In this document: one piece after another, positions 1 through 64,000 of the stretch
Numbering within the stretch: position 1 is the stretch's first letter
Layout: every line of letters starts with the position of its first letter
Origin: Sthenelais limicola
Taxonomy: Eukaryota > Annelida > Polychaeta > Phyllodocida > Sigalionidae
Length of the DNA: 64,000 nucleotides
Direction: 5' to 3'
Assembly (NCBI GenBank): GCA_942159475.1
Contig: OW804095.1
Location: 65,810,773 to 65,874,772, forward strand
Program-made: the position numbers and the translations under genes
The notes under the pieces: model-generated
The model's database searches: none
What the model saw: the letters and a program-made list of their open reading frames with translations, nothing else
What the model was told of the DNA's origin: nothing

Positions 1-1906
1 GAAATGAACTTGGCTATTTCTAAAAATCTTCTTGGCAATTCCTGTTTCTGAAAACCTTCCATAAACCATAAAATTGCCCTTGCTAAGTTGCTTGGCCTTG
101 GCCTGCATGTCCTCCGGTCATTAGAGTTGATCCCCTCTACCGGTTCCTTGACTCGCTCTGAGCCTCGTTTTGAAGTTGTCTCCCTGCTGGTCCCCTGCTC
201 AGCTGCCTTGTGGACATAGAGCCTGAGGCTAAATGTGCGAGGGGAATACAGGATGGGTTTCTATGGTTATTTACACCAATTGTGGAACCAATTATCCTCG
301 TTTACTGGAAGGGAAAATTCTAAGTTCTCATGGGAATTCACTAAATTCTACTTGAGTGAGAAGTCTTAAGTGAAATTCAGAGACTTTTATGTTCAAGTGA
401 ACAGTATTTATTATTTTTAAGTGGGCCCTTGTCCCTATGTTTTGTCTGATTCAATTTCTGTCTGGTGTTATAAATAGCTTCGCTAGGTTTTAACCGCCGT
501 CAACACGCTTCCCAGCCCATGCGATTTGCTAAGTTTCACCAGTCAATGAACAGAATACTCTACGTCTTTGAGTTCAACCCGGTCGGGAAATTGTGAGTCT
601 GAAAAAAGAAGATAATCACATGAAGAATGCCCCCTCGAATGATAATAATGTTAGGGATTTTAAGTATGATAATCAATAACAGATGATCAATGTTCTGAAA
701 ATTGAGCATAATAATATACCCAAGAGATTTAGATAAATCAAAATTGCTGTTCCATAAATTGTAAATGTCTTTTTCATTGGACAATTGGATAGTTAGTTTT
801 TTTTCAATTCCACATTTTATTTATCATTATATCGGACAAACAAAGTGTGGCATGCTAAAACGTGGTGCTGTGATACAAAGAAATAACGAGTCATGAACTT
901 TTTCATTAGCACTTTCCACCACTGCCAAACCCTGTGAAACTTTTAGAATTTACATGAACTGAGATTGTAAACATAAAGAGCCATATGAATTGCTTTTTTC
1001 AATGACCAAATTTCTTTCATTGTACGATAACTCTCGTTCTTCACAATAAAACATGCCATTCTTTTGTTTTTATCCATGACAACCCAACTACATTTTTAAG
1101 TGGTTCCCATAACAAAAAGTCCATCTGGTATAGCACAGGTTTGGGCCTTAGGGTGGCGTTCTAATGACCTTGACCCACGTAGGTAAACAGATGTGAGGGC
1201 GGCGCATGCCTATACATGAGGGTGATCATGTAACCTGAGGGCTTTATCATGTCACTCTGCTTGTACAAGGATGACTTGCATTGGTGTTTTATTGTAAAAG
1301 AGGCGTTCCATAGCCCCAGATGTTATGACAGGTCAATTGGCATTGTCAAAGAACGAGACATAAAAGTGGCGGATATCAATCGGCCTTGCCCCTGCTAACT
1401 ATTCCTAGCAACTCTGTATTTGGGACTTATGAGAGGATAAACGCGCTCGATGATGGAATCTAAACAAATAAAGGGATTTAAAAACTGCATGGGATAAGCC
1501 AGTGTATGAATACAAAGTCTCAACCAAGTCTCAAACCAACTTCGACAGATTTCAACTTCAACTGATGAAATCTCAGTATATGCCCGAAGAAATCTGATTA
1601 TATGTTTATGGAATTAACTACCTGTTGTTGCTGATTTAGATACAAGGGCTATGCCACTACTACTGTTTCCATTCTGTGCCTTGACGTTTAAGCGGAAATC
1701 AGTTGGAAGACCCTTCTTTCAACAGTAAATACAATAGCAGCAATGCAATTTCACCTAAAGTTACATTAGCCTTTTGTGGTGAAATAATTAATAATCTAGT
1801 AATCTAGTAATAATTACCGCTCAAACTAGTTCATACAGAGGGATGGAGAGAGAAGGTGCTATGAACAGAGTATACAGATACTCGGAAGTAAACATATTCC
1901 TGATGC
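1..1906. other. non-coding, no gene seen
   Basis: No open frame of convincing length or composition and no RNA gene was recognised on either strand. The sequence is AT-rich and ordinary. The short open frames have no recognisable domain and lie in AT-rich DNA where chance frames are expected. An exon of a host gene without obvious protein similarity could be missed here. Confidence 0.6.
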
Positions 1907-2756
1907 ATGAAATGTAAAGACATTTTTAGTCAATGCCAACATCCATTGATACACCTTGTAGTTTGACCAGTCACTCGCCTAATCCGTTCCATAGCCTTAT
2001 CTCAGTTTTACATATACCCACATACAGGTGTTCTTCACAAAAGTACCAAGATGGTTACCATTGACATGTCAGAGTTCAGGGCTGGTCGTTCCGGCAAGAG
2101 GGAATATTACAGGAGGCAATGAGAGTCGAACTACAACCTTTATGTCCACATGAAGGGCGGCCAGGGTTATGCTCATTGTAGTTTTATCTTAGATAAGCAA
2201 CCTACTAATTTAGTTGGAAATTTATTCTGCTGATATGGGTCGTGGGCTATTGTTTGGGGCATGTTTAAATTGACCCTAAGAAGTAATGGCAGAACTAAAC
2301 ACTGTAATGGGCCGTCTCCATCAGATATGCGATGAAATGTAAAGACATTTTTAGTCAATGCCAACATCCATTGATACACCTTGTAGTTTGACCAGTCACT
2401 CGCCTAATCCGTTCCATAGCCTTATCTCAGTTTTACATATACCCACATACAGGTGTTCTTCACAAAAGTACCAAGATGGTTACCATTGACATGTCAGAGT
2501 TCAGGGCTGGTCGTTCCGGCAAGAGGGAATATTACAGGAGGCAATGAGAGTCGAACTACAACCTTTATGTCCACATGAAGGGCGGCCAGGGTTATGCTCA
2601 TTGTAGTTTTATCTTAGATAAGCAACCTACTAATTTAGTTGGAAATTTATTCTGCTGATATGGGTCGTGGGCTATTGTTTGGGGCATGTTTAAATTGACC
2701 CTAAGAAGTAATGGCAGAACTAAACACTGTAATGGGCCGTCTCCATCAGATATGCG
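1907..2756. repeat. 425 bp tandem duplication
   Basis: Two adjacent copies, 1907-2331 and 2332-2756, share a constant offset of 425 bases and read as essentially identical by eye. The junction is direct, with no spacer. Neither copy contains a recognisable gene; each holds the same short minus-strand frame, which is a by-product of the duplication. The near identity implies a recent event or ongoing homogenisation, or an assembly artefact. Confidence 0.93.
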
Positions 2757-5700
2757 AAGAGAAAAAGAGCAAGTGCGGCAGGACGTTTTCAATTAGGTTT
2801 GTCCACTTGCAGCAATTCTTTTTCGCTGACATCCAAGGGTCTATTGAATTGTTTGGTTTTGACAACTTTAGTATTTTTGCAGTTTATCTAGCTATTTGGG
2901 GAGCAGGTGTTTTACCCAAATTAGTTCTAATGCATCGTTTATTCCATATTATAGATTTCTTAATTTGAATGGCCACAATATGCAGGAACGTATATTTAAA
3001 GTTAAAACCAGTTCCGCAATAAGAATATTTTTATACGCGAATTAAAAAATGTTAAAAGAAACAACCAAAATACAGGTGTGTGTAGCAGGTCCAATGTACC
3101 CCCCCCCCCCCATCAGGTACATTAACAATTTATTCTTAGGAAACCACCATCCAGGACTATATTTACTGTCTATTTCATATCAGTGGTTGTTTTAAACATA
3201 AGAAATGTATATTTTAAGAGTGTTATGGTTAGGAAGACTTGTTTTCCTAGCTTTTTTGTTAAAAAATTATTTAAAAGAATTAGGGAAGTTTTTGCCTTAT
3301 GACTATAATAAAAAGATAAAGGCAACCCTATCCCACAACTCTTTCAATGGTCAGTACGCGTTTCCGATAGTTTCACCTTGTGTCCAAAGTAGAATATCCA
3401 TTTTGTACCGTAGACCCCGAACAGCAGGTGTTCAAAAAAATAATTCCTCAGTTGTTTCTCTTTGTTTCTCTTGTTGATACATTATTATCCATGGTCGCCA
3501 GGCAGATACCAGTTTCATACGTTTCCCCCATTAATAAGAAAAAGTCGAGAAACTGCAAAATACTTAGATCATCACGTATATATATCACTTTAGAAGCGTT
3601 TTTTCTGGAAAGATTTACACTGAAAGATTACTACAAGAGACTCTAGGTTCAGGATTTTCAACTATTGGTATTTTAAGGTCCGAAGTTGTTTCCAACAAAT
3701 AAGGGACAGCTTTACAAAATGGTTGATCAAAGAAAGCCATCACAATGGGTCATTCTTTAGCTCGTCCTAAATAACGTTAGATCAATACAATTATATTGAA
3801 TAACAAAAGTATCGCCGCCTATAGAGAAATCTTCGTGTGGGGTAGTCTGGTTCTGTACGTGAGTACGCATCTTTAGGATTTTCACTTAAAAGGAAAATGA
3901 TACGCTTGGTGGGGTGGCCCTGGGGATTTTTTTTCTGAAAGTTAAAGACGAATGCACCCTTGAAAGACATAATAGCCAAGCGAGCAGAACTCCCAAGATT
4001 TGTGTCATATCTAATGTTTAGACTTAGGACAGAGCAAATGAATCCCATTCTTGATTGTTGTTTTAAAAAAATACCGAAAGTTTATGACCATCAATGCATT
4101 ATATCTTTGCTGGTTCATATAAACCGTGTTAGGTTTCCTGTGTTCTGTTTTTCATTGAACTCGTAATGATGGTCATATAATTACAGGGTATTCTTAGTAA
4201 TCTTATATGTAGGCAACATTTATAAAAGGGTACGCTTCAAAATGATAGCTGAGACTGCATGGATTTGGCCGAAAATTTATGTTTTACATGACTTACCTGC
4301 CTTCATTTTTAACTTCATGTAGCCTATATTGATACTTTGACAAGCCTATCAAGTGATCTTTGATAGAAAGAATTATTGTTCTGTTGGCGTTATTGATGAG
4401 GACATCATATGCGACGCGACGACCATTAAAATATGTTATTTCTGACGAGGAACGCTAGTAAAAATCACAGATGGCAAAAGTAACCATTTTATATCATGGC
4501 GCAGGTGACTTTGTTTCCCTGTCAGATCTGGGAAACCATCACGGTTAAACACAAACAAGATTTGGGGTTTGAGATATTTATTTATCTCATAGTCATATCT
4601 CAGCAGATAGGCCTACTGATTGTAGCTTCATATAACATTCAGTGCTTCATATGAAAGTAGACTTGCTAACCTATGAATGATTTAATGTAAGTTAAATTCT
4701 CTGACTAATATCAACCACAGTTTTTTTGTTTGGAAAAGATAATTTCCGACACTATAATTATGGGGTTTTCAAAATTACGTAACTTTCCATCTATTAGGGC
4801 TACAATAATGTGCCATACATCAAGTGAAAGATAACATTGCTGTCTACATAGTTTAAAGATTGATATTTGGGGCGGTATTCAAGAAAACGTGAAACGAGAT
4901 TTCTGGGCCCTGGCGTCTGGGCCCTAGTGTCGTTGGGCCCTATAAATATACACTCCTTGTCGTAAGCGGTGAATCTAATCTACACTATTACAATGGTATA
5001 GGGCCTTGAAAAGTGATAAGTACTATGCATGTTCACAGTGGTATTCAGGAACCTAAACGCAAATATAAAAGACAGACTTTTTTTTAAAAAATCACTTATC
5101 CACTGTATCCTGCCTTCTACTGCAACACTAAAACATGATTAAGGAATGAAGGTTAACCGATGATAACATAATGAAATGTATAAAAGGTTAAAAACATAAG
5201 AAGGAGAGTAAATGGAACATTCAACATAGAAGAAATGGAGGTGGGCGCTACAGACGTTGTTCGTAATATTGGCAATTGTTGATCCTCACAGTAAATGAAC
5301 GTATTGGGAATGCATTTCTTTGAAGTTAATCACACTTCGATATCCACAGAGATAAACTTCAGGCGTGATATTTTACCTGCCCCTTAATGTCTGTATTCTC
5401 ACCAAATGTCCAAACATATAAAGACATCAACCATATGCCATGGGAGTGTCTATAGTGGCAGTGGGCGGAGATGAATAGCCAAGGGCACCTCTAAGATGCT
5501 GATTGACACGTATGATCTGTTATTTCTTCTTGGACGCCTTTTCATCTGTGTGCACGTGCCTTGTGCCAGAGGTCAGGCTACACTGCGGGTATAATAAATA
5601 ATATGCCCCAAAAAAGTATGCAGGTGGAATGGACAAGGGTATAATGGTACCGTCAGGAACAGTTGCCTGAAGTGTCTCTACTTCAAATACATCTACCCCC

Positions 5701-8139
5701 GATATGATAATAATGGCTCGACATCGGATATTTTGTTGTCCTTTTAATGACATGTATAGGCCTAACTAATCATCTGTCTTTGGCCAAAAGCATTCATGCA
5801 TACAATGATACATATTCAAATATTTGCACCACTTTATTACATGTCAAACCACACGAGGTAAGCGTCTGCTTGAATAAAAGTCATTTCCTTGCCACAGCTT
5901 GAGATGATAATTAATAGTTACATTCGATGAGAGATTGGTATCCCTTTGTTATTGTATATTGTGAAACCCAATAAATGCAGAATAAAGCGAATTCTTGCTC
6001 TAATTTTTTTTATTACTATTACGGCCAAACATTTACAGAATATAACAAAAACGCTCGTTAACCATGTGTACCCTATTATAGTATATAATATTTCATATTT
6101 ATTTGTCTTTTGTGTATATAATCATATACAACAGATCCTACCAGACCATTGTTTCAGAACAAATTGACACTGGTGCAATTTATCAAAATCATTGCTGTAA
6201 TGGTTTGTTAGTCATGCCAAATTGTAATTAGATAATATATTCACATGGCTAACAGGTTTAGGAAATATATAAAGGAGAACGATAAATATTTTTTTTTTTT
6301 TTTTTTTTTACATAACAAATCTTTTTATTCAATATATCAACAAAGCACCGCCGACCCAGCGAATAACATCGAAGTTTTACAGGCGCTGTATGGTCCTCAA
6401 CTCATCGGGGTATCTTGTGTTCGTTACTGAAAAATATGTGCTACACACTAATACTGTTGTTTTTCCTTTCCTTTTTCTTTTTAGCAGAAAAGGAGTTAGG
6501 TTCTATCACTACCGTACACAGTCGTACTAACTAATATCACTATCATAAACAGTCAAATATTTTGAGGGTGGTTACAGATCATTATAAAAGCCTTCCCATG
6601 CTTTAAATTCCTTATCATTGGCAGTGAGAACGATAAATATTAAGAAGACTTGTCAAGGCTTTATATTTATATCGCCCAATCATGATGTTTCGAAGTAGGG
6701 GGAAATTACCAGGAATCATATCGGTGACTTTAGGGATATGCGGATTTATAATATTTAAAGGAGTGTGCACAAACCAGACAGGCTTTGAGTTTAAACGCCA
6801 CATGAATTTATTTATAGGTACAGATCTCGGCATGTAAACAAAATGATGATGATGATGATCACGAAAGACAGGTGATTTAGTTCAATTACGCACACGGATA
6901 CAGGTCCCTATATTTATGAGACACAATATGTCTCAAGGAGAGAAGGGAGCACTGGGCCGAGGACATACGTATAAAAAGTGGTCTTAAGGAAACAGCAATG
7001 AGAAATGTCATATGACCCTCTGATAGATGTTTTTATTCTTTAGTATGTGTATACAGCAATCATCAGACAATACAAAGATATTACAATAGGCCTATACATT
7101 GCACATTGTCAGTTATAATACAGTTAATATGTGTATTCATATATTATATTTGCAGTAAAATACGATCGTCTACCAGTGGATTATACGGTACGAAAAACAC
7201 ACACGTACAGCATGGATGAATTCCAAGAAACAATGAATTCGAAAAGAACATTTGTCAATAATATTGACAAATGTTCTTTTATATACATGATTATTGTGTA
7301 TATTAATAAAATGAAAGCCATAGCTGAATTATATTAGAGACAAGAGCATATTGCCTCAAACATTATATTTGAGAACGATATTTCGAACCAAGTCTATATT
7401 GACCCTGCTGACAGACGTCAACCAACTTCATTTATGCAAAATTGGAAAGCAATTATCGTTCCCAAAACCAAGGGCATAAATCTTCTTCTACCTGAAGGAA
7501 CTTGTCAACTTCTAAAGTTGAACGCCCAGATCGTGCCTATTATCGCCCAGAGTTATCTTAATGATGGCTGGGGGGGCCACCGTCACTCGCCGTGAGACAT
7601 CGCGATGGTCCGTGGAATCTGATTTATTTTTCATCCGAAAAAAAGTTAATTTTTCTGATAGTTACATAAAATTCTTCTGTATAATTGCATATATAGTTTT
7701 AGTTTAGTTTTCGCTCAAATAAGAAAAGAATTTGTGTCAGCGTGTGGCACATATTTGTGCAATTGAATGTCTGTCTAAAAATATCGCTTTAGATATATTT
7801 CCGACATCACAGATTCCTTGCAAGATACAGGTACAGTACTTTCATATATGCGAACGACGGTATGTTGACGGTATGTGTGTGACAGGATGCTATCAAGAGG
7901 TTGAGCTTTTGTTTATTATTGTTATTTGTTATATTAACTTGGAATTTTAGTTCCCATAAAAAAACTAGAAAAATACAATATAAACTGTATAACCCACATT
8001 GAAATTTTAATGTCAGATGACTGAAGGCTTACACCTGGGTTTTATTTCGACACCCATGGAAGACCAGAGCATTTTACCCTTTATCTTTTATCTTGTAAGC
8101 AGTAAACTAACTTGTCTGAAGTAAATGAGTTAACGATCA
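2757..8139. other. non-coding, simple repeats only
   Basis: No gene was recognised. The stretch contains a poly-C run near 3099-3111, three GGGCCC hexamers at 4914-4940, a poly-T run near 6290-6310 and a short palindrome at 7242-7280 that is listed separately. Open frames of 60-90 codons occur on both strands but show no domain, and several overlap each other in different frames. Confidence 0.55.
7242..7280. repeat. 39 bp near-perfect palindrome
   Basis: Two 18-base arms, 7242-7259 and 7263-7280, are exact reverse complements around a 3-base centre. The arm reads AAAAGAACATTTGTCAAT. The loop is too short for a standard microRNA precursor. It could form a cruciform or be a remnant of a small fold-back element. 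No target duplication was identified. Confidence 0.85.
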
Positions 8140-8349
8140 CTAAAGGCTGACGCACACATGGCCGATTTAGCTCCCTTTAGCTCCACGATTTGGGTCTCCT
8201 CATGAGTCCTAAGATTTCATTTCAAACCACGGTTTATGTTATTTCAAAAACATAAACCAGGATTTGAAATGAGATCCTAAGATTCATAAGGAGACCCAAA
8301 TCGTGGGGCAATCGGGGGCCAAATCGGCCATGTGTGCGTCAGCCTTTAG
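8140..8349. mobile_element. fold-back MITE-like element
   Basis: The two ends are inverted copies. The left end begins CTAAAGGCTGACGCACACAT and the right end is its reverse complement. Complementarity continues inward over most of the ~100 bp arms with a few mismatches, so the whole 210 bp can fold into one hairpin. It has no coding capacity. This architecture is typical of non-autonomous DNA transposons. Flanking bases show at most a two-base CA repeat on both sides, so the superfamily is not assigned. Confidence 0.85.
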
Positions 8350-11300
8350 CAGACCATAATTAGCAGGATTCTGCCGTAGAGATGTTTGCTTAAATGGCGC
8401 TCCCGTGTTATAGCGACTATAATGAAGAAGATACGAAACAAGACTGCCTGATTGCTTAATGAAAGGCCAAGTTCGGGTACCCCTCTAAATACGGTTATTT
8501 TATTGGTAAATCATCCAAATCATAATATTTTGCTGAGTAATTTGAATCAGGAATCCGGTAATTCGAAGTGTGTAGTAATTTATGATAAATCCATACACTA
8601 TACCGTTAAATCATGAGAATATAGAGCAATGATATTCGAGAGCAAACCAGGAGGACCCCGAATGGTTTTGAATGTTCAGTGACATCACTATTTACATATA
8701 TATACAAGTGCGCGATGCAGCAGGGTGTGTCTCCTCCAAACAGCAGACGACAATGTTGTGCCCACTTCTGTAAGTTGTAACAGCGAGGATGAAATGAATA
8801 CCATAGTCATTGGTTGCAACAAGGACGGTATTGACAGAAATATTCATTAAATTAACAGCTATAGGGTGCTCAACATATACCTTCAGGCACTATTCTCTGA
8901 TCAGCGGGTAAAAAGAGAAGGAGAGAAACAATGAAACCTCCAATTCAAATGCATTTGCTCTACGACCTGCCAGACTGTAAAGTGGAAGTGCCGGAAGCAC
9001 GGTCACTTCAATTAAGGAATAAATCAAACTAGAGGCAGTATGTATTGAAAAGAAATATTGAAAAGGTGCTCATTTACCCCACAGTTAGGGACGATGAATC
9101 TACAATAAAGTACCATACATGACTGATGCAATTGCGTCATTCTGTTCTGAGTGCTCTTGCTGCCATGCAACTGTTTAGTAAGCTGTGCCTTTGTTAATCG
9201 TAATGTTGACTGAATGTCTAGGTGCATTATCATAAGATCAATAATTAGTTGCTATATACGTGGACCTGGTAGTGTTTGTCATTGTTGTCTAATTTGCAAC
9301 AGGCAACGTGTAATGTCACTTTCGAGGGGGTCAAGAGTACAAGGCGAGAGGGATCTAGAATTTACTTTAGTTTGGTTGGTTATTTTGTACATTTTGTGTC
9401 AGTATCAAGACTCTCTCTCTTTCTAGCTTGCTTTAGTCGCTCATTAAATGGATTATGGCTTGATGGTCCCTCTAGAATAGCCCTTAATTTAATCTAAAAA
9501 AAGGTCTTTACCCTGTTCGCCTCCTGATCATTATTTCGGTAGAAATTAGGCGCATGTATTATCTCAGCTCGGCAGTGTTGGTCTAAGGAATCTTTATAAC
9601 CTAATTTGAATAATTAATAGACAATCCGGGTGATTTATAAATCACATATAGTAGTACTTAGAGGTGTTTAAATACAGGTGAACTGATATGTAAAGTGACA
9701 TGATGAACATGGACCATATGTAATGAGGACATGAATATGCCAAAGCTCTATACACTTGATGTAATTCATAGATATCATGCAAGCTTCTTAAAGTAGCTTG
9801 TGCCTTATACTACACAGCCCAGAGCTAATTAACTTAACTCGGGGTGATAATTGGGACAATAATTGAACAGAATAGGGAGGCTGCACATGAATATTGAGAT
9901 ACATTGGTGATTGGAGTCCAGCATCTAAATTTAATGTATCGTCATGTGTATACATACCCTTGCGCGCGCATGCGTGGTGAGTTGGCCCCAGTGTGGGTGG
10001 TCTCATTTAACTGTGTCCAGTAGCGCCACCAAGCGTGATCTGGGAAAGGTAATTAATGTTAGCTCGAAGCCATGAGAACCGCAGACACGGCGACCAATCA
10101 AGATCCACCTTAGGCCATAGGCCGGGCAGCAGACCTACATGCCCTCATTATCGCTCACTGGGTTTAATAGATGGATTCTGTGGCGGGGGACCTGAATGTT
10201 CTGGTTTAATAAGCGGGCCCGGGGGCCAGAGGAGAAGCGGCCATTTTGAAGTGGCTGACCCGGGGCCCTCCTGAGGCATGTTTTACAGAAGTCTTATGTG
10301 GTTTTCATGAACTGCCAAAGCTAGAGATCAAAAAGCGATCCAAAAGTGGGCAAAGGTGATCCCATGTTAAGGAGAAGAAGAAATCAATAATTATTTTAAC
10401 TCTCGTGAAGGAGCCAGAAGCATACCACCCTAAAGAAAGGTATTTTGGTCCAGTTGGCTACAGAGTATCAATCTTTCACTAACACCAGAAAAGCTTTAAG
10501 GAACAGACGAAAAGTCAACAAAATTCTGAGGGGCTGTGGGAATTGGGTAAGGATATGTATCCATTGCTTTCTGACAAAGAATATTCCAGTGGAATATATT
10601 TCAAAAAGAAATTTGAAATGTTATTATTCCACTGCTGCCAAGTTATTTATGGGTGAATTCTCAGTTGGGAGGTGGTTTGAGGTGAACACATTCGGCTTGA
10701 CAGCCATAGATAGTAATATTCCTGCTAATTAATTCCGATATCTTACTGGGGTTATTGCTGGGGTAGTAGGCCTACTGCAGCAAAGCTCAATGTTAGTTAT
10801 GGAATCCTAAGCATTCACATGTTCACTGAGTAGTGCAGAGAATAAAAGTTCCATTCTATATGTATCTATCTGGGTAAAATGAATTGACAAATTGTCTCGA
10901 AGAAATTGTCTATAACAATGTATGACTCTCTAACCAATATGAATTCCTTATGTGTAAAACAGTGTAATATACATGGCGTTACATAGATGCCACACAACAG
11001 AACCTTGTATTTACAAATATACGTGTATATCGTTTTATTGTGGCAAGTTTACACTTTGAATTTGATCTATATAAAAGATAGATTGGCCAACGGCAGTTGA
11101 AATGCGTTGTCGATATCATGTTTTGGAGTGTTGAAGTGTAGATTCTGTAGTTAGTGCCTTTCATTACGTTTCTTACCGGACCGTTCCATTGAGCTTGCCT
11201 TGACCAGCGGTCACTAACACGTGCCCATTTTCTCACCTGGTTAATTAGTAGCCACGGGCAACTAGGTATGGTTTCTCCCTTGCCCGCCAGGTAAAAGATT

Positions 11301-13785
11301 TCAACGAAGAAATTGCTGCATACACGCCGGAACACTTTCCGCATATTTCCGGCGGTGACAGCGGACAGCTGCATTCCGTGGTAGGAGGCAACTGATGGAT
11401 TGGGGTAAATTGAGAATATTTTGTAGTGACACCTGAATGTCATGGAACTGGTGGCAGTGATTGGCTTCTGCAGTTTCCGGTGACAAGCAACAAATAGGCT
11501 TCATTGATTGGTCATTTTGCCCTGCCTTCCTCGCGTTTATGTAAGAGTTAAGAGTATTTCCTTCCTATGCATGAAATGGACGGTTAGATTGCCTCAATTT
11601 TAAGTTCGGCAGATTGGCAATGTCCGCATTTTAAGTACTTGTGGGAAAAACAATTTACTCAGGCCGCGCAGTGTATTCTATCGGAAGCATTTTTAATAAT
11701 GGAATAGCATACAAAAAAAAACTGGCATTCCATCAACCCCAGGAAGGTGGAAATATGTATTTCAAAAGTGTTGTGGATAAAATATTCAAACATTATTACG
11801 ATAGATATTTTTACCAAAGTTTTTGGTCATTTCTGATTGAAATTGGTGGTGCGATAATTCTAAATGTGGTAAATAATCGATTAATAATGTTTCCATACAA
11901 ATGGGAAAAAAGATTTCCTTAGAGTGAAAACATGACACTTGGTATTTCCAAGCTTGTTAGAGTACGAGTTTAATGGTATGTCCCACGATTACCGATAGGC
12001 GATAGACGATTGAACCATTACATCGCGAATAAACTTGGTAGTATTTTGAATCATTAGAAACTCACTCACATTCAATACGGGTAGTACAATGAAAGAAAAT
12101 TATAATTGAATGTATTGTCACATGAGTTTACAAATAGTGACCACCTAGTGAACTAGGGGAAACCTAGGGGAGAAGCAGACACTCTACCAGGGCAGCAAGA
12201 GGTCCAAAAGGGCATGTAAAGAAAACAACAACTTGACAATGTAGAGATAACATGATTTATGAATGAAAACAAATAGTAACATGCCATAATCCAAATTACC
12301 CAGAACGGCACAACGAAAACTAATACTCTTTGATAGCTCCTTATCTATACGGTCTTGACAAAAGGGCAGACGATAATGTCTGGCTTTAACAATGGTATAT
12401 GTATGTGGTACTGGTACATGAGCCTAAATAAAAACAAGAATAGTCTTAATGTTAAGTTCATTCGTGGCGAACGCCAATAGCAGATCTCAGCATCATATCT
12501 AGCCAAGTATGTGAATAGTAAGGATGAATTCAATATTAATTGAAATGTTTGCTTAAATTAGGCGAGGTTCAATTGATGTTAATATAGCATGTGTTAACAT
12601 AGCATGAGGAGAGTGTGCATAGAGGGGAGGGGTAATGAGAATTGCTAATACTGGTTTGGCGTGTGTTGAAGGTACGTGATTGCATGTTGTGGTCAGTAAT
12701 GTCCAACGTGTGTCCACCGATATACCAGCCACAAGCTCTAAACGTCAAATGTTCCCCCGAGCTGTAATTAGTTGATTAATCAACGATTGATTGGAAATTT
12801 ACATTTATCCTCTATAACTATAAGTGAAACTTTGCCTATGAACCCTAGTTCCTCCATTCATATTGTCGATACGATACCCTTCGCATTAACTTTACACCGA
12901 AGAGGCCGACTACTCATAGATGTACGTGTATAGTGGAATAATCAAACATTAATTTCATATCAAGAAGTGAATGGGGGGGGGGGGGGGGGCATATTATTTA
13001 CCTCTTGCACAAAGGTCTCTAGGGATTCATGAACATTTTAGATACAGAAGGACCATTGTCATGGTTAAGATTATTTTATTAAAGGCTTTAATCAACAAGA
13101 CCTGCCATCGAGGCTCTTACAATTCCAATAGCAAGTTAGTTTGCGTCCCTTTATTGAGATTACGGAATTCATTCTGTATAATCAAAACTACAATCCATGC
13201 CTGGGTAATCTCCTGCGAAACCGTTGTCCCACTGGTTGTCCTCAAAGGTTTGGTAAAAGGGCATGGTTTTAAGAAACTTATGAGTTCCATATTCACGGCC
13301 AAATGGTTTGGTTCGCCAAGGCACCATCCTTCATCGGTCTGCATGACGTTGTCAGGTAATGAACCTCATAACATTTGCCATATGACTGGGACAAGCTCAT
13401 ATGACTCAAGTTCTTCAGGTGCACGGATGTCTAAGAGGTGCCACCAATCGGTTTTTACCCTGAACGCATTTTTAATATTTCGAGAATAAAACTATAGCCT
13501 TTGGACGATTGGGACCGAGGGACAGTTCACTGCATCCATCTGCCCATTTTTTCCTATCTGGTTATCCATCAGGGCTTTTGTTCTTTTTTCAAAAAGCGAT
13601 CAAAACGAAAGGATAAAGCCTCATACATTTGAGTATGTCTATGTGATATGACTTTCATAACAATTTAAAATCATTACAGGAGTTAAAAAGCAAAATGTTT
13701 ATAAATGTTAAAACTCAGTCCCAAGTTGTTTGTTTCGAGAATCCACCGCACAGACGTTAGATCAACATCTATATATATATTATGT
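8350..13785. other. non-coding, no gene supported
   Basis: The longest open frames are a 154-codon one on the minus strand (10979-11443) and a 172-codon one on the plus strand (12971-13489). The second begins inside a poly-G run. Neither shows a recognisable domain. A GC-richer patch near 9960-10270 holds a GCGCGCGCATGCG stretch and may be regulatory, but nothing more can be said. Confidence 0.5.
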
Positions 13786-13802
13786 AATATTGATATGCGG
13801 AG
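13786..13802. repeat. LINE target-site duplication, left copy
   Basis: AATATTGATATGCGGAG sits directly before the first base of the LINE and is repeated exactly after its poly(A) tail at 20574-20590. The first two A residues cannot be told from the tail, so the true duplication is 15-17 bp. This is the expected mark of target-primed reverse transcription. Confidence 0.93.
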
Positions 13803-14855
13803 GGTTCCGGTTCCGGTTCTGGAAGATGTAAAAGCTAGAGCAAGAGCTTGCTTCTTTTTTTTCAGATACAGGAGTCTACGCAAAAAGCATCGTGCCAAAA
13901 GTTTGCACAAACCTTCATGAAGGTATAGAGAACACCCAAGGATATTGGATCCACGAGCTCTATAAGTCAGTCGAAAAATATAACCATCGATAGATCCGAC
14001 TCGAGTGGACCACGAGAGCGAATCGAAAGACCCGCCAAATCTAAAGGCTACCTCGTGTAGTCGAAGGACTGTAATAGTTACAAAAGCTGTCTCATTGTTT
14101 AATCCTCTACCAAAGTGGCACTAAGGATACATCCAAAGTGCCCCTTCGTCAGGAAGATTCGCATCATAAGTATTGCAAAGGATCTTAATCAAAATGGACT
14201 AAAACTGAAAGTGGTGGTGAAATTCTCCCAACCCGCCATTCATCCCTGGCTCATAGGTTCGGCGAGCGCCGAAGGATTGAACTATACAACAAAAATCTAG
14301 GCTATAGGGAACACAGGAATCCCATAAAAACAGGAATTATAAAAGGATCTGTGAAAAAGGTTTGGTTGCTTAAGAACTATACGGCCGTGACCAGAATAGA
14401 CTTATATTTGAGCTTGCTGAATTTCGGTCATCGACTAGTTGCATACTTGGAAGGCTAAAGAGTGCGCATGCGTACTTAGACAAGGCTACTACTCGATGTG
14501 CTTCGACAACAGAGTGTTTATACTGATATCTAGTTCCTTAATACAGCTTAAAGGCATCCATAAACAATAGCTGAAAAGCATTTCATGAAAAAAAAGTGTT
14601 ACTCAAGCGGCGACGCCACCGCGTGTTCCCTGATTGTCATAAACTGTTTAGTAAATAAGCACGGCATCGAGGAAAAGGTAAAAGTCAACAGCAGTCGACG
14701 GGTCATACGCGTTGCATCGGGTAAACGACACGGTAGACAATATATAGACAGCTATCGCTAGGATAGCAAGACTTCCACATCGCGCACGCGCGAAGGAAGT
14801 AAAGACTGTAAACAATAACAAAGTGCATCAAGCACGTGTGCTCTAGAATAAATCA
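13803..14855 (+). promoter_or_regulatory. LINE 5' UTR (internal promoter region)
   Basis: This is the stretch between the left target-site duplication and the ORF1 start. It begins with a repeated GGTTCC hexamer and contains CpG-rich patches, including a CGCGCACGCGCG stretch near 14780. Full-length LINEs usually carry an internal promoter in the 5' UTR; that role is inferred from position. Short open frames here are not supported as genes. Confidence 0.65.
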
Positions 14856-16307
14856 ATGTCAAAGCCTTCTAATAGTGACCAAATGAGCGGAGCGTCAGAA
14901 AGGAAGAGACAGAGATTAGAAGGAAAGCCCGAAGGTGAAGACAATATGGCCGGCAAAGGAGGGATGGAAGAACTAAAAGATATGATCGCTGGAGTAGCAA
15001 CTCAATGCAATGGGCTTGCAACTCAGATAACCCAGGTTCAAAGCAGTATCGAGCCTGTAGCCAAAATGGCCACGGAAAACAAAGGGGAGATTAAAGATAT
15101 CAAGGATGATAACATAAAAAGAGGTGTTGAAATGTTCAAAGTTAAAAAGAGGTTAGCTACGCAGGAAGATACCGTGGACACTCTTGACAACACAACAGTC
15201 AAGAAAACCGACCCCTGTTTCAGAAAGATGGAAAAAAATGCAAGGGAAGAGGAAAGGAGCAGGCTAAACAAACAGATAGCCGAAAGAGCCAATAATTTGG
15301 TATTCGAAGGATTAACCAAAGATGATGATGATGAATCCGCCGAAGAACTAAAAGACAAGATCGACAGAGTTCTTCATGACGGGCTTGGAATTCATGGGCT
15401 TTACATTAAGAACTTTTTCAGAATGGGAAATATCAAAAATCCCCCAGTGCTTGTACAGTTTGCATCCGCAGCTGATGTGAGCAGAGTCTGGAAGGCCAAA
15501 GGCAACCTGGAGAAATTTACCGTGCAAGACGATGGATCGCAAGTATACATCAAGAGAGATCTACCTGAGGAGATCCAATCCAGAGTTAATAAGGCAAGAC
15601 CAATTGTAAAAGTAGCAAGACTGTCTGGGAAATATAAGAAAGTCTTCAACGTGCACGGAGACGTTATATTAGACAACAGAAGATACCGTCATGACAGGCT
15701 TGACCTGCTGCCAGTGGAATTGGCCCCGTCCATGATATCTAAACGTGAAGACGAGAAAGTTTTCGCTTTTTTCAGCAAACTGAACCCGCTATCTAACTTC
15801 TATTCAACAGAATTTAGTCATGAGGGAAACCAGTTCTTGTGTATGGAACAGTTCTTAGCGTACAAAAAGTCAAGTTTGGAAAATCATCCCGTAAGAACCG
15901 CAACGATACTCACCATGTACGATCCATATGAGTGCAAAAGGATGTTAAGAGACATCGACAACGTCAAGGTCTGCCAAGAATGGGAAGCAAGGGTGGAGGA
16001 CATCCTCGATATAGGCCTAGCAGCGAAAGTCAGGAAAAACCCCATGATAAGAGAATATCTACTAAAAACGGAGGAAAAGGTGATTGCAGAGGCATCCCCT
16101 GCCGACGTGGTATGGGGTGTGGGAAAATCACTCAAGGACGATGGCATCCTCGACCAATCCACTTGGCCTCCCCAAAGCAACCGCCTGGGCAAGGCGTGGA
16201 TGAGGTTGAGGGCAAAGATTGTTGCTGCAGAGAAGAGAAAGGCAGAGCGGCAGGAAGAGTTGAAGGGAGAAGAGGACAACGAGGAGGAGGACATGGACGA
16301 TTGGTAG
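14856..16307 (+). CDS. LINE ORF1 protein with C-terminal NADAR domain
   Basis: A 483-residue protein expected to bind LINE RNA and form the retrotransposition particle. Residues ~1-30 are charged and basic. Residues ~30-150 are Lys/Glu-rich and heptad-like, suggesting a coiled-coil trimerisation region. Residues ~150-290 resemble the RRM-plus-C-terminal-domain core of L1-type ORF1p. Residues ~298-465 are a NADAR (YbiA/DUF1768) domain: a PLSNF motif, MEQF with the conserved acidic E331, a WEAR/NP helix region, VVWGVG around W420-G421, and NRLGKAWMRLR. The tail is Glu-rich. NADAR proteins belong to ADP-ribose/NAD metabolism, and some remove ADP-ribose from guanine in DNA. The ATG at 14856 gives the full coiled-coil. 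The frame is open throughout and the fusion is continuous. Confidence 0.92.
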   Translation: MSKPSNSDQMSGASERKRQRLEGKPEGEDNMAGKGGMEELKDMIAGVATQCNGLATQITQVQSSIEPVAKMATENKGEIKDIKDDNIKRGVEMFKVKKRLATQEDTVDTLDNTTVKKTDPCFRKMEKNAREEERSRLNKQIAERANNLVFEGLTKDDDDESAEELKDKIDRVLHDGLGIHGLYIKNFFRMGNIKNPPVLVQFASAADVSRVWKAKGNLEKFTVQDDGSQVYIKRDLPEEIQSRVNKARPIVKVARLSGKYKKVFNVHGDVILDNRRYRHDRLDLLPVELAPSMISKREDEKVFAFFSKLNPLSNFYSTEFSHEGNQFLCMEQFLAYKKSSLENHPVRTATILTMYDPYECKRMLRDIDNVKVCQEWEARVEDILDIGLAAKVRKNPMIREYLLKTEEKVIAEASPADVVWGVGKSLKDDGILDQSTWPPQSNRLGKAWMRLRAKIVAAEKRKAERQEELKGEEDNEEEDMDDW

Positions 16308-16357
16308 TTAGTGTTTGATGTGGGCTGTGTTTTTGTTTTTGTTTAAATCAATTAATA

Positions 16358-19300
16358 ATGGAAGCCCAAAATAATATGTCGATCTACTTGGCATCGCTAA
16401 ATGTTAATGGTATAAATGGCATCGTTAAGAGGAAAGCAGTGTTTGATATATTGAAAAAGCATGAACATTGCATATTTGCATTACAAGAGACACACAGTGA
16501 CATTTCTACAGAAAAGATCTGGAGACAACAGTGGGACGCGCCCATGCACTTGGTTCATGGAGCGTCCAATTCCAGGGGAGTAGCGATCTTATGTTCGAAA
16601 GGTTTAGATTTAAAAATTTCCTTAAAGGGAGGAGACTGTGAAGGAAGGATAGCTTATATTGACTGTACTCTTGATGAAAAGGAAGTAACCATCATGTCGG
16701 TGTATATGCCAACTAAAGACAAATATAAATACCAAGCTGAGGTTTGTAAGAGAATGAAAGAAATCCTGCTAAGTAAAGCGGATAGAAGTGTTATTGTCAT
16801 GGGAGATCTTAATATGTGTTTGACAGATTTTTCTAGAGATAACCCTCCTGATTATATTAATCAAGCATGTAATGAAGGTGTTAAACAAATGTTTGAATTG
16901 ATGAAGAGTCTAGAGCTCAATGATATGGTCAAAGAGCTAGAACAAGTTGGAAATAATGTAACATGGAGAAGAGGTGAGCAATCGTCCAGATTGGACTATG
17001 TTTTAGTTGATGATTCCTTAAGACCCCTAATTAAAAAACAAGAAGTTCTGGAGTTTGAGCATTCTGATCATCACCTAATAAAGGTAGAAATCATGCTAAA
17101 CACGACCAGGAGAGGGCCAGGATTTTGGAAGATGAATAAGGCACTATTAGACAACAAAGAATATGTTGAATTCATGGAAGAAAAGCTATCCAAAGTCATA
17201 AATGAAGATAAATTCGAAAGTCATATCGCGTTGTGGGAATTCATAAAATTCACGATCAGATCCGAGTCCATAAAATTTTCCAAAGCCAGAGCTAAAGCCA
17301 AGAGAATGCATGAAAACTTATTAAGGGATAGGCTGAAATGTATTAATGAAATAAACAGCTTAAACGATGAGCTATTAATGGAAAGAGAGTCCATTAGGGA
17401 CGAGTTAAAAGCGAATAGCTTAGCTAAAGCACAGGGAGCACTAGCTAGAAGTAGAGCCAAATGGCTCGCCGAAGGCGAAAGACCGACGAAATACTTCCTG
17501 TCGCTGGAAAAAAGAAACTATAGTAAAAAAGTTATATCCCAGTTAGTAGTCAATGATATTGAAATTTGTTCAAGCAAAGAAATACTAAGCGTCGAGAAAA
17601 ACTTCTATGAAAAATTGTATACGCAAGAGTCAGAAGATAGAGATGATCAAATTAATTTTATCCAGAGTGTAGTACCTCCTTATGTGTGCACTGACGACGA
17701 AAAAGCCAGACTAAACAGAAGTTTCGAAGATAAGGAGATTTGGAATGCGATCCAATCGGTCAAGGGCGACAAAGCCCCAGGTTCTGATGGTATAACGATT
17801 GAATTTTACAAGTGTTTTTGGGACATACTTGGTCCAGTTTTCAAGAATATGATTGTAGAATGCAAGGAAAACAAATCTTTATCTAATGAAATGTATAGAG
17901 GCGTTATATCTGTTATTCCCAAAAAAGAGTGTGATTTAAGGCTACTCAAAAACTGGAGACCAATATCCTTACTGAATACGGATTATAAAATTCTGTCCAA
18001 AACGCTGGCAGAAAGAATTAAAGTTGTCTGCCCAAGGCTAGTCAATGAAGATCAGGTGGGCTTCGTCAAGGGTAGGTACATTGGTAGCGCAATAAGGAGG
18101 ATAGAAGACACGGTGAGCTTTCTGGAAAAACATGAGAAAAAAGGATTGATTGTGTCCTTGGACTTCCAGAAAGCTTATGATACGGTTTCCTGGAGGTTTT
18201 TGATTGAATGTTTAAAAGAACTAGGTCTAGGTGAAAATTTTGTCGAATGGGTGGAAATACTATTGAAAGGTTCGAGATCGTGTGTTATTAACAATGGGTT
18301 TACTTCTGACTGGTTCGCCATAGAAAGAGGGGTAAAGCAAGGAGACCCAATATCATCACAATTATTCATTTTAGTGGTCGAGAAGCTCGCAGAAGCCCTA
18401 AGAGCAGCTCCGGAATGTAAAGGCATTAGTATTGGAAACACAGTAAACAAAGTAGCCCAGTTTGCGGACGACTTAACCATTTTCGCTAAAAATGAGGCCG
18501 ATATGTGTAATATGATAAAGATCATAGAGAAGTTTGGAAGTGTGTCTGGGTTAAAACTCAATGTATGTAAGACCCAAGGGTTCAATGTAGGCGGCAGTCC
18601 CCTGGACATGCAAATTTCACACGATATTTCATGGGTGTCTGATATGAAAGTGCTAGGTATTGTATTAACATACCCTTATGACCAAGAAAAACAGAACAAG
18701 CTAAATTTCGAGCCGATCATGGAGAAAGCAGGTAAATGTATTGCCCACTGGTCTAGAAGGGATATCTCTCTTAAGGGCAGAGTTTTAGTGGCAAATTCCT
18801 TAATCGCTCCTCTATTTATGTATGCGGCCAGTATGATCAGTGCCCAAAACCACTATATCAAGTCGTTTCAAACGAAAATAGAGAAGTTTATATGGAAGGG
18901 AGGAAAAACGATGGTCGCAAGGAAGTATATATGTCAGAAAACCTGCGATGGAGGTTTGAACTTGCATGACATCGAATCTAGAGTTTATGCCGCCAAATTC
19001 ATGTGGATTAGGAAAATGTTAAATGAGCAGCACTTAAAATGGACCGCTTATATTAGACAGGCCGTGGGTGAAGATCTGCTAAGCACTTTTAGAAAGAGGT
19101 CGAAACCAAAATACACTTATTCGTGTTTTTATGATGATTTGATTGACCTGTGGAACAGATTCTATGTATTAAAGGAGCCGACTTCGAAAAAGGAAGTATT
19201 GTGTGAGGGAATCTGGAAAAACATACACCTACAAGTCGAAAAAAAAGTTGTGAAGTGGGAAGAATGGAAAAAGAAAGGTATTTCCAAAATTAACGACTTA

Positions 19301-20128
19301 GTAGAAGGTAATAAGGTTAAAAAGGTCAACCAATTTTGGTCTGAGAATAGAATCAAAATCAACTTCGTCGAAAGGTTCCAGATAAGAGATATCATTCCCA
19401 GAAAATGGTGGATTCTACTATGTGATGGCTCGGAGGTGAACTTCAAAAATGAGCTTGTATGTAATTTCAAAGACAAAAAGATTAACATCATGTCTACGAA
19501 TGCCAAAGAGTTATATATAGCCTTGAAAGAAGTCATTATTGGTAAAGAGGAGCGAAACATCATATGGGTTGAAAAGTTTGCCAATAAAGGTATCGATATA
19601 TCTGGGGTTGAACCCACAGAGTGGTATATGTTGCCGTACCTGTGCACCAGAAATGTAAGAGTCCAGACCTTCCAGTATAGAGTTATCAATCGGCTCACCG
19701 TGTGTAATCTCAAGCTAGAGAAATATGGTTTTAAAAACACTATTATCTGTGATTATTGTGAAGAAGTCGACGATGTTTTCCATTTTTTCATTGATTGTGA
19801 ACGTGTGAACAATTTATGGCACACCTTAATCAATTGGGCCAGCCGCAACAGATGGTTAGACTGCGAAATACTCGATGACATTAATGCCGCACATTTGATC
19901 TTGGGCATTCCGTCCAACGATGTAAAACATAGAAGGTTAAACTTTATATTCCTAAAGGCCAAATTCTATATTTACAGAACGAGATTATTCCATGAGAATA
20001 AAGTGTGCTTTTTCGAATTTCTACGAGAAATCAAGATAGCCATTAGAGCGCTCAAAGATTGCACTAAATTTGGACCGGTGAACGAAAAGGAATATAAACT
20101 ATGGGAGGGATTTTATGAGGAATTGTAA
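16358..20128 (+). CDS. LINE ORF2: APE endonuclease and reverse transcriptase
   Basis: A 1256-residue enzyme that nicks the target and copies the LINE RNA at the nick. The N-terminal ~240 residues are an exonuclease-endonuclease-phosphatase fold: SLNVNG near residue 13, LQETH with E44, MGDLN, SRLDYVLV and HSDHHL. The reverse transcriptase follows at about 470-760, with NWRPISLLN, a motif A aspartate at D602 (SLDFQKAYD), VKQGDPIS and the FADD box at 702-705. The C-terminal part has a zinc-knuckle-like C-x2-C-x7-H-x4-C at 1131-1147, as in L1/Tx1 elements. It starts 50 bases after ORF1 in another frame, so a reinitiation-type mechanism is likely. No stop or frameshift is visible. Confidence 0.97.
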   Translation: MEAQNNMSIYLASLNVNGINGIVKRKAVFDILKKHEHCIFALQETHSDISTEKIWRQQWDAPMHLVHGASNSRGVAILCSKGLDLKISLKGGDCEGRIAYIDCTLDEKEVTIMSVYMPTKDKYKYQAEVCKRMKEILLSKADRSVIVMGDLNMCLTDFSRDNPPDYINQACNEGVKQMFELMKSLELNDMVKELEQVGNNVTWRRGEQSSRLDYVLVDDSLRPLIKKQEVLEFEHSDHHLIKVEIMLNTTRRGPGFWKMNKALLDNKEYVEFMEEKLSKVINEDKFESHIALWEFIKFTIRSESIKFSKARAKAKRMHENLLRDRLKCINEINSLNDELLMERESIRDELKANSLAKAQGALARSRAKWLAEGERPTKYFLSLEKRNYSKKVISQLVVNDIEICSSKEILSVEKNFYEKLYTQESEDRDDQINFIQSVVPPYVCTDDEKARLNRSFEDKEIWNAIQSVKGDKAPGSDGITIEFYKCFWDILGPVFKNMIVECKENKSLSNEMYRGVISVIPKKECDLRLLKNWRPISLLNTDYKILSKTLAERIKVVCPRLVNEDQVGFVKGRYIGSAIRRIEDTVSFLEKHEKKGLIVSLDFQKAYDTVSWRFLIECLKELGLGENFVEWVEILLKGSRSCVINNGFTSDWFAIERGVKQGDPISSQLFILVVEKLAEALRAAPECKGISIGNTVNKVAQFADDLTIFAKNEADMCNMIKIIEKFGSVSGLKLNVCKTQGFNVGGSPLDMQISHDISWVSDMKVLGIVLTYPYDQEKQNKLNFEPIMEKAGKCIAHWSRRDISLKGRVLVANSLIAPLFMYAASMISAQNHYIKSFQTKIEKFIWKGGKTMVARKYICQKTCDGGLNLHDIESRVYAAKFMWIRKMLNEQHLKWTAYIRQAVGEDLLSTFRKRSKPKYTYSCFYDDLIDLWNRFYVLKEPTSKKEVLCEGIWKNIHLQVEKKVVKWEEWKKKGISKINDLVEGNKVKKVNQFWSENRIKINFVERFQIRDIIPRKWWILLCDGSEVNFKNELVCNFKDKKINIMSTNAKELYIALKEVIIGKEERNIIWVEKFANKGIDISGVEPTEWYMLPYLCTRNVRVQTFQYRVINRLTVCNLKLEKYGFKNTIICDYCEEVDDVFHFFIDCERVNNLWHTLINWASRNRWLDCEILDDINAAHLILGIPSNDVKHRRLNFIFLKAKFYIYRTRLFHENKVCFFEFLREIKIAIRALKDCTKFGPVNEKEYKLWEGFYEEL

Positions 20129-20573
20129 ACCTTGCTCATGTTGGTATATAGTACGATAGAGTAGAACTGACGTACAAAAGGATAACACATGTGTAGTGAT
20201 GATAGTTATGTGATCCTTTCCTTTTCTTTTTATTTTTTGATAAAATGTACCCCAAAGGGAGATTGTCTAGTTTAAAATTAAATTGCGTAAAATGAAGTCA
20301 TAACAGGAGCTAGGTGTGTACACAATTCCAATGACGATAAGAAGCCGTACAAATATCCAAAAACACTGTAGTAAGGTAACGGATTTTATTAGATGTTAAA
20401 GTATAGCAAGCAAGGTAAAATCTTCGAACCTCATTTCAGAAGAAGGTACAAAACGAAAAAGTATACGCACATACAAGAAATTTGATATAAGAGCGATGTA
20501 ACACATTGTCAAGCTCTTTAAATGTTGCCTCTGTCTGATTTTTGAATAAAGACCCGGTGTTGGGAAAAAAAAA
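20129..20573 (+). terminator. LINE 3' UTR, polyadenylation signal and poly(A) tail
   Basis: The non-coding tail of the element includes a pyrimidine-rich stretch near 20215-20240, an AATAAA signal at 20545-20550 and a terminal A run from about 20564. The right target-site duplication abuts the A run. In L1-type elements this region is the template for priming. Confidence 0.9.
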
Positions 20574-20590
20574 AATATTGATATGCGGAG
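20574..20590. repeat. LINE target-site duplication, right copy
   Basis: An exact second copy of the 17 bases at 13786-13802, directly after the poly(A) tail. The absence of mismatches supports a young insertion. Confidence 0.93.
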
Positions 20591-21543
20591 AATAATATGT
20601 ATCTCTGTCCCAGATCTGTAGGACCGAAACTCAATGCTAACTCTATGAAGTTTCGGACCTACAGTTTACTATAAGAAAGATCTATACTCCTATACACGTA
20701 ATGTACTTTATAATATAATAAGCGTTAGAGCACTTTTTAAACAGGCAGCTGCCTTGTAAGGAAGTGATCCCGAGGCACAGATGTGAGGCGAGTCTTGGTG
20801 TTGATATGCTGTATAAGCTATTTCCTCATAAAAGTCTATATTACACAAGCAGTGAGGCACACCATTTAGCTTTAGCATGTCAGGGGAACAACTATGTTGA
20901 CATGAGCTAAGTCGGTGACCACTGGGATCGCCAGCAGGCCGCCACAATGTTTATATATCGCCATGGAAACTCACAGCTGACCACGCACATGTCTCCGTAC
21001 CGGCCACCAGGTTTCTCTCGGTGACACCTCAGAGTATGTCACGTGACCCGTGTCACATGACCCTTGTCAGTTGTTCCTTGCGCGTAGCACTATGTAATAT
21101 CAATATTTGTTACTTTTGACAAACAGCCATTTTGGATCACTTCCTACCGTACAACATGACACTGCTTGGCATGTTTTATTGGTAGTAACACAAAGGTCCC
21201 TCTCTTTTCCTCTCGACTTCTCCAGTGATTGAATGATGTCCATCTTCTTCCGAGCATCTCTGTGTCTCGAGGTCTGCAAGGGCATGAGAAGGTCGGGAAG
21301 AGGTCGAATGAAGGCTGGTTGCAAGTCACATCAGCGGCCATTCATCATATTCTTGAATTTTCTGCCCGTTATGGTAAAGTTTTAAAAAATAAACCAATAC
21401 GTAAAATTCTGATGAAATAATGTTATACTGGCGCTATTCCATTGACAATGGAAGTCAGCATGACGATGATATGGGATATTCTGATTCACATTGAAGTAAT
21501 TATCGAATAATTATGGGGGGAAAATAGGTGTTTCTGATTTACC

Positions 21544-21574
<31 letters not shown>

Positions 21575-21910
21575 ACGCACACCTACCTAGAAAACCTCCC
21601 CCAGCTAATAACAAGATTTTGACCATGCTTATTTTATTTTGCAATGTTTTACTAAAACAATAGGTAACAAAAGCAGAAAAACAGGTTTTTCTAACTAGGA
21701 AGCGTTAAAAGGCACATTTCCCTTGTTTAAGACAACTATTGTTGAAAAAAAGACAACTATTGTTACGAAATAGACAATTTTCAGTTCCTGGAAGGTGCTT
21801 TTTAAAAAAAGTTTTAAAAAAAGTTAGAGCACAGACTGCTTTGAATAACTGTAAATTATTTTTTAGCCATCACAAGACCTATGCAATACATTTTCCCTCT
21901 CATTTCTATT
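20591..21910. other. non-coding, no gene seen
   Basis: No coding or RNA gene was recognised. A poly-C run followed by a CA dinucleotide run lies at 21542-21577. A patch at 20940-21080 has TCACGTGAC E-box-like and CACATGA motifs and is relatively GC-rich. A regulatory role is possible but unproven. Confidence 0.5.
21542..21577. repeat. poly-C and (CA)n microsatellite
   Basis: About 19 C residues run straight into about 8 CA units. Such tracts are prone to length variation and sequencing error. Confidence 0.9.
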
Positions 21911-22322
21911 TCAAAATCAATCATATTGTATGCTGAAAGTGCGGTTGAACGCGAAGAACACCGAATCGTTTTTGAAATAGACTATTGGGAAATTATACTG
22001 ATTCAGGGTTGGTCTAGGTGGGTGGGGCTAGGTGTGTGGGTGTGTGGTGGTGGTGGTGGGGGGGGGGGGGGGTACATACACATGAGTCTCTAACGTGTGT
22101 TCTTCTCTCAAATTTGTTCAAAATCAATCATATTGTATGCTGAAAGTGCGGTTGAACGCGAAGAACACCGAATCGTTTTTTAAATAGACTATTGGGAAAT
22201 TATACTGATTTAGGGTTGGTCTAGGTGGGTGGGGCTAGGTGTGTGGGTGTGTGGTGGTGGTGGTGGGGGGGGGGGGGTACATGCACATGAGTCTCTAACG
22301 TGTGTTCTTCTCTCAAATTTGT
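21911..22322. repeat. 207 bp tandem duplication with poly-G/GT tract
   Basis: Two adjacent copies, 21911-22117 and 22118-22322, have an offset of 207 bases. They differ at only a few positions, mainly in the length of the poly-G run and in single substitutions. Each copy carries a GGTGGTGGTGG block and a G run near its end, so slippage in the G-rich part may have promoted the duplication. Confidence 0.92.
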
Positions 22323-25300
22323 TTCGAATTAGCATTTTCTGTGTGAAATGACAACCAGACATGACCTCTAGTTGACCTATAGATGACCTTGGATAATTGG
22401 TTGAGTGTCAGGGTCATATTCAGTTGGAGGATACTGATTTAATAGCTTACATGGTAACGTCTGGGGAGCATCAACTATATTCAACCCTTAATCTGAAAAA
22501 TTACATCCAGACTTATGGTTATGAGGGTGTCTTTCTGAAGAAATAGACCCCAACGTTGCGTATAGCACTATAAACATTTTATATCAACCAGTTTCAAGTC
22601 AGCCAGATCAAACCGGTGCGCTTCTAACCACAAAACCCACTTTCACACCTGCAGAACATAACGGTCATTAGAACCCACGTGAAGGTCATCGTGCATGCGT
22701 GGAAGCACTTTGTAAATTGATTAGATGACAGCAGTACCTATGACCTTCTGGGAAATGTCTTTTCAACACCAGAGAGAGGTAGGGCATGTTGCAGTCTGTC
22801 CCCTCGGAAAAGGATATGATTGGCGGATCCATTAACATTTCCATCATATATTCAAATTGTGATCCGAAGTAAGGGGGATCAATTAATTTTGATCCTTTGC
22901 GTTCAAGGAGAAATGCTGTTGCTGAAGTTTGAGCTTTTCTGTGCATGGCAACGTGAAGCCATAAATGACACTCAGATTTCCTACCAGCGGATTGTTTCCA
23001 TATGATGTGTCATGTGTATATTTCAGAATCTAAAGGATAATATCATAACCCTTCAGTTTGCTTCTACGTCTACGCCTGCATACTGTGAATGTGGTTGTTA
23101 CGCATTCAGAGAGATCTTAATTTGTTCAAATCTGCTACACGAGGCATTCTGAGTACTGAGTTCTGAGTCATAGATAACATACCCTGATATCATGTATGAT
23201 ATTTAAACAGCAACAGTACTGAAACCATCCACTCTCTATCAAACTCCCAGATGGATGCAGTATCTGTTTTAAACCTATTCCACAACAAACACTTGACCCG
23301 CTTGTTGTGGTACGACCCTAGGGACACCTATCGGCGAATTCGTATTTACTGTTGTCACGTGATACAGGGTTGTTCTGCGCTCTGCCCCGGCTGTGCCGCG
23401 GGCGGCACTGAAAGGATATACAGTACTAAAAGCATTTTGTCATATCTTGGTTGGAGGGAGAGGGTAAAATGACCTGAAGGAGGCCAAAGACAAGGAATTC
23501 CTCTCAAGATGTAGAATTGAGACCTTGAAACAATGTTGCAGAAGTGGGAGGGTGAGAGATTGAACTCCTTTCTTCATGTCAGCCTCTTTCGCCTTCCTCT
23601 CGAGGCATTGCTCCATTTGCGTCCTAGCCTTTTTGGTACTTTATTGCCGTTCCAAAAGAACCTGCTTGAAAACTATTCTTTCTCTTTAATCTAACTCACT
23701 AAAACTTATCGCTTGGTTGGTTACCATTTGCACCGATGCGAAATCCATAGAAAATACTGTCATTGCACGTACGGCTTGCCCATTCAGGGCGTGAGTAGTA
23801 CAGGAAACAATGATGAGTATCAGGTTATTTCATTAAAGGCAAATACAATGGTTACACGCAGTCGCAATCTGCCATATGCGATTCTCTATATCAATGAAGT
23901 GTTTATTAGCTTAATTAGAATCTAATGGGTGGAGGACTGTTCATTTCGAAATGTTCGCGGTCGTTGGATTCGGTTGAATGAACAAATCGGTTAATTGTAC
24001 GGCAACATATTATGTGTAATTAATGCGTATATCATATTATGTGTAATTAATGTGTAAATAGGATTCCTCCCATTCCATATTAGATCTGAGAAATATACTT
24101 TTATTTGCCGGAACCTTTCCTTCACCTACATAATATAACTGGAGAACGGGCGTAAGATGGTTAACAAACGGCAATCAAATAGACCTTGAATTGGAAGTCG
24201 TGCTTCCATTTCGCCTGTTTGAACGCCTATCACCATGATTCAAGTACATAATGGATTTTGTCAATATGCGAACTAACTCATCCTTATTTCCAATGCAATG
24301 CGAGGATGCAACGATAGATATTCTATACTTGTCGGAGGATACGATGCCGTCGTTACAACTTGAGATGAGGTAGGACTAGCTGTTCTTATACGCTTAAAAA
24401 CGAAAAATGTTCAGTTAGATTAAAATATCAAAGTAATTCAATGGACCTGACCGGATAATTAATCAGAGCAGTATGTTCGACTGTATTAAACATAGTGAAA
24501 TTCTAAGCGCTATGAAAACACAAGGCCGTTGAAAAATCAACTAACACAGAGGTGTTTTGTTCTTTTCCCAGAGGCAGGAATTCTTTCTGTCTTTCAAAAA
24601 TTCAGTGCATGATATTTGATCTCAATACGAGGATCGTTTCACCTATTCATTACCTGCTTCTCAAGTGTAAACGGAGGATAGAGATCACAGCAAGACCCCA
24701 CATCTTTCCCACATAACCCCCGTGGCTCTCCCCAGGAGCTAACCCACTGAAGACAATACTTCCAAGTACAGCACTATACCGCGTAACGGGAAATGCCCCT
24801 CGACATTTTATCTGCAAGAAAGAAAGATATGCTGCCTGAATAGAGTCTCTTTCAAAACAGACACTTTGAACATTAAGAGAAGCACCAGCCGCCGATAGGG
24901 CAGGGTGTCAGGTGGTCCCCAGAGACAGCAGAAGACCAGCAGCTCTGAAACACCGCGAGATTTCACGCGATTAGAAGTATGTTGTGACGAGGCCGGAGGA
25001 ATATGATCCTGTGTAAATAGTTCTCACTCCACAACATAGCCCTCCGCCTAACAACAGAAGGCCCCATGGGGATCTTGTCAAGGTTGATTAAGGTCTTTGT
25101 GTTGTCATGGAGGCCTCTCGCTGAGAAAGGCGAGTAGGAGAAAGGCGAGATCACTTGACTTTTCAAGTTTGATGGGAGAATGGCTTACCAGATTTATATC
25201 TATAAGAATTTAATGGCTGCGACCTTTGCGAACAATACGTAGTGTAAACCTGAATAGGGGGTTTATTGAACGTCGTATGGCATGCTCACTGAAATTTCTA

Positions 25301-28300
25301 TATAAAAAGGGCAACATTTTGTGATAACCAAATCTCACGTCGTCCTTTGTGTCTAAAGGCCAAAATCAACATTTACAGTGTGTAGTACAAAAAGGTGAAT
25401 GTTCACAGATTTTGATTATTTAAATTTGCTTTGATGAACCTACCGCGTCAAAAGGCAGACATAAATAAAATGCACAGGGATGGACCACCGAAACGGACCA
25501 ACGAGATGGACAAAATTGGTGACCGTCATAGTTTGTTTTCTTTACATTGCGATAGCGTCAGTTTGGGGGCAGGTTTATTTTCAAATCATTGTACGATGGA
25601 CGATACATGCCGGCCTTACCTGATCCATGCTGATTCTGCCTACTTAAGTATACAAATAGCTGGAGTCAGAAGGGGAAATATTTAGCAGAATATCTTACAT
25701 ATGATATTAACATGCACAAACATGACACCTTTGCGTGTGTGCGCACACACATATGTGCATAAACTAGGACTACCATCCTCACCAGTAGACGTAAGCAAGT
25801 GGAACCCATATCCACACATAATCCAAAAGGGATAAACCGAAGTGCAGCGCATCACACGAGTACATACAAAATGCGTAGACATGTTCCATGACCGTAAATT
25901 ATGTCAAATAGGTATTCAGAGAATCTCGGGAGTACCACAAATCTAGAAAAAAACAACGTATTCTTCAATGTCTTTTTACTTTTTCTTATTTCGTCATTGG
26001 GGGAGACAATTAAAGCCTAAAAATCTAAAGTCACCTGTCCGAATTATTTGTGTAAAGTATCTATACAACCACATAAACTATCCACAGGTTAGCCACGATC
26101 CCCTCGTAAACAAACCATAACAAGTGACAGTCAACACTTAAAGACAATATTTTCTCAAACAATACTATATGATGTCATCGCGAGCCACCCAGACACTGCA
26201 TCACTGACCATCACGTGATCAAATGGCAAGCATGGAGGATTAAGACATCCTGGGTACCTCTGAGCCCCCAGGGCATGCCAGATCAAGAGATATAAATACC
26301 AAGATCATGTGACAGTTTCTATGGTTACGGCTCTCATCGCTTGCCCATGGAGAGACAGGTAAACAAAGAGTTGTCATGGAAACGTACCGTTATTACAGGG
26401 CAGGACGATAGATGGCGTGACAGTGGGGGATCCAAGGCTAGGGTCATTACTCCTCGTGCCATAGTGTATGTACGTCCCTGGTAAATTAGCAGGTAACAGG
26501 GTAATTGGTGGGGCTTGCCATAATGTAGCACCTAAAGATTAGTAGCTTAAACCAGACATATATTGCCAACATAAACCTTTGAGAAAAAAGTCGATATTAT
26601 TATTACCCTTTTCATTTACCCTATAGCAACTCTGCCTTAAAATCTAACCTCGTTGGTTTCTTACATAGAGTTTTCAATAAATTATACCTTCGTATAACTT
26701 TTACCCGTGTTTTATAATAGAAATACTCTGCGGGTTATTTCGTTGTTAGTTATTACTTTTTATTCTGCGACTTCTACTATTCTTACAGACTATTCCCCAA
26801 TACACATAGAGCTTTGACTCCTTTTTTTTTTAGTTTAATGGATATAGAGGGAGGAGCCTAATATATTTACCCGTCACAATTTCCACACTGACATGAGTGG
26901 GACAATAAACTATGTAAAGGAAAACAATTGTCTTACAAGCGAACTCTTCATTTTAATCCAGCGGGAGGTTGTTAACATACTTTTCTCCCATGGAGCGGAG
27001 TCCTTTGTTCATTTGATATGTGGCAGTCCCTTCAAGAACCACACATTGTGTATTTTGTACATTTTACCCCATGGCGCCCGTCGAAAGGAAAACAATTGCT
27101 AAATTATGTCCCTGTCCATATGCAGTCATACATTGTAAGAAACACAAAACAAGACATTTATTTGATCAAACACTGTTCATGGTTTTTAAGAGACTACCAG
27201 CCCCTTCGGTGCTTCCACCTTGTTACTTCAACTGAGCATGCGCGATATTCTTATTGTCGCATGGCGCTACGAGGCATTGCGTCTGCGCACTGAGAGGTTG
27301 AAGGTCATATGATCTAGCGCCTCTTGTGTACGGACGGATGGGCCCTCTGGAAGGTTCTGTTTTTTTTTAGCCTTTTAAGGAAGGAGTGGTTCGAAAAGGT
27401 TCAACCAGAGGGGTTTCTTTTGGTCACAAGGTCATTCGCCTCTAGGGCAAGTTCATGAGTTAGGCAGTTTGACCTGGGCCTTGAAGGATCCAGGTAAATA
27501 AAGACGTAAAATAGACAGGTCAAAATAATAATGGAAGAGACCCACAAATGAGGTCAAAGTTAGCAGAACCATCTATCAATCCTTGAACTTCTTGTGGGTT
27601 TTTTTCTTGTGGTTTTTTGTTTGCTTTTAAAAAAAAATATTTTCACTTTTTCTCACCAGTAATACTAACAACCTCTTCAAAGGCGCACAGAACACAGGCA
27701 TTACTCCCCTTGCCCCCCCCCCCCCCGCACACACACATGAATTCCACAGTTGTTTAAAAGATTGTCCATGTACAATTCAGCCGTCAAAGCGGAGAGCACA
27801 GTTTAGGTAATATGGGGGAAACAATCTACAAATTAGCCTTAAATCTGTTGTATATGTTAAATAACCTAAAGCTTACCCTCTTCGCCCTCCATTTAGCAAG
27901 GGATGATTTCCTACACAAACATATCCCATCCTTTCTTACCTCATTCCCATACCACACCCTCCCGCCTAATATCATCTATAATAGATGACACCGCCAATCC
28001 TACTACAAAACCAATAATCAATCACACAAAATACTATAAACTCCATAAGCGCCTTTCTGTCAGGGACCGCTCATAGCAATAACAACCCATTATACCTCTC
28101 ACGTCTTGGCCGCTTGTGGCATGGAAGGGAGTCATTATTATCGCGTTAATATCATCAATCATAGTCTAGGGTGCAGGGGGTCAGTTGTGTATATGGAGTG
28201 ACAAGTTCAAGGTGTGCAGTGTGTGAGTAGCATGGAAGTTGACAAGGTGAGATCCCCACGCTGTCTGAGGTCTTGAATTCCCTGCAAGAAATCCACGAGT

Positions 28301-31300
28301 AGATTTCGAAACAAGCGCTAGTCGACCTTATTTCTCACCCCTGTTGGTTTAAGATGAAAAATAATAGTAAGTGATGCCATTGTGACCAGGCAGACAGACA
28401 GACGTTGTACCGTTACATCGGTTGGCATGATATGGTAGCTCTAATAGAGAGCTATGATCAGAGCATCGACCAAATAAATGCAACTACTATTAGAATACTA
28501 GATTTAGTTCAATGTTATACAATATACATGATCAAAACTATGACAACAATCACAGGCACTATACCCTCTATATGCTGGGGTCATGCACATAATGTGTGCG
28601 TGCCTCAGACCTATAATCGAATTATCGTATTGAGCTAAATGAGAATATAAGTACTTGCATGCCAAGGAGCCAGACCATTCCCTTGAATCAACCTGTATAC
28701 ATGTGTCAGGCCAAATTCTTCCCTTGCAACATATCTAGTACGCTAAATCTGTCAAGGCTTTCATCTCTTTAACATCAACCTCTGAACGAATGCGTGAGGG
28801 ACGCGCATCTAGTGTTAGAGAATAGTTTGCTCTCAGAGCTGGCCTTGTGTTGGCATTGTCAGCACGGCCGCTGTTCCATCATCATCTTCTATGAACAGCT
28901 CTCAGCAATGTCACATTTCACGACGTCACAAAAAGGTGAGATCAAGTCACACGTCATGACCTACATGACCTGTCAGTGACCAACTGACCCCAACCCTTTC
29001 AGACTGCAACCCCAATTATTATCAATTAAAGCTATCTGGGAAAATAGCATGGACTGCAATAAAATGGGTATTATTAGAAAAACGTATTATATATAGGACA
29101 AGTTTTATTCGCCAGTGTTCGTATTTAGGTAGTTTAATACCATGTTATTTTCATTAGCTTCCAATAGATGGGTTGTGGAGAAAGGTGAACTACATTTGTC
29201 TGAAGCCAGTTAGTTATCTGTCAATCATTCGTAATTTGAAGGTACCCACAGGCTTAAACCTTCAATCATCTCATTCCTGACTGTGCTTCCTAACATGACT
29301 CAGCATCTTTTGCCATCATTATCAATTAGCAAATAATTTACGCGAATGGGTGTTCACTCAATGTATCTCAAGCTGGCCTTGACATAATTGTTACTCTTAG
29401 TATTATCAACAACTATGTGCAGCTATCTTTTTTTAATGCTCGTTTACCTTTCAAACAATCAATTCGTGTTTATCACTCGACTTTTCCCCCTGAGATCTTC
29501 TTCGATTGCGATCGGGGGATCTTTCCTCCGTTTGGCACGCACTTCCAGATTTCATCAAAATCTGATACCCTAGGCAACAGATTGTCTGTGTTAAGTGGGA
29601 ACCACCCACGATCTTAGAAAACATGGATGGAAACATTTCAACTGTCATATAGGAGCAAACGATTTTATATTCATGATTAATCTGTTGTTCAAAATTTTCA
29701 CTTTGGGAAATTGTTTAATGTGTGGCATAATATTTCCCTCCATAGCGTGCCGGAAAGCTGTATAAACAGGCATGACATCACCTATCATCTATTTCTGGCC
29801 ACCGTATAACTAATCCCCAAAATATATGTAACTGACATCTTCAGATGAAAGAAAAGCTAACCAATAAAGTCTGATTGCTATCACCAATGATCAAAGTGAA
29901 CTAATTGTTTATAATACAACAAATCACTTACTAAATGCAACAAAATAAACAAAGTTCTTTAAAATCCAAATAAATCTCTTAATTTACCTTAACTTGGGTG
30001 TAATTACTGAGGCTAATACTTTTTAAGCTGTTTGGTAAATGCGTCCAAACAGTGAGCTGTGGGTGTGATAGCCATCGGTAAGGCACTTTATGATTAAATA
30101 GGCACATTATGTCTGGTCACTAATCCAGGTATTGCTTGCTATCATAGGGTCTGGTGTTTGTTAAAAGAAGGAATTATCCTTTAATCTAATAGAAAAGCCA
30201 TGATTACTTTTGCAACGTCACCCAGAGAAAAATGATCAACAATTTATATTGATCCACACATCGGGTACCAAATCGCATAGTTCATATAAGAAATTTCAAT
30301 TTATATGGCATGAACATTTTAATCAAAATTATTAGTCTTCACTATTCTCGTTAACAGTGGCAATGAATCTCTGGTTTCTGATAAAGGGGTGACAGGAAAT
30401 GTGTTGATCATGTGATACTGAATATTTGGGTTTTTTTGATTTTTGATTTCCATAAGTTTTTCTCAGCGTAAGCTTGAAAACAGAAATAATTCATTAGCAC
30501 AAGTACACATCACACCATACTATTATATTATATCATGGGAAGCATGAATACTATGGCTTAAAATCATTAAAATTAATGATATTTGCGAATATAATTGTTT
30601 TACAATTTCGAAAAATGTGTGACATTAATTCCTGAAACTCTCTGGCTAAAATTGCTGTGTGACCAGCAATATTTAGCCGCAAATGAACGTGTTAGGGGTC
30701 CATTCAATTTCTACCAAGCATTCGGAATGAACCTATTATAAAATTGCACTGCTATCCAATCTCTGTTCAGTGGCATGGCTATAAACACTCTCTAATGCAT
30801 CAGATATGAAAATTAAGGAAATAAGAGAAATCACTTTTTGATCGAAATAGATTGGAATGCAGTATTTAATTCATTAGTATCGCTGAAGCCTAGTCAGTGA
30901 CCCATTGAACAACCCCTGCACTGAAAGTCCAGCCAATGTTTGATGGGATTAGCAAGATACTAACATTATACAGTCGTGAATAATTACAGCGATTATCGCC
31001 CACCCCTCCAAGAACGCTAATGGGACGCCCCGTCTGATGTTTTATGTAAATTTCTCTTTAACAGTTGCTAATGATAAAATCTGTAATCCGGGGACTTAAG
31101 AGGCCACCGCCATATTGTTTTCATGTGTGACGAGCTTTGAATGCACCGGATTAAGGTCTGCGATAGACGGATCGCGCATGCGCTGCTGAGATTTCCTGCT
31201 GTTTGTTGAGTGGTATCGGGTTCAGGAAAAATAGCGAGGTCAAACATATCCCCTCCAAAATGCCGTAGGCTGGAGAAACTGGAAGTGTCTCGTTGTTTGT

Positions 31301-32297
31301 GTTGCTATGGTTATCTTGAAGACAAACATTTGATTATTTCACTGCGTCACTTGTGGGGGCGCCACTGGTCCGTATTTGGTGCTGAGATTGCCCACATTGT
31401 GTAAGTTGTTTGAGAATCTACTTTACTTCAGCCACCATACATCCACCTCACACCCAACTTTGATGTACTCTGATGGCAAAGCAGCTTTCCAGAGAACAAA
31501 ATTGATGTTGGCCTAATTAACTGTAATTAGGTCGATTAATATTGGATTGTTTGGTCAGCCGCGAGATTAACAACTCACTTTCGTCTGGTGTGAGAATTAG
31601 CGTGGCTACGCGAGCCCTGTGTTAGATCAACTCCAGTTGTTAATGAATTCTTTGCCTTAAATCGACCATCGGTGAGGTATATATGACGTAAGGCGTCTCA
31701 TTATTCCATGACGCTTCTGAACTCATTCGATCAGAACTCAGGTGGGTTGGTTGGCCAACCATTGGCTCACCAACTAGATTATAGAGAAAATAGGTTCGGG
31801 TTCTTGTGGTTCTTATTTCATTCATAACAATATACACACCCGTTCAGATTACCAGGTACTTAAGTTCCTTTATTACATTTCACGTTTGCTTTACCTTTGC
31901 AATTAATCAATGACAAACGCTTCATTCCACTCCCAGGGTGAAAACTGAACTTATTCCCTGCTGAACAGCCATGCCTAAATTTGAAATGATGTCCGAGTAG
32001 CAAAGTCATAAGAAAGTTCCATGGCCATGCCCTCTCCTAGACTAGTGCTTTTTTTAGTCAGACATTCTTTCCGATTATTTATTATTTGGTGTTGGAATAA
32101 AATACAACATATGTTCTACAAGATCCCATATTAGATCCCACCTGTCAGCTGTGGGGCTGTTTATTTCACCCGGGAGATTTCCCCCCTTATATATGACAGA
32201 TGTACATGTATCGTCTGGGAGCGGCACCCGATATGGCTCGATATGGTCCAGCGATCCTCTTTCGCACACAGTATGCGGCGGAGTGCACAAAACTGCG
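22323..32297. other. long non-coding region with motif clusters
   Basis: About 10 kb without a supportable gene; every frame examined is short and domain-free. Visible structure is limited to possible regulatory material. Repeated TGACCT half-sites lie at 22358-22390 and 28954-28991, NRF1-like GCATGCGC motifs near 27237 and 31175, a 20-base direct repeat with TAATTA cores at 24006-24052, and a poly-C tract near 27713. The density of such motifs would suit a gene desert around a developmental gene, but no such gene is visible. Confidence 0.45.
24006..24052. repeat. 20-base direct repeat with TAATTA cores
   Basis: The 20-mer CATATTATGTGTAATTAATG occurs at 24006-24025 and again, exactly, at 24033-24052, separated by 7 bases. 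TAATTA is the classic core recognised by many homeodomains, so the pair could be a regulatory module or a chance AT-rich slip duplication. Confidence 0.6.
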
Positions 32298-32369
32298 AGG
32301 CACCACCGAGGTTCGAACTCGGGCTCCTGGATTCAAAGTCCAATGTGCTCACCACTACACCATGGCGCC
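32298..32369 (-). tRNA. tRNA-Gln (anticodon TTG)
   Basis: The 72-base minus-strand sequence folds into a complete cloverleaf. The 7 bp acceptor stem has one G-T pair, the D stem is GTGT/GCAC and the T stem CCGAG/CTCGG encloses a TTCGAAC loop. The anticodon loop CTTTGAA reads TTG, which decodes CAA glutamine. Box A (TGGTGTAGTGG) and box B (AGTTCGAACCT) are present. A TTTT polymerase III terminator follows shortly after the 3' end on the minus strand. There is no intron and no encoded CCA, as usual for animals. The intact stems and the terminator argue against a SINE-derived copy. Confidence 0.95.
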
Positions 32370-35300
32370 ATTCTGCCCGGTAGAACCTGAAAATAATGAT
32401 TTATACATGCAGTATATGATTTATAGTTGAACTCTCGAAGGATGTCTCGAGACAGAGAAGGAGAGAGAAAGATATTTATTTGAATGCCCTCTACTATATG
32501 CGCAGCCCAAAAGTATAGAATGATTTCAATAGCATTAAGTTTTTGTATACATGTATGACAGCCCAGAGTACCTAACACTAAAACCAAACAGGTGATCCCG
32601 GAGTTGACATGACATAATTTCCATGAAATAACACGTTGCCTAAACCTAAGTACACGGAGGACTGTCCGAAATTACACACACTAACCACGTCTGATATTAT
32701 AACTACATTATAACTTAATTAAATGTCAGTGGTGGGTTTATTTTAAGTGTTGGTGTGAGATGGAAGCAGTGTGTGTAGAGAGAGGGAAGATAAATAAGGC
32801 ATAAGGAGGTGTGGTTTACTAGGTCTGATTGAGTGTAAAGTAACAGGAACATGCTAATTCTTACACCTGGGTGGGGACTTGGTAGGATTAGGGTCCCTGA
32901 CATATATACACACTGTACAGCCGGCTGAAGGTTAATGCTAGAATATCACTGACTTAAACTCTAAAGCAGCGCATACATGAACATTATTTTCATGCTTGTT
33001 AATAAATGGTGAATGCAGAGATGAGCAAACGTTATATACATGGATGCTAAATCTCGAGGATCGATGTGCATAATATGTGACTTAGATTCATCTCTCTTGA
33101 CCTAAAAGAATATGTTGTTACACTGTGATAACTATATTTGTTTGCCCCAGTCCCACACCAAATTGATCTTTAAAGAATTTTCCTTTTATATCATATACAT
33201 ACCTTATATGAGTACCTATGTTTTTATAATAAAAATGTATGCGTGTTTACAATCCTATCTCTTTATCCTGTTACATCATACATTTCTTTTTCATTTGTAG
33301 TCGTGATTCTCAGATAGGTGAGGTACATCATATTTTAGTACAGAAATTTACTCTTTTTGGTCGTCTAGGTTATAATTCACCAATCAGTAAATAATTAATC
33401 AATATGAAAATATCGAAAGTTTTCCCCATTTATCACGAATCTTATCAACATCTTATGATTAAAATGTTGGTTATAAATATTCATCAGTTCTCTTACCCTT
33501 AGATTTGACAGATAAATAAAGGCCTTTAGTTATTTGAACTGGCATATAATAAAGAGAGCACTAAATAATCCTTAGCAGAACTTTTCAAGAACTTGCTGGT
33601 TTTATCAAATGTATTTCGGTCTATATTTCACCTGTTGTATAGGCTACCTCGGAACAATTGGAAAGTAATTACAATTTATTTGGATACAACAGTGCACATA
33701 TATCTAGAGAATCGCACCCTTGGAAAATGGAAAAATTCGCTAGAATTGGCGTAATCCTTTACACTGGTCGACCAGATAGTTTACTAGTCTGTAAACAAAT
33801 GTAGCCTCTAATAGACACATATTCTAGGTGGCAGGCAACCTCTAAACCCAAGACCATGCCATCTAAAAAGCGTGAAAACATTTAAGCCATAGTGGGCGTT
33901 CTGAAGAAAGGAATCCCCCGTCACGCCAGCCCCACCTGCCCCGATCTCAGCCCCCCACTGGAGAGGTTAATGAAATTCTGTAAGGTGAGCCCTGGCGGTG
34001 AGCAATACGCCACCTATCAGGCCCTCGAGGTACTACTGACGCGGTGAAATTTGGACCCCTCGCCGTGTGCATGAAATTGAATTTGAAACAGAAAACAAGA
34101 GAAAAACAGTAAGGAGAGAGCGAATCTGGGTGTCTGTTGAGAATGGGTGTTAGGTTCAAGAATAAATACTGATGAAGGAAGGGTATCAAGCTCCAGTCCA
34201 TTTCGTGGAGGTTTGGCGGTAGGTTGGGAGAACACTTGAGAAGACAAAGCAACCTGAATTCAGATGTACGGGTAAACTGAAAGTTTTGTCTCACTATTCT
34301 ATCTCACTCGACCAAGAATGGACATAGAACCATGGGTATCCAAGAGCTTCTACCACTGGAAGGGTCTAAAAGAACTGTTCAGCATGGTTCGATAGTCAGC
34401 GCAGAATCCGCATATATTATATAGATGAAAAGATCCATACCAATACAACGCTGGAACAATTACATACAATATAAATGTATAATGTATGTTCTGCCGTTGT
34501 GTTCTACAAGTATGCATGTATACAACGTCCACACATATATCTATGCTTGTGCATGTGGTGTGTTACTGTATACATTCACATTCTATACATAAAAAAACAT
34601 GATCAGTAACATGGGCGCTTATGTTGTAGCATCCACTGCAATCCCCGACCACCTGCATATAGGATAATCTTAATCTACGGCGACGTCATAATCGTGACTC
34701 GTTTCGAGCGAGACCATTAAGATTTAAAACTACGTCACATGACACCTAAGAACTATATGCATGAATATGGGATCACGACCTGACGTGGGAGAAAGAGAGC
34801 CTCCAAGAATATGGGATCATGACCCTAAGCGATTGTAGAGGGATTTACTCATTTAGGCAACAGCAGGGTAATCGACTTGGGAAATATAATGTGATTGTAG
34901 ATGTATACAATTTCTATGAAATACAGATAAGCGTGCACGATATCACAAATTTTAAATCATATGATATGATCCTTATTAACAAGTGTCATATCATGTTTTA
35001 GGACCTTTTACATGACAAGAATTGCACAGATTGAGTATAGGTATGGTTTGGGGTTTTATAAGTGACTCTGTATGTGCATGGATATATGTGATATGTGTAC
35101 TCATTTATCATTAATTATACTTGATATTCAACAGATATTGCACAGTGAGATACGTCGCATTAAGCAAAAAATAAGTTTCTACTGAGAATATCAATACAAT
35201 GTCCTATTGTAATACTGTTCCAAAATAAAAATAAATAAAATAAAATATCCCCCAAATTGTTTTAAAATATTCGCTTTTATATTATCAAACGTAATTTCTA

Positions 35301-38300
35301 TCCCATGCTTTCGGACACCTCGAACATGAAGAGTTGCTAATATGTCACGTAGTTTTCGAATTTGTATTGACAGAGGGAATGCGTTACCGCACTCATGGCC
35401 GCTTTCTCACGTCACCACTCAAACACTCCAGGGCATTCCAAGGAATAGCTTCCACCGTGGATATTCGCTTCTTATCATGGATTATTATTTGCCTGTGACA
35501 TCTTTCCGTGACGAATCTCTCCATATCCAACAGGCATTGTGACCTTACCAATATATATTGCCCCTTACCAACATCTATTGCACCCATGGTTCAACACTTA
35601 CCCACTTAAGTTTAAAAGAGTTTTTTACAAAGGAAACTTATTTATTTTATGATAGATTATTAAGAGCAAATGTAAGAATAAATAATAGATACTGCATTTG
35701 CTACACAAGGGGCAGGAAATGCCCCTTTCTATTTGTTTCTTCGTTTTTTAAATGACAGGAAGTTGATATTTGTATGGAGTTATTTTACTATTATGAGTCT
35801 AAACTAAAGTACGGATGAAGACGCAAACTCACACTGAGATATAACGTGAGGTCTAGAACCCTTTGCTCTTGGGGCAAACAGAGAACAAAAGAATACCAAC
35901 GATTATATCACAAAATGTATTTTTACAGGCACTACTTGCAGAAAAATCACGATGATGATGTGTACGTATTAAAATACCATGTTGTGAATTATCAAACATA
36001 CTAAATGAACTGGCCCCCAAATCCTAATACTTTACAGAAATTACACAAAATTGATGACTTAATTACAGTTTCGATTATTTCAAAATACACAAACATTACG
36101 TGATATACAAAACAACCAATGTAATTGCTATTGCAACACATAATCATAACATTAATTAAGTTTCTCCGAACTTTATTTCAAGACTAATGAAATATCGATA
36201 TGAATGAAATCAGGGAAACACAATACGTATTGGTAGTGACGGCTGAACTAGCCAGCGGTCATCACTTAGCATTGAATGCATGGTGGATGTATCTTATTGT
36301 TTTCCATGGAAACCAATAACGAATAGAATACTCCTTTATTCATCAGTTCACAATTCGGACAACATGGTTATATATACATATATATATAATATATACGTCT
36401 CCGAGAAACCCAGCTCTTCCGTCACATAATTAACATTGCCTTCTCTAGACGTTCAACGTTGACCTCACCTCGCCATACATACAATGATGTCGCTTATAAA
36501 CATAATGGAGATAAATAAATACTATTTATATGGTCATTTGAGACAATGGAGGTGGTGCTCACCAATAACTCATAGGAATGCATACAATTGGTTATAAAAG
36601 TGACATACATCCTAACAAAAAACGCCACAAAAAATAGTAATAGTAACACCGTTGGGTTGTGCTATAAAAAAAGACGAGTGTTGTCAGTTTTGAGGGGGTG
36701 CTCCATCGCATCCAACTTTTCGGATACTTCTATTTTCTAATACTTTGCATTATTTGGGAAGCCAGGTATAGCAGTAGACCTCGGTGTCGTTGTTGAATAT
36801 GTGTCGGCGCGCGTGCTTGAAATCTTTCTTTCTACTTAATCCGCATCATGTATGCACTTTTGATGTACAATGCAATCTCTGTAGACCATCTACCTGTGGA
36901 ACATTTTCGAGGATCCAGTGTGAGGCCTCACAGGCTTTGCCCTCTCTCTACTACTAGAGCCAAGATGCTCCAGGGCAGAAGCAATGCCTAGCAGGGATCA
37001 ATGCACATACCTAAAGACCTCCTTCAGGGTGTGATTGAGTGACCCTGAATCTGACCCTTGATCCTGCAGAAAGGTATGGCCTGTGATGGCTGACCACAGG
37101 TGGTGGAAGGATTCAGAGGGAGGGGGTGGTGAGTAAAGGTGGTGGGCAAGGCAGGTGGGAGAGATAGCATGAGGAGGAAGGAGTGTGGGGGATAGAGGGA
37201 GGTATAGAGAGACGGGAATCCCGCATGAATCCCCTACTAAAAACCTTGGTGATTTGACCTGTGGGTCGCCATAAAATGCAGGTTGCATGGGAGGAGGAGC
37301 AGACATCTTGCTGGAGGTTGATTTCAGAATCCCAACGTTGTCCTTTTGTTCCAAATGATTTACCAGTACATCATCAAATTCATCTTAAATTGCCGATACA
37401 ACAAATTTATCACGCCATATTAAGAATATTTTTAGCATCTATTTATCAATAACCGTTAATATAACGTTTGTATCCTTTCTAAATTATATCTGGTAACCTC
37501 CATGATACATGTATTAACTATATTTCAGAATACCGACGGCAGTGAGAGCAAAATATACATAGGATATGCTCAAAAAGCTGTGAAAACACTTGATTTGAAT
37601 GTAATGGAGCTCATTTCTAAAACTGAACCTAGGATTAACCACTCATAGTTGAGACCTTTACTCAGTGCTTGATCCCGAAATCTGCCCTTGCATATTCACC
37701 TAGAGGACTTGCTGCTCGGAAACCGGAAATATTATGCTCGAGGGGTCAGTTTTGCTGACGGTGGTAAATGGTGTTTATTTCATTCAGACACGTGACGCCA
37801 GGTGTCACGTGACCAACTATTTCAAACACTCCCAAGCATGCCATGCACACTTAACTTCCTGGCTGACCACTGCATGGACTTCCGCTTTAGATAGCCACGC
37901 ATGCTCATTGAAGGAGGGGCGTTGTGGGCAGGCCAGAGAACCACCTGTAGGGCGGCTGTAGGCTGGCCTTTGCTTTGATCTCAGCGTCCCTAGATGCAGA
38001 TTAACCCACAGAAATCGCAGAACCAGAGTCGTTGATCTTTCTTGAAGAGTATATAAGTGCTTCCAATAATTTTGAAAGTACACTATACGTTTACTACATT
38101 AAACTCGTGCTCTGAGGTTAAACCAAAGAAAAGCAGAATTTATTTACCAATAACTGTTTCATCGCTACGAGACTGTCATACCTGTTAATGTAATTATTAC
38201 TTGTAGATTGCCACTTATGACAGCCGAGGGTATAGTTTATGGCAGGTTAATTATAGAGCGGGGATTTCTCTCTGATGTCGAAGTGTGGAAGAAGGCATAT

Positions 38301-39229
38301 TCCATTAGTTCCTCTTAATCAGTTCACATCCCCATAAACAACAGCTGGGCTCGCCTCCCTCGACCCATTTTGGGGGAAGTTCCTCCTGTCTTAGATGCAA
38401 TCCTCTCCCTCTAAGCCAGGTCATAATAGCACATATCAAGTAGGCGACCTTTAATGGCACTTAAAATCATAAAATGACGCCTAAATGACCAATGGATATA
38501 TGGCCTTCCCTCCCCTTCCATCTACCCCTTCCCACTTTCCTCTAAAGGAAAGGAGCGCTAAACTATAGTACGGACGCATTAAGCTGGTCTAAATGTTTGT
38601 GGCAGATGGCCCTATGATGAGTTCATGGCTGTCTATTCTCTTTGATCTCTAACGCTAATTATATTCATGGATTGATCCAATTGATGAGAAGAAATCGAAA
38701 TCTTAACTGGGGTGCATATTGCAGTACAGAATTAATTCTGGCGTCCATGTATTATATGATAATATTATATTTAGAATGATCCCCATGACCTTGTTCATAT
38801 TTGTTGTTCTTTTGTTTAATGATTTAGATATTCATTCCCATAGATGGAAAACGAAATGATACAAGAAAATTCGCGGATTTATGTTTTTTGCTGAATGCAT
38901 GAAATATCTGACACGCTGTATAATTGCTATTAATATGAAAGCTGTTAGATTTATTACTGGTCCCCAGATTTTAAAGATATGGATGGCCCAATGGCAGCCC
39001 ACCCAGGAAGCCAACAACAGGGTGGCAAACCTTCAGTGGCACCATGCAGCTGCCTCCTGAATTTGAGCTTGAAATATGTACCCTCGCCCTTGAATATCAT
39101 CATTTCCACAGCCCGGATACTAAGGCTTCAAATCTCCCGCGCTTCCTTTCACATCATCGTCATGTCAGCTTTAATCAAAATCGTCGCCAATTTTATCTGA
39201 CTGAGTGGTAGATAAAAGCAAAACTCGGT

Positions 39230-39560
39230 ATCCATATCACGAGGCGTGACGAAAATTGTCTGCTGACGAGAAGCGCCCGTGATCGAGACGAACTGGCATG
39301 AGATGAAGCAACGTCGCCCATAGGCGTCATCTGACGTCACGCTTGTCATCCGCCATATTGCCTTAGTTCATCTACGGCCACACCCGATTTCAAGGTTTGT
39401 GACCATGATGCAATCAGTTCCCCACGTTTTATTGGCAGTGACAAAGGGGTTTCTCATCTCTTAATCATTCCAAAATGGCCGTCAGGTTGTGGTTTAGAAA
39501 TATGACGTCACCTCTTTGAGCAGACGACATTTCGCTGCGAGGCATGTTCCCATCGTTACC
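39230..39560. promoter_or_regulatory. possible CpG-type promoter or enhancer
   Basis: Two perfect TGACGTCA cAMP-response-type palindromes lie at 39332-39339 and 39503-39510. YY1-like cores (CCGCCATATT near 39350, AAAATGGCCG near 39473) lie between and around them, in a locally GC- and CpG-richer stretch. Such combinations are common at animal promoters. No transcript or exon downstream on either strand can be named, so this is a motif-based suggestion only. Confidence 0.35.
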
Positions 39561-41391
39561 CAGGCGCTTGTTCCCCTCCCTCCCATGCACCCTTCTACCC
39601 CCGCAACGATTCCACACAAACCGGAAGCATCATCCAGCACCCTCTATCTCTGCGTATTACAGCGCGGAATGTAATTTAATTTCGCCGCTAGGGGTCTGGA
39701 ACCATGGCAACAGGGATTGACACGTTATTAGTATTCGAGATAAGCGAGGAGAGACACGAGTCAAGTGTATAGAATCAAAACCCATCATACAACATGACAA
39801 GCTTCCGACACGTCTTGCCATTTGGATGTCAAAAACGAGTGAATTGCTTCCATTTCGAACAGTAAAATATTTATTTTTGAACAAATAAAAGAAATACTGG
39901 TGATTTTTTTCAGACCGATTTAATTTAGATGTTCCTTAAATAACCTATATCTTATTGGACACTATGCAATATAGGCCCTTTCATTAAGAAAAAAAATCCC
40001 TCACCGGTGATAGCATTTTAGACTCTGCCTGTAAAATAAATGGATATTTATAAATTCCAGATTTAAACTCAGTTTACGGCCATATAAAAACATTGACTTA
40101 CCCGAAGCAAGATGGACACTGAATGAAAAAGTCCGAATAGCAATAACAGATAAATGTGTTGGGAGTGGCATGCTATTACTGGACTGTCAGTATATGAAAT
40201 AGTATTATAATCGTCAAATACTACAGACTACCTCCCCTAATAACCCTTCAAAAGTAATGTACATGAGACAGCAGCGGATATGTGGGCTTTTGAACGCAGT
40301 AGGACCTTTGATAAATATGGCTCATAGCTCTCAGCTCCATCTTGCTCTATCTTACTTCCATATTTTCTGTGCCATGGGAACTGTTGACAGATTGCAACAG
40401 AGAAGTAATCTCAAACGTATTGGGCTGGGTTGGGTTATACAAATGTATATTTGGGGTTATCAGGCCAAAGGATAGCTAATGCAATTTTATATTAATTTAA
40501 TGTTCCTTTTTTATTACATTCCAGTGCACAATTTTCTGTCCAAAGCATCGCCTGATCTCAGCCAAATTTATTTTTGTATTGCTTTCATATAAATTATTTA
40601 ACTTAGTTTTTTTTAACCGAGTTCCTGAGCATCTAGATCATAAAAAAACCATTCTCACTTTGAAGGAAATATCAGGTGTTTTTCTCATTTTCCAGACCCC
40701 TGGAACCCTGTTTGCTTTGGTCTGGGCTCTTGCTATTTTCCCATCAGTATCAAATAAAAACATGGAAAGTGGTGAGTGACTCCCCTGGTGAGCAGCTCTG
40801 ACACTACTATCTCGCCCCCTTGTGGGTGGTTAATAAGTTAGAGATATGATATGATTTGTATGCCTGATCTCTCCACCTTCCTACTCAATCCCATCCAGGG
40901 GATCCCTATATCAAACTATAACGTCCACAGACCAATCTTTCCGACCAAACAATTACCATTACTATCCCATACTATCCATTCATCCTAGGATGTCCTGTTT
41001 ATTTTTCTCACCCTTTCTGGTGAGTTATCATTTGACAAACGGCCCATGTCGATCATTTATCGTCACATTTTTTAGCAATGATGTATCTTCTTCCAACGGA
41101 TGTTTTGTTCATCGTCCTAATAAGTTCTTTATATATATCTCACTTACAAGTTACATGACAACCATATTTCACCTAGATTTAAATTCCGTTCCTCGTCCCT
41201 GAGATTCATTTGCTTGCTCATAACCAACCCCTTGATACCCCCAGTATACTCCAATGCTCGAAGTTTCTCCACTAATCCACTTTTTCTTGTCAGCGATATG
41301 TTAACATTCGTACATTATTTCCAATAAAATTTGTTTATGAATTGATATAGAGTAGATCCCGAAAGACAACATCCTTATATTCCTTTAAAAT

Positions 41392-41392
41392 A

Positions 41393-41423
<31 letters not shown>

Positions 41424-41424
41424 A
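41392..41424. repeat. (CT)n microsatellite
   Basis: About 16 CT units with a single interruption. No associated feature. Confidence 0.9.
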
Positions 41425-43287
41425 GATTACTTACTTGTTGCTCTCAAACATTCGATACATCATTAAAAAATTTATACGTTAGCTGTTTTATTGAATTAAT
41501 AACATAATAAATTCCAGTTTTCACAGAAAAATAGTGTGCGTGTGTGATACACGAAGCCCTCCTTTATACCATCGTATAGAATGGGAGAGTAGCACCTGCC
41601 CTTCTTACCTAATGTCCACCTGCCCGAGCCCTTTCTACCGTGCCCCTGTCTAATTACATACATTATAGATGTATAGATTACCCGGATTATTTGCATGAAA
41701 TACCCATCAATATTTATTAGACCAGCCCTGGATCTTTAGGGACAAAATACCTTGCAGCATGTCCCTGCTAACAAAACGGGGTAACTGCATGCAATGTCAA
41801 GTGGAGTAAATCCCTCCGTTCCGCTCATTTCCATTCCTTCTCTCTCCCTTCCCCTATTTCTTTCCATCCTTTCGCATCAACCCACAAGCTTTTAGACGCC
41901 CGGTGTTACTCTTCTCTATTTAATTACAAACACCAGTTTCTTTTATAGTGATATTTCTGACTGGGCAGGAGGCAACACCCAACAAGCCACATGACACTGG
42001 CCCCTGTCAGACTGACCACTGGTCATCTCACAAGACCTCTCATTATACCCGTGGGTGGTGGGGCCGGAATTGTAGGGGGAGGAGCTATTGATGTTGGGGG
42101 CGTGGTCATGATAGGGGAGGCCTATCATTTGGTGTTTATTTTCTCATCTTTAGAGAGGACATTTTAACACTAGCAAACAGGAAATCTGACCTCTGATATG
42201 TTTAATATTTGTACCCAAGCTCAGACAGGATTCTTTGACAATGGTACGACTGTCAGATGGAAATTCAAAACAAATAATATTATTTTAAAAATGAACTGAT
42301 GGTGTCAGAGTGTAATTATGTGTCGTTATTTTAAAATCATACTGATGTTGATTGATGGTCTTTACTATGTTTGTTATTCCTGAACACAACTAATACTATT
42401 GCAAAATGAGCTTTGGGCAACTCCTTCAACTAATAATGCGGTAATTCAATTGAATGTTTAAACGAAGCTAAAAGTATGCCGGCAATGTTCTTTGGCACTA
42501 AAAACAGCGAAGCTGAAAGCTGACATCAACTGATTTGCCGTTTCTATGGAAACCTAGCCTGCGGTTGGTGTGACAGGCCAAGTAATTACAGAACAATTAG
42601 CATCCTGATAGGAAATCTGATCACATGATCATGGGGCCTAATTAACGCCTCGTCACATGACCCTAGCTGAACACAAGAAGCGCCATTCTAGCATTACTGT
42701 GGTATTCTGGGAGTAATGAGTGTGAAATGAAAAGATGAGCATCCGGATAGGGGTGGATTGCTTCTGGAGAAGGCTGCAAGATGTTTCCTTCCTCCTGAAC
42801 CCGAGCTCCAGGTACAGGCGGTGGTGTTGTGTTACTTAATTCTGAATGATACAACGTTTCCCCCTGAACCTATATGAAGGATGATTCTTCCCATTCGTCT
42901 GGAGCAATATTTTTGCCAATAATTTAAAAGATCTGTCATCATTGAGTAAGTATCTAATTACGATAGATTCGTCTTATGCCTATATCAGCTATAGTAAATG
43001 CAGGGATGGGTCACATTGCAGATACACATAAACCGAAATAAAGTCTGGCTTCAGAGATGTTACCAGGACTATAGGAATTATTGTATATTAGGACTGTCAT
43101 CTGACTTACACTAGCCCTGTTTCGACTTCTATTCGGCAAGAAACATACGCAACATCTTGTTCTCATTGCTTTATCACTGCTTAAACAAAGGGGATCTTAT
43201 GAGCTCAGTCATTGGGTATGGGTGACAACATTTTATTCTGATGATTAATCTGCTGTTGAATACTTTTAGTAGTAGTAGTATGCGATT

Positions 43288-43850
43288 CCAAACTGTACTT
43301 GACCCCAAACCCTGACCTTGCTGTCACTGTCACAAGATCAAAGGGATCAAAGGGATACCTGAGGGAGATCAAAGGGATACCTGAGGGATGCCGCCGCCAT
43401 GACCTGTGACCTTAGTGGAATGTGACTTATGATTGATGGATCCAGACATCTGAGACACCTAGAGAAACCCTGACCCCAACCCTAACCCTAACCCCAAACC
43501 CTGACCTTAGAATACCTGTCCTGATCGATCCTAATCAGATCAAAGGGGTGTAGAGAGAGGGGGGGTGGCACCTGCTTTGATTTGGAGCTCATTGGAATTG
43601 TGATTTATGTTTAATGGATTTAGACATCTGGCACACCTGGAAACTCTAACCCCACACCCTGATCTTAAGAATACCAGTCTTGATAGATCCTAAGTAGATC
43701 AAAGGGATGTCGAGGGAGGGGGATACCCCTGTTATGATCTGGAACCCCTTGGAATTATGATTTATGATTAACGGCTATAGACACCTGGAGGACTTAGAGA
43801 AACTCTGACCCTAATCCCTAACCCTAGGAATACCTGTTCTGATCAAACAT
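43288..43850. repeat. degenerate 144-171 bp minisatellite with CCCTAA-like blocks
   Basis: At least three diverged tandem units each begin GATCAAAGGG: 43367-43537, 43538-43696 and 43697-43840, with partial units on both sides. Each unit contains a TGATTTATGATTAA-type block and a run such as CCCTAACCCTAACCCC. Unit length falls from 171 to 144 bp. The telomere-like pieces are short and embedded in the unit, so this is not a telomeric array. It lies just left of the Polinton. Confidence 0.85.
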
Positions 43851-44515
43851 TGGGTTATGTATGAAGAATGTGGAGATGAGATATGCGGTTTAGATATCGA
43901 GGTATAGATCAAATTCCAGCATTAGGGTTGTATAGGAAGAATGTAGAGATGAGAGGTTCCCAGTAGAAGGTGTCACAAGGCGGAGCTTTGTAGAACTAAA
44001 GATGAAAGAAATAAAGAAACCAGTATATAACAGTTACCTAGAGATAGCTGTTTTATGCTTGAAGTGTAGTATAAGCATTCATCTTGATATAGCGGATATA
44101 AAACTAACCTAAGACCTAAGATCTCAGACCTTAGACCTTAGACCTTAGGCATTAGTTCTTGAATCGTTAATCATCAACATCTATAGACAGACAGACAGAA
44201 AAGAAGGAGGATATCTAGGTATATATAGAAATAGTGCGTCTTTAGCTCTCACTATCATTGTAGTTACTTACCAGAGCAGTTAGGAATACATACACATGCG
44301 CTGAATAAGAGAGGAACAGAACAGAACAGAACATATACTTATGTTTCATTGAGATTGGAAATACGTTTAATTGATTGATAACATTGCGATTGTGATATAC
44401 TGAGATTGTGATATACTGAGACTGTGATATACTGAGACTGTGATATATAGATATTGTAACATGTTTACATTTGTGATAAGCGATGAGTGATAAACCAAGA
44501 GGATATGAAATTTGA
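43851..44515 (+). promoter_or_regulatory. Polinton left-end region, probable polymerase promoter
   Basis: Non-coding stretch before the polymerase gene. It holds ACCTTAG heptamer repeats, partly mirrored as CCTAAGA (44107-44151), a TATATATAG box-like sequence near 44221-44229, four GAACA units near 44310-44332 and a 16-bp tandem repeat (listed separately). The terminal inverted repeat of the element should lie in or just before it. Which of these elements drive transcription is inferred from position. Confidence 0.45.
44385..44448. repeat. four iteron-like 16 bp repeats
   Basis: Four head-to-tail copies of TGAGAYTGTGATATAC occupy 44385-44400, 44401-44416, 44417-44432 and 44433-44448, with one or two differences each. 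They end 67 bases before the polymerase ATG. Placement upstream of a replication gene recalls iterons or repeated activator sites, but simple slippage is an equally good explanation. Confidence 0.8.
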
Positions 44516-47500
44516 ATGAACATGGCATTTTCAAACTGGGAACTACAACTAATTACTCGAGGATTTAATGATAGGTTATCATTGGTGATATGGGCCTTGG
44601 AGAATGATGTTCTTTCTCATCGCATTGTACAAGAAAGACTTACGAATTTAGAATCTGCATTACAAAGGGTAAGTTTGTATATTATTTTACCGCTAATATT
44701 GATAATTATTTTAAAATTACAGTAGACCATCATATTATACTAAATATAAGTGAGCCAGTGAGTGAGTGAGTGAGTGAATGAGTGAGCGAGCGAGCGAGCG
44801 AGCGAATGGATAAGTACATGAGTAAATGCTGTCAGTTTTATCTAAACAAGCATTATTTTATTTACTTATAATAGGCAGAGACGAGAGGGCAAGCGTGGCA
44901 GCCGTCACCTAATTGCTTTAACACCATACGCTCGCGAGACTTAAACCAACAAGATAATTCACAACTTGGTATCTTCGGCGCTCATCACAAGCGTGCTATA
45001 CGCCAGAACCCTAGTACCGCAACACCTGATACTCCCTTGAATGATAGCACAGCTGGAGTGATAAATAAGACTGATAAGAGAGCACAACCACGTCCTTCAT
45101 GTTCAGCCTCTAATGATAGTGACAGTGTTTCTAATAAAAGCAAAATACGAGTATACAGCTGTCCGTTTTGCAATGCAGAGTTTAGAATTAGGAACGATTG
45201 TCGAAATCACCAGAGTAAATGTTCAAAGAGAAAAGGAAAAGAAGAGAATTCAGTAAATGGTAATAATACATGCGATAACTGCAAGAGAACATTTTCATCG
45301 AGCGTGGCTCTGAGACTACACAGAAGACATTGTCACTCAGAGAAATGTTTTTATAAGTGTCAGAAGTGCAATCGACTGTTTAACTCTTCTCAAAGCTTGA
45401 ACAATCACACAAGAACTTCTTGTGATAAACCTTGTAAATTTCAATGTAAATATTGCAGTCGTAATAACTTTACATCTAATAAAACTGCAATGATTCACGA
45501 AGGAAAATGCCCTGCTCAATTCCCCTGCAACATTTGCGGTCATAGAAGTAAAACAATAAAAGACAGAACCATACACAACCGACAGCACGCTAAAGAAAGG
45601 GCTAGATTTACGTGTAGGAAATGTTCTAAAAAATTTGCCAACAGGAGAGATTTAATATATCATCGATCAGTTATGCATGGCGGAGCAGACAATGGTAGAG
45701 AACTACAAAACGAACCTTGGGATAGACAACCCTGGATTGATGAAGACAATAGAATAAACGATGATTTGGATTATATTTTTAGGGCAAACAGAGGTCATAT
45801 ACTAGCCAATCACCAACGCGGTAATCTAGCATCAATTTACAATTTTCCAACTGATAATATTTCAGGAGGAATTGAAGAATTGATTAGACATCTAGAAAGA
45901 GCATTTGAAGAACAAACTCATACGTTCAAAATAAACCTAGCTTTAGGATTGGTATTACGACACAGAGAAACGGGCGAATTCAGATACTTTGTTGGTCATA
46001 ATAATAATACATTTTTCAATGAACCAATTCAAGTTTCATCTAGAAGAGATCTACAGAGAGTTATTGAGAGGCTACGTGAAATGGACTGGATGAACTATTA
46101 TGCAGTTAATAGGCCTAATACGAAATGGGAATTATATTTCATAACAAATGTGTTGGTTTATGTTACCAATACATACTATCCTCTAGGGAAAGGTAATCTT
46201 CCTGAGCATATCAAAAATGATGCATCAATTAGAGGGTTAGACACTTACAAGAGCGGCACTGCTATCAAAGATAACCTTTGTGTATTTAGATGCTTATCAA
46301 TCCATCTTGAGAATGATGATAAATGCATGGAGCAGACGTCTGTTAAGTATTATCATCAATGGCGGGCGTACTTAACAGAGCGGTTGGATATATCAATTCC
46401 TAAAGATCCTAATCTATACAAAGGTTTAGATTTTACATTTCTTCCAGAGTTAGAAAGATGTTTTGGAATATCGATTAACATTTATGACAAGCAACCAGAC
46501 GCATCAGTTATTGTGACATACTTATCAACCTTTGAATATGAATCTGTAATGTATCTAAACGTGCATGAACATCACTTGTCCTACGTTATGAGATTTGAAG
46601 TATATGCTCATAAATTCCAATGTCACATGTGTAATCGACTGTTTAAAAAGAATGATTATTGCAAGAAACATTCAAAAACATGTGGGAACATTACCTATTT
46701 GGATTACAAGAATGGATTTCATACAAATCCAAAAACAATTTTCGAGCAGATGGAAGAATATGGCATTGTTGTTCCACTGAGTGATAGGATATTTGAATAT
46801 TTTTCAGTATTCGACGCCGAAGCTATCCTTGAGAGAGTTGATGAAGGTTGCGCTGATAAATTAAAATGGAAACATGCTCACCGAGCAATATCAGTAGCAA
46901 TAAGTAGCAATGTTCCTGGATATACAGAACCGATTTGCTTTGTCAATCCAGATCTTAAAATGCTAACTAATTCTTTTATAGATTATCTATATGAAATTCA
47001 AACGAAATCCCACGAACTATGCATGCAAAAATGGAATACTGCTCTTATTCAATTGGAAGAGTTGAAAAATAAATGGACTATTGAGAAACAGAGAGATCAA
47101 CAGCAACAGGGAAATGAAGAGGGAGGAGAGGAGGAGATGAGAGAGGAGGAGGAGGAGGAGGAGGAGGAGGAGGAGGAGGAGGAGGAAGAGGAGCAGGAGG
47201 ATGAGGAGAATGAGGAAGATCGAAGAGAGAAAACACCAATTCAAAGTTGTTCTTCTTCTAAGATAATGTCAAGAGCTGTACATTGTCTGTATAAGAAATT
47301 TACAGACTATATTTCAGTTCTACCTGTACTAGGATTTAATTCCTCGAACTATGACATAAACTTATTTAAGTCTGAAATCTTTGAATCCCTAGATCTAGGA
47401 GATAATAAGAACTCATTTGTTGTGAAAAGAAACAATGCATATATGACAATATGTACTGAAAAACTGAAATTTTTAGATATTTGTCAATACCTTGCACCTG

Positions 47501-50262
47501 GAACTAGTTATGCAAAGTTTCTAGCTGCATATCATGTTGAAGAGAAGAAAGGATTTTTTCCTTATGAATACTTAGATGATCCGATGAAATTAGATGAAAC
47601 AGCATTACCACCACATGAAGCATTCTACTCAGACCTAAAAGGGAAGAACATTTCTGAGGATGAGTACGAACAAGTGAAACAGACTTGGCACGACGAAGGG
47701 ATGCTAACGATTAGAGATTTACTTGTTCATTATAATATTTCTGATGTGGGTCCATTTGTTACAGGTGTAGTCAGAATGCAAAAGTTTTACTTTGATAGAA
47801 ACATTGATATGTTTAAGATTTCATTATCGGTTCCTGGAATATCCAGAAGGCTTTTATTTCAATCAGCTTTGAAGGATGGATCATACTTCCCAAGAATGGG
47901 TAATATTAATGAAGATTTATATATGACATATAAGAAGAACATAGTAGGAGGGCCCTCTATTGTATTTCACAGATATCACAAAGCGAATGAAACATACATA
48001 AGAGGAGGAGAAGAAATAGTTCAAAAGATTATTGGGTATGATAGCAATGCATTGTATTTATGGTGCATAGCTCAAAAAATGCCAACAGGTTTTTTCGTGC
48101 GTAGACATGAGGAGAAAAACTTTAAACCAGAGAGACATGGCACAAATACTATAATGTATGTTTGGTTGGAGTGGATGCAGTATACAACAGGCGTTAAGAT
48201 ACATCATGCATTGAACAATTCTAATGAGATAATGATCGGTCCATATTATTTAGATGGACACTCAGTAAAATCAAATGGAGATCGCACAGGGTTTGAATTC
48301 TATGGGTGTTATCATCACGGGCACGACTGCATGAAAGGTCAAATGGATGAAGATCGCAGGCTCAAAAGTTTTAATAGAACTGAAAAGAGGAGAGAGTACA
48401 TTATGAATCAAGACATAAAACTAGTAGAAATGTGGGAGTGCGAATTCAGGATGGAAATGAAATCCAACATAGAGATCAAGAGTTTTTCGAACAGATTATT
48501 TCCTCTTTTCTATCGCACTCATCCTAGAGAAGTATCAACTGATGAAATTATATCCGCAGTGGAAAATGATCAACTGTACGGCTGTGTTGAATTAGATTTA
48601 CACGTGCCATTGAAATGGTCTCAAGGTAAAGAGAAACATCTACCACCTATGGAGTACTTTGGAGAAATGTCTCCATTATTTTGCACAACTGACATTCCTA
48701 TGGATCAAATAGGAGAGCATATGATTCAACATATGAATGAGAATAATCTATCTACTAAATCTCGAAGATTACTTGTTGGTGGAATGGCTGCTAGAAAGAT
48801 TCTTATTAGTACGCCATTGTTGAAATGGTATATTGATATCGGACTTGTTGTGACGCGTATTTATCAAGTTGTTGAGTTTGTTCCTCAAACTTGTTTCGCT
48901 TCATTTGAAAAGGAAGTAACAAATGCTCGTCGTGAAGGAGATAAAGACGAGTCACAAGCAGTCATAGCAGAATTATTCAAATTGATTGGGAACAGTGGTT
49001 TTGGGGGCCTCATTCTTTCAAAGGAAAACCACAAAAACGTTTCATATTCAAAGGATATAATGAAGGTTTCCAAAAAGATTAACGCTCCTCAGTTTAGAAA
49101 GCTAACAGAGCTAGCGTCTGATTTTTGGGAGGTTGAGTCTGCAAAGAAGAGGATCGTACTTGACCTTCCCATATATCTGGGTTTTACAATATTGCAGTAC
49201 GCCAAACTTAAAATGTTGCAATTCTATTATGATTGTGTAGATGTTTATCTACAAAGAAAGTCTTTCCAATACATAACTATGGATACAGACAGTGCATATC
49301 TATGTATTTCAAAAACGAATTTTGAATCAGCAGTTATACCCAGTAGAAAAGCTGAATATCTGGATGCAATATACAATCGATGCTGTGATACTAAAAGTGC
49401 AAAATGGTTTATCAGACAGTGCTGTGATAAACACAAGGCGTTTGATCGGAGAGTTCCTGGAGTAATGAAAGAAGAAGCCACAGGTGATCAGATAGTAGCA
49501 TTAGGAAGCAAGACGTATGTGATAAGCAATGGACGTGATACCAAACTGAGTTGTAAAGGTGTAAACAAATCCCATGTTTTAAATCCAGTAGACCTATACA
49601 AATCTGTGATAGATTCCCGATCGGTTAAAGAAGGAAGTATTAGAGGGTTCAGAGCTGTGAATAATACAATTTTCACATACACACAACAACGAGATGCGTT
49701 TTCATATTTTTATTGCAAACGCATCGTACATCAAGATGGAATATCAACCACTCCGCTAATGATAGAGCTGTCTCCTTGGGCTTCTGTACCAGACTGGTAT
49801 GGTTTCTCGGGGAAGAACAATCCATTATCTCCTGAATATTCATGCGATTTAATATATAGAGGCTTTACATTTTCATCGGCAGAACATTTGTATGTTTTTA
49901 GAAAAGCTACATATTTAGGAGATACAGACGCATCTCAAGAACTGATTAGACCGTTCATATCTTCATGTGATATACAAAGCATTAATAAGAGAATTAAGAA
50001 CAGTACAAAGTGGAACGCCGAAAGAGACAATGTAATGGAAGATATACTTATTCTAAAAACAGAAACATGTACTGACGTATCAAACGCCTTAAATGACTCA
50101 GCCAATAGACCTCTTGTATACTCTTTGAAAAGAGAAAGATATTGGGGTGCTGGAGTATGCAGCAAGGTACTGCTACTTAGTACAGAGACTGAGCTTAAAG
50201 GGCGGAACCAGTTAGGTAGACTATGGGAAGAAATTCGGATATTACTTCAGGTTGATCCTTAG
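44516..50262 (+). CDS. Polinton family B DNA polymerase with zinc fingers, OTU-like and NADAR domains
   Basis: Spliced gene: exon 1 44516-44668, intron 44669-44874 (GTAAGT..ATAG), exon 2 44875-50262, phase 0, 1846 residues. An in-frame TGA directly precedes the first ATG; the second ATG at 44522 has a better Kozak context. In order there are a helical N-terminus, C2H2-like fingers (about 45150-45690) and a possible OTU-like cysteine-protease fold (DNLCVFR near 46270, HEHHLSYV near 46570). A single finger follows near 46615, then the 3'-5' exonuclease with FDAE (D698), NSSNYD and YNISD. A Glu-rich spacer splits the exonuclease. Polymerase motifs are YDSNALY (D1107), KLIGNSGFGG (K1420) and MDTDSAY (D1521). 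The last ~155 residues are a NADAR domain (E1721, WGAG at 1808, GRNQLGRLW). It replicates the element, presumably with protein priming. Confidence 0.95.
44669..44874 (+). other. polymerase intron with GAGT/GAGC microsatellite
   Basis: A 206-base intron with donor GGTAAGT and acceptor TTATAATAG. It joins exons in phase 0 and removes an in-frame TAG at 44872. It contains a GAGT/GAGC tetranucleotide run at about 44756-44806. Without splicing the long polymerase frame has no ATG near its 5' end; it opens at 44875. Confidence 0.88.
47137..47225. repeat. coding (GAG)n tract in polymerase
   Basis: A GAG/GAA run encodes about 25-30 consecutive acidic residues between the exonuclease I and II motifs of the polymerase. 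Its length is likely to vary by replication slippage. The frame is kept, so the insertion is tolerated as a flexible linker. Confidence 0.9.
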
Positions 50263-50278
50263 AAAAACAGAATACATT

Positions 50279-50965
50279 ATGGAGGTGGATATTCCTAGTT
50301 TTACATTTTATTCTCCGTGTACAATAAATGCCAGCGGTTGCACAAGTTCGGGTAAGACGTTTTTCACAAAACGACTGATTGAAAGCAGAAATACAGCTTT
50401 TCAAACACCCCCTACAGAAGTGATATACTGCTATGGCGCATGGCAAAAAATATTTGAAGACATGCCCGGTGTTACATTTCAAAATGGTTTACCTGATGAT
50501 TTGGATAGCATAGGAGATGGACATAATCATACACTGTTGATATTAGACGATTTGATGCAATTAGTTGTTGAAGATTCTAAAGTTCAACAGCTATTTACAC
50601 GCGGCTCTCATCATAGAAATATTACAGTTATCTATTTGAATCAAAACATGTTTTGTCAAGGTCGATACGCTCGCACAATCAGCTTGAATTGCCACTACTT
50701 GCTTCTGTTTAGAAATCCTAGAGACATCCATCAAATTTCAACACTAGGAAAACAGCTAGGCCTAGGAAAGTTATTAGTCGATGCTTATAAAAGTGCCACA
50801 TCAGAACAATTTGGTTATTTGCTTGTAGATCTTTCACCTCATAACAGAACTTCATATAAACTGAAGAGTAATGTTTTACCAAAGGAAAATACATTTCAAA
50901 ATGGAGATAAGAGAGAATCACAAGTATCAACCGAGCAGGAGGAAGGTGTTATTGTATACATATAA
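50279..50965 (+). CDS. FtsK/A32-type genome-packaging ATPase
   Basis: A 228-residue ATPase expected to pump element DNA into capsids. Walker A is GCTSSGKT at residues 20-27 and Walker B is LLILDD ending at D90-D91. A sensor-like NQNMF follows near residue 120, as in Polinton and poxvirus A32-like packaging ATPases. The ATG at 50279 was chosen because the frame further upstream opens with a TTG that overlaps the polymerase stop; this leaves 16 bases after the polymerase. Length is typical for the family. The Lys/Glu/Gln-rich C-terminus after the ATPase core has no recognised motif. Confidence 0.94.
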   Translation: MEVDIPSFTFYSPCTINASGCTSSGKTFFTKRLIESRNTAFQTPPTEVIYCYGAWQKIFEDMPGVTFQNGLPDDLDSIGDGHNHTLLILDDLMQLVVEDSKVQQLFTRGSHHRNITVIYLNQNMFCQGRYARTISLNCHYLLLFRNPRDIHQISTLGKQLGLGKLLVDAYKSATSEQFGYLLVDLSPHNRTSYKLKSNVLPKENTFQNGDKRESQVSTEQEEGVIVYI

Positions 50966-51096
50966 GCGAGCAATACACAAAGCGCATGTGCAAGTACCGA
51001 CATTGGAGTATGGATATGTGATTACGTCCCCAGTTGCAAGAGATCCACAGAGCATACAACATCGCAATGATACAATGGTTATCTGTTAAATAGAGA

Positions 51097-51615
51097 ATGT
51101 CTAAGATACTTATGAAACACAAAGACTACTTGAGACTTTTATTTAGCTGTCCTAGCCGATGTCAAACTGTTGCACTTTTGGATACATGCACAAATGGACA
51201 AATTGACGCACTGGGAAATATTTTCATGAACTTGCTAAGTTTACCTTTACCTCCGAAATCTAGGATTATTGTTGTGAAAAGGAAATCTTTACTAGAGAAA
51301 CTATCTCCGAGCTCTAAGCTGACCAAGAAAGCAAAAGCAGCTCTTATAAGCAAACATTATAGACTTATAATTGAGGTATTATCTGCAGTTGAAAAAGCTA
51401 TTTTGAAACTATTATATCTTTGGGAAAGAGAAGAATATCAGGATAGATTATTGAGAACATCAGAAACAGAGTCATCATCAGAAGAAGAAGAAGAAGAAGA
51501 AGAAGAAGAGGGAGAAGAGGAAGAGAAAAAGAAAGGAAAAGAACAAGGAAGTAAAGCAAGAACCACTATCGACAGTAGCATTGATAATGCGCCGAATGAT
51601 TTTGATTCCGTATGA
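51097..51615 (+). CDS. small Polinton-conserved protein, function unknown
   Basis: 172 residues. The N-terminal ~115 residues (LRLLFSCPSRCQTVALLDTC, then IDALGNIFMNLLSLPLP, then a basic helix and LISKHYRLIIEVLS) resemble a small helical protein that recurs next to capsid genes in Polintons and adinto-like viruses and has no agreed function. A serine- and Glu-rich tail follows, with the Glu run encoded by GAA repeats at about 51480-51520. The ATG at 51097 has a stop just upstream in frame. It lies 131 bases after the ATPase and its end overlaps the next gene. The assignment to this protein family rests on recalled sequence pattern, not on a search. Confidence 0.7.
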   Translation: MSKILMKHKDYLRLLFSCPSRCQTVALLDTCTNGQIDALGNIFMNLLSLPLPPKSRIIVVKRKSLLEKLSPSSKLTKKAKAALISKHYRLIIEVLSAVEKAILKLLYLWEREEYQDRLLRTSETESSSEEEEEEEEEEGEEEEKKKGKEQGSKARTTIDSSIDNAPNDFDSV

Positions 51616-52063
51616 GAGATATCAAGCATTTTTAAAACAAGCAAGTATTCAGAAAAATACTGAATCATCACAACCAGATTTAGACAAGAGTAGCGCCAGC
51701 ACAGATTCTATAATAAAAACAATCCAAAAAGAAGATGGAAAATATGAAGAGGAACAACTATGTAATGATAATTCGAGAGAGATTCCGAAAAACACAAAAG
51801 ACACACAGGAAGGTGAGGACGTTCTTCCTATGCTCACTAACAAGCTGTCTTCCGAGGAAAAGAAAAGACAGCTCTTAGAACTTCTACATGAAACATTGGT
51901 TGGTTATGGATCAACAAAACCAATGACAAAGAGCAGAAAGAGAAAAGGGGTTGATTCAAATCTAAAGTCTGTTCCACCTCCACCTGGAATACCTATATTA
52001 AAAAAATCGAAAGAAATTAGTAAAACAAAAACCAGTAAAAACTGGAACACTATGTGGCAATGA
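51587..52063 (+). CDS. unrecognised Polinton protein before integrase
   Basis: 158 residues if the ATG at 51587 is used, 155 if the ATG at 51596 (reading MILIPYERYQ) is used. The frame further upstream opens only with TTG. The N-terminal PYERYQ motif, a polar middle, a short predicted helix (LSSEEKKRQLLELLHETLVG) and a basic Pro-rich end resemble a short protein often found beside the integrase in Polintons. No enzymatic motif is visible. It overlaps the preceding gene by up to 29 bases, and its TGA overlaps the integrase ATG in ATGA. Coding status is supported by its length, its position and these tight joints. Confidence 0.65.
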   Translation: MRRMILIPYERYQAFLKQASIQKNTESSQPDLDKSSASTDSIIKTIQKEDGKYEEEQLCNDNSREIPKNTKDTQEGEDVLPMLTNKLSSEEKKRQLLELLHETLVGYGSTKPMTKSRKRKGVDSNLKSVPPPPGIPILKKSKEISKTKTSKNWNTMWQ

Positions 52064-53256
52064 ATGAATATTTAACAAACGTATTCTACACCCCATCTGA
52101 TCCTGACTCATTTGGAGGACCATCTAAGCTCTACAAACGAGCTAAAAGAGATGGACACACATGGAGAATTAAAGATGTGCAAAATTGGTTGGACGAACAG
52201 GAGGCTTATACACTATTTAAACCTTCCAGACTTAGACCTAAATCGACAAATGTCATAGTATCAGACAAGCATTATGAATATGACATAGACACTATGAACA
52301 TGGTAAAATGGTCTAAGTATAATGATAAATTTGCATACGTTTTGGTGATCATTGATATTTTCACAAGAGTATCATATGTGTATCCATTGTATACATTACA
52401 AGGGAAAGAAATAAGAGATGCATTAAAAGAACAATTCAACATATCAAAACCTCGAGTAGCAAGAACAGATGGTGGAACTGAATTTAACAATTCATTTGTC
52501 AAGCAACTCTTTACTGATGAAGGAATTCGACATTGGGTTACTAGAAATACTCTCACAAAAGCTAATTATGCAGAAAGGCTAATTAAAACATTAAAAACTC
52601 GAATGGTAAAGATATTATATCACAATGAATCTTACAGATGGATAGACATACTTCAAAAAGTTAATGAGGCTTATAATAATTCTGTTCATAGATCAATACG
52701 TATGACTCCATTCCAAGCATTGCAAGCTGATAAAGTTAAACTATGGAACATACAATATAAACCAAAATTAGATGATAAGGAGACAATGAAAAAACTAGCC
52801 AAAAGCAGAAGAGAAAAAAGAATGGGCATAAAAAAACTAGACATAAAAAGCAGACGTTCTTCTAAAAATAGACGACCTCCTCGTCCTAAGTCAATATTTA
52901 AATTCAAAGTAAATGACGTTGTTAGGGTTGTTTGGATGAAAAGAGCATTTTCCAGGGCTTATGATGTTCAAAATAGCCATGAGCTGTTTGTTATAACAGA
53001 AGCCTTTAATAAAGCTGGAGTTGCTCACTACAGATTAAAAAGCTGGGCGAATCAACCTATAGATGGAATATTTTACAACGAAGAATTAGTAAAGGCGATA
53101 GTTACAGATGATACTGTTTATAAAATATCGAAAGTAGGAAAGAAAATAATAAGGCGAAATGGAGTCCAAGGTCGGATTGTTTCTTGGAAAGGCTGGCCTC
53201 GTCAATATGATTCATGGGTGAGCATGCATGAAATTAAAGATATTCAAAGTTTGTAA
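52060..53256 (+). CDS. Polinton integrase (D,D35E) with chromodomain-like tail
   Basis: 398 residues. A retroviral-type integrase that inserts the element into host DNA and makes the 6-bp target duplication typical of Polintons. The catalytic triad is D75 (YEYDIDTM), D137 (RTDGGTEF) and E172 (NYAERLIKTLK), giving the canonical 35-residue spacing. Residues ~240-310 are basic. The C-terminal ~45 residues (RRNGVQGRIVSWKGWPRQYD and onward) look like a chromodomain, a hallmark of Polinton integrases thought to guide chromatin targeting. The start is the ATG of an ATGA overlap with the preceding gene; the frame upstream opens only with GTG. No frameshift is seen, and all catalytic residues are present. 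Confidence 0.96.
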   Translation: MNEYLTNVFYTPSDPDSFGGPSKLYKRAKRDGHTWRIKDVQNWLDEQEAYTLFKPSRLRPKSTNVIVSDKHYEYDIDTMNMVKWSKYNDKFAYVLVIIDIFTRVSYVYPLYTLQGKEIRDALKEQFNISKPRVARTDGGTEFNNSFVKQLFTDEGIRHWVTRNTLTKANYAERLIKTLKTRMVKILYHNESYRWIDILQKVNEAYNNSVHRSIRMTPFQALQADKVKLWNIQYKPKLDDKETMKKLAKSRREKRMGIKKLDIKSRRSSKNRRPPRPKSIFKFKVNDVVRVVWMKRAFSRAYDVQNSHELFVITEAFNKAGVAHYRLKSWANQPIDGIFYNEELVKAIVTDDTVYKISKVGKKIIRRNGVQGRIVSWKGWPRQYDSWVSMHEIKDIQSL

Positions 53257-53258
53257 AT

Positions 53259-53261
<3 letters not shown>

Positions 53262-53302
<41 letters not shown>
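53262..53302. repeat. (GA)n microsatellite
   Basis: About 20 GA units directly after the integrase stop codon, in the 3' UTR or spacer before the capsid cluster. Confidence 0.93.
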
Positions 53303-53305
<3 letters not shown>

Positions 53306-53474
53306 TCTGCTAGGGAATAGATAAGACCTGTCTGACTGACTGACTGAAATAATTGTCTTCGGCTCTAGCTGAGAGTAGGACGTGAGTGAAACTGCTTAAG
53401 CTTATATCATAACCAGACCTGCACTTTTGAGAGGAATTTCATAATTGGTGGTGCTTTAAAGAACAAGAATCAAT

Positions 53475-53924
53475 ATGTATCTTTTTTTAAATTCATTGGA
53501 TTCTCCAAAGAGTCAAAAGTTTAATAATCCTTGGGATTTTACAGTTGATCTTCCATTACCGATTCCTTTAAATGAAGGCAAATGGAAGGTAGCTCTAATT
53601 GATTTCAAACTTATTTCTTGTACTAATATTAGTAAAAAGGAAGATCTTTACATATATACGGATATGATAGAGCACGAGTCGTATGCATTGGGTTCAAATC
53701 AACCAATCCTAAGAATTGTTGATATTGATAGACCTGTGATGGACTCATCCACCGCTACTCACATAGGAGGCGATACTGCCCTTTATAGCTACTCATACTA
53801 TATGAATGTATCAAGTGACTATCTTAGACAAGTTAGGATATACATAAGAACGGCTCAAAACACCATTCCCGTCATTGAGGTAGAAGCAGTGAGGTGCACG
53901 CTTCATATGAAAAAAGTAAAATGA
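53475..53924 (+). CDS. penton-like minor capsid protein
   Basis: 149 residues. Composition, length and position before the major capsid gene fit the single-jelly-roll penton base of Polintons, which would occupy the capsid vertices. Visible features are an N-terminal NNPWDFTVDLPLPIPL and EGKWKVALIDFKL, the pattern of alternating beta strands typical of these proteins, with further strand-like segments to the end. The ATG at 53475 follows a 218-base spacer. The TGA overlaps the next ATG in ATGA at 53921-53924. Sequence alone cannot prove the fold. Confidence 0.82.
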   Translation: MYLFLNSLDSPKSQKFNNPWDFTVDLPLPIPLNEGKWKVALIDFKLISCTNISKKEDLYIYTDMIEHESYALGSNQPILRIVDIDRPVMDSSTATHIGGDTALYSYSYYMNVSSDYLRQVRIYIRTAQNTIPVIEVEAVRCTLHMKKVK

Positions 53925-54331
53925 CTGGATATATGCATTACATCCCTAGTACTTCATCTTTTCAACACATAAATGAAAAGCAAAGGAAAATATTTTATCC
54001 TATTCAAAAGGGAGGTGGAGATCAAAGCGGGGGAGGAGGTCCACCTGTTAAAATGGTAACCTCCTCTCAACAAGCGCTGGATAGAGCCAAATCAAATCTT
54101 AAGCGCAGCATTGCTGCGGAGTCAGCTCCACAGTTAGTGTCAAGCAACATGAGTAACTCGACAGTTCCCGTCAAGCAAAGGAAGAAACAGGTTCAACGTG
54201 CTAGGAGTACCCAGGCTAGCAAAAAGAAAAAGAAAGTCACCAAACCAAAAACCAAACGTCCATCTACTAAATCAAGTAATTCCAAGAAGAAAAAAGTTAA
54301 TTCATCAACTAGAAAGCACCGACGAAACTAA
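53921..54331 (+). CDS. basic virion-core-like protein
   Basis: 136 residues from the ATG of the ATGA overlap; the GTG further upstream is not a likely start. The N-terminus (MTGYMHYIPSTSSFQHIN) is followed by a Gly-rich segment. The C-terminal half is very rich in Lys, Arg and Ser, with repeated KKKKK and TKRPSTKSS-type runs. Such a protein would bind DNA or enter the nucleus, comparable in character to adenovirus core proteins encoded near the hexon gene. Homology to those is not claimed. Position between penton and major capsid genes supports a virion role. Confidence 0.72.
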   Translation: MTGYMHYIPSTSSFQHINEKQRKIFYPIQKGGGDQSGGGGPPVKMVTSSQQALDRAKSNLKRSIAAESAPQLVSSNMSNSTVPVKQRKKQVQRARSTQASKKKKKVTKPKTKRPSTKSSNSKKKKVNSSTRKHRRN

Positions 54332-54340
54332 AAATCAAAG

Positions 54341-55723
54341 ATGGCTATGATTTTAAACGAAGCTGTTGAAGGATATGATGAGAAACTAGCACTTTTTTCG
54401 GTTCCATTTGTCGAGACAGGCATCCAGCAAAAATTTTGTCGAGACTATTACCCAATTGGTCAAGTTTCTGGATCAAACGTTTTGGAATTTGATATTCCAA
54501 ACAATTCTAGTGAATACATTTATCTAAAAGAAGCTAAGCTGTATCTGGCATTACAGATTGTAGGAGATAATGGAGTACCGATAACCAGTGTTGATAATGT
54601 AGGGTTAATCAATGCCCCTGCAGCTAGCATATTTAAACAATTAGAAATAAATTTTCAACAAACGACGATCACAACAAGTGTAGGATCTCATTTTCCTTAT
54701 AAAAGTTTATTTGACATTTTATTAAATAGTGGATATTTTGAACAGGAAACTGAGCTATTTGTTAGCGGTTTCACAAAAGATGAACCTGGTTATATGGATA
54801 CTCTACCAAAATCAGCAAACATCGGAGCAACAAAGAGAGCTATTCAAACTGAAGATGGAAGAATAATGACAGTCTCCACTCCTCTTCTCATGGATATTGC
54901 TCAACTGGATAAGTGCATTTTAAATGGCGTTCCAATAAACATCAAGTTCTTTCCCTGCACAGATGAGTTCAGACTAATGTATTCCCCGTACACAGCTCCA
55001 CCTACTCCGGCCACTAAATCATCGTCCGAAGACGCAACCACTGACTCTACCCCAGCCCCGCCCGTTAGAACTAGTAGGCGCTATTCATTGGAAATAAAAC
55101 ATGCCGTCTTTAAGGTTCCATTTGTAAAAGTTCACCCTGGATTACTTTTATCGCATGGAAAAACTCTTGAAAAGCAGCCGGCTGTATATCCATTCACTCG
55201 CTCGGATATAAAGTCATTTAATATTCCAGCGAATAGCTATGATTTCTCCACTGAGAATCTATTTCAAGGTAACATTCCTAAAAGACTTGTTTTAGGTCTT
55301 GTATCTTCAGCGGCTTTTAGTGGTCGATGTAATTTAAACCCATTTAACTTTCATCACTATTCCCTGCGTAACTTATCATTTGAAATTGGAGGAATAAGTG
55401 TTCCCGGAAGACCTTATGACTTAGATTTTGAACAAAAGAACTATATTTCTGCATATAGCGATATGATAGAATCCAGAGCGGCCGGTCAAACCAGCATACC
55501 AAATATTGCATACAGCGATTACGCCAATGGTTATGCGCTATTAACCTTAGACTTGGAGCATACTAAATCTCAATTCTTTCAAAACCCTAAAGAATCAGGA
55601 AATACAAGACTTTCATTGAAGTTTAAAGAACCTCTACCAGAGCCGGTTACTCTTATATGTTATGGAACATTTGACTCTGTTATGAATATAGACTTTGCAA
55701 GAAATATTATATTACATCTCTAA
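54341..55723 (+). CDS. major capsid protein, double jelly-roll type
   Basis: 460 residues. It matches the Polinton major capsid protein in length, in position between core protein and protease, and in sequence pattern. Examples are an N-terminal LALFSVPFVETGIQQKFCRD, long strand-rich stretches, and FPYKSLFDILLNSGYF before the first domain boundary. A Ser/Thr/Pro-rich loop lies near residues 225-248. In Polinton-group viruses this protein forms the pseudo-hexameric capsomers. The ATG at 54341 lies 9 bases after the previous stop and is followed by a second ATG two codons on. No disabling change is visible, so capsid formation remains possible. Confidence 0.92.
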   Translation: MAMILNEAVEGYDEKLALFSVPFVETGIQQKFCRDYYPIGQVSGSNVLEFDIPNNSSEYIYLKEAKLYLALQIVGDNGVPITSVDNVGLINAPAASIFKQLEINFQQTTITTSVGSHFPYKSLFDILLNSGYFEQETELFVSGFTKDEPGYMDTLPKSANIGATKRAIQTEDGRIMTVSTPLLMDIAQLDKCILNGVPINIKFFPCTDEFRLMYSPYTAPPTPATKSSSEDATTDSTPAPPVRTSRRYSLEIKHAVFKVPFVKVHPGLLLSHGKTLEKQPAVYPFTRSDIKSFNIPANSYDFSTENLFQGNIPKRLVLGLVSSAAFSGRCNLNPFNFHHYSLRNLSFEIGGISVPGRPYDLDFEQKNYISAYSDMIESRAAGQTSIPNIAYSDYANGYALLTLDLEHTKSQFFQNPKESGNTRLSLKFKEPLPEPVTLICYGTFDSVMNIDFARNIILHL

Positions 55724-55728
55724 TCATA

Positions 55729-56184
55729 ATGGATGAATACCAAGTTCGTAGAGCTCTTTTAGATATAGATGTTTTACGCTTGAACTATGAACTATATGTT
55801 TTACCGTATGATCTTTTACCCGATCAACCAGTTTCTCCTGCTGTTTATATAATCAATACTGGACCTTCATGGTCTAGAGGTTTGCATTGGACTGTTGTTT
55901 TATTTCCGTCTGCTGATAATAATAATGGATGTATTCCTGAGTTTTTCGATAGCTTAGGAAAAAGGGCGAATGAATATAACATAGCAATTGAAGAATTTAT
56001 ATTCAAAGCTCATTCAAAGTATATGTATAATTCAAAACAAATACAATCATCAGATAGTCTTGTTTGTGGGCAATTTTGTTTGTTATATGTATATGCTCGA
56101 ATCCATGATAAAAAAACATTTCAATACTTTGTCAATATATTTGGAGAAGATCTCCATGAAAATGATTCACTTGTTTATTTTTAA
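55729..56184 (+). CDS. adenain-like cysteine protease
   Basis: 151 residues. A maturation protease expected to cut capsid and core precursors. Active-site residues line up with adenovirus protease: His53 (GLHWTVV), Asp74 (EFFDSLG), Gln106 and Cys113 (CGQFC), with the seven-residue Gln-Cys spacing of that family. The length is slightly short of adenain. The gene starts 5 bases after the major capsid stop and ends directly at two overlapping polyadenylation signals, so it closes the rightward core cluster. All catalytic residues are present. Confidence 0.93.
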   Translation: MDEYQVRRALLDIDVLRLNYELYVLPYDLLPDQPVSPAVYIINTGPSWSRGLHWTVVLFPSADNNNGCIPEFFDSLGKRANEYNIAIEEFIFKAHSKYMYNSKQIQSSDSLVCGQFCLLYVYARIHDKKTFQYFVNIFGEDLHENDSLVYF

Positions 56185-56196
56185 ATAAAAAATAAA
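56184..56196 (+). terminator. polyadenylation signals after capsid cluster
   Basis: AATAAA occurs at 56184-56189 and again at 56191-56196, overlapping and following the protease stop codon. They probably end the transcript or transcripts of the capsid block. Confidence 0.75.
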
Positions 56197-56675
56197 CAAA
56201 ACAATATAATATTATACATATGTTTTATTAGATATGCATGTATATGTATTTCGAATAATGATATTCATTGCTAATAGTGTGCTTGGTTTTTCTTGTTTTT
56301 AATCTTCTGTTCTTCTGTACTTCATTAACTGCTTGACTGCTTGACTGGCTGTGTTTAACCTGCAAAGAAAATAAAACAGAAATAGAAAAAAACTTCAAGA
56401 ATTCTCATTTTTCTTTATATTATGACATTGCATAGAATTTACTGCTGTCTTTTCTAGAGGTTAACGAGCTAATGAACTTTCCCTAAAGTTTAAAATCATT
56501 TAACTACGACTTAAGAACATATGCTGTGCTTATCATAGAACAGTTCAGATTTTGTTGAGGGCAGCCTCTAAGTAAGTTTCGCGCGTAAATCTTCCTAACG
56601 GTTCAGCTGATGTTAATTTGGGAAGCAATTATAATCAACAAGGGTCATAGGAAGTCTGGACATCGAAGAGTGAAG
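56197..56675 (+). promoter_or_regulatory. spacer and probable promoter of membrane-protein gene
   Basis: Non-coding spacer between the protease terminator and the membrane-protein signal peptide. A frame continuous with that gene opens at an ATG at 56610, adding 22 mostly polar residues, but the ATG at 56676 immediately precedes a good signal peptide and is preferred. No TATA box was assigned with confidence. Confidence 0.45.
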
Positions 56676-58652
56676 ATGGGAGTCCTTTGCTATCTCTCGA
56701 TGGTTTACATCATAACTTTCTTCTTTCAAAACGGATTGGCAGATACATCTCATTGCCTAGTATGCGATTGTGAGAGTCATGTCACAAATTGCAATGGGAT
56801 ATTCATCACACAGTTACCTTTTGGGAAAGGATATATTTTCCCTGAAACAAACCAGCTAGTGTTGCGGAATACTAGATTTAACATGGAAATTGGACTATCG
56901 GATATTCTTGAACTGTTTCCTGACTTAAGTACATTCATTATTGGCGATTCGGAAGGTTATTATAGCGAGGAAAGAATATGTGAGGACTATAGAAAGCGAT
57001 CAACTGACTTCAAGTCTAAGTTTACGTTAATCGCTGAATGTGTCAAGATGGATCGCGATGGAACAGTAGAGAAACAAACCACAACGACTAGAACTGCTTC
57101 AACAACTTCTAAGGAAGTCTCAACGCACATGGGTATATCACCAACTACTGCATACATCTATCGTAAGTCTTCTTCTAATTATGAAATATATTCTTCCTCT
57201 ACTTCAGCTGATTCTATTCACTCTTCCCTCGCTTCGACTGGGTCTATTGATACTTCTACTGATGCTGATATATCAACTGTTTACACATTTCATAAATCTT
57301 CCACTTCTTCTTCTTCTTCTGCTGCTGATGCTAGCACTATGTATTCTCAAACATCCATAATATGGGATATTCTGTATTCTGAGTATGCGTCTCATTCTAC
57401 TTCTAATCTAGACACTTCCCGCACAAGCGAAATGACCACTGAAACCACTAAAACCACCACAGTTACCGACAGTGCCTTCTCCTCTGATTCATCGACCCAA
57501 GCAGTTATTAAAGACACAGTAACCCGATCGCTTCTAATCGGAGTACTATCTGCGCTAGGTTTTGGAGGTCTATGTGCGTTGGCCTATGTAGGATACATTG
57601 CTCGGGCTATCATAATGGAGAAACTGAGACGCAACAATCCCTATTCTTACGAGTGTCATGCAAATAATGCTGCTGATGATGAAAATGGGGATGCTGAGAC
57701 GGAAACAGAGGAAGAACGGAGGCAAAGACGCGTCGATGATCAGTTTATGTGGGATGGCTATGGTTTAAATAGTAGAATGGACTTGAAGGCTATCAAAAAA
57801 GAGGCCAAGAATAAAAGACGAGAGGCAAAGAGGAGAGAGAAAGCTCTAGAAATGGAGCGAAAGAGCTACGAGGAGTATAAGAGGAAGGTCTCCCTTCAGA
57901 TGGAGGAAGTTCCATTAACTGATGCCGAAGAACCCCCAAAGAGCAAAAAGGCCAAAAAGAAAAGCAAATCTCTGTTAAACAGCATTGTGACGCTTGCTGC
58001 TGTACATTTGTAAGCTATACATACATACATATATATTATATAAGATTTTTTATTTTTAGAAATGGAATTAATCTATTATTTAAAAAAGCGACATAGAATG
58101 TTCATATCTTATATATATATTATAAAGCATATTACATAGGACCAATCTCATATCTCATATAACATATAACATAGCATCAATATCATATCTTATATGTTAT
58201 ATGGTATATTAATTCGCTTTATATGTATTCTATATTTATTTCATAGGCCTGGTAATCGCCATCGAGATTCTGCTGCTAAACGCGATCAAGATTCTCCTGA
58301 TGATGCTGCTGCTGCTGCTGCTTCTAATGCTGCTGCTGCAGCTAAACATCATCAAGATTCAACCGTTGTTCTGAATGAAAAGGACACTACAAAAACACTC
58401 CAGAATGTTGCTGATGTTCTTCCTAAAACTCCTAATGCTCAGAGTGAAACCCAGGTTAAGATCGAAAGAGAAGCTATCGAACCTCCAACCACCTCTCAAA
58501 TCGAAGGTGCCGCAGCCATCACCGATCATTCTTCTAAAGAAAAAGAAGTCGTAGGAGCCGAATCCAAAGAGGAAACAGAGGATGATTCACTCTCTCTGCG
58601 TACATCTAGCAGAGTAAAATACCAAACCGAACGCTATACTAGTATAGTGTAA
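56676..58652 (+). CDS. type I membrane protein with LRR-cap motif and mucin-like stalk
   Basis: Spliced gene: exon 1 56676-58009, intron 58010-58246 (GTAAGC..TTTCATAG), exon 2 58247-58652, 579 residues. A signal peptide (about residues 1-24) precedes HCLVCDCESHVTNC, which fits the C-x2-C-x-C-x6-C cap of leucine-rich-repeat ectodomains. A single LRR-like segment (FPETNQLVLRNTRF) and two further cysteines follow. Next is a long Ser/Thr-rich, probably O-glycosylated stalk. A transmembrane helix lies at about 285-310 (LIGVLSALGFGGLCALAYVG), then a highly charged, partly coiled-coil cytoplasmic tail with an Ala-rich run. If the intron is retained the frame stops at once, giving 445 residues. It resembles a surface receptor or envelope-type protein, and no viral glycoprotein family is recognised. 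Confidence 0.78.
58010..58246 (+). other. intron of membrane-protein gene
   Basis: A 237-base AT-rich intron whose donor GTAAGC overlaps an in-frame TAA, so splicing decides between a 445- and a 579-residue protein. Phase 2 at the donor fits the acceptor, and the exon 2 frame stays open for 134 further codons. Confidence 0.75.
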
Positions 58653-58666
58653 ACCATACACTTACC

Positions 58667-59614
58667 TTATCCTATTAGCTCTCCGTCTGTCTCAAGTCCT
58701 GAATCATCAGATACGCTTTCGTCATCCTCTGAATCACTTTCAACGATGACCTGTTAATCATAATACAAAACATTTATTTTATGGAAATATGAACATTAGG
58801 TAACTGCTTAAGATAAAGGAAACTTGTATATACTTATTATTTCGCTAGACATGTGCATATATACCCAGCTAAATACATTTCAAAATTATAATTCATATAC
58901 TTACTTTGTTTTGGATAATCAGGTAGTCTCGGTTAACCAAGCAATGGTTCAGGCTTACCACGAGAATTGAGCGAAACCTTAAATAAAATGTAGAACAAAC
59001 ATGTATTTTTACACTCTTGGTTTTATATTCAAACAATTGTAAATTTTATAATCTCAAAATAACAATAATAATGTAGTCATTTTAAAAAAATTTCAAAACA
59101 TAACTATAAACAATACTTACGCATGTGAAAACAGATCATGAACTGGAAGAGCAAAACTAGTTACAACGAACTTAAAACGTCTTGCTCTTCGAATAGCCTC
59201 TGCGCTAACAAAGAGACAAAGTCCAGTTGTCGTCACGATGTAGATTTCCCTGTGCCGATCGCAATATACTTGGGCATCAGGTCCGATATTAATTCTTTCC
59301 TCTACATCCATGACGACGTGTGGGAACTGATTCCCCAAAACAGTTATTAACTGGACAGTGTTTTGCGGTGTCATCTCAAATCGTGCATGGTCATGTTGGT
59401 TGTCGTCGTCGTCGTCGTTGTCTTCTGATGGTTCACGAATGAGGTGGTATGCCAACTCATGTGAACCGTTATCTAGAATTTGTGTATATATGTTCAGCGT
59501 AAATGTTCCGAAGAACAGCCCTAATTCCATAGCGACTATGATATGAGCTACATTTCTTTGAAAAACCAAATGATGCTGGTAAGGCTCCAATTGCTCATCA
59601 CCCTGGTTGTTCAT
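58667..59614 (-). CDS. unrecognised spliced acidic protein
   Basis: Three exons on the minus strand: 59614-59121, 58977-58905 and 58750-58667, totalling 216 residues. Donors are GTAAGTAT, GTAAGTAT and, one base after the stop, GTAAGTGT; acceptors are TTTATTTAAG and GATTAACAG. Phases match and no stop interrupts the join. The first exon holds alternating hydrophobic strand- and helix-like stretches, a six-residue Asp run near residue 66 and no membrane segment of full length. The last exon is Asp/Glu/Ser-rich (VESDSEDDESVSDDSG). No family was recognised. The donor right after the stop implies a 3' UTR exon reading antisense to the membrane-protein gene. Confidence 0.72.
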
Positions 59615-60509
59615 GGTTGCAATTCAAAATGCACTATGTAAGATTAACTTCTGAGTAGCTCCTATACACTCACACACGCACATATCTTAAAACCCATCCT
59701 ATTATAAATTATCCCATACCTACATACCTCAAAATGTTGCTATAATCACTTTTATAATACCCATGTGATAGCTTGAGATATGTTATGAGTTATGGTTCTA
59801 CAAGCGCCATTCTTAACATGCGAATATGGTAGTTTCTGACATTGTAATCTTTCCCATTATATTTCTTGACATGTGACATAACACCATTCGGCTGTTTAAA
59901 CCCAAGTATGGGATGTATTCATGCATGTTAAGTTGAACTTCTTTAACCTCTCTCGCTCAATCTGGTAGAATGTTTGGCTTTATCAATCACTTCTAAGATT
60001 GTGATATATCCATATTTCATTGTCTTGTAATATATCATTCTATGCATGTCTAAAACCGGTTATGGAATATGAACTCATGTTGCGAATGTTAGATTTATAG
60101 TCGTCTGAAACTAGACTATTTAACCTTTTCCTTTCTCCTTCGCCTCTGCTATCTGGAGCTTATCGATTCATCAATGTTACTCATTTCACCCTATTCACCC
60201 TTGTTCTACGGTGTCTGTCTGTCTCTATCTTATACATTCTTCCCTACATGCATGCATGCGCGCTTACTCTCTCTCTCTATCAGTAATATTACCTTATGTC
60301 ATGTAACTGTAAAACACCTAGGCTTCTCTCTTATCTATATGATATATTATTTCGAAATGGAATCTATATATCAAATACGATGACGGGAAAATAATTGCAT
60401 TTATCTCCAGTATATATACATAGATATTAGTATTAGGCGTTAGTCTTGGACTTTCAATTGAAAGAAACGCATCGCTGGTATTACTCTATCACGGATATAC
60501 TAAATCACA
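59615..60509. promoter_or_regulatory. intergenic region between divergent right-arm genes
   Basis: The 895 bases separate two start codons on opposite strands, so it probably contains promoters for both. It is AT-rich with a CT-rich patch near 60265-60282. A GATTGTGATATA match at 59998-60009 recalls the 16-bp repeats at 44385-44448, and TAGGCGTTAGTCTTG near 60434 resembles TAGGCATTAGTTCTTG near 44147. No coding sequence was supported. Confidence 0.45.
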
Positions 60510-61413
60510 ATGGAAATAAGGTAATGCCTTTATATTATTTGATATGATATATTATCTTCTTATAGTATATAATAGAATAAATGCATGTAAATTAATACTA
60601 TTGACATCAAAATAGAAAAATAAGTAATACCTTTATATTAATAATCACTTTTAAAATTTGTTATAGTATATATATATATATAATAGAATGTATTATAAAT
60701 TTATCATTGTTATTATTTCAGCACAATTGCCTCCATCATATGTCTTCTGGAGCGTATTGAAGAAAGACTTGGGGTTGTCGAGTCTAGACAGGTGCGGACA
60801 AATATGCTTCTGACAGCCATTGTGCAGGAGCAAATTAGGGTAAGATATTAGTATTCACATTCTCATTTATTTATCTTCAAGATCGTTATAATTATTCTTC
60901 CATTGCATTTATGAAATAAACCAGAATCGATCAATTTCATTTTATTTATAAAAACTAATTTATAAAATATCGAATTTCTTTTTATAGAACTCTGCACAAC
61001 ATGAAGTTCCTGATGACGAGGTTGATAATCAATCAACTCCACCTCCTCCACCTCCTCCTGCTTCACCCTCATCGTGGATCCGTTCTTCTTCAGGATCCCC
61101 CAACTCTACGATCGGCTACTCAAACTGCGACCTTCAGAATTACATGCCGGATCTAGAGTTAAACGCGCCGGCTATTCACTCGACGCCTATATACTCGGAC
61201 ATATCCAGTTTTGACCTACCATCGGAGGGTTCTCTGTTTTCGACGACTGATACAGAGCCTAGTCCTCTGGTGATCCCGCCGAATGCATTGGCATCACCAA
61301 CATCATCGGTGCCTACCTGTGTGAGCACCCCTACAAGTTCCATCGACTTTAAGCAAAGAAGCCCTCGACGGATGGGTTATTTTGTTAAAAAAACCCTCAA
61401 CTTTAATTCATAA
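60510..61413 (+). CDS. unrecognised spliced Ser/Pro-rich protein
   Basis: Three exons: 60510-60520 (only 11 coding bases), 60722-60839 and 60988-61413, totalling 184 residues. Donors are GTAATG and GTAAGA; acceptors are TTATTTCAG and TTTTTATAG. Phases agree and the frame is open. The N-terminal ~45 residues form an amphipathic, probably coiled-coil helix (LLERIEERLGVVESRQ). The rest is Pro/Ser/Thr-rich and disordered, with a Pro heptad and a basic end (RSPRRMGYFVKK). No enzyme motif was found. A donor-like GTAAGT five bases after the stop and an exon-like stretch near 61666-61703 suggest a spliced 3' UTR. The first splice is the weakest part of the model. Confidence 0.62.
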
Positions 61414-61822
61414 AAATGTAAGTATATCTTCGATATATCAAAAGTCATAATGTTTCTATATTTCCTTGTCTTATGTTGTAATATAACACACCAAGTAAAT
61501 TCAAATTAGTTATTAAATATAAACTCGTAAAAACTAACATATTTTAATTCTTTTGTTTTATTTCAATTTTTAAATTCAAGTACATTCCTATATATAATCG
61601 TATGTTTTATTTCATATTTCATATTTCATATTTCTAATTGTGTGTTTCATTTCATGTCATTTCAGATTTTGTAAAACGAGTTTCGGATTGGGCAGTCATA
61701 ATTGTAAGTTTTAAAATTTAATAAAAAATATAACTGTCACTGAGGTAGTATATCAAAATGTTATTGTTATTGTTCTCCTTGAGTTTGTGAGTTTTTCACT
61801 GAGTCAGGTTCTGTTTCTGGGT
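61414..61822. other. short intergenic region between convergent genes
   Basis: AT-rich 3' flank shared by a rightward and a leftward gene. It contains a possible 3' UTR exon (about 61666-61703) and an AATAAA at 61720-61725 on the plus strand. No other feature was seen. Confidence 0.5.
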
Positions 61823-64000
61823 CTACATATTGTCCAAAAGTTTAAACTCATTTTCAAACTTCACTTTATACAAATCTTTAGCAGTGACAATGCTGCTTAA
61901 AATTTGCATAATAAGGGCTTTGGTCTGTGTCGAGTCAGTCGATAGATGACCTTCATAACCATGGTACATAGCCATAACGACCATAGCATCGTTCAAACGC
62001 TCAGTCGTAATCCGTTTCTGAGCCATGGTAATGTATTTCCGCTGTATAGACTCTCGCCTGGGGTGATACATAGGGCACGATTCTCGTTCATGACCTACAT
62101 CATTTAATGAATGAGAAAGACATCCTGGGCATGTTTTTTCTTTGATTTGAAGAAATTCTTTTTTAACCAAGAACACGTAACACTTCCCAATAAAATCCTC
62201 CAAAGGCGGGCGTGCATCAGTGATCAGCGCTATTTCTCCGAAGTAATCCCCTTTCATTACGCCATTCGTTCGAACTATCTGCTCTTGCTGTGCCTTAACA
62301 CATTCTGACCTATCAAAAAAATATTCTGAAAGGGCTACTTTCTCAGGCGTTCTAATGGGGGGTCTGTTTTCCTTCTCGTCAATATCAGAGCATCCGTCAC
62401 TCATCTCAGTTATGTCCTCCTCGCCGGACTTACATGCCCTCATATCGTAGATCGTGTATCGATATCTACTAATCTGCTTCTTAGAATCGGCCTCCAATGG
62501 TATTTGCACTGTCTTTGGAGAGGTGGTGGAGGAGTCTGAACAACCATCATTAGTCGGTGACATTGGTGATAAGGGAATCGCCAGATTCTCATTTTCCTCC
62601 TTGTCCATCTGTTTGGGCATATTCTTCTTTCCATTCATTATCTCATTAGCCGTTTTTCGATCAGCCGTGTGAAAGAGGTAAACAATCTCTTTACTTGTTA
62701 GCTTCCTCTTCCTTCCTTTTGAGGTTTCCTCCTCCTCCTCCTCCTCCTCCTCCTCCTTCCTCTCCTCCTCCTCCTTGCCTTGAACCTCCTCCTGAGACTC
62801 TCGACTCTCCTCTTTCCTCTTCTTAGCCGGAGGTTCAGATTGATCTTCTGGCGATGAACTTAAATTATTGATAAAATCCAGAGTGGCCGCATTAACCTCC
62901 TGTTGATCTCTTTGGGTGTTAGACTTGGAATAGTTAATGGGGTGTTCTACTTCGATAGAGCCATTTGTAGTCTTTTCCATAGTATCAGTAGCCGTGACTT
63001 GCCTCTTTTTTTCATTTTTCTTAGCAAGCGCAGCCACCCAATGATTTTTTTGACCAGTGTAAACAAAACGCTTTGTAACGTCATATTCCAAGGGCCCATT
63101 TTCAATTTCCAAGGACCTAACGGGTTTAGAGATTGGAGTGGACTCTGCTGGGAATGTAATCTTCATCCAGTTTGCGATCTTGTGTATCTCGGCCGAGGAT
63201 AGGTTAAACGATTTCCACCTGCAGTTAAAATGATAACACAGTTTTAGAATGGTGTTGTTAGAATAACCACAAATATCGTTAACAGAGTCTATTTATACGT
63301 CCTTATCTCTCTCTTGCTTTTCCCTTATAAAACCATCGTTGATAGTCATGACATATTCCTATAACCAGATACTAGTTACCCCCCTGCGCTCCTACACGCT
63401 TACTCCCTCTCTCACGCGTGCTTGCTTACTCATCGTCGTATCTCATGTCACCGACCCATTATCTATTTATCTCCCTCTCAAGTCTGACAGGCGAATAGCT
63501 TCTAACATAACATGTACTTAATTATCATTATGAACGTCGATAGCAGTACATACATATTATGAATGGTTAAATGCTTGTATCTAATTCAGTTAAATTGGCT
63601 CATCTATAATAATCTATAATATCAACGATTCCAAGAGCAAGAACAGCGATAAGAAGATGAACAACAACAACAACAGCAACAACAACAACAACAACAACAA
63701 CAACAACTGAACAAGCAGCTCAGCGATATATAAATCTATTTATCCATGAGTAAAACAAAACTTACCCTACTCGGTTGTGATGTAAATCATAGAAGCCGAA
63801 TGTATAGTAGTCCTTGTCTTTAAAGACCTGCTTTTTCAATTGCCACCATCCTTCTGGCTCGATACACTTCCGCACAATTTCTTCATTATTATCCAAGGCC
63901 TGTTTCTGTGCAATAGCTGCTCTTAGAATCTTTTCTGGTACATTTACACTGCGATCTTTAGAACCTGGATCCTTAAGCCTACAAAGTCTAATCGTATCCG
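61823..64000 (-). CDS. unrecognised large spliced protein, 5' end outside window
   Basis: Minus strand, at least two exons: 64000-63766 (incomplete at its 5' side) and 63218-61823, joined in a matching phase across a 547-base intron (GTAAGT..TTTTAACTGCAG). 542 residues are visible. The upstream exon has a Trp/aromatic-rich segment (EGWWQLKKQVF, YYTFGFYDLHHNRVG). The middle is disordered and acidic, with a Glu run encoded by GAG repeats (about 62725-62775) and basic nuclear-localisation-like clusters (PAKKRKEE, KGRKRKLT). The C-terminal part has a possible zinc site, C-x2-C-x9-H-x4-C (CPGCLSHSLNDVGHERESC), then a helical end. A nuclear, DNA-associated role is plausible but not shown. Confidence 0.72.
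63219..63765 (-). other. intron with (CAA)n microsatellite
   Basis: A 547-base intron of the leftward gene. The CAA run at 63661-63707 and CT-rich patches are its only notable contents. A short plus-strand frame at 63339-63521 is not supported as coding. Confidence 0.75.

Follow-up and report, generated by a model that had tools for sequence, protein, structure and literature searches.

NADAR domains have been met in mobile elements before, in a Gypsy Pol lineage of Ectocarpus and, in divergent form, in ORF1 of several Pacific oyster LINEs of the Tx1 type; the accessible text of that report proposes an RNA-processing role for these retroelement NADARs (PMC12477816). According to the parts available of the respective papers, NADARs strip ADP-ribose from guanine in single-stranded DNA (PMC11543638; PMC11125620) and act on guanine-ADP-ribose in RNA, not on phosphate ends (PMC11833690), and clams possess a guanine-N2 DNA ADP-ribosyltransferase (PMC11209040). 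NADARs are reported to be absent from vertebrates. Nucleic-acid ADP-ribosylation is known in toxins and toxin-antitoxin systems.

We analyzed a stretch of 64,000 nucleotides (the window) from the genome of the annelid Sthenelais limicola, which comprises 1.13 Gb in 161 contigs. The window holds a complete LINE insertion of about 6.8 kb with an L1-like ORF2, and the first protein of this element is an L1-type ORF1p with a complete, selectively maintained C-terminal NADAR of the YbiA type. The parts of the element are the following.

13786..13802, + strand: left copy of the target-site duplication, an exact match to 20574-20590; its leading A's may belong to the tail.
13803..20573, + strand: complete L1-type LINE (5' UTR, ORF1, ORF2, 3' UTR and short A tail), delimited by flanking 17-bp direct repeats, with two open ORFs, AATAAA at 20545 and an A run.
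14856..16307, + strand: ORF1, 483 amino acids, a single open frame from the ATG at 14856 to the TAG at 16305-16307.
15741..16250, + strand: NADAR domain of ORF1, YbiA type, residues 296-465, from Pfam, TIGR02464, PDB sequences, predicted fold and contact residues.
16358..20128, + strand: ORF2, 1256 amino acids, apurinic endonuclease and reverse transcriptase, L1-like by Pfam and PDB sequence matches.
20574..20590, + strand: right copy of the target-site duplication, the 17-bp repeat matching 13786-13802.

ORF1 is laid out as a coiled coil (residues 36-143), an RRM (about 144-235), a CTD (about 236-291), the NADAR domain (296-465) and an acidic tail. The succession of coiled coil, RRM and CTD is that of L1 ORF1p, and together with the A tail, the target-site duplication and an ORF2 nearest to L1 ORF2p it places the element in the L1/Tx1 group. 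ORF2 matches RVT_1 (8.1e-41) and Exo_endo_phos (2.9e-9) in Pfam; among PDB sequences it is nearest to human L1 ORF2p (2.8e-94, residues 5-875), with R2 next (1.5e-24).

The initial annotation had proposed a NADAR domain at 15747-16250 (residues 298-465), in a frame continuous from the RNA-binding core. Both points hold: the predicted domain agrees with that interval, the motifs quoted for it are present, and core and domain lie in one open ORF of 483 amino acids. PF08719 matches this product at residues 310-455 (E=1.3e-24), well above the cut-off (87.7 versus 35.1 bits), and TIGR02464 at residues 305-455 (2.8e-27). Among PDB sequences the domain finds the Phytophthora NADAR 8bau (1.6e-7), and YbiA itself (2b3w) at 0.033 only; the predicted structure has the YbiA fold. 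The conserved Glu and Trp-Gly positions are confirmed, in related copies as well. What proved weaker than supposed is the novelty of the fusion, a NADAR on a LINE ORF1 being already described in the text seen of PMC12477816.

To describe the active site we mapped the 13 residues of 8bau that contact ADP-ribose, as named in the available part of PMC11543638, onto ORF1 by sequence alignment. Nine are identical (E43, K50, K75, R79, W89, R93, E125, D130 and W133) and four are changed (G78, V81, Y84 and D86). The adenine-stacking Y84 and the ribose-binding D86 both align with Val, within a gapped stretch where the match is less sure. In ORF1 numbering E43 is E331, K50 is K338, E125 is E412, D130 is D417 and W133 is W420, so that ORF1 has the Glu of YbiA-type domains at the E125 position along with the residues at E43, K50, D130 and W133.

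We then asked how the domain has fared in related copies. Searched at the DNA level with ORF1, the host genome yielded 42 matches. Six of them, counting the one in the window, have 93-100% identity and run the full length or nearly so. One further match is a 97% piece that forms the start of a close copy, two are short fragments (94% and 99%), and the remaining 33 lie at 64-72%. Besides the window we examined nine copies, five close ones and four from the more distant set. Comparing the NADAR of each close copy with that of the window gave dN/dS values of 0.14, 0.19, 0.25, 0.10 and 0.17. Across 16 close pairs the ratio ranged from 0.06 to 0.41, some values coming from few changes and five further close pairs standing outside the sample of this range. 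Between the window and the distant copies dS is saturated, with dN at 0.16-0.17. Because these counts take in decay after insertion, the true constraint is if anything stronger than the ratios indicate. With dN/dS well below 1, the NADAR of ORF1 is under selection, and the nine contact residues are unchanged in all ten copies, window and nine others together.

Not every copy is intact. ORF1 is open in L060 (483 amino acids) and in L062, L063 and L064 (472 amino acids), and L059, likewise open, has lost part of its coiled coil to an in-frame deletion; L065 was covered from residue 146 onward. Frame breaks in the N-terminal part, ahead of the NADAR, occur in L057, L058 and L061, the last of which also carries a stop at codon 337, within the NADAR. 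Such dead copies would suit a useless passenger, a domain captured from a host or a bacterium. We hold that explanation to be very improbable, given dN/dS well under 1, an active site kept across proteins 21-27% identical to the window ORF1, and the recurrence of NADAR, described below, in Polintons as well as two LINE clades. It is barely conceivable that an error of assembly or annotation joined a NADAR gene to an adjacent LINE by chance: the fusion is a single frame, a perfect duplication surrounds the whole element, and five further copies dispersed elsewhere in the genome, at 93-98% DNA identity and with the NADAR in place, refute it.

Relatives of ORF1 were sought in a set of 5.8 billion proteins, in searches that each scored only about 8000 candidates. 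At least 15 proteins passed with ORF1 alone and at least 17 with an alignment, 19 different ones in total. Sixteen of these (P0001-P0012 and P0016-P0019) have the ORF1 core, and the same fusion, for which a survey of related LINEs had been suggested, is found throughout: all 16 carry a NADAR or its start. P0009, P0018 and P0019 are incomplete, and P0018 and P0019, which stop inside the NADAR, were left out of the residue counts. P0013 and P0014 were rejected as ORF1 relatives by eye, and P0015 was rejected as an ORF1 because it is a different protein, though one with a NADAR. It has 567 amino acids, with the NADAR in mid-protein and zinc knuckles before it that are recognizable by eye (without a Pfam match), and it may represent a further type of NADAR-bearing retroelement protein.

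In a 13-row ORF1 alignment, median pairwise identity is 36% for the NADAR, 32% for the RRM, 37% for the CTD and 17% for the coiled coil, so that the NADAR and the RNA-binding core are conserved to a similar degree; among the four closest database ORF1s it is less conserved, with a median of 64 against 71 and 72 for RRM and CTD. Residue counts were made on 50 NADARs reduced at 90% identity, 32 of them LINE-type (the window, 15 database and 16 host rows). In the LINE-type rows W89 is kept in 32 of 32 and W133 in 31, D130 is present in 29 (three have Asn), K50 is Lys or Arg in 30, and R79 and R93 are variable. The active site is thus kept in proteins with just 21-27% identity to the window ORF1. 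These counts also bear on the idea that the NADAR is a binding module, either an ADP-ribose reader or a clamp on nucleic acid, in which hydrolysis is irrelevant. This we find unlikely, as E43 and E125 are both kept in all 32 rows and binding alone would not require the pair.

Outside eukaryotes, the IMG/VR viral contigs gave no match to the window PolB, ORF1 or ORF2, to the ORF1 subset or to the PolB set; a NADAR-only alignment found two viral NADARs there, and at one of them (L002) no retrotransposon ORF was seen. Prokaryote genomes gave 14 NADAR loci, and the three inspected by eye (L015, L016 and L005) revealed no transposon contamination.

Across the host genome a first loose look with PF08719 gave 5561 candidates. 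The best 150 were scored and all exceeded the Pfam cut-off; they are the top of a longer list, because the weakest of them (103.7 bits) outscores the window ORF1 (87.7). Open frames of at least 400 amino acids contain 127 of these 150. In neighborhoods of 9.9 kb drawn around ten of them, an endonuclease-reverse transcriptase ORF or its pieces follows the NADAR ORF at nine (Pfam was run on four of the nine). Eight ORF2s from these loci are 26-82% identical to one another over most of their length. The same eight share 20-26% identity with the window ORF2, with 213-397 residues aligned in seven pairs and 715 in the eighth, and two compared with L1 ORF2p match at about 1e-16 only, in the reverse transcriptase part. 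Because their ORF2s diverge in this way from both the window ORF2 and L1 ORF2p, these elements belong to another LINE clade; the start of their ORF2s resembles what we take to be the CR1/L2 group. Frames beside the NADAR ORFs at L021, L024, L030 and L037 look like GDSL esterases by eye, for which Pfam gave 0.0086 at the L021 locus (L049) and no match at the L024 locus (L052). The small esterase-like ORF lies between the NADAR ORF1 and ORF2, at 3726-4433 of L049 and 3704-4354 of L052.

A different arrangement was seen at L055, where a frame with reverse transcriptase and GIY-YIG domains (1721-3871, Penelope-like) lies 3 kb from a 162-amino-acid open frame that is nearly all NADAR (7255-7680); two more 162-amino-acid NADAR frames like it are on C1.

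When all six frames of the window were scanned with a profile built on the ORF1 set, two NADARs came up in all, the second in a putative Polinton polymerase.

44875..50262, + strand: putative Polinton DNA polymerase B ORF, 1795 amino acids stop to stop, with N-terminal C2H2 fingers and a C-terminal NADAR, from motifs and homologues.
49777..50259, + strand: NADAR of that polymerase ORF, with Tyr in place of the catalytic Glu, from Pfam, profile scan and alignment.
52039..53256, + strand: Polinton integrase, rve E=7.6e-7, 29.8 bits, slightly below the Pfam cut-off of 32.6.
55675..56184, + strand: Polinton adenovirus-type protease, Peptidase_C5 E=3.1e-4, 20.9 bits, slightly below the cut-off of 21.3.

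This NADAR occupies residues 1660-1790 of the frame 44875-50259 (E=9.8e-18). Searches of Pfam, PDB sequences and PHROGs gave no polymerase match for the ORF, so the label rests on KLIGNS.GG and DTDS, seen by eye in the frame and taken by us to be DNA polymerase B motifs, and on the adjoining Polinton genes. A retroviral-type integrase with an adenovirus-type protease is the Polinton/Maverick combination, both scores here being slightly below the Pfam cut-offs. The reverse of 56-64 kb shares no 14-mer with 38-46 kb, as it would if terminal inverted repeats lay there, and an end may lie beyond the window. A candidate packaging ATPase is present among the Polinton genes in 50216-56184 (Pox_A32 at 0.047 only), and a 463-amino-acid ORF at 54332-55723, which has no Pfam match, may encode a capsid protein. 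Elsewhere the window contains an exact direct repeat of 300 bp (1907-2631) and, on the - strand, a tRNA gene (32298-32369).

The polymerase-NADAR recurs widely in the host genome. Of the 28 places read, 24 have Tyr and 4 have Phe at the E125 position, so that this domain lacks the Glu of a YbiA-type hydrolase. A region search of the 5.8-billion-protein set for its homologues passed 0 of 164 candidates. In a first tree the lone window PolB NADAR sat on a long, unplaced branch. A second tree, with 19 host PolB rows added and the long rows L055_5 and L002_4 left out, separated all transposon-type NADARs from 16 others (prokaryotic, viral or stand-alone), with an insufficient support of 90/92 and a sample that has stand-alone animal NADARs outside it. 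At one place 5 kb separates a polymerase-type NADAR from one of the LINE type (C4:16579703-16580185 and C4:16584728-16585153). Judged by sequence, NADAR in this genome appears to be carried by several unrelated kinds of mobile element, and the ORF1 domain looks intact.

What might the domain do for the LINE? We propose, with a probability of about 50%, that the ORF1p NADAR is a guanine ADP-ribose hydrolase within the retrotransposon RNP, a built-in counter-defense. ORF1p would trimerize through its coiled coil and coat the element RNA through RRM and CTD, so that many copies of the hydrolase would line both this RNA and the cDNA synthesized at the target. The hydrolase would take ADP-ribose off guanine bases of the element nucleic acid, which could thereby still be read in translation and in reverse transcription whenever an ADP-ribosyltransferase of the host or of an invader marks it. 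Such protection of element RNA or cDNA, suggested already by the initial annotation, would fit the kept active site and the guanine-ADP-ribose activity of NADARs in the published text at hand (PMC11543638, PMC11833690).

Several findings weigh against this model: 4 of 13 contacts are changed, R79 and R93 vary in other LINE NADARs, and the NADAR is less conserved than RRM and CTD in the closest four relatives. A search of the host genome for the Scabin-like ART family gave 0 matches, but its control matched in 0 of 14 genomes, so that a host ART may still exist. YbiA, moreover, cleaves riboflavin intermediates, and the substrate may be some other N-glycoside. An active N-glycosidase working near the RNP on protein ADP-ribose, on damaged nucleotides or on small molecules derived from NAD is accordingly a possible reading, although one we doubt. 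The activity of YbiA speaks for it, as do the changed Y84 and D86 contacts, the nematode SNA-3 NADARs, which serve trans-splicing with a substrate unknown, and the fact that the targets of orphan NADARs are called still unknown by their authors; the RNA-binding fusion partner points instead to nucleic acid, and several kinds of NADAR already act on guanine-ADP-ribose.

If the hydrolase model holds, the upkeep of a guanine-ADP-ribose eraser on the RNA-binding protein of an element predicts that the RNA or cDNA of this element receives such marks. With element, substrate and residue for mutation all specified, this can be put to the test. A natural contrast comes from the Polinton polymerases, with the same fold and the catalytic Glu consistently exchanged. 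More speculatively, and with odds that we put clearly below even, NADAR may be a recurrent anti-ADP-ribosylation module of selfish elements, borne with an intact site by the ORF1s of at least two LINE clades and, in a separate Polinton-polymerase lineage, with a fixed change of Glu to Tyr or Phe that would turn it into a reader or an enzyme of another kind; this would imply that guanine ADP-ribosylation is an unrecognized transposon defense.

In a literature search whose scope left preprints and most subscription journals outside, no paper joined NADAR and Polinton, NADAR with Maverick gave unrelated titles only, and NADAR with transposable element gave PMC12477816 as the sole relevant title. 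Neither the second LINE clade, nor the scale within a single genome, nor the polymerase fusion with its active-site exchange was found among the matches listed, preprints being outside the search.

Compared with known systems, human LINE-1 ORF1p and ORF2p share with the window element the coiled coil, RRM and CTD and the endonuclease and reverse transcriptase; to our knowledge, the human LINE-1 proteins have no NADAR. E. coli YbiA (2b3w) differs from the ORF1 NADAR in standing alone and clearing riboflavin intermediates. The DarT1-linked NADAR antitoxins of the BC4488 family share the superfamily and the presumed reaction, but they use Asp (PMC11543638, in the part available) where ORF1 has Glu at 412, which puts ORF1 outside that family. 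The Phytophthora nicotianae NADAR 8bau, described in the same text, resembles ORF1 in fold and in nine of 13 contact residues and differs from it in occurring outside retrotransposon proteins and in its Y84 and D86, aligned with Val of ORF1. Roniviruses with a NADAR (PMC11287256, from the text seen) are likewise selfish RNA replicons, but are RNA viruses and not retrotransposons. The nearest parallel by description, the basis of this comparison, is that of the oyster Tx1 LINEs, which like the window element carry a NADAR on a LINE ORF1 and for which an RNA-processing role was suggested; the text seen of PMC12477816, a few sentences on the subject, is without selection, a second LINE clade or Polintons. 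Set beside that text, the ORF1 NADAR of Sthenelais limicola is a further member of the kind it describes.
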